Below are positions 1-64,000 of a stretch of DNA of 64,000 bases, piece by piece. The stretch lies in the NCBI GenBank assembly GCA_030386875.1, contig CM059563.1:13782001-13846000 (forward strand), in the 5' to 3' direction. The notes below the pieces were generated by a model. It saw nothing but the letters and a program-made list of their open reading frames with translations, did no database searches and was not told where the DNA came from. The stretch's first letter is position 1; every line of letters starts with the position of its first letter. The DNA comes from Morinoia aosen. Taxonomy: Eukaryota > Arthropoda > Malacostraca > Amphipoda > Talitridae. Position numbers and translations under genes: made by a program.

Positions 1-1287
1 CTGCGTCGCTGGCACACAGTAGAATGTAAAATAAAACGGAGAAGTTGGAACAAACACAGAAACCTTTGATTGATGTGGCACGGTGAGGGTATTAGTGTTT
101 TAGTTATGTCGTTTGACTTCATGCACGTAAAATTCAACGAAGCTCCATTTCAGTGTGGCATGTTTATTAGTCCTCTTGTCCACCATAATTTTAGTCATTA
201 GTGTTAAAACAATTGAGCATTCTTTTAGTTGTTACACAACTTCATACACGTGGTATGAATCACGAGTTTGATTTGTGAGTGACGTGTTTTTGGTTTGAGA
301 TATGCAACATCTCCTTCCAATGTTCTTCATTTGCGTTAAAACAAACGTGAATTTCTTGCACTAAGGCTGTTCCTCTGTGATATTTTCGAAAACATTTGTA
401 AACATTTTATAGACTTCTTTAACTTTGTTTGTCGTGATACTTGATGGTCATTATATACATAGATTTATTTCGTAGCACGTTTTCCAGATTTTCCCTATAG
501 AAAAATAAATCCTGGCAGCTATAGATGAATCAACAGTGTTGTTTCTATTACTGTGCGGGGTATTGCATCATCTTGTAAAAACCGGTTTACCTTACGTACT
601 CATCCAAGCCTTTCAGGTCTGAAAATTAATACTCTTGTATCAGTTCTTTGCAGCTGTTTGGTTTCTGTGTCAGTCATTCCGTCAGGTTCCTCAGAGCTGC
701 GAGGATCAAAGATTCTCGAACAAGTTATGCAGCGCCGGACCGTAAATTTTAGCGAATGAGGGAGTTGCTCGTGAATTATCATGGGGTTGTTCACACAAGA
801 ATCTGTAATTTTGATTGTTAACGTGTCCGGTAATGAAATAATGGGCTTCATCGGACGTGGTTAGGCGCGAGGTAATGGTCGGTCCATCTCCTGGTCCGAA
901 AAGTGCGCGTGCAAAGACTTTTTCTCTTTTGGCTTTGCTTTGTTCAACTGTTGAGTTGTTCGTATTTTGCTTGGGTGAAGATTCAAGTCTTATCTCAGGA
1001 AGCTTTGCATAGAAATTGTAGGGTGAATGATGTGCGCGACTGCGTAAGTTGGCTATAGCTCTTGGTGGGCATTTGTTGGCACATGCTTGGCCGCACCTCA
1101 TTTATCGCGTGTTTGCAAGTATTCCTTAACTGCCGCTGGCGTTAACTGTTTTAGGCATCCCATGCAACTGCTAATTTCTCCCCTAAAATCACTGGAACGC
1201 ATCCTGACGAAAGACTCACTCAGATCTCGGCCTGCTGCAGGCAGCGTACTCCTGCGTGTTGTGACTCGTCATGACAAAAGAGCTGAA
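1..1287. other. Non-coding, presumed intron
   Basis: AT-rich sequence with no long open frame resembling a known protein. Small ORFs on both strands have no recognisable motifs. It is read as intron because the only host exons in the window belong to one + strand gene whose 5' exons are not present here. The last ~200 bases lead into the 54-bp array without a visible boundary element. Confidence 0.5.
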
Positions 1288-4200
1288 ACTGCAGCCTCAG
1301 AGTTAGATATGTTGCTGCAACGTACGTCTTGTCCTGTACCAACTGCAGCCTCAGAGTTAGATATGTTGCTGCAACGTACGTCTTGTCCTGTACCAACTGC
1401 AGCCTCAGTATTAGATATGTTGCTGCAACGTACGTCTTGTCCTGTACCAACTGCAGCCTCAGTATTAGATATGTTGCTGCAACGTACGTCTTGTCCTGTA
1501 CCAACTGCAGCCTCAGTATTAGATATGTTGCTGCAACGTACGTCTTGTCCTGTACCAACTGCAGCCTCAGAGTTAGATATGTTGTTGCAACGTACGTCTT
1601 GTCCTGTACCAACTGCAGCCTCAGTATTAGATATGTTGCTGCAACGTACGTCTTGTCCTGTACCAACTGCAGCCTCAGAGTTAGATATGTTGTTGCAACG
1701 TACGTCTTGTCCTGTACCAACTGCAGCCTCAGTATTAGATATGTTGCTGCAACGTACGTCTTGTCCTGTACCAACTGCAGCCTCAGAGTTAGATATGTTG
1801 CTGCAACGTACGTCTTGTCCTGTACCAACTGCAGCCTCAGAGTTAGATATGTTGTTGCAACGTACGTCTTGTCCTGTACCAACTGCAGCCTCAGAGTTAG
1901 ATATGTTGCTGCAACGTACGTCTTGTCCTGTACCAACTGCAGCCTCAGTATTAGATATGTTGCTGCAACGTACGTCTTGTCCTGTACCAACTGCAGCCTC
2001 AGTATTAGATATGTTGCTGCAACGTACGTCTTGTCCTGTACCAACTGCAGCCTCAGAGTTAGATATGTTGTTGCAACGTACGTCTTGTCCTGTACCAACT
2101 GCAGCCTCAGAGTTAGATATGTTGCTGCAACGTACGTCTTGTCCTGTACCAACTGCAGCCTCAGAGTTAGATATGTTGCTGCAACGTACGTCTTGTCCTG
2201 TACCAACTGCAGCCTCAGTATTAGATATGTTGCTGCAACGTACGTCTTGTCCTGTACCAACTGCAGCCTCAGAGTTAGATATGTTGTTGCAACGTACGTC
2301 TTGTCCTGTACCAACTGCAGCCTCAGAGTTAGATATGTTGCTGCAACGTACGTCTTGTCCTGTACCAACTGCAGCCTCAGAGTTAGATATGTTGCTGCAA
2401 CGTACGTCTTGTCCTGTACCAACTGCAGCCTCAGTATTAGATATGTTGCTGCAACGTACGTCTTGTCCTGTACCAACTGCAGCCTCAGAGTTAGATATGT
2501 TGTTGCAACGTACGTCTTGTCCTGTACCAACTGCAGCCTCAGAGTTAGATATGTTGCTGCAACGTACGTCTTGTCCTGTACCAACTGCAGCCTCAGTATT
2601 AGATATGTTGCTGCAACGTACGTCTTGTCCTGTACCAACTGCAGCCTCAGAGTTAGATATGTTGTTGCAACGTACGTCTTGTCCTGTACCAACTGCAGCC
2701 TCAGAGTTAGATATGTTGCTGCAACGTACGTCTTGTCCTGTACCAACTGCAGCCTCAGAGTTAGATATGTTGCTGCAACGTACGTCTTGTCCTGTACCAA
2801 CTGCAGCCTCAGTATTAGATATGTTGCTGCAACGTACGTCTTGTCCTGTACCAACTGCAGCCTCAGAGTTAGATATGTTGTTGCAACGTACGTCTTGTCC
2901 TGTACCAACTGCAGCCTCAGAGTTAGATATGTTGCTGCAACGTACGTCTTGTCCTGTACCAACTGCAGCCTCAGTATTAGATATGTTGCTGCAACGTACG
3001 TCTTGTCCTGTACCAACTGCAGCCTCAGAGTTAGATATGTTGCTGCAACGTACGTCTTGTCCTGTACCAACTGCAGCCTCAGTATTAGATATGTTGCTGC
3101 AACGTACGTCTTGTCCTGTACCAACTGCAGCCTCAGAGTTAGATATGTTGTTGCAACGTACGTCTTGTCCTGTACCAACTGCAGCCTCAGAGTTAGATAT
3201 GTTGCTGCAACGTACGTCTTGTCCTGTACCAACTGCAGCCTCAGTATTAGATATGTTGCTGCAACGTACGTCTTGTCCTGTACCAACTGCAGCCTCAGAG
3301 TTAGATATGTTGTTGCAACGTACGTCTTGTCCTGTACCAACTGCAGCCTCAGAGTTAGATATGTTGCTGCAACGTACGTCTTGTCCTGTACCAACTGCAG
3401 CCTCAGTATTAGATATGTTGCTGCAACGTACGTCTTGTCCTGTACCAACTGCAGCCTCAGAGTTAGATATGTTGCTGCAACGTACGTCTTGTCCTGTACC
3501 AACTGCAGCCTCAGTATTAGATATGTTGCTGCAACGTACGTCTTGTCCTGTACCAACTGCAGCCTCAGAGTTAGATATGTTGCTGCAACGTACGTCTTGT
3601 CCTGTACCAACTGCAGCCTCAGAGTTAGATATGTTGCTGCAACGTACGTCTTGTCCTGTACCAACTGCAGCCTCAGAGTTAGATATGTTGCTGCAACGTA
3701 CGTCTTGTCCTGTACCAACTGCAGCCTCAGTATTAGATATGTTGCTGCAACGTACGTCTTGTCCTGTACCAACTGCAGCCTCAGAGTTAGATATGTTGCT
3801 GCAACGTACGTCTTGTCCTGTACCAACTGCAGCCTCAGAGTTAGATATGTTGCTGCAACGTACGTCTTGTCCTGTACCAACTGCAGCCTCAGAGTTAGAT
3901 ATGTTGCTGCAACGTACGTCTTGTCCTGTACCAACTGCAGCCTCAGAGTTAGATATGTTGCTGCAACGTACGTCTTGTCCTGTACCAACTGCAGCCTCAG
4001 TATTAGATATGTTGCTGCAACGTACGTCTTGTCCTGTACCAACTGCAGCCTCAGAGTTAGATATGTTGCTGCAACGTACGTCTTGTCCTGTACCAACTGC
4101 AGCCTCAGAGTTAGATATGTTGCTGCAACGTACGTCTTGTCCTGTACCAACTGCAGCCTCAGAGTTAGATATGTTGCTGCAACGTACGTCTTGTCCTGTA

Positions 4201-5238
4201 CCAACTGCAGCCTCAGAGTTAGATATGTTGCTGCAACGTACGTCTTGTCCTGTACCAACTGCAGCCTCAGTATTAGATATGTTGCTGCAACGTACGTCTT
4301 GTCCTGTACCAACTGCAGCCTCAGAGTTAGATATGTTGCTGCAACGTACGTCTTGTCCTGTACCAACTGCAGCCTCAGTATTAGATATGTTGCTGCAACG
4401 TACGTCTTGTCCTGTACCAACTGCAGCCTCAGAGTTAGATATGTTGCTGCAACGTACGTCTTGTCCTGTACCAACTGCAGCCTCAGAGTTAGATATGTTG
4501 CTGCAACGTACGTCTTGTCCTGTACCAACTGCAGCCTCAGAGTTAGATATGTTGTTGCAACGTACGTCTTGTCCTGTACCAACTGCAGCCTCAGAGTTAG
4601 ATATGTTGCTGCAACGTACGTCTTGTCCTGTACCAACTGCAGCCTCAGAGTTAGATATGTTGCTGCAACGTACGTCTTGTCCTGTACCAACTGCAGCCTC
4701 AGAGTTAGATATGTTGCTGCAACGTACGTCTTGTCCTGTACCAACTGCAGCCTCAGAGTTAGATATGTTGCTGCAACGTACGTCTTGTCCTGTACCAACT
4801 GCAGCCTCAGAGTTAGATATGTTGCTGCAACGTACGTCTTGTCCTGTACCAACTGCAGCCTCAGAGTTAGATATGTTGCTGCAACGTACGTCTTGTCCTG
4901 TACCAACTGCAGCCTCAGTATTAGATATGTTGCTGCAACGTACGTCTTGTCCTGTACCAACTGCAGCCTCAGAGTTAGATATGTTGCTGCAACGTACGTC
5001 TTGTCCTGTACCAACTGCAGCCTCAGAGTTAGATATGTTGCTGCAACGTACGTCTTGTCCTGTACCAACTGCAGCCTCAGTATTAGATATGTTGCTGCAA
5101 CGTACGTCTTGTCCTGTACCAACTGCAGCCTCAGAGTTAGATATGTTGCTGCAACGTACGTCTTGTCCTGTACCAACTGCAGCCTCAGAGTTAGATATGT
5201 TGCTGCAACGTACGTCTTGTCCTGTACCAACTGCAGCC
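1288..5238. repeat. 54-bp minisatellite, 73 tandem copies
   Basis: A near-perfect head-to-tail array of a 54-bp unit, 73 full copies plus a 9-base partial copy. Only two diagnostic positions vary: GAGTTA versus GTATTA, and TGCTGC versus TGTTGC. This gives three monomer types. The TGTTGC type always carries GAGTTA and in 9 of 11 cases directly follows a GTATTA monomer. Each unit contains CGTACG, a self-complementary hexamer. Because 54 is divisible by 3 and the monomer lacks stops in several frames, at least four reading frames stay open for about 4 kb on both strands. These are a by-product of the repeat. No start context, splice signal or protein family supports a gene. Confidence 0.97.
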
Positions 5239-6179
5239 GCGGATTCTGTACCTTGATAAGTTGCAGAATTGCAATGCAAACTTTTGAATAAATTAAATAT
5301 TGTGTTAAAGCCCCTCGAAGCAGTAGTGACAGACCTGTATTGCTTAAAATAAATTGTGACAGATCTTGTTTGATGTCCTTCGTGGTCAGAGGGACAAACG
5401 CACAAACTTGCTGCACAGACGTTACGGGTTCTTAAAATTATCAGCTTTTGAGCGTTGAGTCTTCTACGTTATACGTATTTGATTAGAACATGTATTATGC
5501 ATTGAACACTCATTTTCCTACACATATACGAATTTCACAGTGTTTATATTTTTACGTAATTATTTTGTTTGAACGTGAAAGTAACTTATGAGCCTCGCAT
5601 GCTATGCTAGGACGCACTATTTCTCCGCTCTCAAAAGGCTTTAATTTCACAACTACGGAAGCTTTTGAAAAGTATTCGTAAATTTATTTCCATTGAAGGT
5701 ATGATAATTGAAAGCATGGGATTTGTATCACTTCTGATGCGAATGAACACTTATGTGCTCCCCGAGTTTGTGTTCTCGGTATGGCACATGCCATTCGTGT
5801 GGTGGTTTTTGCGAGAGACGAACCCCAAAAATTTTGTTCTACATTTCTTGGTCTTCTCGGTAGCGTACGAAGAGAGCGGTACACTCTGGGCGAGAAGGTT
5901 CCAGGCTCGATTCCCCGCACTTACACGGTGCATTTTTCAGCGTAAGCAGCTCCTGCGGTGATGTAGAAATCGGAAATGGTGGGTAACTCAATAAGCTTGG
6001 GCTTGAATCCTCCCTCCCTAAGTAACGAGTTAAAACAGCAATGTAATTGTAAATAATGCATTTGTGGGATACAGCGATTTATAAAGGAGAAAAATCTTAA
6101 ATAACACTTGAAACAAGAATTTGAAATAAATTCTTTTGTCGTGCGAGTTGTTCGCTCTATTTTTTTTTCTCAATGTTAT
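5239..6179. other. Non-coding, presumed intron
   Basis: AT-rich single-copy-looking sequence with no gene. Around 5895-5925 there is a weak tRNA B-box-like stretch (GGCTCGATTCCCC) preceded by an A-box-like stretch near 5860. It does not fold convincingly into a tRNA and could be a SINE relic. Confidence 0.45.
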
Positions 6180-6430
6180 CTCGGCTGTAGATAGGCCTCC
6201 TGACTTCTGTTTTTCATGTCCACTTTGCTTCCTTCGATTTTGATGCCTTCTTCGCTCTCTCTGCTTTGTCTTTTCCTCCTCTTCCTACTAACCTACCGTT
6301 GCCACGTTAATCCTGTACGGGAACGAACTTTGTGCAGTGGTTCCAAGTTTTCAGCAGTCCACATCCAATAGTCGTTCTCTTCGCTTTCTTGAAATCGTAT
6401 TTTATGTGGTAAGGGAGTCTTAGACCAAAT
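6180..6430 (+). repeat. Dispersed ~390-bp repeat family, copy 1 (partial)
   Basis: This segment aligns by eye with the 3' half of a family also seen at 14371-14745, 28826-29140, 34558-34845, 37560-37905 and (reversed) 41918-42292. Shared landmarks are a CT-rich stretch, a GGGAACnnACnTTGTGCA block, a 'TCCATAC/ACATCC' block, and a closing AGGGAGnCTTAnAC motif. It is closest to the copy at 34558, sharing TAGATAGGCCT near the start. No coding capacity was seen. Confidence 0.55.
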
Positions 6431-6765
6431 AATAATAAAATTCTTAATAACTTACTCATCTCAACCGTATTTAAATAACTGGCACCCGGTGAAACCTATA
6501 TACTTTTGCCTATTGTGTGCGACTTCTTTTAACGCATCATTTCTTGAAAACTTTGTACTGTCTTGAAAAAATTATGAGGTAAGGAAAATTTATCGTCCTC
6601 TGACAAAGGAGTTGCCAGAACGTGAGTGGTTTCGTTTATGGTTATCAGATCGAAAAATTCACGAAATCTCGGGATGTTCATTGAGTGACGAAATTGTATC
6701 CGGTTTCTAGAAAAAATGCTCGAAATTATTGTTTGTATGCGAAGTTTGAACCCCGACTCTTCAGT

Positions 6766-7233
6766 AATGCTGCTGTCATGTCGACATCATGTTGCTGCCG
6801 TCATGTCGACATCATGTTGCTGCCGTCATGTCGACATCATGTTGCTGCCGTCATGTCGACATCATGTTGCTGCCGTCATGTCGACATCATGTTGCTGCCG
6901 TCATGTCGACATCATGTTGCTGCCGTCATGTCGACATCATGTTGCTGCCGTCATGTCGACATCATGTTGCTGCCGTCATGTCGACATCATGTTGCTGCCG
7001 TCATGTCGACATCATGTTGCTGCCGTCATGTCGACATCATGTTGCTGCCGTCATGTCGACATCATGTTGCTGCCGTCATGTCGACATCATGTTGCTGCCG
7101 TCATGTCGACATCATGTTGCTGCCGTCATGTCGACATCATGTTGCTGCCGTCATGTCGACATCATGTTGCTGCTGTCATGTCGACATCATGTTGCTGCCG
7201 TCATATCGACATCATGTTGCTGCCGTCATGTCA
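6766..7233. repeat. 25-bp minisatellite, about 18 copies
   Basis: Head-to-tail repeat of a 25-bp unit containing CATGTCGACATCATG and TTGCTGCC. Copies are almost identical, with single-base variants near the right end (CTGTCATG, TCATATCGAC). Since 25 is not a multiple of 3, three frames cycle through the same 25-residue string, which produces long open frames of no coding meaning. GTCGAC is self-complementary. Confidence 0.95.
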
Positions 7234-7379
7234 CATGTTCAATTCATATGGTTGGAGCAACACCGCAAAAACACCACTGCACAAGCACCACTTTTTCTGC
7301 AGTTCATCTCAGCACAAGCAGCGCTCGCTCTGCACATCTTCTCTTCGGCCTAAGAAGTAAAAAACATCGCGCGAGACAG

Positions 7380-7690
7380 ACGCTCGAGCGTTACCTCACT
7401 CTGTTCTTAGCGTTACTCCCACTCTAGCAATAGAGCATACCTAATTTTAGCGTAAGCGTTGCCTAACTCTAGCTATAGTGCATACCTAGCTCTAGCGTAA
7501 GCCTTACCTCACTCTAGCGTAAGCGTTACCTCACTCTAGCACTCGAGCGTTACCTCACTCGATCACTGGAGCATTACCTCACTTTAGCGTTACCTCACTC
7601 TTTCACTGGAGTGTTACCTCACTATAGCGTTACCCCACTCTGGCAATAGAGCGTTACCTCACTCTAGCGTTACCCCACTCTGGCAATCAC
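7380..7690. repeat. Degenerate GCGTTACCTCACTCTAG repeats
   Basis: A loosely periodic array built from GCGTTACCTCACTCTAG-like blocks alternating with short variants such as GCAATAGAGC and CACTGGAGC. Spacing varies between about 18 and 35 bases. Copies are much more diverged than in the neighbouring 25-bp array, suggesting an older array. Confidence 0.8.
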
Positions 7691-7865
7691 GAGACAATTG
7701 CAAGAACTTGTAGAGGGCGACTGCCGAGCGCACAGTCGGACTGACAGGGCGCGAGACGGATGGGCTTTTAATGGTATAATTTGCCCCCTCTAATAGATAA
7801 TGGCCGGGCCTCTCCTGTGCCCACACTCCGATGACTTCCTTCGCATCTCCTTTGTTGGCTCGCGT

Positions 7866-8770
7866 TCTTCTGCTGTACTGTCTGTTGTTCTGGTGTCTGT
7901 TGTTCTGGTGTCTGTTGTTCTGGTGTCTGTTGTTCTGTTGTCTTAGTCTATTGTTCTGTTGTGTTGGCTGTTGTTCTGGTGACTGTAGTTCTGTTGTCTT
8001 GTCTGTTGTTCTGTTGTCTGTAGTTCTGTTGTCTTGTCTGTTGTTCTGGTGTCTGTAGTTCTGTTGTCTTAGTCTATTGTTCTGTTGTCTTGGCTGTAGT
8101 TCTGGTGTCTGTAGTTCTGTTGTCTTGTCTGTTATTCTGTTGTCTGGTCTGTTGTTCTGGTGTCTGTAGTTCTGTTGTCTTAGTCTATTGTTCTGTTGTC
8201 TTGGCTGTAGTTCTGGTGTCTGTAGTTATGTTGTCTTGTCTGTTGTTCTGTTGTCTGGTCTGTTGTTCTGGTGTCTGTAGTTCTGTTGTCTTAGTCTATT
8301 GTTCTGTTGTCTTGGCTGTTGTTCTGGTGTCTGTAGTTCTGTTGTCTTGTCTGTTGTTCTGTTGTCTTGTCTGTTGTTCTGGTGTCTGTAGTTCTGTTGT
8401 CTTGTTTGTTGTTCTGGTGTCTTGTCTGTTGTTCTGGTGTCTGTTGTTCTGGTGTCTGTAGTTCTGTTGTCTTAGTCTATTGTTCTGGTGTCTATTGTTC
8501 TGGTGTTTATTGTTCTGGTGTCTTGTCTGTTGTTCTGTTGTCTTGTCTGTTGTTCTGTTGTCGTGTCTGTGGTTCTGTTGTCTTGTCTGTGGTTCTGTTG
8601 TCCTGGTTTTTGTTCTATTGTCGTGCCTGTAGTTCTACTGTGTTGCTTGTTATTCTGTCGTCTTGTTTGTTGTTCTGTTGTCTTGTGTATAATCCTGTTG
8701 TCCTGCCTGAAGTTCTGTTGTCTGGTTTGCAGTTCTATTGTTCTGCCTGCAGTTCTGTTGTCCTACCTGT
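7866..8770. repeat. T/G-rich 15-18-bp minisatellite
   Basis: About 0.9 kb of CTGTTGTTCTGGTGT-like units mixed with TTCTGTTGTCTTGT-type units. The + strand is almost free of A, so the strands are strongly asymmetric. Copies decay toward the right edge, where C-containing variants such as TGCCTGCAGTTCTG appear. Open frames across it are leucine/valine/cysteine-rich by composition only. Confidence 0.92.
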
Positions 8771-8903
8771 ATTACTAGTATTTGATTGATAGTTTTAATA
8801 CTCTTTATTGTTGCTTCATAATACCCTATCCACAACCCTATTATTTATCCTTTGACTCTAATTGTGGTCCTATTGTCCAATGTATTACTCAATTACTCTC
8901 TCT

Positions 8904-10090
8904 ACTGCCTTGATATCCTATATCTGTCTCTATTACCGCCGCCTTGTTACCCTATGTCTGTCTCTATTACCGCCGCCTTGTTACCCTATGTCTGTCTCTA
9001 TTATCGCCGCCTTGTTACCCTATGTCTGTCTCTATTACCGCCGCCTTGTTACCCTATGTCTGTCTCTATTACCGCCGCCTAGTTACCCTATGTCTGTCTC
9101 TATTACCGCCATCCTTGTTACCCTATGTCTGTCTCTATTACCGCCGCCTTGTTACCCTATGTCTGTCTCTATTACCGCCGCCTTGTTACCCTATGTCTGT
9201 CTCTATTACCGCCGCCTTGTTACCCTATGTCTGTCTTTATTACCGCCGCCTTGTTACCCTATGTCTGTCTCTATTACCGCCGCCTTGTTACCCTATGTCT
9301 GTCTTTATTACCGCCGCCTTGTTACCCTATGTCTGTCTCTATTACCGCCGCCTTGTTATCCTATGTCTGTCTCTATTACCGCCGCCTTGTTACCCTATGT
9401 CTGTCTCAATTACCGCCGCCTTGTTACCCTATGTCTGTCTCTATTACCGCCGCCTTGTTACCCTATGTCTGTCTTTATTACCGCCGCCTTGTTACCCTAT
9501 GTCTGTCTCTATTACCGCCGCCTTGTTACCCTATGTCTGTCTTTATTACCGCCGCCTTGTTACCCTATGTCTGTCTCTATTACCGCCGCCTTGTTATCCT
9601 ATGTCTGTCTCTATTACCGCCGCCTTGTTACCCTATGTCTGTCTCAATTACCGCCGCCTTGTTACCCTATGTCTGTCTCTATTACCGCCGCCTTGTTATC
9701 CTATGTCTGTCTTTATTACCGCCGCCTTGTTACCCTATGTCTGTCTTTATTACCGCCGCCTTGTTACCCTATGTCTGTCTCTATTACCGCCGCCTTGTTA
9801 CCCTATGTCTGTCTTTATTACCGCCGCCTTGTTACCCTATGTCTGTCTCTATTACCGCCGCCTTGTTACCCTATGTCTGTCTCTATTACCGCCGCCTTGT
9901 TACCCTATGTCTGTCTCTATTACCGCCGCCTTGTTACCCTATGTCTGTCTTTATTACCGCCGCCTTGTTACCCTATGTCTGTCTCTATTACCGCCGCCTT
10001 GTTACCCTATGTCTGTCTTTATTACCGCCGCCTTGTTACCCTATGTCTGTCTCTATTACCGCCGCCTTGTTATCCTATGTCTGTCTCTAT
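8904..10090. repeat. 34-bp minisatellite, about 35 copies
   Basis: Tandem 34-bp unit containing ATTACCGCCGCCTTGTTACC and CTATGTCTGTCTCT. Recurrent single-base variants (TCTTT for TCTCT, TCAAT for TCTAT, TTATCC for TTACCC) are scattered in a patchy, repeated order, as expected from unequal exchange of short blocks. The first unit at 8904 is degenerate. Three frames stay open over ~1.1 kb because 34 is not a multiple of 3 and the unit is stop-free. No gene is called. Confidence 0.96.
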
Positions 10091-10250
10091 TTCTTTGCCT
10101 TTTGCTCCGTCATCCTTGCCATGGCTATATTCCGCTGTCCATGCTCTGATCTACAGCTCTGTTTCCCTGACGCTGGTGCCCGCTATATGTAGCGTTATTA
10201 ACTTACCTTATTGCGCTGTCAATCGATCGTGGGTTGGCCCATAGCTCCTT

Positions 10251-10291
10251 CTTCGTAGCTTCGAAGAATGCAGTGCATAGAAGCTACGAAG
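10251..10291. repeat. 12-bp inverted repeat (hairpin)
   Basis: CTTCGTAGCTTC at 10251-10262 and its reverse complement GAAGCTACGAAG at 10280-10291, separated by 17 bases. It lies in single-copy sequence between two arrays. Function unknown. Confidence 0.75.
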
Positions 10292-10629
10292 AGCTTTTCT
10301 AGAAATGCTCGCGCTTCGCAGACCGTGTGCGTCTCGCGCCAATGGTCAAAAAAATAACTTTTCTATTAGCTGAAACCTTTTGGAAGCAGTGTCTTCCCGT
10401 ACCAGATTCATTAACTGTTTCTGGGGGTGACTAGACTTTTTGCATCATCTATGACGTTTTATATAATATCTTTACTTGTTCGCTTCTCCTGTATTGCTGG
10501 ATTTGTATACGTGTTTCAGCTATCTCGAGTTCATTGATCTGGTTATTTGATCGTGAGTTTGTCTTTTCTGTGAGAAATAAATTAGTGCATCAGCGTGGTT
10601 TCTGGTTCATTCTGATCCCATTCTTTGTC

Positions 10630-10930
10630 AAGACTTCGTTGCCTTCTCAGGAGCTCTGTTGTCTTGTCAGGAGCGTCTCCTATCTTCTCACAAGCATTCA
10701 ATTTTTTTGTCACGAGCCTCTGATGCCTTGTCTCAAGCCTTTTTTGCCTTGTTAGGACACTCGATTACTCTATTAGAAGCCTCTGTAACCTTTTCAGGAG
10801 CCTCTACTAGCCTTTTATTCACTTGTTAGAAGCCTCTTTTACCTTTTCAAAGCCTCTGTTTACATGGCAAAAGCCCCCTGTTACCTCTGGTCAGGAGCCT
10901 CTGTTTACAAATCAGGAGCCCCTTGCCACA
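10630..10930. repeat. Degenerate ~26-bp CAGGAGCCTCTGTT repeats
   Basis: About ten loosely spaced blocks of the form (T)CAGGAGCCTCTGTTACCTT, heavily diverged, with spacing near 25-28 bases. An old, decaying minisatellite. Confidence 0.8.
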
Positions 10931-11487
10931 TGTCTGCGGGATTGTTGAGTCCTTCCTGCCCTGCATTAACCTCTCTCGTGTCGCAATAAACAGTGTAAGG
11001 TATTCACCTACTTCACCACTCTCGGAAAATGTCCTCTATTGTAAAAAGTCCTCTCATCCGGTGCTGAATTTAGTGTCTTGCTTGCTGCAGTCATCCTCTC
11101 ACTCTGTTTATCGAAATCCCTGAAAACACAAAAGAAAATCTACAAGCTCCTTCATGGAGAGCTTTGCGCTTGTCACGATTGATGACTTTGGTCATGTTCG
11201 AAAAGTTTAAAGATTCAACGATACTAATATTTTTCGACTCGTATGGATCAAACTTTTTTATACTGAACAGTTTCAGATCACGAGTTCTTTAAACGTTCGT
11301 TATCATCAAAGTTATTTTCTGACATTTTTACGTTAATTGAGGACATTTTTTCATTTTTGAGGCGCAAGTTTCATTACAAATTGCTGCCTGTCAACTGCTG
11401 CGTTAAAATAGATTCCATTCTCGAGTTATGACGTCATCTATACGAGCCTCAACGTATACGGCTCGAGATCAGCCCCAGTCATTCAGA
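10931..11487. other. Non-coding, presumed intron
   Basis: No gene and no clear repeat seen. Composition is mixed, moderately AT-rich. Confidence 0.5.
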
Positions 11488-11676
11488 ACGTGAATTAAGC
11501 ATAAAAATGTTTCATTAAAGGACCATTTTTTATCCGTATGCGTTAAGGTTCGCATCGATTACAAATAATTTCAGGATTGATGGTTATTCCAAACGTGAAT
11601 GAAGCACAGTATTAGTTGATTAACGGACCACTGTTTATCCATATCTGTTGAGGTTCGAATTAGATAAGAAATAATT
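11488..11676. repeat. Local ~100-bp repeat, two copies left of the retroelement
   Basis: Two adjacent copies of a unit beginning AACGTGAATTAAGCA / AACGTGAATGAAGCA and containing TTAACGGACCACT...TTTATCC and GAGGTTCG. The second copy is interrupted after TAGATAAGAAATAATT by the Penelope-like insertion and resumes at 13573 (TGAGGATC). A third, truncated copy lies at 14086-14135. The first copy shows what the uninterrupted sequence looks like (ATAATTTCAGGAT), so it acts as an internal empty-site reference. Confidence 0.8.
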
Positions 11677-11876
11677 AAAAATAGGAAGACTAATGACACA
11701 ACGCTTAGACTCATTTTGTACTAATTTTGTACTAATTGGTTGATAAAATCGATAAAAGTGAACGTTTCGACCAACTATCAGTGGTCATTCTCAACACTGT
11801 AAAAGTTAAGATTACAAATCAGACATCATTCAGAAAATCACAATGGTAAAAACAAACATGAAATTAGAAACATATG

Positions 11877-12281
11877 CTAACAAACTATTTGTAGGGGATA
11901 GGCAGACTGCATATCATTGAGCTTTGGCTTTAGTCTATAAATGAAAAGAGATTCTAATATTCTGAGTTCTATTGGGTTACTTCCTCGGCCTAATACTTCA
12001 AAATCAGATAGTCTAACAGGCAGGTCGCATTTTTTTGCATGTGTGCGTATTGCAGAGTGAGAAGGTGCTGATAAAAGGTTATTAGTACGGTGACTTCGTC
12101 CAGCATGCTCAGCCACACAAATACGCAGGCTACGGGATGTAGATCCAACGTATTCAGATGCACCACATCGTGCACAACTATGCTTGTATACAACCGAGCT
12201 AAGCATGCCTTTAGGAAGTTCATCCTTAAATTTGAAAAAAGATCCAACTGACAAAGAATTGACAAGAATAAATTTAAAATC
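11877..12281 (-). pseudogene. Inverted partial copy of the PLE endonuclease
   Basis: Reverse-strand duplicate of the GIY-YIG part of the same element, starting at the residues DFKFILVNS and ending at the same stop. It differs from the right-arm copy at a few residues: RICVAEH instead of RIRVAEH, and THAKKC instead of TRAEKC. It has no RT and no start of its own. It forms the left inverted arm and most likely arose during insertion, by twin priming or template switching. High arm identity suggests a fairly recent insertion or later gene conversion between arms. Confidence 0.9.
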
Positions 12282-12282
12282 G

Positions 12283-13317
12283 TTGGGTCCCACGTTGGCT
12301 AATATTTTTATGTGTCATCACGAGAAATCCTGGATTGAGGAATGTCCTATCGAATTTAAGCCAGCCTTTTACAAGCGTTATATAGACGGTACTTTCATTT
12401 TGTCCAGGGACCAACACCATTGTTCATTATTTTTAGATTACTTGAATACTAAGCACCCGAATATCAAATTTACCATGGACACAGAAAGAGATAATTGCCT
12501 CCCGTTTTTAGATGTCAATGTTCGTAGAATGGGTAATAGTTTTGAATGTGCAGTCTATCGCAAACCAACATTTACTGGTTTAGGATTGAGTTTTTTTAGT
12601 TTTTGCTGTTTTCAATTCAAAATAAATGGTATCAAAACATTTCTGTATAGGGCTTATAGTGTTTGCAGCACATTTGGTTTTCTCCACGAGGAATTTATGT
12701 TCTTAAAGAACTACTTTGTTAAGAATGTGTTCCCTGTTCGCCTAGTAGACGACTCAATTAGAAAATTTCTCTCCTCTGTTCGCACAAATGTTCCATCGGT
12801 TGCCTCTGTTGATAGAAAACAATGTTACGTTTCACTATTGTACTTTGGTGCTCAGTCGGAAAAACTAAAATCTGAACTATCCCTCCTTTTATCGAAGTTT
12901 TTTACGCAGTGTGATTTTAAATTTATTCTTGTCAATTCCTTGTCAGTTGGATCTTTTTTCAAATTTAAGGATGAACTTCCTAAAGGCATGCTTAGCTCGG
13001 TTGTATACAAGCATAGTTGTGCACGATGTGGTGCATCTGAATACGTTGGATCTACATCCCGTAGCCTGCGTATTCGTGTGGCTGAGCATGCTGGACGAAG
13101 TCACCGTACTAATAACCTTTTATCAGCACCTTCTCACTCTGCAATACGCACACGTGCAGAAAAATGCGACCTGCCTGTTAGACTATCTGATTTTGAAGTA
13201 TTAGGCCGAGGAAGTAACCCAATAGAACTCAGAATATTAGAATCTCTTTTCATTTATAGACTAAAGCCAAAGCTCAATGATATGCAGTCTGCCTATCCCC
13301 TACAAATAGTTTGTTAG
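12283..13317 (+). pseudogene. PLE reverse transcriptase / GIY-YIG endonuclease, 5'-truncated
   Basis: The open frame begins inside the left inverted arm (12184), but PLE homology starts at LGPTLANIFM (12283), a conserved RT motif. The upstream palm and fingers are therefore missing. The catalytic motif reads RYIDGTF near 12376-12396, where RTs have Y-x-D-D, so the second aspartate is glycine and the enzyme should be dead. Next come LPFLDVNV and an AVYRKPTFTG block, common downstream of the RT core. The C-terminal endonuclease shows VVYKHSCARC, EYVGSTSRSLRIRVAEH and a Cx2C...Hx4H arrangement, matching the CCHH-type GIY-YIG domain of PLEs. A later ELRILES could hold the catalytic glutamate. The frame ends at TAG 13315-13317. 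Confidence 0.9.
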
Positions 13318-13572
13318 CGAATGTTTCTAATTTCATGTTTGTTTTTGCCATTGTGATTTTCTGAATGATGTTTGTTTGTAATCTTAACTTTTACAGTGTT
13401 GAGAATGACCACTGCTAGTTGGTCGAAACGTTCACTTTTATCGATTTTATCAACCAATTAGTACAAAATTAGTACAAAATGAGTCTAAGCGTTGTGTCAT
13501 TAGTCTTCCTATTTTTAATAAAGATCTCCAAGCATTGGAACTTTGACTTCTTTAACTAGATAAGAAATAATT

Positions 13573-14370
13573 TGAGGATCAGTGTTTTTTTTTCCGGAGT
13601 AGTTTAATTTTAAATTTTAAAGAAAAGGACATTTATTGTTATATCGCTTCAGCCGTTCTTATCCTTTTTGGCTTGCGTTGATGTACTTAACACTTTTTGC
13701 TTTGCATAATTGTATTTAACCAGTTCTATAGCGTTGTGTTTGCGTTTTTTTTTTACTGTGGCTGACGGTGCAATCTGCGTTATTGATTTTTTTATCTGTT
13801 CAAATCTAAAAATTTTTTTTTTATTGTTTTTTTTCGGCCAACAGTTTTTTCTTATAGGGGGAGGTATGTGGCTCCCTCCGTACATTCGTGAGCCAAGCCG
13901 CGTAAAAGCGCTCGTCGTGTCTGAGCAATCGCATTTTGACTGAGCACGGACCGCCGATAGCACCGGACTAGCAAGCTCCGACCCCCAGTAAACTGATAAA
14001 AATGCTTCATCCTTTCCTTCCCTACCTGACGACAGCGGTGGCTCCAGTTTCGGGGCTTACATCAGTAGTCTTTCAGAACGTGAATTAAGCACAGTATTAG
14101 TTGATTAACGGACCACTTTTTATCCTTTTATATAAAATGATGTGGAACTCCTAACCGCGGCTAGGATGTAGGAGAGGAAGCCATCGTTCTCAGCATTTCA
14201 CCACCTCACAGTGGGGCTACGCACTGAAAACATGTAAATACAAGCCAATTGAGGGCGTATAGTGGAGTGATTATCAATAAAATAATCGCGTTTCTACGTT
14301 GTTTAATAGAGTCTATGACGGATTTCATGAAATTTCGTATTGCAAACTTTATGTTTTTTTCTTGATTATC
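13573..14370. other. Non-coding, presumed intron
   Basis: Continuation of the interrupted local repeat (to about 13600), then T-rich sequence with long T runs at 13745-13835. A third copy of the local repeat sits at 14086-14135. No gene. Confidence 0.55.
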
Positions 14371-14745
14371 CCCCTGACGGGGTTACAACTATTGTATCTA
14401 CGTGAATTAACGCTCCCAGGGGGAAATGTGTGGGAGCCCGAGCTGAGAGTTAGGTGGGTCTTCTTTGTGTAGAAATAAAATGTTTTTTGTTATGTTAAGG
14501 ACCACCTTTATTCGGTTCACTGCTGTCCTGTTTTTCAGCACCTACTACTTTCTTCTTGATCTTTTATCTTGCTTCATGAACCTCTTTCTCAACTTTCTAG
14601 CTGTTTCTATACCCCTTCTGCATAGATTACGCGTTCCTTTTTCTCCATACTAAAAGGTACATTCCTCCTTCCTCTCTTCGATAGGTTTTTTTATAGCGGT
14701 TAGGGAGGCTTAAACTAACATATAATTAAATCTGTATAATCTAAT
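14371..14745 (+). repeat. Dispersed ~390-bp repeat family, copy 2 (near full length)
   Basis: Starts with a short inverted motif (CCCCTGACGGGG), then TTACAACTATTGTATCTACG, a CTTCTTTGTG...AAATAAAATG block, GGACCACCTTTATTCGGTTC, ACTGCTGT, CACCTACTACTTTCTTCTTG, CATAGATTACGCGTTCC and TCCATACTAAA. It ends in TTAGGGAGGCTTAAACTAAC. The same order of blocks recurs in the other copies listed for this family. It encodes no protein. It could be a MITE or a SINE. I see no convincing Pol III boxes and no clean target duplication. Confidence 0.75.
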
Positions 14746-16370
14746 CTTCTTCATCCTCGCGTAGATGTCAGGCCATTAGTGTTTCATAATGGGCTTTTCG
14801 TCAGGTAATTTCAGACGTTATTTTCGTTTCTCACTTCAGTTTTGTGTAATTGATATAAGCAAGTTTTTTATGAACTTCCCTATCATGAAACGAAAATGTC
14901 GGTTCCTGGAATAGGCTGTCTGGTTATTCAGCCGCGACATGCCAGGCAATGGCTATGCCGTGGCCACAACAGATGAGACTCTGATCCTCACGCCTGCTTC
15001 TTTGAGCGCATTCAAACCATTACTTGACCAACACGCGTCATTAACCAACCTTATTTCAATTTGCTTAGAAAACAATACTGAAATATTCAATGTTCCGATT
15101 TAATGTTTCAAAATGACCCTTCTCGAAAGTTGCTCATTAGCAAAGCTACTCCGTATATGTTACTTAGTCTAAGCTTCTTAGTATGTACGATTTGCAATAA
15201 GGCATTTAGTGTATACGCCACTTAGAGTATGCTGTTTAGAATAACTTATTTAGTATTATCTACTTATTATAGGCTGAACTGTATACTTTACTTTAATTAA
15301 ATTCAGCACAAACTTTTTAGTAAAGAATAAAACTTAGTTTTAACTGTACATGTATTACATTTCGTATTGGTTGGAACGCTCTGCTCTTGAAACCGCCAGC
15401 TTCTTTGGGGGCTTGAATAATTATTATTATAGGCCCGGTCACCAGCATTCGTTATCATTATTATTTTGTTATTTATTGGCTCATTATTATTATTCACGTA
15501 CTATCTAGGCTCGTTATTCGCAGCAAATATACCAAAAGTCAGTTCTGCTTCTCCTTTGACTTATTTATGAGGCATTTGTCGTCATGGGTGGATTTATCCA
15601 TACGCGAGTATGTACACCTCCATGAGTTGTGTGAACTAATTTTCGTTGTGATTTACGGTTGTGAGATCCATTACGATCATATTTGGACCAAATATCGGTG
15701 CAGAAACGCGCCTTTGCAAACGGTGCAGAGGTGTAACTTTGCTGCGCCTTACACGGCCAGTACAATAGGCGTAGCAGAGCTTAAAAGTTGTGCATCGCAT
15801 CTGATCGCTCCCATTTCTTCCTGTCTTTTAGTCTAGCATTGATATTACCAATAAATCATTTGGACTTCCCTTGAATGTTTGAATGAGCGCTGGCATATTT
15901 TTACACTTGTATGGTTTTTCAGTATTTCACGCAGTTTACTCATTTTGTTAGACCAAATGCAAGCAATACCATGAAATCGTACTGAGGGTGAAGAAATTTT
16001 GCGAACTGGATCCTTATATAAAGTTTTATTGTTATGAAAAACTGTTTTTCCAACAATGATGATATATTTCTCAAATTGAATTATAAATTTTCTTTAAAGC
16101 ATCTCAATTTTTTATATTTTCATTGTTGTGTCATGAATTATAATTCTACCAATGTCAGTGAAAAAATCTTTTCTGAGCGCAAAAGATACCATAATAATTA
16201 TTCAATTTATTTTTTTTCGACAGTGAGCTAATGAATACTTTTCGAAATGCTTTTCCGTATTATCGCATTTTTCCAAACGAAAAATAAAATTCCTAGGAAC
16301 TAAGGTGATACGACAAAAAAATTGTAGCCTCAACCTTATATATACAGGCGTTTCATGAAATCCAATCCAT
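14746..16370. other. Non-coding, presumed intron
   Basis: No gene. 15150-15300 has loosely repeated ACTTAGTATACG-like blocks about 20 bases apart, an old degenerate array. 16020-16230 is very AT-rich. Confidence 0.5.
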
Positions 16371-16374
16371 GATG

Positions 16375-16545
16375 CTTTAGTCAGCTACCAATTCCTGCAG
16401 TTGCTTAGCTGCCAGTTTCTCCAGTTAGTTATCTGCCAGTTAGCTGCTAGCTCCTGCAGTTAGTTATCTGCCCAGTTCCAGCAGTTAGTTTAGTTATCTG
16501 TCAATTAGCTGGCAGTTCCAGCAGCTAGTTAGCTGCATAGCTGCT
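16375..16545. repeat. Degenerate CAGTTAGTTATCTGC repeats
   Basis: About eight blocks built from CCTGCAGTTAG, TTATCTGCCAGTTAGCTG and CCAGCAGTTAG, with spacing of 16-35 bases. Several contain CAG preceded by pyrimidines, but no resemblance to the next exon start was seen. Confidence 0.75.
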
Positions 16546-16694
16546 TGTGTGAGAACACTCCTTACAGTGTATCCCCACTTTAAGTTCCCTTAGCTCCAGC
16601 CTTAATGGTACCTTTATCCATCCTTCACCGTTTTGGAACACCTATGCTGTAATTGGAGAGGCTTTTAGTAATTCATAAGCTAATCTAGTTCGGC

Positions 16695-16744
16695 TATTCC
16701 AGCATCACGATGTTTGTTCTGACAATTTCTGTGATGCTGGAATA
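16695..16744. repeat. 14-bp perfect inverted repeat upstream of the exon
   Basis: TATTCCAGCATCAC at 16695-16708 and its exact reverse complement at 16731-16744, with a 22-nt loop. It lies about 100 bases before the 3' splice site of the first exon, so the pre-mRNA could form a stable hairpin there. No function can be assigned. Confidence 0.8.
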
Positions 16745-16843
16745 TGTTTGTTTTGGCGATGGTTTTTTGTAACTTCAGTGAATTTGGAGAAACAAACTTT
16801 TGTAACTCGCATCCTGTTCTCACGCCCGTCCGTCTCTCCCCAG

Positions 16844-16933
16844 GCCCTGAACGGCTTCCTCGTAATCCTGGACTGCGAGGGCGAGGTGTTCTTCGCCACA
16901 CACAACATCGAGACCTACCTCGGCTTCCATCAG
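16844..16933 (+). CDS. ss: Aryl hydrocarbon receptor / spineless, PAS-A exon (first part)
   Basis: A 90-bp phase-0 exon encoding 30 residues, ALNGFLVILDC then EGEVFFATHNIETYLGFHQ. This is the start of the PAS-A domain of AhR; the family has LQALNGF...YLGFxQ here, and the EGEVFFATH wording is of the arthropod spineless type. It is preceded by a pyrimidine tract (CCGTCCGTCTCTCCCCAG, AG at 16842-16843) and followed by gtaccg at 16934. AhR/Spineless is a bHLH-PAS transcription factor that dimerises with ARNT/Tango in the nucleus; in insects it specifies distal antenna and leg and some photoreceptor fates. PAS-A contributes to dimerisation. Codons are GC-rich in third positions, against an AT-rich background. 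The previous exon, expected to encode bHLH, is not in the window. Confidence 0.95.
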
Positions 16934-17760
16934 GTACCGTCAAATTTGTTCCAGCTATTTTGCGAGTGAAAATCAGTGGTATACTTCGAACTCCACGGTG
17001 CGAATGTAATTTGAAGACCGCCTCGGCTTCTGGTACCGTCAGACATGTTCCGGCTATTTTGATCAACATTCGTGCAAAATTGAGTAATGTATTTCGAATT
17101 CCATGACATGGATGTAATTTGAAAACCGTCTTGGCTTTCATTGGGTACCGTTATCTTTGTTTCAGCAGTTTCACGAGTAAAAATCAAGATTGTATTTCGA
17201 ACTCCAGAGAGCGAATGTTATTTGAAAACCGCCTCGGCTTCCATCAGGTACCGTGAGATTTGTTCCATCGATTTCGATGAATATTCGAGTGAAAATGAGT
17301 AGTGCATTTTGACCTCCAAGGTGTGAATGTAACTTGAAAACCGCCTCGGTTTTTATCAGGTACCGTGATGCTCGTTCCATCTATTACAATCAATAATTAT
17401 GGAATGAAAATCAGTAGTGTATTTGGAACTCCATGGCATGGATGTAACCTGAAGACTACCTATGCCTTCATCCGGTACAGTGATGTTTGTTTGGTCCATT
17501 TTAATCAACATTCGAGTGAAAATGAGTAGTGTATTTCTGACTCCAAGGTATGGATGTCACCGTGAGACCGTCTCGATTGAGGAAAAGTATGGTGATGTTG
17601 TATGAAGCTTCTTTACCTGATGAAATTTACGAATTAAGGGAGTGGTATACTGTAGAAGGAATGGGTAGCAAATAAACTTCAAGACTCACGTCGGCTTTTA
17701 TCAGGTACAGACTTCCGTTCCTAAGCTATTTTTAACCATGATTGCTCATTAAACTAGTAG
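16934..17760. repeat. Degenerate tandem repeat derived from the 5' splice junction
   Basis: The intron begins with a repeat of about 99-117 bp. Each unit contains a copy of the exon's last ~25 nt and the donor: GACCnnCTCGGCTTCCATCAG then gtaccgtnanntttgttcc. GGTAC donor-like sites lie at 17033, 17145, 17248, 17360, 17475 and 17705, with a decayed one near 17588, following the real donor at 16934. The copy at 17248 keeps CTCGGCTTCCATCAG|gtaccg exactly; others have lost bases. Units also share CCANNATTTTGATCAACATTCG and GAAAATCAGTAGTGTATTTCGAACTCCA-like blocks (shortened here). The exon is conserved in the protein family, so it is the likely source. Confidence 0.88.
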
Positions 17761-20700
17761 TATATTCATTACGGGAATATATATAGATAACATGAGAAAC
17801 TATCTTGGTTTTTACACGAATAATCCTTACTAATTAGCCTATTTTTACTGTCATCAAGGACGCGATAAAACATGTATCTCACTAGACTCTTCAGCGTACT
17901 AGCAATGCCTCCTATACCTCCAGGCCTGCTCCTAGACGTGGCAACATCGTAATGACGTCACACTACTGGTCATATCAAACCAGTGCTTCCGGTATGGTAT
18001 GGGAGGCATTGGTATTAGTGTGGGAAAAAAACTATTTTGGCTCGCCTCTGACATAATCTTTCTGCTCGTATCTCAATCAATAATATTTTCACGAATAACT
18101 GGTACTATGCCCCCAAGTTCTGGGAGTGAATGCAACCGCAAAATTGACCTCGCTCTTTTGTTAATTTAATGACTTTGTCTTAATTTAATGACTGCTTCGT
18201 CCGCCTAAAAGGTCGAATAACTAGGAGAAAACAAAGAATTAATTTTAGGATCTTCACTCGAATTTTTTCTTGCTCTGTTTTCTCTTTTGTTTGGTTGTCT
18301 CTGCTTGTTATCACGATGTAAAATGAAATCGTGCCACAGAACGCAGCGCGTGTCCGATAAAACTGCCACCAGGACGTGCCCCTCTACGTGCTGGTGACTA
18401 GTGAGCGCCAGTGGCTAGTAAGCGTCTGATACACTAGTGACTAGTGAGCGCTTGATACGCTAGTGAGCGTCCGACGCATTAGTAACCAATGAGCGCATAA
18501 AATGAAAGGGAAACAGTGAGCGCTCGTCTCGTAACTTCGTAACTACACAGCCAGGTGTGTGTGAGTGTGTGTGTGTGTGAGTGTATACTGTATGTGCTGC
18601 ACTCCACATAACTATCGACAATAACAAGTCGCCCCCATGCGCTGAATATTGTGAAAAATCTCACGACAATAACGACATTGTGCCTACTGCGCGTCAACTT
18701 CATCAGGCATGTATCGAAGTGGTTTGTGTTTTTCTTGATCTGTGATGCTCGTGCCGCTGCGTGAAAGTTTGCTAATGCCTTAAATGCAGCAAATTATTAT
18801 TGTTATCTGTGTTTCGATATGCACGAAATGTTTTCCACTTCCAAATGAATTTTTTTAATCGAATATTGTAAACCAAGTAAGTCCCCTCTAATGATTCGCT
18901 ATCAAGTTTACATTGCATAGTTTTTTCAATATATTTTTTGAATGCAAGTGCATATGTTCAATTTAAGTTAAAACGATAGGTATCGCTTTTATTTGACAAA
19001 TTTTCCATGCATCCTATTTTTAATTCTGATCGATGCATGCTATTACAAAAATGTTTGCATATTCTTGAAGAAAATGGGAATTATAGCAGGTACGCACGCA
19101 GCGCTGCTAAACATTGAAACATTTAAAACTAGCCTCCAATTTCCATTTTTGGAGACGGCTAAGTGATGGGGCCGCACGAGCGAGATTTTATAACTACGAT
19201 ATTTTGCTAAATTTATTTTTTCGAAACGAGCGTTTTTTCATCATATAGGGTTACTCGCGTTTTGTTAAAAATGTTATGCTTGATCTGAACACTGGTTTCA
19301 AGATTAAACTATTTAATCAATTTTAGCAAGTATTTGAGAGCAAAAAATCGTTTGTTTCGTAACGCGGACGTGAAATCCATGGCAAATTGGTTCCCGTGCT
19401 TCGACATCTCTTGATCTTCAAACAATGAGAGCGGCAGTAACTTTTCACAAACCAAAAATTATAAGAGCATAATATTGCAGATTCTTCGTTGCCCACATGA
19501 AGATCGTGTGCAAAGGCAAATTTTCATCTCGGATAGCACGTTTTTCTAATCAACAATGAATGTGAAAGAATTGAATTCCTACGTCAGTTTTTCATTAATT
19601 TAACAGATCTCTCATATTCTCATCAGGCCTTTCTTATACAACTTTCATGGCCTTAAAAATCAAGATATTCAAGCCGCTGCCCGTAAAGGCAGCCTGTGTT
19701 CCTGCACCCCGCTTCTCTGTGCGGCTGCTCACACCGCAACCTCTGGCGACCCTGTTCCAATTTGCAGCCCTGCCAACGCTACTAACTACGAGGATGCATT
19801 GGAGTCTCTCGAAGCATCCCTAAAGTATTTCCTCTTCACATTTGGCTCGGATCCTGACACGACTCCTCACAGCTCGGCGTGCTGGAGCACCGCCAGAGAT
19901 GAGAGCGGCCCCGCCGTCCGTAAAAGCTGCGCTCAGGAATGCGCGGCACGCCGCAATAGATGTCTACGTCTCCGGGTGACGTACTCATGACGGTTATGCG
20001 AGCGTGCGGTCGTTAACGTGACAGTTACGTCGTTCTTGGTCGCGCTTTACGCTAAATTTGGTTGTGCATCGGAGACTTCATCGTCTGACGAGCGATTATT
20101 TAAAGAAATTTACGAGCGTGGCAGGGTCGGGAGAGGCGGCGGTATGCTCACAGGACCCACCCTTATTGCAACTCGGCCGATTTTTCTGCGCCGGCAAGTG
20201 AATGAAAAATCATTTCTTGGTTCGACCTCATGTTTTTTTCCTGACGGACACGCGTGGTAAATTGACCGGAACAATTCTTATACGTTCCTACAATTTTCTG
20301 CCGAGTTTCCTCGTGACATGTTCTTCACTTTCCTGTGATAATTAGGCAGTTAGATTTGTGGTGCACATTCTTTTTTGGGGCCATTGGTGATGAAATGCGA
20401 CCACTCAAACCAGTACACAATTATTGGAGAGTAACGCTAAGAAAACTTCCTAAGAGCAGTTTTGTCATAAATGCAGTCCTATGTGAACTATCATTCGAGT
20501 CATTTTTTTCTGTTTTTGATTTTTGCGCTGGAAAATCAAAAGACGGAAAGGCTAGCAAAACACCCAGAATTGACTGGGAGTTTTCAAGTGTCCTATTATT
20601 TATATATGTATATAATATTATCGAGGTGTCATTTAATCGATCGTATTATTCTCTTTTTATACGTAGGTCAGCTAGTCGTTTTAAAATTATTTTCAATTAT

Positions 20701-21874
20701 ATAAGCCAAGTAGAAAGACGTATTTCTCAGCTAGTTCTATAATCGAAAAATCCCGCATGGGAAATTTGAAGTAAAAACTATCTGTCAATTGGGCATCATC
20801 ATGCAAGTCAATGAGTTACAATGTTTAAAAAGTTTCATCAGTCAATAGATCATCCTAGTCAATCAAACTAGTCACACTACTAGTAGTCAAACCAGTCAAT
20901 CAGGCCAAAATTCGTCAGCTGCTCACCAGCGACTTCAACTCGCACCAAAGAATTATCTATCCTTCTTCTGTTGTACTGAGCAGCACATTGTATGCTGGCA
21001 CTCACTGTAGGAGTTGTGATGGGCAGCACATTATATACTGACACACACTGCAGGAGCCCGTGCACATGAGGTGACAGATCTGGGCAATTCAAGAAAAACT
21101 AAGGTATTTGAACTACATCAAATTAATTCCAGTGTAGTCTAAGTAAACTATTGCTAACTCTTCATAAAATAGTTGCTATTTCTGAAGTGCATATCTCTAT
21201 TAATACGTAAATCATTGTCAGCTCTTTGTGAAATAAATATTGAATGTAAAATGGTTGTAATCTTTATTGGTGTAAACGAGTAAATTTACTTCTTCTGTAT
21301 CACGCGCTTTTTTAAGCGCGATAATTCTCGTAAAAAATTTATTACATTATACGTGGACGAAGTACAACACTATATGTATATTGTATTGTACCATTATTTA
21401 TTACACCACCTAACAATTTTTCCAGTATGCCATCTTGATCACGTCTTCGCGAAATTACTAAGCTGTCGGGCAAAAATGAGTTCTATCCGGGCTTATTTAT
21501 GCTCCTGAGGTTACTTAGCTGTAAATAACAGCACATCCATGCAAAGAAGCACAATTTATGATGATCTCGATAGATGATAATGCTTTTGCTTGATTGAGTA
21601 GCAGCTGCTCGTTGGCATCCGTTGCTACTGAAGGCTTCCTCGCGGTTGGGAACTTGCGAAACTGGCAGGTTTCTTGAGCTGAAGTATCGCTCATCGCCGC
21701 CCGCCTGCATCGCTTATCGCCGCCCGCCCGCCTGCCGGATCCCACCTTGAATTTATGGCGGATATTTCCCGGCCGAGGCGCGTATTTTATGAGGGGATCG
21801 CGTTCTGCGTCCAGGAACTCATCTGTCTGCTGAGCTCCTCCATGCAAGTGGGCTTTGTACCCCCGTAGCTCACT
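17761..21874. other. Intron sequence with minor repeats
   Basis: No gene found. 18390-18490 has CTAGTGAGCGCYTGATACG-like repeats, about five copies. 18554-18586 is a (GT)n-rich microsatellite. 20830-20915 repeats AGTCAATCA/ACTAGTCA. Short open frames, such as those in the somewhat GC-richer stretch around 19680-20000, show no recognisable domain and no homology to the missing AhR exons. Confidence 0.55.
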
Positions 21875-22727
21875 GCTGGACAGGTCACCCGACACACCCC
21901 GGACAGGTCACCCAACACACGCCGGACAGGTCACCCTACACACGCCGGACAGGTCACCCTACACACGCCAGACAGGTCACCCTACACACGCCGGACAGGT
22001 CACCCTACACACGCCGGACAGGTCACCCTACACACGCCGGACAGGTCACCCTACACACGCCGGACAGGTCACCCTACACACGCCGGACAGGTCATCCAAC
22101 ACACCCCGGACAGGTCACCCTACACACGCCGGACAGGTCACCCAACACACGCCGGACAGGTCACCCTACACACGCCGGACAGGTCACCCTACACAAGCCG
22201 GACAGGTCACCCTACACACGCCGGAGAGGTCATCCTACACACGCCGGACAGGTCACCCAACACACGCCGGACAGGTCACCCTACACACGCCGGACAGGTC
22301 ACCCTACACACGCCGGACAGGTCACCCTACACACGCTGGACAGGTCACCCTACACAAGCCTGACAGGTCACCAAACACACGCCGGACAGGTCATCCAACA
22401 CACCCCGGACAGGTCACCCTACACACGCCGGACAGGTCACCCTACACACGCCGGACAGGTCACCCAGCACACGCCGGACAGGTCACCCTACACACGCCGG
22501 ATAGGTCACCCTACACACGCCGGACAGGTCATCCTACACAAGCCTAACAGGTCACCCTACACACGCCGGACAGGTCATCCAACAGACCCCGGACAGGTCA
22601 CCCAACACACCCCGGACAGGTCACCCAACACACCCCGGACAGGTCACCCAACACACCCCGGACAGGTCACCCAACGCACGCCGGACAGGTCACCCAACAC
22701 ACGCCGGACAGGTCACCCAACACACAT
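21875..22727. repeat. 23-bp minisatellite, about 37 copies
   Basis: Tandem 23-bp unit containing CCGGACAGGTCACCCTACAC and ACG, with variants CCCAACAC, TCATCC, CACCCC and ACAAGC. Variant units cluster at the right end (CCCAACACACCCC type), showing block amplification of a subtype. Copies remain in register with no spacers, so this is not a CRISPR array. Confidence 0.96.
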
Positions 22728-23815
22728 GACTCATGTTCTCTCACATGCAAAGTCCCGAGTCAAAGACTCATTTGTTGAGCGGTGCTGCAGCCGCAGTTGT
22801 CCGAATTTAAACCATACTTAAGTGTTTTGCATCCTTCTTAAGCATACGAGTCTGCTACAAGCTCTTAACTTCTACTTCGGTTTTGACTGAAATAGACTTA
22901 ATGACTTTTGATCGGGCAGTTAATAGTCAAATTTGAACGGTAACTGAGTTTCATGCCCTTTGAAGGTTTTTTGTAGCAGCTCGCTAGCGCTAGAACAATT
23001 AAGTATGATATGATTCGCTTGACCGAAAATTGTTCAGCTATCTCGTTATAACTCACGTGACTATCGTTCTGTTAACTCGTTATAACTCACGTACGTGACT
23101 ACCATTCCGCTAATTTGCTATAATTTATGTAACTGACTTATAATGAATGACTCGGATGATGTTCTAAGTACAAGAAAACGGCAGTTTCTTCCTTCAATAT
23201 TTCAAGAGTTCATGACGACTGAAAAATAGAAAAAAACAAAGACCTTGAGAGTGAGAGTTCTCTTCTAGCATTGAAACCGGATTTTCAAATAATGAACGTC
23301 GTCGTTGCAGTACAAATTGTAGCGTATGTCCACTTAATACGTTAACTACGTTTGCGCGGTTGCAGCGGTCGATAAAGTTAGGTTGTGAGTAGCAAGTCTG
23401 AAAACCGACTTTACAGGTCGAATCAGGTTCTGCCGTTTCAAAGAAGCATGAAAAAGTATAATTGCACGATAATATTTTGAGTCGCACGCGAAAATCTATT
23501 TTGAAAAAGGGGGCGAAATTATTGAAATGTTATTCATTTATGCCGGTATGCAAGTGAGCAATTTACATAGTGGTACACACATATCCCAATATAGGTATGG
23601 TTAACGACTTAAGAGAACTTCCGTTACCAGTTGTACCTGTACAGAGACGTAAATTGTTTCGTAGTCTTGCGCACGATGTGTGCATGAATGATGAGCACCC
23701 AGCGAGATACTGTATGCTTCATTCTCTTTTCTAACGTGAGAGCATTTATGCAAGTTGCATTTCTGTAACTCATCTGTACTTCTCTGACCTCATTTCGTCG
23801 AAACCTGAACGACAA
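22728..23815. other. Intron sequence, no gene
   Basis: Mostly unique sequence. At 23030-23145 there are three diverged copies of a ~45-bp unit with TTATAACTCACGTGACTA. Confidence 0.5.
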
Positions 23816-23819
23816 TCTC

Positions 23820-24045
23820 TTTAACAGACTGACTGCGGCACGACCCACCAGTGGGTCGTGCTCAAGTTTTTTCTGCTGCGAAACGACCCATCGATGGGTC
23901 GCTTAAAAGAGTTTTACAAACTTTTAAAATTAATGGTATTTGATAGACCGAGTTACTGTTTGGTAGTTATAAAATTTCTAACAACTGTTAAATCTAAATT
24001 TGAGTTGAAAACTGAACTTCAGTTTAACCCATCGCAGTATGACGC
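23820..24045. mobile_element. piggyBac-like MITE relic, copy 1
   Basis: Begins TTTAACAGACTGACTGCGG followed by CACGACCCACCAGTGGGTCG (self-complementary CCAC..GTGG) and a second CGACCCATCGATGGGTCG. It ends ACTGAACTTCAGTTTAACCC, ATCGCAG. The same blocks, in the reverse order and strand, make up the copy at 36187. No transposase. A TTAA-type flank and terminal CnnTTGACTGCGG resemble non-autonomous piggyBac elements, but this is by inspection only. Confidence 0.5.
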
Positions 24046-24258
24046 CGTCTCGTCTCTTTTATTGACAAAATGTTCGTTCATTTGCCCCCTAGTACGCCTC
24101 TTTTGACCAAGCCCTCCCTATTACTGTATTTTCGAAGCAGTGAATAAACATCCATGGATTAAAAAAGTGCTGCTTTTGGACGTAATTTAGAATGGCGGAC
24201 GCGAACTGTTTCTTGTTCATTTCATTCGCTGTCCCTCTTCATCATTCACTGTCCGTGA

Positions 24259-24456
24259 AAACAACTAACGTGTGTGCATGTAAGAGGTTTACGTGCGTAG
24301 TAGATATATTTCTAGCCAATAACTAACATATACTGAGTACATATATACAGTAAATCGAGATTTACTGTATATATGTACTCAGTATATGTTAGTTATTGGC
24401 TAGAAATATATCTACTACGCACGTAAACCTCTTACATGCACACACGTTAGTTGTTT
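24259..24456. repeat. Perfect 98-bp palindrome with 2-nt centre
   Basis: 24259-24356 and 24359-24456 are exact reverse complements with only GA between them. I compared the arms base by base. The arms contain GTGTGTGCATGTAAGAGG at the outer side and TACATATATACAGTAAATC at the inner side. Flanking sequence shows no target duplication. Either a very young foldback duplication or an assembly or sequencing foldback artefact. Confidence 0.9.
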
Positions 24457-25145
24457 CAGAGGGCACCTCATTTAATTATTGTACAATTTTTTGCTCCATC
24501 TAGTCCAGTTCAATACGAACGTATAGTGTCCTGTAGGAACAACATTAATTTGAGAAGTATAACAGATGTAGGCATGACGCCACTCCAGAACACAAGAGAA
24601 CATCAACTGCCAAAATTTGAGCCCAGACTTTGGATGGCTCATTGGACCAGACATCGAGAAGTTAGAACGAGTTACAACTCTCTATATTTACTCCTAGTGC
24701 TACTTCTTTACCAGTCATTAAAATTATTGGACTAAGTTATGTTTCATTTTCGGCGAAAAAAAAAAAATTTTCGGCTCTGTACTGCTCCAATTCCAACGCA
24801 TGCAACTTCGATGTGGGCTATTCCGTTGTAATACAATGTTAATGAACTTGAGGGAAGCAAACGCACAATTTTTTATGAAAATTCTATACTTATGTTGAAG
24901 AAAAGAGCCGTGTAAATGTGTTTCACTTCGTTAAAATGTAATTGTGAGAAAACAGTAGCTGGACTAACTCGCTTGGAAACTATACGAGAAATTTTCGGCG
25001 TGATGAGCTACGCAAGTCGTAGGTGGTCATCGTTGCGATTGCAACACAAGACAGATGACGAGCGGCACGTCGGCTGCTACGACCACCGTCCGCTCGTGTG
25101 GCTTCTTGTGTCACATTGTCCTCGCGTTAACAATGCTTGCCACGT
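24457..25145. other. Intron sequence, no gene
   Basis: No repeats or domains recognised. Small open frames (for example 24451-24735 +) have no recognisable motif. Confidence 0.5.
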
Positions 25146-26385
25146 TCGATAGTAATTTGAGTATTTAGGATGCGCTCATATTGAGGTAATTATCCTTATT
25201 CGATAGTAATTTGAGTATTTAGGATACGCTCATATTGAGGTAATTATCCTTATTCGATAGGAATTTGAGTATTTAGGCTACTCGCATGTTGAGGTAATTA
25301 TCCTTATTCGATAGGAATTCGAGTATTTAGGATACGCTCATATTGAGGTAATTATCCTTATTCGATAGGAATTTAAGTATTTAGGCTACTCGCATGTTGA
25401 GGTAATTATCCTTATTCGATAGTAATTTGAGTATTTAGGATACGCTCATATTGAGGTAATTATCCTTATTCGATAGGAATTTGAGTATTTAGGCTACTCG
25501 CATGTTGAGGTAATTATCCTTATTCGATAGGAATTCGAGTATTTAGGATACGCTCATATTGAGGTAATTATCCTTATTCGATAGTAATTTGAGTATTTAG
25601 GCTACTCGCATGTTGAGGTAATTATCCTTATTCGATAGGAATTCGAGTATTTAGGATACGCTCATATTGAGGTAATTATCCTTATTCGATAGTAATTTGA
25701 GTATTTAGGATACGCTCATATTGAGGTAATTATCCTTATTCGATAGGAATTTGAGTATTTAGGCTACTCGCATGTTGAGGTAATTATCCTTATTCGATAG
25801 GAATTCGAGTATTTAGGATACGCTCATATTGAGGTAATTATCCTTATTCGATAGTAATTTGAGTATTTAGGCTACTCGCATGTTGAGGTAATTATCCTTA
25901 TTCGATAGGAATTCGAGTATTTAGGATACGCGTATATTGAGGTAATTATCCTTATTCGATAGGAATTCGAGTATTTAGGATACGTGCATAATGAGGTAAT
26001 TATCCTTATTCGATAGGAATTCGAGTATTTAGGATACGTGCATAATGAGGTAATTATCCTTATTCGATAGGAATTCGAGTATTTAGGATACGTGCATAAT
26101 GAGGTAATTATCCTTATTCGATAGGAATTCGAGTATTTAGGATACGCGTATATAGAGGTAATTATCCTTATTCGATAGGAATTCGAGTATTTAGGATACG
26201 CTCATATTGAGGTAATTATCCTTATCCGATAAGAATTCGAGTATTTAGGATACGCTCATATTGAGGTAATTATCCTTATTCGATAAGAATTCGAGTATTT
26301 AGGATACGCTCATATTGAGGTAATTATCCTTATTCGTTAGCAATTCGAGTATTTAGGATACGCGCATATTGAGATAATTATTCTT
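25146..26385. repeat. 54-bp minisatellite, about 23 copies, partly dimeric
   Basis: Tandem 54-bp unit: TTCGATAGTAATTTGAGTAT, TTAGGATACGCTCATATTGA, GGTAATTATCCTTA (one unit shown in pieces). In the left two thirds, GGATACGCTCATATT units frequently alternate with GGCTACTCGCATGTT units, a 108-bp higher-order repeat. In the right third they give way to GGATACGTGCATAAT and then GGATACGCTCATATT units. It is unrelated to the 54-bp array at 1288. Diverged single units continue to about 26650 (ACATTGAGGTAAACATT). Confidence 0.95.
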
Positions 26386-28261
26386 AGCTTTCTCTTCTGA
26401 TAAGTTTGGCATTCACTGCGAATTGTCCCGATCGAAGTCCGCTATGCTAGTCAGAAAATGATTTAATCTATGATGCTTCTACATTGAGGTAAACATTTGA
26501 GATTCTCTTCCTGACAAGTTTACAACTCACTGCAGATTGTCTTGAAGTCTGGAAAGCTGGTCTCGAGTAAGGTGCAATTGTCGATTACGTACAGTTTGTA
26601 CCTAGTATACGCGTATACTGAGATACGAGCTTCACGGTTTGTATCCTGACGAGTGACGTTACCTGCTTTATTGTACTATTGTTCTGCGGTGTTGGTGGGA
26701 AAGGTTTTTAACTAATTTCTCTGATATGCTGCACATTAGAAATTTCTGTATGAATGCAAGAAGAAATGCGTCCTCCTCTGTCTTCTATGCAATATTGACT
26801 CCTTTTTTCATTTTGAAGATATTCGAATAGTATTTAAAATTTAGAAAAATATTCAATAAAAAGTTGTAATTTTTGATCGAAGATTACTGCAATTTTTATT
26901 ATTTATTCTTTCCATTACTCGATTATTCCTACCTGCTGAAACGTCTATAATATCGTTTTTAAAATTGACCACTTCGTGCGCAACATCAGTTGTTCATTAA
27001 ATCTAAAAATTCGATGCAATTGCTCTTGCTCTTGTTAGTGCACGAGCCCGAAATCTTGATTATATTGAGGACAGCAAGATCTGATTTCAGCAGTGCATGT
27101 GATCCGGTAATTTTCTGATTCATTTTCCCTCAACACGCCGGTTGCTGCGAATGAAATCATAAAATCAAGATATGTAAATTGTGGAAGAAAAATAAAATTA
27201 ACGCCTCTTGGATTTTGATTTTAGTTAGCGGGCAATTTTTTTTAAATAAGCTAATTTGACTCATTCTAACATTTTCTATTAATGTACTATCGTATTTTAT
27301 ACTAACTAAAATTGGTCAACTAGTTTCTTTATTTCTATTTTATGTAAAGTATCACAGGCCAACTACTTCAAATACTCTAATTTTATATGAATTTACACAA
27401 GCTAACTACTTTTAATATTTCAATTTTATACGAAGTAACGCTTCCCAGCTGCTTCAAATATTTTAATTTTTTGGCCAACTATTTCCTGTAATAGTTTTAA
27501 TTATCCATGAACAATCTTTAAGATTTGTTTAGTTACGCTGCCGCTGCTGAGCTCACGACTAAGCGCGTCCTAGATCGAAGGAGTCGTAACTCGGCTCGAG
27601 CGCGTCTGCTCCGCTGCCTCGGCCAGTCGCCACGTCATAACCGTGAGCAGCAATGCTATATCTAAAGAACCATCTCGTGCATGCACAGTAAACATTAAAA
27701 GTAAATAATTACCAGAGGCAGCACTCGCAACCTCCTTGCAGTCACGGTCCACCAGGATCGAAGCCCTCAAGAATTTCTTCACAATTATCCCGCATGGAAA
27801 TTTTTGTGGCAGTTTCCCTGGTCTCTACGACGGCGGTGGTGTGGTGTTGCGCAGCGTCGTGCGGGATCGTGAAGCATCGTGAGATATCGTGCCGCGAGAC
27901 TCGTCTATCACCTCGCAGGACGACAATATTCCACTTTCGGTCACGCTCTTCTCCCGCGTTAAATGCCTGTGCCAACAAAGTGTGTTCACGCCAGGCTGAC
28001 TCGGCAAATTATTGATATGACGAGCTTTTTAGATAAAACTATCGAAAGCATTGCGGTGCATCGCATCTCTACAATCTATTAGGGAAACTACGGCTCCTTC
28101 TGGCGTGACTGCGTGCTCCCCTCACAGGCTTCCACTCGGTCGCTTTTGCTCCCTGTGGAGGTAGTAAAATCGTCCACTACCTGACGTCAGCACTTTTTCC
28201 TGGCTACTTTCAGGGACTGTGCCCGAATTTTGTGTACGTTTTTATCTCATTTTCACTTGCA
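26386..28261. other. Intron sequence with one degenerate array
   Basis: 27303-27510 has about four diverged copies of a ~57-bp unit, CCAACTACTTCAAATAnTnT then AATTTTATA. 27570-28010 is a less AT-rich stretch whose small ORFs on both strands show no known domain. No exon found. Confidence 0.55.
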
Positions 28262-28497
28262 GGCGACGGGCTGTGTTCTCTGTCAATCATACATTTATGC
28301 TGTGTTCTCTGTCTTCCTGCATTTATGCTGTGTTTTCTCTCTTCATAAATTTATGCTGTGTTCTCTGTCTTCATGCATTTATGCTGTGTTCTCTCTCTTC
28401 ATACATTTATGCTGTGTTCTCTGTCTTCCTGCATTTATGCTGTGTTCTCTCTCTTCATACATTTATGCTGTGTTCTCTGTCTTCATGCATTTATTTG
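28262..28497. repeat. 28-bp minisatellite, about 8 copies
   Basis: Unit ATTTATGCTGTGTTCTCTGT then CTTCATGC, with CTCTCTTCATAC variants roughly alternating with CTGTCTTCCTGC variants. The open frame across it is a by-product. Confidence 0.93.
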
Positions 28498-28825
28498 CTG
28501 AATTTCCAAGGAAGTCTTGAGGAGGGTAACATGGTAAAAGATGAGTATAGTAGTGAGTACACCGCAAAAAAAAACTGTTACTTATATTCTAGTATCCATT
28601 GCAAGGAAACGTCTCATTGCTCCTTTTGCGTACATCGGCAAAGATAATGTTTTCTGGTACTCGAGTTGTGCATTGATGAAAAAATGTACAACTGATACTC
28701 CTTATGCATCGGGGAGATAGCGCATCACCAAGACGGTTGCGCACACGGGGTGGAAACGTAAAACTGATTCGCTAGGGGCAACAAGGTACAAACCTGTAAC
28801 TGATACATTCGTGTGTATCGAGATT

Positions 28826-29140
28826 CCTATTAGGGGTTAAAACTATTATATATTTGGGATTTAGCGCTTCCAATTTGAAGATGTATGGTCTCGAGCTGAA
28901 GGTTAGGTTGGCCTTCTTTTTTTAAATAAAATGAATTTTTTTTGCGGACCATATTTTCTCCCATTGACTGCTGTTCCTTTCTCCATCACCTATTACTTTC
29001 TTTTTCATCTTTTACTAGGTTGTGGAGACACCTTGTGTGTATAAATTCCCCGTTCCCCCCATTCCACACAAAACGGTGCCATTGTCCCTCTCTTGGGTAC
29101 GCCTTGTTGATAGTTAGGGAGACTTAAAGTAACTTATAAT
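28826..29140 (+). repeat. Dispersed ~390-bp repeat family, copy 3
   Basis: Shares with 14371-14745 the order: GGGGTTAAAACTATTATAT, GAGCTGAAGGTTAGGTTGGC, CTTCTTT..AAATAAAATG, GCGGACCATATTTTC, GACTGCTGTTCCTTTCTCC, CACCTATTACTTTCTTTTTC, ACACCTTGTGTGTATAAATT, and GTTAGGGAGACTTAAAGTAA. Same orientation as the host gene. Non-coding. Confidence 0.75.
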
Positions 29141-29149
29141 CTATGTAGA

Positions 29150-29960
29150 TCGAAATAAAAACGTACAACTAATACGCTTGCGTCTCCAAGATACAAACAT
29201 ATTACTAATTCATAAGTGTACAACGAAATAAAAAGTATTAAATACACGTTCGTGACACCATGATATAAAAGTACAACTGATGCCTCCGTGTACATCAAGA
29301 TGAACATCTATAACGGATTCGCTCGTGACCTCAACATATAAACATATTACTGATACGCTCGTTTATATCAAGATGAACATCTATAATGGATTCGCTCGTG
29401 ACCTCAACATATAAACGTATTACTGATACGCTCGTTTATATCAAGATGAACATCTATAATGGATTCGCTCGTGACCTCAACATATAAACGTATTACTGAT
29501 ACGCTCGTTTATATCAAGATGAACATCTATAATGGATTCGCTCGTGACCTCAACATATAAACGTATTACTGATACGCTCGTTTATATCAAGATGAACATC
29601 TATAATGGATTCGCTCGTGACCTCAACATATAAACGTATTACTGATACGCTCGTTTATATCAAGATGAACATCTATAATGGATTCGCTCGTGACCTCAAC
29701 ATATAAACGTATTACTGATACGCTCGTTTATATCAAGATGAACATCTATAATGGATTCGCTCGTGACCTCAACATATAAACGTATTACTGATACGCTCGT
29801 TTATATCAAGATGAACATCTATAACGGATTCGCTCGTGACCTCAACATATAAACGTATAACTGATACGCTCGTGACACCATTGTATAAACGTAAAGCTAA
29901 TACACTTGTACACATAGGGAAGACATCACATAACTGCTACACCCGTGCACAGCTAGTGAG
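29150..29960. repeat. 73-bp tandem array with degenerate flanks
   Basis: About eight near-identical 73-bp units at 29270-29860: ACTGATACGCTCGTTTATAT, CAAGATGAACATCTATAATG, GATTCGCTCGTGACCTCAAC, ATATAAACGTATT. Each unit is itself two related halves (GATACGCTCGT / GATTCGCTCGT), so a ~36-bp ancestor was duplicated and then amplified. Diverged half-units extend left to about 28640, interrupted by the dispersed repeat copy, and right to 29960. Confidence 0.93.
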
Positions 29961-31400
29961 AAATAGCATTTAAAGCATGTGTTTGCAGCGCACACTCTCA
30001 CCATAAACTCACCAGCGCGTCCAAACGACTCACCAATTTCCGTGAGTGCGCCTTCTGTTGCCGGCCTCCCATGGGGTGACGACCTCCTCCCTCTACGTAC
30101 GGAGCATTCCCACCGGCTGCTCGAATGTATGTAAACACTCCCAGTCTTTCCTTGTCGCTGTGCTTATCACTCAACATCCGCTTTTTCCGACCATATTCCG
30201 CCTTATCATTCAATTCCGACTTCATGGAGCTCCTACAGCTCGCACGGTCTGCAGTCTTTCATTTAAGCTATCACCTTAATCGGCGCGTCGTTCTACCTTT
30301 CAGTTGCAGTTACGAATTTAGATATACTCGTATGTTCACTACTTAGTGTACACGGCCCCTCATAAATGAGATAACTCAATATTTTCATTGAATAAATTTT
30401 CCAGATGTGGATGACAAACAACAAATATAGCAATCTTAAAAGTACTCGCGATTAAAATATTCTTATATTTTTGCACCGGTAAAACTCGTATCACAGATAC
30501 GGTCATTAAGTATCCTTATGAGCGTGACAGCGAGACGGAAGAAGCGGACACAAAACAAATATATCAATAAGAATAGATGAACATACCAAGGGTATTATTG
30601 GGTAAAATGTTGTAAACAGGAGATATACGTATAAATATACATATAGATTAAGAATTTCAGTACAGTAGGGAATCTTGAAAAATTTGATTTATATCTTTTA
30701 TTCTCAATTATATACACATATAGAATAAATATACACATACAAATTAAGCAAATTATTAGAGTGGGGATTCTTGACAAATTTTATTTTGTTCTAAATCTTT
30801 TATTCTTACATAGCTCACGTGGATAACTATGTGATGTAGTCCATCTTTTTGTTGGGTTTGCCCCTGCGAGAGCTGGACACAGCAACTTCATGCCAAGCGG
30901 TCGTTTGAGACATCGCTCCATCTGTAATGTGCCGTGACGAGCGGGACGTGCAGCGCTCATTTGAACGTTCTTTAACTGCGGTTGGTTACTCAATTGACAG
31001 AAATTATGCAGCGCTTACCGTAACTGTTGTATGAACTGACAATAATTGTGTGCGGCGTCATGCTCAATAAGGGCTCTTATGAGCTCTTGATCGTATTTAA
31101 CATTCGGTGAAGTACCATAAATTTAAGTAAAATATGCCTGTACCGAAAAGTGATGATTTAGGTGTTAATTACGAGGAAATTTTCAAGTGCAATATTTTTA
31201 CGTCTGTAGGAACCCTGCAGAGAGGAAATGAAGCTCAGTGTAAATCATGTAACAAAACTTGTTGGTGCATTCCTCCACCTCATTACGCCAGGTATACACA
31301 GATAACCATTATGTGGAGCACTAAGCAACTTATGAGCGCTTCTTTTTCTCAACGCGCTTTCTCGTCTGACCAGCGCTGCTGCTCCACCGTAACGAATTCT
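29961..31400. other. Intron sequence, no gene
   Basis: 30625-30810 holds two tandem copies of a ~95-bp AT-rich unit (ATATACATATAGATTAAG...GGGAATCTTGAnAAATTT...TCTTTTATTCT). Other ORFs, such as 30046-30279 + and 31134-31409 +, have no recognisable domain. Non-coding call. Confidence 0.5.
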
Positions 31401-31419
31401 TTTTCCTGACAATGGTTTC

Positions 31420-32790
31420 TGTGTCAGTTTAACGATTTTTGTTACGCTGCTGCAACTTCCGTTTCCCGATTACGACTTCTGCATTCTGACTTCAAATACT
31501 GTGTCCCGACTCCGACTTTCCTACCACGAAGACGACTCAGGTATCCCGACTACGATTTTTATGTCACGAAAACGACTCAGGTATCCCGACTCCGACTTTC
31601 CTACCACGAAGACGACTCAGGTATCCCGACTACGATTTTTATGTCACGAAAACGACTCAGGTATCCCGACTACGATTTTTATGCCACGAATACTCAGGTA
31701 TCCCGACTCCGACTTTCCTACAACGAAGACGACTCAGGTATCCCGACTTCGATTTTTGTACCACGAAAAGACTCAGGTATCCCGACTACGATTTTTATAC
31801 CACGAAAACGACTCAGGTATCCCGACTACAATTTTTATACCACGAAAACGACTCAGGTATCCGGACTACGATTTTTATATAACGAAAACGACTCAGGTAT
31901 CCCGACTACGATTTTTATACCACGAAAACGACTCAGGTCTCCCGTCTACAATTTTTATACCACGAAAACGACTCAGGTATCCGGACTACGATTTTTATAC
32001 CACGAAAACGACTCAGGCAACCCGACTACGATTTTTATACCACGAAAACAACTCAGGTAACCGGACTACGATTTTTATACCACGAAAACGACTCAGGTAT
32101 CCCGACTACGATTTTTATACCACGAAAACGACTCAGGTATCCGGACTTCGATTTTTATACCACGAAAACAACTCAGGTATCCCGACTACGATTTTTATAC
32201 CACGAAAACGACTCAGGTATCCCGACTACGATTTTTATACCACGAAAACAACTCAGGTATCCCGACTACGATTTTTATACCACGAAAACAACTCAGGTAA
32301 CCGGACTACGATTTTTATACCACGAAAACGACTCAGGTATCCCGACTACGATTTTTATACCACGAAAACGACTCAGGTATCCGGACTTCGATTTTTATAC
32401 CACGAAAACGACTCAGGTATCCCGACTACGATTTTTATACCACGAAAACAACTCAGGTATCCCGACTACGATTTTTATACCACGAAAACGACTCAGGTAT
32501 CCCGACTACGATTTTTATACCACGAAAACGACTCAGGTATCCCGACTACGATTTTTATACCACGAAAACGACTCAGGTATCCCGACTACGATTTTTATTC
32601 CACGAAAATGACTCAGGTATCCCGACTCCTTTTTTTTTATACCACGAAAACGACTCAGGTATCCCGACTACGATTTTTATACCACGAAAACGACTCAGGT
32701 ATCCGGACTACGATTTTTATACCACGAAAACGACTCAGGTATCCCGACTGCGGTTTTTATACCACGAAAACGACTTTTGTACCACGAGGA
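31420..32790. repeat. 40-bp minisatellite, about 32 copies
   Basis: Unit: CGACTCAGGTATCCCGACTA then CGATTTTTATACCACGAAAA. From 31499 the copies are regular. 31420-31498 has diverged half-unit relatives (CCCGATTACGACTTCTG). Subtypes (ATCCGGACT, AACCGGACT, AAACAACTC) recur in ordered blocks; for example the set at 32041-32160 resembles that at 32281-32400, implying a ~240-bp block duplication. The long open frame 31501-32799 is a by-product. Confidence 0.95.
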
Positions 32791-32799
32791 ATAACTTGA

Positions 32800-33685
32800 G
32801 GAATAGAGTCCCAACATTTTTTCTCTTATTTTTAGATATCAATAATATCACTTATCATAAAATACCTACCAATTAAGGACCATCAAATTGATACATTTTA
32901 AAATTCAACGAGGAATTAGATTTCAGGCATCAACCTCACTGGAAATATACGGTTTTTCTTTTTGTTTTCTCTCTATAACTTTTTGACGCCCAAGGAAAAT
33001 CACTACTGTTTAGAGTACAACTAACTAGAACTGAGACCCTTTATGGCCGTGCAACTTACGCTGGGATATTTGCGGATGCGCGAATGGCATCGAATGCGTT
33101 GATTAATCACCAATCATTTTCACCAACACGCATGTAAACCCATTTTTTAAACCGGGTTTTCACTTCCCAGAGTGATTGTTTCACTCGCATGAAACAATTA
33201 TGTCATCGTCTAAAATTTCTGCCTAATCTCAATCATGTAGTGTATTTTTTTCTTTAAAACTTTAAAATGTTTTTTTTTCTGTTAGTTGAATCTTCAAACA
33301 TTGAAGAAGACTTGCTGCTTATGGAAGCATTGACTACTCGTAATTTATTTTAATGCTACGGAACTATTTATTAACCATTTAGTAACTGTGGTCTAGCGGC
33401 CAGTTTGCTCGCTCTTCATGTAGAAGTTCACGAATCTGAGCCCAGCAATACGAGTCCAATGTTTTTCCCCCTTGGGAAAAGGAAGAATTGTGCCACTTGG
33501 CCTAGATGTGCACAACGAGCATCGGAGCTACAGGAGTAACGAATGGTAGAGCAAAAGCTTCTGAGAAATAAATGAAAGATATATATCGGTTATAAACTTC
33601 ATTGGAATGAAAAAACTCTATCGAATTCCTTCGGGCCTGTCTTTATCAGCGTCGAGGCTCTATACAAGCTCTCCGTTCTAGCTTC
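32800..33685. other. Intron sequence, no gene
   Basis: AT-rich unique sequence. 33385-33450 has a weak tRNA-like A/B-box pattern (TGGTCTAGCGGC...GTTCACGAATC), perhaps a SINE relic; not called. Confidence 0.45.
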
Positions 33686-33790
33686 CACTAGAACCACCAC
33701 ACCAACACCACTACCACCACCACATCAACACTGCCACCACCATCACCCACCAGAAACACCACCACCACCGAACACCACTACCACCGGTAC
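33686..33790. repeat. CCA/ACC-rich simple repeat
   Basis: Imperfect ACCACCACC / ACCAACACC low-complexity tract of about 100 bases. Confidence 0.9.
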
Positions 33791-33939
33791 CCTTAAGTCT
33801 GTTTTGACCTCTGACTCGAGAATTGATTCAAAGCTTGCGGTGACCATGTACGTAGAAGCTGTAAATCAGCAGCGTGCCCAGTTCTGATGCTGTTTTTGAG
33901 CCGACCAGCACTCTCTTGCTGGCTAACAGCATCGTAAGG

Positions 33940-34025
33940 CCTGCCAGGGGCCGGATTTGTTAACAATTTACGTCCTCGTAGCGGGACAGCCGGCAGCGCA
34001 AGTTCTCCTGTCGTCTTGGTCACGT
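33940..34025 (+). repeat. Short foldback family, copy 1 (one arm)
   Basis: GGCCGGATTTGTTAACAATT, TACGTCCTCGTAGCGGGAC, AGCCGGCAGCGCAAGTTC, GTCGTCTTGGTCACG. Aligns with 42515-42610 and with 49767-49845. At the last site a reversed arm follows, so this may be one arm of a MITE. Confidence 0.55.
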
Positions 34026-34557
34026 TAAGTGCAGTTTTTTTCTTCCCCTCTGAAGTTCGGTATTTCGAAATTTTCCAAAAGATGTTGAAAGCTCAAGTTC
34101 TGAAAACAGTCATCCAACAAAGTGGCTACATGTTACGCGCTTACGTTTTATTTAAAAAATCCCCTTCTCGAGAATTTTGGATAGAAAACAAGCACGTAGT
34201 TTAGCTAAAACGAATTCAAAGACTCACACTGCCAGGTATTTCGTCACGACCATGAAAATTGTTTGAAATGCAGCGCCATGATTGGAATCCAGGATCCAGC
34301 GTGGGCTGGAGCTCGGTGGCTCTAGCGCAAGTAATGAAGACGTCTCCATACTTGGAGGCGCTACTCACATCGTGCTCGGTGTGACTTCCTGCTCTTGCAG
34401 CGTAATTAGGGCACGTGACCCCGCCTACTTAGCTCAACTCTGCCCTTCATGCTTTTGTTGGGTTTGGCTCATGTTGTGCAAAATTAAAATTAGAACGACT
34501 TATATCCCGAAATATGTTAATCTTTTCCTATTGGCATGCCGTATTGTTAGATAACCT
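34026..34557. other. Intron sequence, no gene
   Basis: No recognisable feature. A 90-codon open frame (34282-34554 +) has no known motif. Confidence 0.45.
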
Positions 34558-34845
34558 CAACTTCAGATAGGCCTTCGATACTTTTTTATTACTTGTCCAC
34601 TCTTATTTGATCTCTTTTCACGTCTTCTTCGCTATCTCTTTTTTGTCACCTCTTCTTCCTCTTCTTATCTAACTTACCGTCTCGGTGAGCAGGATATCCT
34701 GTGTGGGAACACACCTTGTGCATAGATTCCTCGTTTTCCTTAGTCCATACCAAATAATACTCGTACCTTCTTGAATCTGTGAAATAATCTTTGTAATGGA
34801 AACAACGAAGCCTCAAACTTACTCCTATACTATAATACAACTGGG
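34558..34845 (+). repeat. Dispersed ~390-bp repeat family, copy 4 (3' part)
   Basis: Shares TGTGTGGGAACACACCTTGT, GCATAGATTCCTCGTTTTCC and TAGTCCATACCAAAT with the other copies, and TAGATAGGCCT / TCTTCTTCCTCTTCTTAnCT with copy 1 at 6180. The 5' half appears replaced by a CT-rich segment. Confidence 0.65.
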
Positions 34846-34984
34846 ACGTCGTATAACGGCATAGATCATAGTGGAATGCAAATTATGTGTTAAACGTGAT
34901 TTACCAAAATTCTTTCTATAACTCTAATCATACACTTCACAGTCTCTTCAGCGGTGCAGTGGAAATAATTATACTAGGACTCAT

Positions 34985-35245
34985 GCTTTAAAACTTTGAC
35001 TGCGACGTGACGTACCTTTGGTGGGTCACATCCATTGAGCATTTCGTTCAAAATCCATTGAGAGGATTTTTATTGTGCTGCTGACCGACTTGCCGTCGCA
35101 ACTTCATGTTCATGAATACTTAATGAAAAGTAAATGAAGGCACGATCTATTTGATGTTTTTTTTTCGAAATTTATCTCAAAAATTAACTTTAATTTGAGT
35201 TAAACACTGAACTTGTTTAACCCGCCGCAGTTAACTTGTTAAACT
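34985..35245. mobile_element. piggyBac-like MITE relic, copy 2
   Basis: Left end TTTAAAACTTTGACTGCGACG then CCTTTGGTGGGTCAC; right end TTTAACCCGCCGCAGTTAAC, TTGTTAA. Terminal inverted motif is CnnTTGACTGCGG-like. The internal block AAATGAAGGCACGATCTnTT is shared with the region at 41190-41215. No coding sequence. Confidence 0.5.
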
Positions 35246-36186
35246 GACACATGGTCACACTGACCTACAGCATTGTACAGTTGGATGATTCGAGTGTAAT
35301 AATTGATATTTGAAGGTAGCCTTTTCACTATGTTTCATTTGCCAAGGTAATGATGTGGTGTTTGTTCCGCTTTCAGAGACTGTGGTCGAGGTTTTCTGAA
35401 CAACTCGGCAACTAATTTAAATTAAATAAAAAGAAACATGAGCGATACCTGTTTTTGTTAAGACTCGTGTTTTTACTGCTAACACGGGTTCCAGCTGTGG
35501 CTATTTAAACGATTTATTTCCGCTTGCAATACATCAGTAAAATCATTACTTAAAAATATATTAAATTGACAGGCTGAGGTGTGAGTACTATGAGATATAA
35601 CTCGTGGACACGACCAAGTTTTAATTCTGTGTCTTACTTCTGCATCGCTACCGTACGAATTTTGTATCCTGGCTACTACTTCAGTATCCCGAAAATGATT
35701 CCGATGTCACGACTGCGACTTTCGTTCCATAATTTCAACTACTGTTCCACAAGTGCAAATTTAACACGGGCTTAAACACGGAAGTTATTCCTAATGCTGA
35801 ATTTTGCTATAGATGTTAGGGCTTCTGAATTCATAACTAAAGGAATGTGAGTCTAAACATTTATTTCGCCGTTCTTGCATACAATTTTTTTTAGCTCGTT
35901 GTATTGAGTTCACTTACACCTCGCATGTTAGCAAAATTTCCGGCCATGTTGTCCCGATTTTGCCATATTTGTCTAATTTCATTGGTAGAAAGAAGTTAAG
36001 CTCAACAATGAAATCTCTCAACATTATCATATGCAGTGACTAAATTAAAGATGCGGGTTCATGACCGGTTTTTTACGCTAGATTCTTGGTTTTGTTACGA
36101 ATACTACAAGAAGGCGCTAATATTTATTCACTAAACCAAAAAATAAACTTCTAGTACGTCTGTGTCCAAAGATATTTACTGCTCAC
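35246..36186. other. Intron sequence; relic of the 40-bp array
   Basis: 35640-35755 contains diverged units resembling the 40-bp array 3 kb upstream: TATCCTGGCTACTACTTCAG, TATCCCGAAAATGATTCCGA, TGTCACGACTGCGACTTTCG. Otherwise AT-rich with nothing recognised. Confidence 0.5.
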
Positions 36187-37358
36187 TTGACACGTTGACT
36201 GTGATGGGTTAAACTGAAGTTCAGTATTCAAGTCAAATTCAAAAGTTGTTAGAAATTTTATAAATACCAAACATGAAATGGGTCCATCGAATACCATTAA
36301 TGTTAAAAGATTGTTACAACTTTTTCAAACAACCCATCGGTGGGTCGTTTCGGAGCAGGAGAAACTTAAATACGACCCACCGATCCCAGGTAGCAAAATT
36401 TATTGACGTAATATTGAGCCAATATACAGTCTCAATATGGACTGGATATCCAAAATGAACATTGGGACAATACCTTATTTTGGAAAATTCGGTTGATATT
36501 TAAAAAATATATTGGCCCAATAACAATATTATTATCAACCCAATATCAACTAATTATTGTGTCAATATTGACTTGATAATGAAGTGTTCCCTACAATAAC
36601 ATTGGCTTAGTACTCAATTCCTGAAAAACATGGCCCCGATAATGATAATTTAACTAACCCAACATTAGCTAATTATTCTGTCACTATGCACTTAATGTTG
36701 CATTTTTCCTTAGAAAAATAATTAGCCTATTAGGCATGGAGTTTTTGCTGTTTTCTTAATCTTTTCTACAGGATAATTTTACATTCACACATATTAGTAT
36801 TACTGAACAGAAATGGACTAGAACTGAGTTTGAGGGGTAACTAAGGAAGGGTACTACAGGCCCAATACTTATTTTCTGACATCAAGTGGATATTGGTAGA
36901 ATATAGTGTCCCAATAATAATTTATTTTGAACCCAGTATCAGCTAATTACTGTGTCACTATTGACTTGATATTGAGGTGTTTCCTTAAACAAATAACTCC
37001 GTATTATTGGCGTACAACATCAACCCAATATTTGGGCAATAATAATTTATATGCTAACAAATTTTATTAAATTGCGAGATTTTAAATTATTATGAGATAG
37101 TTTCCACTCATATGAATACCGTACATATATGTATACACTGTTAGTTTTATATTAGAAATAAAACTATTTACTACATTGTCCCAATAACAAGTTGATATCA
37201 TAAATAAATTCATCTTATTTCGATATTGCCTTGTTATTAGCCTATTATTGTAATCCAAGATTCCAATATCAGGTCAATAAATAATTATCAACCCAATATT
37301 GGCCTAATAATTTCTTGCTACCTGGGATAGGTCGTACCGCAGTTAACGTGTTAATTCT
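36187..37358. mobile_element. piggyBac-like MITE relic, copy 3, split by an insertion
   Basis: Left part 36187-36384: TTGACACGTTGACTGTGATG, GGTTAAACTGAAGTTCAGT, then CAACCCATCGGTGGGTCG and ACGACCCACCGAT. Right part 37327-37358: ATAGGTCGTACCGCAGTTAA, CGTGTTAA. Joined, the ends give inverted termini TTrACACGTTrACTGyG with TTAA-like flanks. The interruption is the 942-bp element at 36385-37326. Confidence 0.6.
36385..37326. mobile_element. 942-bp non-autonomous element nested in a MITE
   Basis: Ends are inverted repeats: CCCAGGTAGCAA at 36385 and TTGCTACCTGGG ending 37326, with imperfect extension inward. AT occurs on both sides, a possible 2-bp duplication. The interior is AT-rich and made of diverged repeats: ATCAnCTAATTATTGTGTCA, ATATTGACTTGATAnTGA and GTGTTTCCTTA recur near 36540, 36660 and 36935, with many CCAATAAT / CAATATTGG words. 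No transposase frame. Superfamily not identified. Confidence 0.7.
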
Positions 37359-37559
37359 TATGAATACTGCATCAGTAGCGTAACTTTTGAATTGAAGGAA
37401 CCTGGCGCGCTGAGTTCTATTCAGGTCGTGATGTTACAATCGAATTAGCGGCCACGAACGAACGCGTGAGTCTCTAGTAAAACTTTCCATTCCCGTCCAC
37501 TGGATGTGTCGACTCAGAAGCCTGGATTGTTATTTACAAGTGTGACCTGCTTCGTGTTC
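37359..37559. other. Intron sequence, no gene
   Basis: Short unique stretch between the MITE and the next dispersed repeat; nothing recognised. Confidence 0.4.
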
Positions 37560-37905
37560 TCAGGAGGAAGATGTGAAGTCCTGAGTTCAAGGTTAGCTAG
37601 GTTCCCTTTCATTCCAATAGAAAAGGTTTCTTGTTTGTTGTGGATCATCTTTTTCGGTTCACTGCTGTGATTTTTTCAAAATCTTTCACTTATTTCTTCA
37701 ACTTTTTCTTGTTTCATGTACTCTTTTTCGATCTTACTGGTTCTATGGTCTAGGTATGAAGTACACTTTGTACATAGATTCCTCGTTTCCTTATATCCAT
37801 ACTAAATGCTAACTTCATTCTTTCTTTCATGTAGGAAAGAACTTTTCTTGTGTTTAAGGAGGCTTAATCTAACTTAAATTCTAATATAATCTGCGTAACC
37901 TGTAA
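37560..37905 (+). repeat. Dispersed ~390-bp repeat family, copy 5
   Basis: Blocks in order: GAGGAAGATGTGAAGTCCTG, GTGGATCATCTTTTTCGGTT, CACTGCTGTGATTTTTTCA, TCACTTATTTCTTCAACTTT, CTTGTTTCATGTACTCTTTT, CATAGATTCCTCGTTTCC, ATCCATACTAAATGC, TTTAAGGAGGCTTAATCTAA. Same orientation as copies 2 and 3. Confidence 0.75.
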
Positions 37906-38344
37906 TTGGTGTAAAATATCAATTCCAGATTGAAATACCTGTACTTCAATTCATTATTTTATGCATCTTTTTAAGCTCAAGTATCGATGGAAAGATAGAG
38001 TTTACATGTAGTTTAGGCCATAGGACATATCGAAATTTTTCTCACCGAAACTAGCAGTTCTTCATCCGTATATGTTTGTATGCCTCCACAGTGCGCCAGC
38101 TTGCGCTGTAACTGCCGTCTTCCAAAAGCAAGAGTGTAACTTTATTTCTTACATCATAAAATTGGCCCACAAACTAGCGCTCCTTGTCTTAACGTTTGTT
38201 CTTATTCGCAGCATACCTACTTCACAAGCTTCATTATCTTTTAGGCTTGAATTGTTAACTGCGCATGCGTGACTTGAGGTAACTCTGCATTATCTAGTTT
38301 CTCAAGCAAGACTTTAGATCAGCACTCATTCAATCCTCTCAATT

Positions 38345-38960
38345 TCCCTCCCTGCGCCTCCTGCCCGCCCCCGCCCCCCTCGCGCCCGCAGCCCCCGTCC
38401 TCGGCGCATTTTCTCATTAACATAAATATAAAATACTGGAGGAGCCGCCTCTCTCCTGTCACGTGGAGCCAGCGCCGCTGGCCGGGAGGGGGAGGGTGAC
38501 CGCTTCAATTTACCTTCCGTCTGAATTTTTTCTCAATTACTGATAAAGTTTTCATTTTGTTTGTCATTTACTGAGGACAAGCCGCGCGTTGGGAAATGAC
38601 CTCAGCTGAGGTGTTACGCTGAGTTTGCAGGCAATGTAGTACGAGTGCAGGACGGTGAGAGGTGCTGCGGTGGAGGGGGGGGGGAGCGACCAGGGCTCGG
38701 GTTGTGCCGGTCTCACATCTCAGGAAAGCGAGATAACTGTGATGAATTAGAGAAGTTTTACACCGAGCACGACCCGACTCCAGGACTCGAGATATGAACC
38801 TGCACTGAGAGCCAGCCTGCCTGCGCATAAATTGCGCTCGCTAAACACTTTGGCTTTGCGCAAAAACGCGAGGCCTACGACGGCCGAGCGACCGTCGGGC
38901 GTGCGGCGCAAGTTACCTAGCATTTGGGGCTGCAAAAGTCGGACGTACCCTTTGAATTAT
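38345..38960. other. GC- and CpG-rich island inside the intron
   Basis: GC-rich segment in an otherwise AT-rich intron. 38350-38405 is C-rich (CCCGCCCCCGCCCCCCTCGC). 38410-38445 contains an AT-rich TATA-like stretch (ATAAATATAAAATA). 38459-38464 holds a CACGTG E-box. 38599-38612 is the palindrome ACCTCAGCTGAGGT with a CAGCTG E-box. 38860-38915 is CpG-dense. No exon with recognisable protein was found on either strand. It could be an enhancer, an internal promoter or simply compositional variation. Confidence 0.4.
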
Positions 38961-40151
38961 CGTAATTTCTGGCATTTTTGTGTCAATTCCGAAGCAAATA
39001 AGAATATTGTGCGGTGGTATTTCTGAGATTAAAATGGAGTGCTCAGTCAACTCGGTGTCTCTGGAGTGGAGCATCCAATCAACTCAATTACGTTCCGTTG
39101 TTAACTATCTCTATTTGCTCCGTTATTCTTCGCAAATTTGACAGGAATTAATTTTTTCTTGCGTTGCATGAACGCGATGCGAAACGCCACCGAATGGCGT
39201 ACTGTATGTACCCTGAAATACGCCCATTAGTTTTACCTTATGATTAAATGAAAAATTAGCATGAAGTCTGTCTCTGTGCCCATTGTAGTGTGTCTCAGTA
39301 CCCAGTGTATAATAATATTGTATTGTGTACAATAGTAATACTGTGTAATAATTTTATACATATTTATACATAAAATATATACACATATCGTTTCCTTCGG
39401 TTCTATTTAATGCGTCATTGTGGGTGTTATGTTAAAAGTTGTAGATCCCCTAAGATCTCTTTCTCTACAAACAACCTGCAACATTTCTAAGTAATCTGGC
39501 TCACTTAACTCTTTTGGGCTTGAAAATATTAGCTTGTATTCTATCCATTCCTGATGTTAAAACGAATTTGTGTAGCTCTTTCAGAGCGCCCGCATAATAG
39601 TATAGTCCCTCGTAGGAAGACGTAGGCTCTTCTAAAAATAACGAAGGAATTATTGAGCAAATACATTTTTGCTAGACTAGTGCGCAAAACATGTTTAAAT
39701 ACGTTGGTCTAATAAAGTAGGAACGATGAGCTTCACATGAAGTAAAATACTGTTGCCAACCGAGCGTGACTTTGAACGCAAAGTTAAATGATATTTCTGC
39801 GGAAAATCTCCCGCTTTTCCCTCCTGAAGCAGGTACTGCGTAGCAATGTTTACCAGTTCACCTTAAGTGTTCGTGCAGTTCAATAACATTCAAAACGGTC
39901 TATAAATATCTGCTGATCACTGTAATGTTGAGGATCATTTGCTTCATTATGCCGTGATCACTTGGAGTGAAAACTCGTTTGTTGGTAATCAATTGCATGC
40001 ATAATTGGCAGTAGAGAGCGGAGCAGCTCGTTATCGTGAGCCCTTGCTTATTTTGCACCCATTACCTAAACTGGACCGTACACCGGGGCTTCCTGTGCCG
40101 CTCTCTGCCAGCACGGCCGCGATTGTTCCCTCTTATTAAAACAAGCATCAC
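38961..40151. other. Intron sequence, no gene
   Basis: AT-rich, no recognisable repeat or domain. Confidence 0.45.
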
Positions 40152-40929
40152 ACAGGGTATTGTGTGAGCCGTACCCCAACACATGCATCATTGTGTGAGC
40201 CGTACCCCAACACATGCTTCATTGTGAGAGCCGTACCCCAACACATGCATCATTGTGTGAGCCGTACCCCAACACATGCATCATTGTGTGAGCCGTACCC
40301 CAACACATGCTTCATTGTGAGAGCCGTACCCCAACACATGCTTCATTGTGAGAGCCGTACCCCAACACATGCTTCATTGTGAGAGCCGTACCCCAACACA
40401 TGCTTCATTGTGTGAGCCGTACCCCAACACATGCATCATTGTGTGAGCCGTACCCCAACACATGCATCGTTGTGTGAGCCGTACCCCAACACATGCATCA
40501 TTGTGTGAGCCGTACCCCAACACATGCATCATTGTGTGAGCCGTACCCCAACACATGCATCATTGTGTGAGCCGTACCCCAACACATGCATCATTGTGTG
40601 AGCCGTACCCCAACACATGCATCATTGTGTGAGCCGTACCCCAACACATGCATCATTGTGTGAGCCGTACCCCAACACATGCATCATTGTATGAGCCGTA
40701 CCCCAACACATGCATCATTGTGTGAGCCGTACCCCAACACATGCATCATTGTGTGAGCCGTACCCCAACACATGCATCATTGTATGAGCCGTACCCCAAC
40801 ACATGCATCATTGTGTGAGCCGTACCCCAACACATGCATCACTGTGTGAGCCGTACCCCAACACATGCATCATTGTGTGAGCTGTACCCCAACACATGCA
40901 TCGTTGTGTGAGCCGTACCCCAACACAAG
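40152..40929. repeat. 31-bp minisatellite, about 25 copies
   Basis: Unit GTGTGAGCCGTACCCCAACA then CATGCATCATT, with a GAGAGCC/TTCATT subtype clustered in the left part (40200-40410) and rare ATGAGCC, ATCGTT and GAGCTG variants. Uninterrupted, no spacers. Confidence 0.96.
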
Positions 40930-41130
40930 AATCTTACATTTTGTATTAGCCCTGCCCACAGCTCCAAGTATCGTTGACATTACCTAATGAAAATATCAGT
41001 GATAGAGACAATGAGGACTTTTTTCGAAGCTTCTAAGGATGGCGGGAAAAGACTTTTGGTGTTCGCAATGAAGTAGTTGGAAGCAGTTCCAGGTTAATTT
41101 ACTCAAGTCCTGTTAATATTGCTAAAGATC
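40930..41130. other. Intron sequence, no gene
   Basis: Unique sequence between the 31-bp array and the next MITE; nothing recognised. Confidence 0.4.
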
Positions 41131-41667
41131 TTAACACGTCAACTGTGGCAACCAGTAGTCACAAACTCAATTTTCAAAAATACTCAAGACAAAATGAAGG
41201 CACGATCTTTTTCATGATTATTATTCTTAAAGTCAATTTAAGTGATCAATTTTAAGAATAAAAATCAATAAACATTATTTCATTTTAACAAGGATGTGAT
41301 GAGTGCATTTTCGCGATTGGTGTTGCTGATACTCTTAGATGGAAAATTGTACGTCCGCTTGTCATCGCTTGCGGGATACGCTGCTTCCAAATGGATCAGG
41401 AGTGAATGAAGGAGTGTATATACTGAGGCGCTCGCGCTTATTGACACGTTTCCTGCGAAGGGTTAAACTGAAGTTCAATATTCTATTCAAATTTAATGTC
41501 AATTGCAGTTAGCAATTTCAAAAATAGCTAACATTACCTGGTTTGTGCTTTCATTTAGCTTCCATAAAGTATTTATAGAATTAATGTATTGACTGCAGGC
41601 TGGTCAGCAGCATTATGAAAATCCCCTCAGTGACCACCGGTGGGTCCCTTTACAGGAAACGTATTAA
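41131..41667. mobile_element. piggyBac-like MITE relics, copies 4 and 5
   Basis: One element starts TTAACACGTCAACTGTGGC near 41131. A second, clearer one spans about 41440-41667: left end TTGACACGTTTCCTGCGAAG, GGTTAAACTGAAGTTC; right end CCACCGGTGGGTCCCTTTAC, AGGAAACGTATTAA. Its termini are inverted (TTrAyACGTTTCCTG..AAGGG). CCACCGGTGG is self-complementary and recurs in all family copies. No transposase. Confidence 0.55.
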
Positions 41668-41917
41668 GGGTTTCAAAATATTTTACTGACTCAAATGTTG
41701 CATTTCTCCACACAGCAGTAGAAGATGGTGGAGCCTTAGTCGTCTTTCCCTATTTTCATCGGGAAACAGAATTGCAAAAATGTAAATTTCGTACGGAGTC
41801 TTTAAGGAAATGGAAGTTTCACTTAAACGGATATTTTATTTCTTCAAAAATGTTGAAGGATTATTCTTTCATCAACACACTAATACACTCATACCTTAGT
41901 TTAGATAATCTATAGCT

Positions 41918-42292
41918 TTTATGTTAGCTTACGCCTACCCACAACTAAGGGGTTTCAAAGAGAGGAAGGTTGAGGCACCATTTAGTACGGAATTAAGGGG
42001 ATGCGGTATCTCTGCACAAGAAGTGTTCCCACACAAGATCCGATGCGCATAGAAATATCAAGTTAGGATGGAGTGTTATGAAACAACATAAAAGTTCAAT
42101 AAGAAAGTAATAGGCTCTGAAAAACAAAAATTGGAGTGAACCGAAGAAAGATGGTCCGTAACAATACGAAAAACCTATTCTATTTCAACAAAAAAGAAGC
42201 CTACGCAACTTTCAGTTTGGGACCTCACATTTAACCCCTGTGGGCCCTAATTCCCGTAGATACAATAGTTGTATCCCACCGAGGGGAGACGC
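41918..42292 (-). repeat. Dispersed ~390-bp repeat family, copy 6, reversed
   Basis: Read on the - strand it begins CGGTGGGATACAACTATTGT, ATCTACGGGAATTAGGGCCC, then CTTCTTTTTTGTTGAAATAG, ACGGACCATCTTTCTTCGGT, TCAGAGCCTATTACTTTCTT, TGTGTGGGAACACTTCTTGT, and ends GTAGGCGTAAGCTAACAT. This matches copy 2 at 14371 over nearly its whole length, which fixes both ends of the family. The only copy in opposite orientation. Confidence 0.8.
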
Positions 42293-42514
42293 TTGTACCT
42301 ACCTCACCTGCCCGTCCTTGTGCGTCACGCTTTCAATTACAACATAAGCAAAAAATGCGCGTGCAGTAATTTAATGGGAGAGAATTTTGTTGCCGCAGTC
42401 GAGTAAGTCCGTATCATAGGTACGATAATTAGACATAATGAGGGGCGCCAGCCATTTTCCTTCATTGTTTATGCAAATAGCGAGCAATATACAATTCGAC
42501 ATCCAAGCAGCTAT

Positions 42515-42610
42515 TTAGGGCCGAATTTTTTAACACTTTACGTGGTCGTGGCGGTGCAGCTGGTAGCGTAAGTTCATTGAAGTCGACCGTTGGTACGAGG
42601 ATAACTGTGG
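42515..42610 (+). repeat. Short foldback family, copy 2 (one arm)
   Basis: GGCCGAATTTTTTAACACTT, TACGTGGTCGTGGCGGTGCA, GCTGGTAGCGTAAGTTCATT, GAAGTCGACCGTTGG; aligns with 33940-34025. Confidence 0.55.
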
Positions 42611-42639
42611 TGAGGTAAATAGAAAATTCATGTTTAGTT

Positions 42640-43086
42640 GAGAATAATATAGGTTAGCTTAGGATATGTCAAGACAGTTTAGGTTATGATAGGTTGGCAT
42701 AGGTCATATCTAAATATATAAGTTTGGGTTAGATTAAGATATTTTGACATAGATCATGCCGAAATATCTATGCTTAGGTTAGGTTTTGATAGGTTGACAT
42801 CGATGATTTTTAAATAGAATAATGTAACAGTCGGTTTGATTATTAAGTTCATTAAATAACTGTGGATGTCTTCATGGGTTCACATGTTTAGGTTAAAATT
42901 AATTAGTTTAGATTCGGACAGTTTATGATAGATTAAGATATATTAGGATAGGTTGATAATTTTAGATAGAGTAAATTAAGTTTTTAAAGTCAATGGAAAG
43001 TTAGGTTTTTCAAGATGTTTTAATTATTATAACGCCTGTTACGGTTCATCCATTGATTAATCTCACCTAATAATACCCGTTGTGTG

Positions 43087-43120
<34 letters not shown>

Positions 43121-43335
43121 TTTGTTAGAAGCGGCCATAGATTTGTTTGGGGTCCGCTTCTTAAGAAACATAGGATGTCTGAGTTTGGGGTATCATGCAT
43201 ACCGAATTCCTCAGTGTAACATTGAATGATGGCCTTTACATGCATTGATATGTTTGACATTTTATAAAGATAGGTTCGGTTAAGATAGGATAGGATCGGT
43301 TAGGATATGTTAGATTAGCATAGGTTAGGAAATGT
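42640..43335. repeat. Degenerate TAGGTTAGG-type repeats and (TA)n
   Basis: Loosely repeated words such as AGGTTAGGTTTTGATAGGTT, GACATAGATCATG and AGGATAGGTT across 42640-43010 and 43260-43335, period about 20-40. A perfect (TA)n microsatellite lies at about 43090-43119. The GGTTAGG words recall the arthropod telomeric TTAGG motif, but there is no run of TTAGG units, so an interstitial telomere is not claimed. Confidence 0.7.
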
Positions 43336-43949
43336 TGACGGAAGTTTTTCAGGGAACCTAACATAACGATTCATTGTCTGTCAAATATCTACGGGTCTTG
43401 CAGCTACTACCCTTGGTTTATTTGTTTGGAGTCCGCTCCTCCTATTTTTCCGTCATGCTCATCAGGATAATGACGTATAATGACCGCATCTGTGATACGA
43501 GTTTAACCACTGCATAAGTGCAAGTACATTGTTTAATTACGGGTGCTGTTTGGATGGATAAATTTGTTTGTCATCCGAATCTGGAAAATTTGTTCAAGAA
43601 AGGTATTGAATCCCGTCATTTTTGACGGGCCGTGCACACTAGTTATATAATAATCTTCATCGAGACATCAGAAAACCTCATGTTAACTTGCATTTACATC
43701 TCCACTTCGTACATTATGTTATTTTTATGTGCTACAAGTGCTCTTTCTGTGTACTGTAACTTGGGTCTTGTTCAAGTAAAGGCCGTTGTAAATGACAGGT
43801 ATTGCTCAGTGAAGACTCCACCAGCCTGCGCTTCCCTCTAGCATTTTACGCCTCTGTTGCTGAGGTCAGCCGTCTGTCATGGCAGAGGAAGTGAGATGCT
43901 CAGTGGAACGGTATATGAGGTCCTCACGGAGCTTCGTAGTGAATGTTAC
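43336..43949. other. Intron sequence, no gene
   Basis: Nothing recognisable. Confidence 0.4.
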
Positions 43950-44500
43950 CTCCAGAGATACTTCTTGACACACTTGCGTCGTGTCAAGTGTGACTCTTGA
44001 CACGCTTGTGACGTTTCAAGTGGGACTCTCGATAGACTTGTGACGTGTCAATGAGGACAGCGTGACTCTTGACACACTTGTGTCGTGTCAAGTGTGACTC
44101 TTGACACACTTGTGTCGTGTCAATGAGCGCAGCGGGACTCTTGACACACTTGTGTCGTGCCAATGAGGACAGCGTGACTCTTGACACACTTGTGACGTGT
44201 CAACGAGCCCAGCGTGACTCTTGACACACTTGTGACGTGTCAACGAGCCCAGCGTGACTCTTGACACACTTGTGTCGTGTCAAGTGTGACTCTTGACACA
44301 CTTGTGTCGTGTCAATGAGCGCAGCGGGACTCTTGACACACTTGTGTCGTGTCAACGAGCCCAGCGTGACTCTTGACACACTTGTGACGTGTCAACGAGC
44401 CCAGCGTGACTCTTGACACACCTGTGACGTGTCAACGAGAGCAGCGTGACTCTTGACACACTTGTGACGTGACAACGAGCCCAGCGTGACGCTACCTCTG
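43950..44500. repeat. 30/40-bp hairpin-forming minisatellite
   Basis: Units AGCGTGACTCTTGACACACT then TGTGACGTGTCAACGAGCCC (40 bp) mixed with a 30-bp form lacking the GAGCCCAGC part. TTGACAC ... GTGTCAA within each unit is self-complementary, so every unit can fold into a short hairpin. Long and short units are arranged in repeated blocks (44040-44160 resembles 44260-44345). Confidence 0.92.
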
Positions 44501-45240
44501 TCACGCTGGGGAAAAGTTCGCGTAGACCTCGTCTCCAATCAGTCACTGCAATTATTGGCAGGTTTTGATTGGCCATTTTTCTTGCCGGTCGCCCATATTC
44601 GGTTCTCATGCAGCGGCACAAATTTTCCATCATGGCTGGTTCGATGCGCGGGAGTCCGTCATTAGGACACCGGTAATGTGCGGGTGCAGCGCGCGCATAT
44701 CCGTCTGCGCAGCCTGCCTGCTCCGTCGTATAGAGGCGTCCTATAGCCCAGTGGCGTCGTATGACGTATAGCTCAGTTTCATCGTAAAAAGGAGCAAAAA
44801 GAAAAACCGTTTATTTACAAAAAACTTAAGCCATGAAATGTCTTTCAGCCAATTAAATCTCAAATATTTCTTATCAGAAAGGTCTTATAGCAAGGTGGGA
44901 CTTATAGCGCAGCTGCGACGTGTAGCACGGGTGCGTTGCAGCTGTACACGCGCTACAGCTGCAGCTGCAGCATACGTCTGACGAGAAGACTGTAGCTAAC
45001 CGTGTGACCGCTTGAGACGCGCAGAAAGAGAAATCGCACACCATACAACAATTTGTATGGTGCACGAATTTGTACAACAAATCGGTACTTGTACAAGAAT
45101 GCTTAGTTAGGAGAATTCATGCATGTGTCAATGCGGAGGGTGGACAATTTGAGCATTTGTTATGGTTATGATCGATAAAATTTATGTACAAAAGTACTTC
45201 TATGAAAACCTGGACGGGGTGCGACTTCTGGAACAAGCGC
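44501..45240. other. Intron sequence, no gene
   Basis: 44935-44972 is rich in CAGCTG/GCAGCTGC words. 45036-45090 has a small inverted repeat around ACAATTTGTATGGTGCACGA. No gene. Confidence 0.45.
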
Positions 45241-45575
45241 GACAAGCTCTTGCGTGTGCGTTACTAATGAGCGTCTGTACGTGTGATGTGGGTGCGATAT
45301 TAATCTGTGTGTGTGCGATGTTATTCAGTGCGTGAACGATTTTAATGGGTGAATGCACGTTATAATTCCGTGTGAGTACGCTTTAAGTGTACGTGCGAAA
45401 TTATACCCTATTTGTACGGGATTATTAAGAATGTATAAAATATTCAATCCGAGTACGTTGTTAATCAGTGCATGTATATACGACATTATTGTCCAGCGTG
45501 TGTACGATGTTATTTCAGTGTGTGTACAATATTTATGAGTGTGAGTGCGACATTATTCTAAATGTGTACGCCCCG
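45241..45575. repeat. Degenerate ~27-bp GTGTGTACGATGTTATT repeats
   Basis: About eleven diverged blocks of the form (A)GTGTGTGCGATGTTATTCA. Old minisatellite. Confidence 0.75.
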
Positions 45576-48500
45576 TGTGTGCCCGATATAAATAAATGCA
45601 ACACACGAAATGCGTTAACCTCAGAACTCGCATTTAGTCCTCAATGAATTAGTGCCCTTTATGTTTGCCCTCATCTCTTTGTTGTCTGTGCTTTTGGATT
45701 GAAGCAATGCCTGCATGCTACGCCCGAGTTTACCTTGTCTCTAAGTTAAAATGCACAGAACAATTAGGTTCTTTAAACCTTATGCCAGTGCCATCTTACG
45801 CGCCAGTCGACGAATTATTAACCTCCTTTTTTTATACTCATTTGCTGTAGATTATCCGATGGTCAGCATTTAAACCATTTGGAAGAGAAATACAAACTCA
45901 ACTTAATAATTGGAAACACTTTTCTGTTCCCTGAAACCTCAATCTAGCGAATGAGAAACAGCATTCGCCGAATTTTCAGTCGCAAAAATGCAGACATCGT
46001 CGACCTAAAAGCTATAATTTGGCGTGCTGCCACAACGACTGTAGACTCAACTCAATATCATTGCAAGCGCTTTTTCCGTGTCCCAGAAGCTCGTAGTCAG
46101 GCGTATGACAAACATGAGTTCACATGGTCTTCAGTCGCGAAAATGCAGCCATTGGAGCTGACGACTCTTGTTAATTCGCACGTCTGACCCGCAGCCGGCG
46201 ACGTGCGTTTTTAGAGCTCCTCAATGGCGCTAAATGATAGTTTTCTGCCTTGCCAATCACAGTTCGGGCGTCGCTCGCGTCACTTGAGGTTGTTTAGTGT
46301 CAACTTGCAGCTCAGGCGGGGAGTAAAAACGTCTCTTCCGGTGCTACCTGCAGTGTTACGGCCGCGTGAAAGGGAGATGTTAGCACATGCAGAGTATGTG
46401 TGTTGTTTATGGTGAAACCGCCTCTGAATTAGTAAGAAATCGGTGTTTCCTGCTTGGCTGTTGCAGAGAGTGAAGGTTAATGTGTTGGGCGAGACTGTCA
46501 TTCTTGTTTTAAATTAAGAAGCTAGCATGAATGGCTGAAGCTGTGGTTTAGTGTGCAACACAGAAGGGTCGTGTAGCATTCAATTATATAAGCAAAAAAT
46601 ACTACAGAAAATATGCGGAAGGAATGTAAGAGCAAACGAATAACATGGATAGATAAGAAATGTTATGAAAAAAGGGGAATCAGGTTGGGTAACAAGACTA
46701 ATAAAGATAAGAGTAAGGTAGGAGGAAACAAACCTCTGAATAACATCAGTAAGAACAGGGCAACAACGCCCGATCAAATTCTCCCCTAACCGAGGATGGA
46801 TCTCGATAGCACAAAACTAGTCAGTTTCAAAGATGATGTCAAAATGAGGGATATTTTACGCCCTGATATATGAGTGCATTTTAAATGAAAATACCCGCCG
46901 CCATGCACAGGCTTCACACAGCGTCGTGTTACGAACAGAATATACTTTGTTCTGGTTCAGGGCATCAGCAGCGTAGATAGTTGCGGTTGCGTCCCAACAC
47001 GACGGGTGTGAGACGCAGGCAGACTTTCATAAAAAGGAAAACAGTTAATTTCCAATAAAGTACAAACATGAAATGTTGATACAATGGTTTTTATAGCTAA
47101 CCGTTTGCTAAGCTAACTATTATCTTCATAAGCTAAGTGTTCCTACTTCACTGCATGACCCTGCAGTTATGCAGATAAAAGAGCCTCCTTCCGAATTGTT
47201 TTCCTGCCTCGAGCTCGCCTGTAATTTACCCACAGTCCGTCAACTTGGCTCCTTTTTTTTGCATTGTCTTGAAGAGAACCCTTCGAATTAGCGGCAAATT
47301 TTCTCCAGACGAGGCGCTCAAATTTCCTCCTTGAATTCTTGAGTTATGACGCTGTGTTTGCCGTTGCCATTTCTAAATTGCCGCTTTAACTTTCAGCGGA
47401 TATCCGTGCTGCTTGTTCGCAAAAACAAGCAAGCACTGAATTTCTTTTATCACCAATCAGAAGTTGTCCGACCGAAAGAAAAGTGATCCTGAGGCTAACA
47501 CTCGTAAGTGCGTATGAGAGCAGCCCAAAAACACGCACGTTGAGCGTAGAATGTGTGGTCCAGTGCAGAGATCTGGCGTGTTTTTTTCAGAGTGTACAAG
47601 TTGAAAAGAGATACGCCCTACTACGCGCCACGTACCATTCATGTTACAGTTTCCTGAAATGGTAAATGTCATTACTGCATTAAAATTCATTTTTGTTTGA
47701 AATTAAGTAAACCGTTATGAAGGATTAGAAACCAGCCACTCCTCCCAATCAGATCGCCTGCTTTACTGATCAGACGTTTTGGCCAACGTGTATAATTCCA
47801 GGTTGCCTACATTGCCGCGTGCAGTTCACGGTGTTCCCGCTAGTTTCCTATCGCACAAACTTCTTTAAATATATGCGCTCTTCTCTTATTTCCTCCTAAC
47901 CCTAATGAAAACTTGCGAAAACAAGTCTTTCTTAACGATGGGAATTTCAACATACTTTATTGCTCGCTAGGTCAATATCAGTGCAACCGTTTGCTCTGGC
48001 GATTACAGAGTCTGCTTTACGCTCGAGTACCGCCGTGTGTGACTACAAATATCGCTTTTAATATTGCATATCGCGCCCTGCAAAATCTTATTAAAAGTAT
48101 TATTCGGTGCAAATCGGTTTCGTTAATTTCATCTTCTGAATATGCGTCAAAAAACTCGCGGGAGGTATAACTTGCTTCTTTCAAGCTTATACCTGTGTTG
48201 CTTGCGCAACGTCATCGTAAACCATATCATTCTATATTATTTAGGTTGCAGATAATTTATTGAACCACATCCAACATCCCTCCTTTTACTTACGACTCGC
48301 AGGCCTGCGTTTTGCATTTAGCACATCCGTACGTGATGCAAGTGTGCATTTTAGAGCCATCATCCCATAAGAACACCTCGTGAGCGCGGCTGTGAAGACG
48401 GGATTTCCCGTTGCCTTATTAATGAAAAGACAAGAGCAAAGACAAGCGAGTAAACGTTCATCGAAATGCAAAAAACTTTTCGGGTGAACACCCATCATTA

Positions 48501-49254
48501 TCCACGTACAAATCAGTTAAACGGGATAAAAAAAAATACCCTAAATTTTACTGTATCCTTTACCATGTGTTACTGATTTGTACATGGCTGATAGCATGAT
48601 ACGTTACCCTAGAGATAAGATACGTTAAAGACATACCCTGTCATTGAGATGACTTTTTGCCCGTGTGTCTTTGCTCTTCTTTTTGCATCAACGCCGCGAG
48701 TGTGTTTCAATAAACATTTCACTTGAATCAATGTTACGGTATTGGCAACTCTAAAATTGGTAGCTCTAAAGTGAGTTCAGTGTATTTTATGTTTATGCAG
48801 CCGATCTTCTCGCACATACTTATTGTTTGCTATCTGTAGGTGTGGCAAAGATGTGTTTTTTCTTGCCTAAATTCTTCTTTTGCTGTTTGCCGGAAAAAGT
48901 TTTCCATAAAAACCGCACAGCATTTGTCTACACTTTAAGCTAGGTGCTGTTGTGTATGCTTACAACATACGGGGCACATGTGAAGATATGTCATCAAGGC
49001 TCTATGATCAAGGTAAAGAGATGAAACCTAGCACTCTCTAGCTATTTTATGACAATGCGCAGTACGAGCAGCGTCGAACATATTTTTCAGCTGAATTTTT
49101 CGCACAGAAAAATTAACTCGAGATATTAGCAGCAACCAAGACAAGTGATAAAAAATCAGAGGCGTGCTTTGCCTGCGCTGCAAAATGTGATGCGGCTTCA
49201 CTGCCGCTTGATTGAAATATTGCCGCATGCTGAGTAGTGCCGGGCATCTTCATT
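45576..49254. other. Intron sequence, no gene
   Basis: 3.7 kb with no recognised exon, array or element. At 48498-48592 a short imperfect inverted repeat (GTACAAATCAGTTA / TTACTGATTTGTAC) encloses ~60 bp and could be a small MITE relic. Confidence 0.45.
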
Positions 49255-49445
49255 TTATGTTCTGTACCATCAGGCCTTGCCTCTGTGCCCATTGCGCCCT
49301 GCCTCTACACCTACTGCGTCCTGCAGCGATACCATTGTACCATGACCTGTACTATGGTACTATGACCCATACCTACTGTGCTCTGCCTCTACACCCAGTG
49401 TCTCCTACACCTATACCATGGTACCATGACCTATACCTAGCGAAC
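49255..49445. repeat. Degenerate CTGCCTCTACACC / ACCATGACCTA repeats
   Basis: Two or three copies of a ~65-bp unit mixing TGCCTCTACACCTACTG and TACCATGGTACCATGACC (the latter contains the palindrome CCATGG/GGTACC). Confidence 0.7.
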
Positions 49446-49766
49446 CCTTCTTCAGCGCGCACGCTCTCCGCCTTTTGCATGATTTGAGATTTGGTTCATA
49501 GAAGGCGGCTCTTTACGAGCCTCGAGCGCGTACACGAACATTGCGTAATGTGCTCGTCGTCGTGTCCTCTGTCTCGTCTTGGCCAATTTCAATACACCAT
49601 CATAATGAAAATATACATGTGTTTTTTTCAATGTAATAATTCAGAAAATTAAAAATCCGCCATCGTTCTCATTTCGCTTAAATGTTGATTGATTGCTCTG
49701 CCTTTTTTCACTCATACTGCAGTGTGTTTTCTAACTAGACCTCTGCATTAATATAAACTACAATTA

Positions 49767-49930
49767 AGGACCAGATTTTCAGACCATTTACGTCGTGATA
49801 GCTGTACACAAGGCAACGAAAGTTCTGTCGACTTGGCTATGTTACGTGCTGCTGTTTCTTTTCAAAATCCTCAAGTTTGAGCTTCTTCACAGCTACGAGG
49901 GCATAAATTGTTCAAAATCCGGTCCCACGA
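49767..49930. mobile_element. Short foldback element (MITE-like), both arms present
   Basis: Left arm AAGGACCAGATTTTCAGACC, ATTTACGTCGTGATAGCTGT; right arm, reversed, CTTCTTCACAGCTACGAGGG, CATAAATTGTTCAAAATCCG, GTCC. The arms are imperfect inverted repeats around a ~60-bp centre (GAAAGTTCTGTCGACTTGGC). One arm matches 33940-34025 and 42515-42610, making a dispersed family. Confidence 0.6.
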
Positions 49931-52900
49931 GGGCTAATTACCTGCACTCAAGCACCAACACAAGCCCGCATGTGACGCGCGTAAGCACACAGCCTTGTGC
50001 ACACAAATCAGAACGGAAGCCTGGCGCCTTTTTTGCTGCGTCAGGACACTGCGCCTCCCGCTGGGACGGCATCAGGCGTCGGAGTCCACACGAAACCCTA
50101 TGGAAATTTCTCCACTTTCCTGGACATGTTAATCGCAGTCGTGGCCGCCGTAATGGCTTCATCAAGTCTCCGGGTAGCCGCTCAATACCCTGGCCTGGCC
50201 GCGTGAGTCCATATTTCAATTTGCGATGAGCAACTGGCGAAGACGAGTTGCTTGCTTAGCGTGAGGCGATCATCGCACGCTGCGGTTGTGCCCTCCAGGG
50301 CTCGTTAGCGCCATGCAGCTTCTCGTCACGCCGCTCGCCTCCCAAAGATAATAGACAAATTATACTTTTTGGCTTCGTTGTCTTGCATCTTCAAATTGAA
50401 GCTCAGCAGTCAATTTCATGTTTGTATTGACAATGTGACCAACTAACTTCGGTGTATATAGCCAGTCAAAAACCAAACACTCAGCTTTCGGTTAGTATCT
50501 GCAGTGAACTTGAATATCTTGCCGTAATAAATCGAAAATAAACGTCAGCTCCCGAAGTGTGTTTGATATGTAAACCAGGTGTACTGACGGGATTTTTTAT
50601 GCATTTTGTTCAAATAATTCGACACTTTATGTTCATTACAATTAGTAACAGCGATTTTTAGTCTATTATTTAGTTGAAAACATGGATGAACTAAATAGTA
50701 TCTTATCCCGTACCATTATTTCTTCTTTATTGTTGAAGATAACTATTCTTTAATATTGAAGTATCAGTATCATCAGCATCATCATCAATGCTGTCATTAT
50801 TTTGTGCATTACCTGCCCGTTTGGCCATAGCCTGAACGTCTTCGCAAATGGCAAATCAATTTTATCTGCCGCTCCAAAATTTGCACTTGCGCTTTAATAA
50901 CATTTCTGTGTCCTTTGCGACGCGCGTTGTGTTTTGCTCTTCGAAATACCCTATTGATTTGTATATTGGTACTTGTATAAGAAATCCGCGGAGATATAAA
51001 CCTGCCATGAACACGCAACACCGTGACGCAATGTTGTATTGTGCACATGAGCGCATGCTTGAGCCCTAATGAATGAGCTAAAATAGCTTCTAAGTTCATT
51101 TAAGGCCCTAAGTTCTTTTATATTATTTTTGTAGTGGTGAGCTTATTACTTTATAACACGACGGAATTTATGCGCTCAACACCGTTAATGTTCGTCTATT
51201 CTACGAGGGCGAATCGCTGAACATATTTGAGGTGACTGCCTCATGCAAGTCAAGTGTCAAATCAAAGCCGTGAGAGCAAAAATAAAAAATGGATTTCGTT
51301 TGCGGGTCGTGAGCTGTATCGTACTTACAATTAACCATTCAAGTAAATCATCTCAGAATTATTCAAAAATCTGGCATTGTAACACTAGAAAATAACTTAG
51401 GGACGCAACGCACATGAGGAACTAAGAACAACGTTTGCCTTGACGCGTTCCTTTGAGTCTGACCCGCCGAGCTTGCTCTGATCGTTCACCTCGCGTGCTC
51501 GCCAGTTAATAGCAAGCTCAGTAACTTACAGGCTCACTGATGTGGTCCAACTTTAGAAGCACACGATTTGGCGAGTTATGCGTGGTGCTTGTGTCACTCA
51601 AGTAGAGGATTTCAACAGTGGGTTGTAGCGGCTTGTGATTGTAAGTAAATAGATATTGGGTTCTGTTGTTATCGCTTGTTTGGTTTCATTCTCGTATATT
51701 AAAAAGCCAGCTAATAGAGATAAGAATATGTAAGCCGATTATTGCGTAGTCAAGGAACTCTGCGGCGTACACTGACTTAACACTCTGTGTGCTTGAATAT
51801 ATATTTTTGTCGTATTCTGATTATTCAGTGAGTATTTCTTCGCGCAAATTGTCATCATAGCAACGTAAATAGCGACGAGTGTAATTTTTTCAGTAGTAAT
51901 CTCTTAGGTAGGCTTAATTATTGCTTGAATTAAAAAATGACCAGCATAGCGTCTTCACCCTGATCAAAGAAATAAAGAACAGAAACCTCGTTCACAGTTA
52001 CGTTTTGTCTTTGACCTGAGCGGTTTCCAGACCCGATTTCCTTCATTTCTCGTGCAGGACGTGCCAAGGGATCGTCTCACTCACTCCACCCGTTGGTTTC
52101 TTCCCTATAGCTTACTTCTTCTGCTGTTTGACTTCTTCTGGAGCTTTGTTTTCTCTTTTACACTTCAAAATATGCGATAAAATGAGCACACGACTATCAT
52201 GTAAATTTACAGACGTTAGCTTTTATCTTAGTTATCCTTGCTAAGTACACCGTGTCTCTCCTCGTTTCACATAACACTCAATCTTCACTCAGATCTTTCA
52301 AGTACAAAATGAATTATGGGAGTATTAATGGCCGCTAATTTATTATCAGATGAATAGGTCGATCGCAAAAAATAGAAGTTTTTCTTCTCTGGAAAATAAA
52401 ATCGTTCCGGAAGGGACTCTCCGTCGTTGTCAACTGCGTTTATTGAAGACGTGGATGGGGATAGAGAAAAGATGGCGGGTTATGCCTTTTTTTTCCGTAT
52501 TTGCCGTGATTTATATTTTAAAACTGTCTCTTTCAAATTACTCTTACACTTTTATGGCATTTGTAGAGTATTTCTAATTTTGGGGGTATGGTAAACTTCT
52601 TTTCTTCTTTAACAATTTTTGTCTCTTTTGGGCGAGTGGCCGGTGATCTGTGAAGTGATTTCTTTCACCAGCGTTTTTTGACATTTTTGTCTGGGTAATT
52701 CTACAATATTTCTCATCTGCGCGGCGCGCACATCCGCAACTGAAGCTCCAGCACCACCTTCACGGCGCTAAACCCGTACCTGAAATGTGATGGCCTTTTC
52801 GTGATAAAATTTAGATAACCTCTTCAGACATGTGCAAAGCCAGCTCCTACGTTCATTTATTGACGTATTTTTATAATTCTCTCTCAGCTTCCACGCTGAA

Positions 52901-53265
52901 TATTGTTATTTTGTGGGGGAAATGTTGCAAGATAATGTTCGTTGCCCTGCCGGGCAAACAGAGCGCAACTTTTAAACTGAACTACACTAAGACATGTGTT
53001 CACATGTGTGTAGATGCACTGCTCATCCAAATCCATACCTTGCATTCGCAAGCCCAAGCTTCGCTCACATTCCCCTTAAAAAACATTCGATTTTCTCTCG
53101 CGATAAGAGAAAGAGCTTAGTTTCTCTTATTGTAATATTCGCTAGGAATTCTTTTACATCTAAGATTTTGAAATACGTCTTGAGATGAAGGCTCTTGAAG
53201 TTTATGGCGGCCATACTTACGGCCGACCTGCGGTGACCCGCGCTCGGGCCTCGCGTGCCCCACCG
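49931..53265. other. Intron sequence, no gene
   Basis: Overlapping small ORFs at 49938-50229 on both strands lack recognisable domains. 50765-50800 is an (ATC)n-like simple repeat. No exon of the AhR gene was found here. Confidence 0.45.
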
Positions 53266-53535
53266 CCGTCCCCGCATCGGGCTCTCGTCTCCTCTCTTCC
53301 TCCCCCCCCCCTCCGGGCCCGTCCCTCTTCCCCACCCCCCAGGGATATAGTCCCCTCTCTCTCTCTCTCTCCTCATCTGGGGCCCGATCTCCTCTCTCTT
53401 ACCCCCTCCCAAATCAGAGGCCCCCGATCCCGTCTCTCTTCCCCACCCCCAGGGATATGATTCCCTCACTCTCTCCCCATCCGGGGTCCGATCTCCTCTC
53501 TCTTCCCCCTTCTCTTTTCCTAATCCCCCTCCCTT
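53266..53535. repeat. Pyrimidine-rich (CT/CCCC) low-complexity tract
   Basis: Strand-asymmetric C/T-rich stretch with a loose ~80-bp repeat: CCCCAGGGATATAGTCCC, (CT)n, GGGCCCGATCTCCTCTCTCT. The matching open frames are proline/serine- or glycine/arginine-rich by composition. Confidence 0.85.
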
Positions 53536-53796
53536 TTTATCTGACCCAAAATTTGTGGCTACTTGTTGCAAGATTTCTCCAAAACTTGTTTCATTTCGTG
53601 TTTCAAATAAGTGGGAGTTTCATGCTCGTTGTGTCGTGTTTCAGAAGAGAGAAAGTTGAGTAAATATGACCGCCATGTTTCAAAGTACCGAGAAATAAAC
53701 AAAAATATAAATAGGCAAGAAATATAACTTCTGCGTGAAGGCTTTGGGTTTATTGAATTTGTGAGTGCCACAGGAGTCTGCATGTGTGTTGCCCGT

Positions 53797-54136
53797 ACAG
53801 AATCCGGTTATTTTGTTGATAAGAAAAAAACATAAGAATCTGGTTATTTTGTTAATCCGGTTATTAATCCGGATAAGAATCCAGTTATTTTGTTTATAAG
53901 AAAAAAACATAAGAATCCGGTTATTTTGTTAATCCGGTTATTAATCCGGATAAGAATCCAGTTATTTTGTTGATAAGAAAAAAACATAAGAATCCGGTTA
54001 TTTTGTTAATCCGGTTATTAATCCGGATAAGAATCCAGTTATTTTGTTGATAAGAAAAAAACATTAGAATCCGGTTATTTTGTTAATCCGGTTATTAATC
54101 CGAATAAGAATCCGGTTATTTTGTTGATAAGAAAAA
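53797..54136. repeat. 77-bp tandem repeat, about 4.3 copies
   Basis: Unit AGAATCCGGTTATTTTGTTA, ATCCGGTTATTAATCCGGAT, AAGAATCCAGTTATTTTGTT, GATAAGAAAAAAACATA. Each unit contains internal sub-repeats of AATCCGGTTAT. Confidence 0.95.
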
Positions 54137-54904
54137 AATTTCCAACGCTTGTTCTTCCGTAACTTGACTTACGCTTCGTATACTACTTTTGTGCGATTTT
54201 GCACTGAATTTCCTGGTCTTCAAGCTGTGCTGTCTTGTGATTTTGTAGTATCACCTGAAGAAAATCATTTTTTACGATGTGGTGTTTTATTGATTTTTCA
54301 CACTCTAATTTATTCTCCTGGTGAACTCTAACTTAAATTGAAAAAGACAATTATAAATAGTGAATGACGTCAAGTAAATATTTGGTGTTAATTGAAATTT
54401 AAATTCGGATTCAAACATTTTCCTGATTTTTTATCGTCTGTTTCATGTTCCGTTGTTACTGGCAGTTCAAATAATTGTTTTTACAGTTGTTATTTTAGTT
54501 GTTTTATAATTGTTTTAATTTTTCAAGTATTTGATAACAAACGAGGCTTTTTTCATTATGCATCTGCGCGTATAAAATTCCAAATAAGATTTTATTGGAT
54601 TATTTCAGTTTTGCAACGGAAGTATGAAAAGAACATTTCTTACTCTTTTTTTTATACATATATTACAACCGACGCATCAAACGCGATACACCACCGTCGT
54701 AAACCAACATTCGAAATAAACCTCATGCAAAGTTGATTAATTTTATTCAGCGTTACTTTTAAGTTAAAAGTTAATTTTATTCAAAAAAGTTAATTTGATT
54801 CAACAAATTTCATACGAAACCCTTTACTTTGAGGTGAGCATGTGGTGATTGCCTCTCAAGTTCAAATGCTCAACGCTAAAAAGCAAAATGAACTCGTATG
54901 CATT
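54137..54904. other. Intron sequence, no gene
   Basis: AT-rich. The 114-codon ORF at 54392-54736 + has no recognisable domain and an AT-driven composition. Confidence 0.45.
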
Positions 54905-55606
54905 TTATAGCAGTGCAACATCATACGCATGTATGGCCTTGTTATAGCAGTGCAACATCATACGCATGTATGGCCTTGTTATAGCAGTGCAACATCATAC
55001 GCATGTATGGCCTTGTTATAGCAGTGCAACATCATACGCATGTATGGCCTTGTTATAGCAGTGCAACATCATACGCATGTATGGCCTTGTTATAGCAGTG
55101 CAACATCATACGTATGTATTGCCTTGTTATAGCAGTGCAACATCATACGCATGTATGGCCTTGTTATAGCAGTGCAACATCATACGCATGTATGGCCTTG
55201 TTATAGCAGTGCAACATCATACGCATGTATGGCCTTGTTATAGCAGTGCAACATCATACGCATGTATGGCCTTGTTATAGCAGTGCAACATCATACGCAT
55301 GTATTGCCTTGTTATAGCAGTGCAACATCATACGCATGTATGGCCTTGTTATAGCAGTGCAACATCATACGCATGTATGGCCTTGTTATAGCAGTGCAAC
55401 ATCATACGCATGTATGGCCTTGTTATAGCAGTGCAACATCATACGCATGTATGGCCTTGTTATAGCAGTGCAACATCATACGCATGTATTGCCTTGTTAT
55501 AGCAGTGCAACATCATACGCATGTATTGCCTTGTTATAGCAGTGTAACATCATACGCATGCATTGCCTTGTTATAGCAGAGCAACATCTTACACACGTAT
55601 TGCCTT
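54905..55606. repeat. 37-bp minisatellite, about 19 copies
   Basis: Unit TTATAGCAGTGCAACATCAT then ACGCATGTATGGCCTTG, with a TATTGCC subtype concentrated to the right and decayed copies at the right edge. ACGCATGT is partly self-complementary. Confidence 0.96.
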
Positions 55607-55885
55607 GGTTTATTGTTTCATTGTCATTGCGCAGTGGTCGGCAGCAGTGATCTGTCAGGTTTAAATTGAATTAACTATTATTTCCTCGGGATTTAAAGTT
55701 CAAGGGTCCTTTTCGTGTTGTAGAGGAACGCCGGATATGCTTTTGTCTCTTACAAATACACCAAAATTAATTGAAACCATCTCAAATGAACGTTATTCAG
55801 CTGTTCTAGATCGAACAAATCATCAACTCTAAAACTTTGCATAAAACAAAACAGTAAACTAGTTCAGACGAGTGAAATTTTTCTG
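55607..55885. other. Intron sequence, no gene
   Basis: Short unique stretch between two arrays; nothing recognised. Confidence 0.4.
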
Positions 55886-57575
55886 ATGGAGAGCAATGTA
55901 GTCTGCTGCTTATAAGCCTCACTAGCCGCGAATTACAGTATAAGATAGGTTCAAATAAGCCTTATATCACTGTTTCAGAGTGAAACATAGCCCTGTTAAG
56001 CCTTACATGTAAAACACCACAGTATGACAGGTTTAAATAAACGTTACTTTCGTGTTGCCCAGCGATGTACTTTACTGCTTTTAAGTTTCGCAACCGCCAA
56101 AATATAGAATAAAACAGATTCAAGTTCGGTGTTCAGAGCGATGTAGCTTACAGCTTTTCAGTCTCACATCAAAATCCATTCAAAGAATTTCAAATAAGTG
56201 TGATTTTGGTGTCCAAGACGAAATATTCTACTGTTGTCCCACGTTGCATCAAAACGAAGAATAAAAGATTCAAATGCGCTGTATTTTGATGTTACAATGC
56301 GACATAGTTTACCGTTCAGCCTCACGTCGCTTCAAAATACAGAATAAAATATTCAGATGCGCATTATTTTGATGTTTCAGAGCGACATAGCTTACATCTG
56401 AACGAGTCAGTTGTTTGCTTAAATCGCAACTTGATTACAAATTTAAAAACGATGAAAATTCCAAGGAACTTATGTAATCATATTTCATTTGAAAACGTTT
56501 GGACATAGTTAACTGTTCAGCCTCACGTTGGATCCAAACCCAGAATACAATACTCAAATACGGGTTATTTTGGTGTTGCAGAGCGAAATAGTCTGCTATT
56601 CAGCCTCGCGTTGGATCAAAACCCAGAATACAATACTCAAATACAGGTTATTTCGGTGTTGCAGAGCGAAATAGTCTGCTATTCAGCCTCGCGTTGGATC
56701 CAAACACAGAATACAATACTCAAATACGGGTTATTTCGGTGTTGCAGAGCGAAATAGTCTGCTATTCAGCCTCACGTTGGATCCAAACACAGAATACAAT
56801 ACTCAATTACGGGTTATTTCGGTGTTGCAGAGTGAAATAGTCTGCTATTCAGCCTCACGTTGGATCCAAACACAGAATACAATACTCAAATACGGGTTAT
56901 TTCGGTGTTGCAGAGTGAAATAGTCTGCTATTCAGCCTCGCGTTGGATCCAAACCCAGAATACAATACTCAAATACGGGTTATTTTGGTGTTGCAGAGCG
57001 AAATAGTCTGCTATTCAGCCTCACGTTGGATCCAAACACAGAATACAATACTCAAATACGGGTTATTTCGGTGTTGCAGAGCGAAATAGTCTGCTATTCA
57101 GCCTCACGTTGGATCCAAACACAGAATACAATACTCAAATACGGGTTATTTCGGTGTTGCAGAGCGAAATAGTCTGCTATTCAGCCTCACGTTGGATCCA
57201 AACACAGAATACAATACTCAAATACGGGTTATTTCGGTGTTGCAGAGCGAAATAGTCTGCTATTCAGCCTCACGTTGGATCCAAACACAGAATACAATAC
57301 TCAAATACGGGTTATTTCGGTGTTGCAGAGTGAAATAGTCTGCTATTCAGCCTCGCGTTGGATCCAAACCGAATACAATACTCAAATACGGGTTATTTCG
57401 GTGTTGCAGAGCGAAATAGTCTGCTATTCAGCCTCACGTTGGATCCAAACACAGAATACAATACTCAAATACGGGTTATTTCGGTGTTGCAGAGCGAAAT
57501 AGTCTGCTATTCAGCCTCACGTTGGATCCAAACCCAGAATACAATACTCAAATACGGGTCATTTCGGTGTTTCAG
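55886..57575. repeat. ~83-bp tandem repeat derived from the 3' splice junction
   Basis: From 56517 the array is regular, 83-bp units: CAGCCTCACGTTGGATCCAA, ACACAGAATACAATACTCAA, ATACGGGTTATTTCGGTGTT, GCAGAGCGAAATAGTCTGCT, ATT. Each has GTGTTGCAG|AGCGAAATAGT, a near copy of the real border GTGTTTCAG|AGCGACATCGT. Decoy exon starts lie at 56582, 56665, 56748, 56831, 56914, 56997, 57080, 57163, 57246, 57329, 57410 and 57493; the true exon start 57576 is exactly 83 bases further. One unit is 81 bp. Older units with ~76-87-bp spacing reach back to 55892, plus one longer gap (e.g. GTTTCAG|AGCGACATAG at 56381). Using the nearest decoy would shift the reading frame into an early stop. Confidence 0.93.
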
Positions 57576-57782
57576 AGCGACATCGTGCACCAGAGCGTGT
57601 ACGAGCTGGTGCACTCAGAGGACAGAGAGGAGCTGCAGCGCCAGCTCATGTGGAACTCGCAGCTGCCGCCTGACCAGGCCAGCGCCACGCTGCAGGAGGT
57701 GCTGCACGGCGACCAGCAGGCCCTAGAGAGGAACTTCACCGTCAGGTTCCGCTGCCTCCTCGATAACACCTCCGGCTTCTTG
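57576..57782 (+). CDS. ss: Aryl hydrocarbon receptor / spineless, PAS-A exon (second part)
   Basis: A 207-bp phase-0 exon of 69 residues continuing PAS-A directly from the exon at 16844-16933: [34 protein letters not shown], a variable stretch, then [17 protein letters not shown]. The [17 protein letters not shown] and [13 protein letters not shown] blocks are hallmarks of AhR/Spineless; the central segment is the family's variable loop. Acceptor GGTGTTTCAG ends at 57575; donor gtgagt starts at 57783. The intron joining the two exons is 40,642 bp. Codon use is GC-rich, as in the other exon, and there are no stops or frameshifts. The next exon (rest of PAS-A, then PAS-B) is not in the window. 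Confidence 0.97.
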
Positions 57783-58110
57783 GTGAGTTGGCTGCTTCTT
57801 TGACCCTGGCATTAGTGTTTAAACTGAAGTGTTAGACCGTGTTTCTGGGCTTATTTTGTGCCCGTGGACTTAGTGTTTACACAGAAGCTTAGAGCGTGTT
57901 CCTGGACTTATTTTTTGCCGGTAGATTTAGGATTTAAACCTAAGTATTTCGTATTTATTTTAAGGCTTAGAGCATGTTCTTTGACTTATTTTGTACCCGT
58001 AGGCTTAGTATTTAAATCCAAGTATTTTGTATTTATTTTAAGGCTTAAAGCGTGTTCCTGGACTTATTTGTGCCCGTGGGGTTGCGAATAAAACGCAAGG
58101 CTTAAATTGG
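57783..58110. repeat. ~56-79-bp tandem repeat directly after the 5' splice site
   Basis: Five diverged units with shared words GCGTGTTCCTGGACTTATTT, TGTGCCCGTGG and TTAGTATTTAAA. The array starts within about 10 bases of the donor. GGCTTATTTTGTG (57848) resembles the exon-donor border GGCTTCTTG|gtg, and similar positions recur near 57914, 57993 and 58070. This may be a third junction-derived array, but similarity is weaker than at the other two junctions. Confidence 0.7.
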
Positions 58111-61100
58111 AAGTTTCAGGACAGTCTTATTGAATTTTCACCAAATCTCTGTTCATGAGCATAATGGTTGTGAAACAGTGGGCTCGTTCGCATATAATCA
58201 ATCCAAATCGGGAATTGATGCGATAATTTTGAATATCTTATTTCTTCACTGCCTTTTTATAAGATTTTTCTTCCTTAAACTCCAGATTTTTGGATAGAAA
58301 TCCTGCGGCTGCAGCTTTTGAGTATCGCATAAATCATTGTAATCTCGTAATAAATTCTTAATTGCACTTACTCCGCTTGTAATCCACACTGATTGTAGCA
58401 TTAAAACATCAGTCCAACTAGACCAGGAAACGACACGAGTTTTTTCAAGAGCTGATCTTCATTTTCGTGTCCCTTTCACCTCTTTACTCCTCGGTCGCTT
58501 GTGAGAGCGAGATAGTAATACTGACTGATCATCTTAAGAGTGTAATATAGGGCAACAATTATTATCATATACATGCTTCGCAAGTTATAAAAGCATCGTA
58601 TTAAGGACTTAGGGTCAGGGGAATTAGAGAATGTCTCGAATGGATGTTGGTGCTGGAACACAGCTGTGCCGCACTTCCGTACATCAATGCGACTGTATTT
58701 GTGTTATGGTCCATTGTCGCGTCTTATCGACATGCAGCACTGCTGCGCTTATTATTGCCAATTTCCTTCCTCTTTTAATTTTATATATTATATCACACAC
58801 GATAATCGACGTTACATAGAAGGATAATATCTTAACTACATTGCGACAGCTCATCTTTTTCAAATTTTGCATATCATTTATAGTTCCTAGCCAATAACTG
58901 ATTTGATTCATTGGTTAATTTTCATATCTTCCATCAAAAAATAATGACTGAATTCTCTATGTTCTGGACGAGATGGTGTCTGTTCTTTGTGAACAGTTCG
59001 AGTCTATTGCTTTATTATTTGTTGTGTCAGGTAAGCGTGTTCACCAAAACTTGTATTATTCTCTGACTTAAATTTTAATTCGTGAAAATTTTCGAAGAAA
59101 GAAGTTGGCAGAAGAAAGTTTATATCATTCCAAGAGTTCATTTGAACGAAAGACGAGGCATTTCCTCTCAATCGAAAAAAATCCTAGCAATTAAAAGTTA
59201 GTCTACGGTAATCGGTATGTCAGGTTGAAAGTGGCGTTGAAATCCCAGCCAATGAACGCGAAAGCTATTGATGTTAACCGTATTGATGCGCAGTTACATA
59301 TTGAAGCAATATTGAACGAAATTGGCAACCATTTCCTTTTATTTTAAAATCCCTAATTTTCTGCTTGGCTTGAAAACATCGTGAGAAAATGAATGCTGCT
59401 GAAATTCGTTTTTCGGGTCGCTGTCATTGCGCTATCGGTTTGAGAGCGAAATCATGAAATTGGGCTTTCTTGGAGTGAAACAATCGGTTGCATCCTGCCG
59501 GTTTGGCCATTATCCTTCTTTCACGGCCATTTGGTGGCGGCTGTCTTGCCGCTGCGACGCGGGGGTTTGCAATTTGGCCGCTGGATCAGGGTAAATTGAA
59601 CCCAAAAGTGGGTCTACAGAGTACAGCCTGTTCCATTTGAGGTCTTCGTACAGCACCCGCATAATTAGAACAATCCATGCAGAGTTTGGCCCCTGCATAT
59701 TACAGGTCTGCCAACTGCTTCCTACAAATTGCAGCCCCAATTACGGCCATGCTTCTCCGTGTTGTGACACTATCGTGAATTTTACAATTGTCTCTTTGGT
59801 TCTCCTTTCATTCCGTCCGACCCTCCTATGAATAATTTGCACGTAATGGCAACCTATCATCCGAATTGGCGAGCCCCGTCAGGCGTATCATGTATACTCG
59901 TAATGATGCTTTATAAGTTACTCTCTTATTTTAATAGGAAACTCGGAATCTATAAGTGGTATGGAAAATTGCTATCGAGACCGAAGAGTTTGGATTTCTT
60001 AAATATTCGTGTGGTTACGCGGTTTCGTAAAGATGCTATTATGTAGCGTTATTATAGATATTCTCGTCACGCTTGATATCCGCTGCATCGAACTCAAATC
60101 CCTCAATGGAAACCAATTGACGTTTTGGAGAGCTATCGAGAATAAATTACATTGCTTTGGAGATCAACGATCAACCGCAAAATTCGGTAGTAATAGGTGC
60201 CATGAGAAATTTTGCGGGAAATGCTTTATAGATGGGAAGTTTGGTGGGAATGTGCTTGTGAAGATTGCACAAACGGATGTGATTCTACAGATTGCACAAT
60301 CGGAAAAGTTGTACTCGTGTATGTATGTCATTCCGCTTTGATGTTATTCTATTAACAAAATATGAAGAACAGGGACTCTAATCCCACTGTGTGTTACAGA
60401 TGGTAAAAGTGCCGTATATGTGAGTCATTACGCTGGAGCGACCGTATAGCTAGCCCGCCCTCCACCGTAGTCCGCTCGTCTGATGCTTATTTTAGATGGG
60501 CCCATCTCTGCTAGGGGACCCTCGAACTGTAATCGTTTTAGTTACTACTGTACCCACGCTAATAAAACAATAGAATAATGTTTGAGTTGAAGCTATATTT
60601 CATTCGTGAGACTCATTTTAAGTGAACTGTACATGTGCGCGTCATTTATACTGTTGATCCCTGCATTTTTTATGTTAGGGTAACATCACAGTGAATTTCT
60701 GACAATATGAATGGAGAAATGGAAATTTGCAATCATGATGTATCCGGGCTACAGCGTGGGAGTACAGGGACGGAAAGACTGGGACCAAACGAGCAACAAA
60801 CTTTCTTATGAAGTAGACAAGTGTCCACTCTTCGTCTGAAATGAAGAAGAAGTTTTCATGTCGAAGCTATTATTCATTCGTAAAATATTTGTTTAACAAA
60901 TTAAGTAGTCTTGTATAATTTTACCTTTCGGATTTAAAATTTTTGAATATATTTCGAATAAATTTCTCCTAAAAAATCAGTTAAAGGGATTCTAAAACGG
61001 ATATTCAAATCATTTCAGTGTTGAGGTATCCAGCTCACTGGGTACAAATTGGCACAAACAGATCAACGAAGTGGGCAAGAAATTTCCTATTATTTTATTG

Positions 61101-64000
61101 AAAGTAAAATGAAAACGAAAGCGGGCTCTCGTTATCGAGGCCTGCTCAAAATATCTCTCTTTACTTCAGATCAGATATTTGGATACCGAGAAATTAAATG
61201 TGTTTGTATTGAAGATCGCTCAAGGTACTGGGTTTCCTGATGCGGGTCTCACGAGCTTGGCCAGCATCCCACACGTGGCTTTCTTTCAACACAAACCTTT
61301 CTTAAGCGTAAGGCATTGAGGTCTAAATTTCCTCCGATCTTACTTTTGAAAATCTTCGTTTCAAATTGCGCATTTTTCTTGCAACGGAAAATTTTCTATG
61401 GAATCTGCACGTGAATTCAAAAAAGATCTGCACAGAAATTCACAAGAAATGTGGGACAACCATACAGTATAGCTGTACGTCCAAAAGAATGAGTAGGTAT
61501 CCGAGCGTTATTTATTGCGTGATAACCTTTCTCAGCTGGAGGTTCAACACCAACTTCATCTCGGTCTTCAGCACTGAAATAACCTGGCTTCGAATTTTGC
61601 AGATACCGTTTTTTCGAGCATTCTAAATTGGTAAGATTGATCCCTCGTCTCAGGTTTCCTGAGAACCACTCACTGCGAAGCATCATAGATGCAAATCAGA
61701 TAGTCTTGCGAATAGGCAGTTGAGCTGGGAAGGAGATGCGTAATGCTCACATCACTACAATGGCGGGTCCAAAACACACGCGAAAGACTCGGTCATCTCA
61801 CGTACGGACGTGGCCGGAGATAAGGACCACACTCTTCGACGAGTGCCATAGTTTTCTAACTCCAGCTCATATACTACGGTCAGCCTTCTCTGATTGTTGC
61901 AATTAGCACGTAAACGCGACCGTCCCTCAAGATTTACACTCGGTGTTGCGAGAGGGCATCTCTTTACGACGCAAAGGAGAGGGTGGACGGGTCAGACGTT
62001 CTTTGAAAAGTTGGAAAGTTGGTGGGGAAAAAAGCGGTGGCGATATTCTGAGTCAGGGAAAATATTCCGGATGGAAACACAAAAATTATCGGATATATCA
62101 TGAATGGAAGTGCAGTACAGCGTTTGTATATATCTCGACGGAGGTTTAGTGTTTGGCTTGACGTCTGTAATTTGATTTTTTTGATAAATTAGAGTAATTA
62201 TGCGATGAGAGTTATAAATATTTCCGTTTCCGATAAAGCTTGAGCATATGAACGAATTTTGTTATGAACATGAAAGAATGGGCACACGTACTACGATATC
62301 TCGTTTTCAGATTGGGTGAAGCACAAATGCATCTTCTTGTCATACTCTTACTGATGCACCACACGTGTTCAGGTGATGTCCGGTGTGCTACGCGCGGCTT
62401 TAAAATCTTACGCATGCCACCCGCGTTCCTTCACGTACGTCTGTTCCGTAAACGAACTGTGTTGATGCTTCTTTTTAATCATCTATTAAAGCAAATTTAG
62501 TATAGAATCCCTCGTCCAAAATGAAAGAATAACTGCTTCGTAACAGCCTCGACCAAACTCATGAGTTGTAGCCCTAAATATGAGTGTTGTACCTGAGTGA
62601 GCGTCTAAGGCTATGCGTAATAACAGTTCATTCCAAATCTTGATAAGGATCGGTGTGGACTTCCTTCTCTTCTTTACAATTGCGTGAACGGCTACGTTCC
62701 TAATCAAAAGATGAAGGCGTTGAAACGTAAGATTTAAAGTACACACCATAGGAAACGCGGTTCACGTGACAAAAAATAAAACACAAATAATAAGATTTAG
62801 GGATATACTGAATGACAGTTATGCGGTACCTATCATGCCTGTTTTTAAGTCTTTTCTTACGTATTTTTAACTCTCTGTGTTCAAGCTATTGTGAATCTAC
62901 CAATTCGGTTACTGGTTTTATTGAGACTCCGTCGCAAATTCCTTAAACGTCGCTGCACGACGTTGAAAAATATGCTTGTTACATAGTCGAAAGGAGTATA
63001 TATAGTTTGTTGAGGGATTTTCTACGCTGAACGATGAGGCTAACCTACACAAATGGAAAAATATCGCCAGATCGCATATTACTCGCAGAGACACGGGTTC
63101 CCACAGCTTTAAATATCTTTGCGTAAGGTCCCTAAATCCCAAACTTTATTCTTTAATTTAGCATGGAGTCGTGACCCTCTCTGAGGCCCAGAATTTCAAG
63201 TCGGTTGTCTTTTTATTTCCTCTTCGTTGCTGGTTTTGAAAGAGGCCACAATTAGAGAGGCACCAATACGTGCCAATTGGCATCAAGATTGGGCAGGGCT
63301 TGTCATAAATTTCCTCAAAGGCTCAGTTTGGGTCCGCTTGCGAGGTCGATCTGAGGTCTGCGATGCTGTCGCTTGAGCGGAGCTTCTTTAACGTCTTCTT
63401 GACATGGCATCCGAACCTCCATCCGACCTGCTGGATCCGGCGGCGCTTTTTGTGCGTCTTTCCCTCTCGTCCTGCTTCCAGACCTCCAATGGATAACAAT
63501 CGTCATGTTGTTCCTTAAAAGCTTAGTAACACGTGTGACCGCTTTTAGTGTTCGGAGAGCTGTAAAGTTTTTCTTAGATTTATAAAGTTTGGTTTTGTGA
63601 GAACTTCGATCGCCATTTTTCAGCTGAGATCCGAACATTGACCAACATGCATCGGTTTGGAAGGCCGCGCTGCCATTCGCTTCAACTTCCAGTTTTTCTC
63701 CCCACAGTCGCACGTCACCCTTACACTCTGCTAGTAAAAAGCGCTTGAATGCTTCATATTGGAAGGCTTCACTCCATTAAGGATTAATTTAAGTATATTT
63801 CCTTCTTGAGACTATGCAGATTCTCCGCACACAAACGCGTTGCGGTTGTGCACTGCAGGCAGGCAGGCTGCAGACCTAAACAAAGTTCCCACCTTGGATA
63901 ACGAGCGTCGTAGGAACTATAAGAAGTGATGTTCTCCAGAGGCAACATAGTTTTATTGTATTATCTTGTAAATTACGTTTAGATAATTCAGTTGACGTTT
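58111..64000. other. Non-coding, presumed next intron
   Basis: About 5.9 kb with no further AhR exon, no array and no recognised mobile element. Open frames such as 59510-59740 -, 60009-60341 + and 63315-63713 - have no recognisable domain. The sequence following the donor at 57783 is therefore read as intron continuing beyond the window. Confidence 0.5.

Follow-up and report, generated by a model that had tools for sequence, protein, structure and literature searches.

Mirage-type minisatellites at both ends of an AhR/spineless intron in an amphipod, probably derived from its splice junctions

How is the start of an exon recognised when the intron in front of it carries a dozen near-copies of that same start, and how could such copies have come about? 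These questions are raised by a window of 64,000 nucleotides from the amphipod Morinoia aosen (contig CM059563.1, positions 13,782,001 to 13,846,000, forward strand), in which a first-pass annotation had noticed an array of units of about 83 bp that ends on an exon of the gene AhR/spineless, each unit repeating the 3' splice site of that exon. Tandem repeats that span exon-intron borders are known as mirages from amphioxus, where the available part of one report describes them for the globin genes BflGb6 and BflGb9 and cites them for Adh3 (PMC3087553), and the accessible text of another report also notes them for PGBD5 and troponin C (PMC3902484). In this study I describe the arrays at both ends of the AhR intron, their relation to a second copy of the locus, the strength of the decoy sites, and the frequency of similar copies at junctions of other genes.

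Exons, intron and two arrays

Two AhR/spineless exons lie on the plus strand of the window, the first with its end at 16933 (..YLGFHQ) and the second at 57576-57782 (SDIVHQ..SGFL), and three further AhR exons were located 3' of the window with tblastn in the searched genome (1.99 Gb, 29 contigs). The AhR exons show 70-86% identity to a Drosophila AhR fragment versus 39-57% to a human one in tblastn. These identities, together with at least 115 matches in the genome to PF00379, a cuticle family that marks arthropods, led to amphioxus being dropped as a possible host in favour of an arthropod; the insect odorant receptor family PF02949 gave no match, in a search that carries little weight because no control showed up in it. 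The second exon matches aryl hydrocarbon receptors in the PDB (best E 8.8e-14), and for the Pfam PAS domain it stays, by itself, under the cut-off (E 0.076). About 30 nt past its donor starts a 57/78-bp array (57812-58077) without exon sequence. The coding frame of the locus in the window is as follows.

16844..16933, plus strand: upstream AhR exon (ALNGFLVILDCEGEVFFATHNIETYLGFHQ), with donor GTACCG at 16934, placed by tblastn with an AhR probe and by its sequence
16934..57575, plus strand: AhR intron of 40,642 nt, phase 0, with putatively junction-derived arrays at both ends, delimited by the flanking exons
57576..57782, plus strand: AhR exon, PAS-A region, 69 codons, with donor GTGAGT at 57783

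The 3' end of this intron consists of repeats that differ in their state of preservation.

55834..56390, plus strand: older, decayed units of the 3' mirage, with acceptors mapped at 55892, 55979, 56061, 56137, 56218, 56298 and 56381
56516..57509, plus strand: young 3' mirage of twelve 83-bp units (one of 81), with decoy acceptors GTGTTGCAG followed by AGYGAAATAGT, at 56582, 56665, 56748, 56831, 56914, 56997, 57080, 57163, 57246, 57329, 57410 and 57493, from TRF and unit alignment
57510..57586, plus strand: border unit, which contains the true acceptor (GTGTTTCAG at 57567-57575) and reaches 11 bases into the exon

TRF places the 83-bp array at 56516-57580, with 12.9 copies and a 97% match, which bears out the annotated unit length and the ending of the array on the exon. 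The twelve regular decoys were also mapped where they had been annotated, in register with the true acceptor at 57576 and at steps of 83 bp, except for the step of 81 between 57329 and 57410, and CAG is retained in all twelve. The units cross the acceptor and extend into exon sequence, as the first-pass annotation had stated for about 12 nt; in the young units the homology on the exon side is limited to about 11 nt: nine of them match 9, and three match 8, of the 11 bases that open the exon. A match of at least 9 of 11 is present at only 14 of the 141,683 positions in the surrounding 144 kb, which points to homology beyond that of a generic acceptor.

Seven older units, at steps of 76-87 bp, reach back to 55892, with local scores of 40-92 against 300 shuffles (median 26, maximum 39); the units at 55892 and 56137 are borderline with a score of 40 each, and a position at 55810 (score 36) was left out of this count. 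About eight such units had been annotated; besides the seven, a remnant without acceptor lies in register at 56499, as read by eye. In the units at 56061 and 56298 the AG is lost at the mapped acceptor position. That the oldest units would be closest to the exon is correct for two of the seven, 56298 and 56381, which match 9 of 11 exon bases, and does not apply to the other five, with 7, 5, 7, 7 and 2 of 11. With that restriction, the wider proposal of the conserved exon as source and of drifting copies retains good support in its main element, the duplication of the real junction.

The donor end of the same intron carries an array as well.

17015..17767, plus strand: 5' mirage of six donor-junction copies, mostly 102-115 bp apart, with GT at 17033, 17145, 17248, 17360, 17475 and 17705

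The six copies reach local scores of 95, 77, 73, 73, 66 and 59, where 200 shuffles give at most 46; all six have retained the GT, and the best copy on the exon side, with GT at 17248, is an exact repeat of the last 16 exon bases followed by GTACCGT. Copies that span a junction were present at two of nine AhR junctions in one test, and at the same two of ten in another, these being the two ends of the 40.6-kb intron; several later AhR junctions were placed one base off in these tests. At the donor of a later AhR exon (CAT followed by GTGAGT, near 102244-102386, contig C8 near 13884386) there is then a run of short GTGAGTGGG units; this could be a third mirage, with a match that extends only about 3 nt into the exon, below the cut-off of 5.

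Minisatellites abound in this genome (TRF lists 55 rows for the window, with overlaps included), and an ordinary intronic minisatellite may have come to abut the exon, or its last unit may have been taken over as acceptor, with the likeness on the exon side arising by chance. In favour of such an origin the match comprises no more than 11 nt, and the first bases after the AG are partly generic. However, a match of 9 of 11 in fixed register occurs at about 1 in 10,000 local positions, the donor end has its copy with 16 exact exonic bases, and the exon peptide resembles vertebrate AhR, so that the exon end predates the array. I regard a chance likeness as quite improbable. Repeated duplication of the real splice junction into the intron, the inward copying proposed in the first-pass annotation, is well supported by the in-register homology on the exon side, the 16 exonic bases at the donor end and the spanning copies in other genes that are described below. 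The arrays at AhR are very probably mirage-type minisatellites that arose from tandem duplication of a splice junction, as a general habit of this genome and not as a device of AhR.

A second copy of the locus and the origin of the units

A second AhR region (copy B) lies on the same contig, some 1.4 Mb further downstream, and aligns with the region of the window (copy A) in a gapped alignment spanning about 115 kb, in which most of the long pieces listed align at 93-98% and some at 85-90%. Copy B carries three of the AhR exons, with an identical peptide in the exon after the array. The set of older units is the same in both copies, and the young acceptor decoys number six in B versus twelve in A, a difference between two assembled copies that may be haplotypes or paralogues: probably both haplotypes have been kept in the assembly, though A and B may instead be paralogues. 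The donor copies number eight in B versus six in A at a fixed score of 28, applied without shuffles, so that the weakest copies are doubtful, and GT was read in four of the eight in B. Other arrays of the AhR intron vary between the copies too, for example one with a 34-bp unit (34.8 versus 123.9 copies). Kinesin matches likewise come in equal-scoring pairs that share a contig at distances of about 0.1-4 Mb, which suggests that haplotype duplicates are retained in the assembly.

A tree was made of 27 units, 20 of copy A and seven of copy B. The border units of the two copies (A57576 and B15256170), which differ by one base, form a pair with a support of 97/97, apart from the inner units, and the border unit has in this respect escaped homogenisation; within the array the supports are mostly weak, with 13 of the 16 inner branches open and the bootstrap not settled. 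The same units speak to the possibility that the array or the number of its units was created by faulty assembly. Long tandem arrays assemble poorly, and haplotype duplicates such as the kinesin pairs seem to have been kept. However, scattered substitutions and one 2-bp deletion distinguish the units, the older ones agree almost fully between the two assembled copies, and the border units are a single base apart, which leaves an artefact with hardly any probability.

If the arrays derive from the junctions, about 71 intron and 11 exon bases across the 3' junction would have been tandemly duplicated, after which the array could have grown and shrunk, presumably by slippage or unequal exchange. 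In a duplication across a 3' junction the downstream, outermost copy would keep the intact exon, and new copies would fall within the intron; a duplication across the 5' junction would be the mirror case, in which the upstream copy would stay intact. Homogenisation and, later, decay would affect the inner copies, with the border unit kept intact by selection on coding and splicing, and such duplications would come at low cost if the outermost site is the one used.

Anatomy, splice signals in many of the repeats and exclusion of the border are shared with the mirages of amphioxus, as far as the available parts of both reports go (PMC3087553, PMC3902484), and the difference in copy number between A and B would be a further likeness if the two are haplotypes: in amphioxus, according to the part of the text at hand, mirage copy number varied between haplotypes, the borders of the clusters escaped homogenisation, and RT-PCR suggested that regular splicing was undisturbed (PMC3087553). 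Different from amphioxus are the arthropod host, the presence of a mirage at both ends of one intron, and the 12 young plus seven older acceptor units; moreover, a matrix built from this genome's own acceptors is here used to score decoy and true sites, and the rate of copying is set against random intron points. Splicing in amphioxus was checked by RT-PCR, whereas the splice sites described here are predicted from DNA sequence. Among the open-licence papers listed in literature searches, neither title nor opening of the abstract pointed to an arthropod mirage.

Intron gain by tandem duplication, as treated in the available parts of two further papers (PMC4974935, PMC2891723) and also proposed in the amphioxus report (PMC3087553), has in common with these arrays that splice signals are copied by tandem duplication. 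It differs in that the intron at AhR was pre-existing and the copies lie inside it, and arrays such as these may be recent examples of the kind of duplication from which new introns or exons are proposed to arise.

Strength of the decoys and predicted consequences of their use

The acceptors were scored with a matrix built from 30 acceptors of this genome, which were picked by eye, are all CAG, and include two sites (L052 and L054) that are themselves positive in the survey below. The twelve young decoys score 7.3-7.9 versus 4.9 for the true site, with a leave-one-out median of 7.2 for the 30 sites; two of the seven older units (6.5 and 5.2) are above the true site and five below. Among 1,920 other intronic AGs, the score of the last decoy is equalled or exceeded by 3.1% and that of the true site by 10%; the true site owes its lower score mainly to a T in place of G at -4. 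As all twelve young decoys outscore the true acceptor, local strength does not explain the choice of site. The first-pass annotation had argued that the true acceptor must be picked out among near-identical competitors, and the higher scores of the young decoys strengthen that case.

Splicing to a decoy is predicted to lead to a stop before the end of the exon at all positions read, 18 in copy A and 12 in copy B; in A, the unit at 56298, without AG, was left out of this reading, and the one at 56061, also without AG there, was included. Use of the last decoy at 57493 would add 83 nt, and the shift of frame that had been annotated for it leads to a stop at codon 78. At the other end of the intron, extension of the upstream exon is predicted to meet a stop after 11 intron codons, before the first copy, whichever of the six donor copies in A is used. 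Exon definition and nonsense-mediated decay are well-established processes. The outermost site is probably chosen by exon context, namely an exon with a good donor beside it at a suitable distance, and transcripts that acquire a premature stop by mis-splicing are probably removed by nonsense-mediated decay. Decoys that outscore their true acceptor offer a ready test of how the spliceosome chooses among near-equal sites.

Minisatellite units that act as donor sites are described for human IFI6, and resemble in this the 5' mirage at AhR; in the accessible part of the report, a minisatellite supplies several donors, of which two downstream units are reported as used, with three mRNA species (PMC4526556, citing Turri et al. 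1995). The two IFI6 units are reported as used donors, whereas the donor copies at AhR are predicted from sequence and in copy A lie beyond a stop.

Junctions of other genes

In order to see how common spanning copies are, 20 myosin-head and 20 kinesin exons (80 ends) were picked from match lists before their sequence was seen. Once the first self-comparisons were at hand, junctions were assigned by eye for 26 acceptors and 22 donors (48 in total), and the remaining 32 ends, in which no clear AG or GT stood close to the profile match, were dropped, among them those of L061-L063, which have upstream repeats but no clear acceptor. In this survey of two gene families in one genome, copies spanning the junction were present at seven of the 48 assigned junctions, namely at three acceptors (L052, L054 and L066) and four donors (L043, L051, L054 and L066). 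Five of the seven have at least two spanning copies, and the L066 acceptor and the L051 donor have one each; at the L052 and L054 acceptors the match on the exon side is just 5-6 nt in most copies, and at L054 the copies flank one exon on both sides. At L046 a weak self-match was found that does not qualify as a spanning copy. A clear donor mirage is present at L043, a myosin exon on the reverse strand (962-1436), with a 42-bp unit in 11.6 copies that comprises 19 exon bases and GTTAGT. This unit is a multiple of three in length, and each unit included through decoy use could lengthen the protein by 14 in-frame residues, up to the next stop.

For comparison, 160 random points were tested in much the same way, all of them in AhR introns and with 60 shuffles plus a margin of +2 in place of the 200 shuffles for junctions; 25 were positive upstream and 22 downstream. 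A special targeting of junctions was considered and is rejected, as 3 of 26 acceptors and 4 of 22 donors show no excess over these points. Copies of junctions seem instead to arise about as often as those of background intron sequence, in keeping with a general process of tandem duplication that is tolerated by splicing.

Alternatively, the decoys may serve AhR itself, as competitors of the acceptor or as poison extensions by which productive splicing across the 40-kb intron is reduced or adjusted. Such a role would agree with the premature stops that were read from the decoys, with the higher scores of the twelve young decoys, and with the fact that both ends of one intron are affected. However, the number of decoys differs two-fold between copies A and B, and spanning copies are found in unrelated genes at a rate close to that of random intron points. 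A function in AhR is therefore improbable, and junction duplication as a general habit of the genome remains the preferred reading.

Whether this extends to the whole lineage, with junctions copied about as often as other intron sequence and a sizeable share of genes carrying decoys that equal or exceed the true site in local strength, is a tentative proposal, to which I give not quite an even chance. If true, the choice of site in these animals must depend on exon context instead of local strength, and the genome would amount to a natural competition experiment. The kind of array is already known from amphioxus; new are the arthropod host, the intron with two affected ends, the strength of the decoys and, from a small sample, their apparent commonness. 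The mirages found in print concern single genes of amphioxus, and those described here concern several junctions of a large arthropod genome. Among the myosin-head matches, six lie in a row on contig C1 (35644596-35648320) and cover nearly the same stretch of the profile (about 376-452), possibly a cluster of alternative exons.
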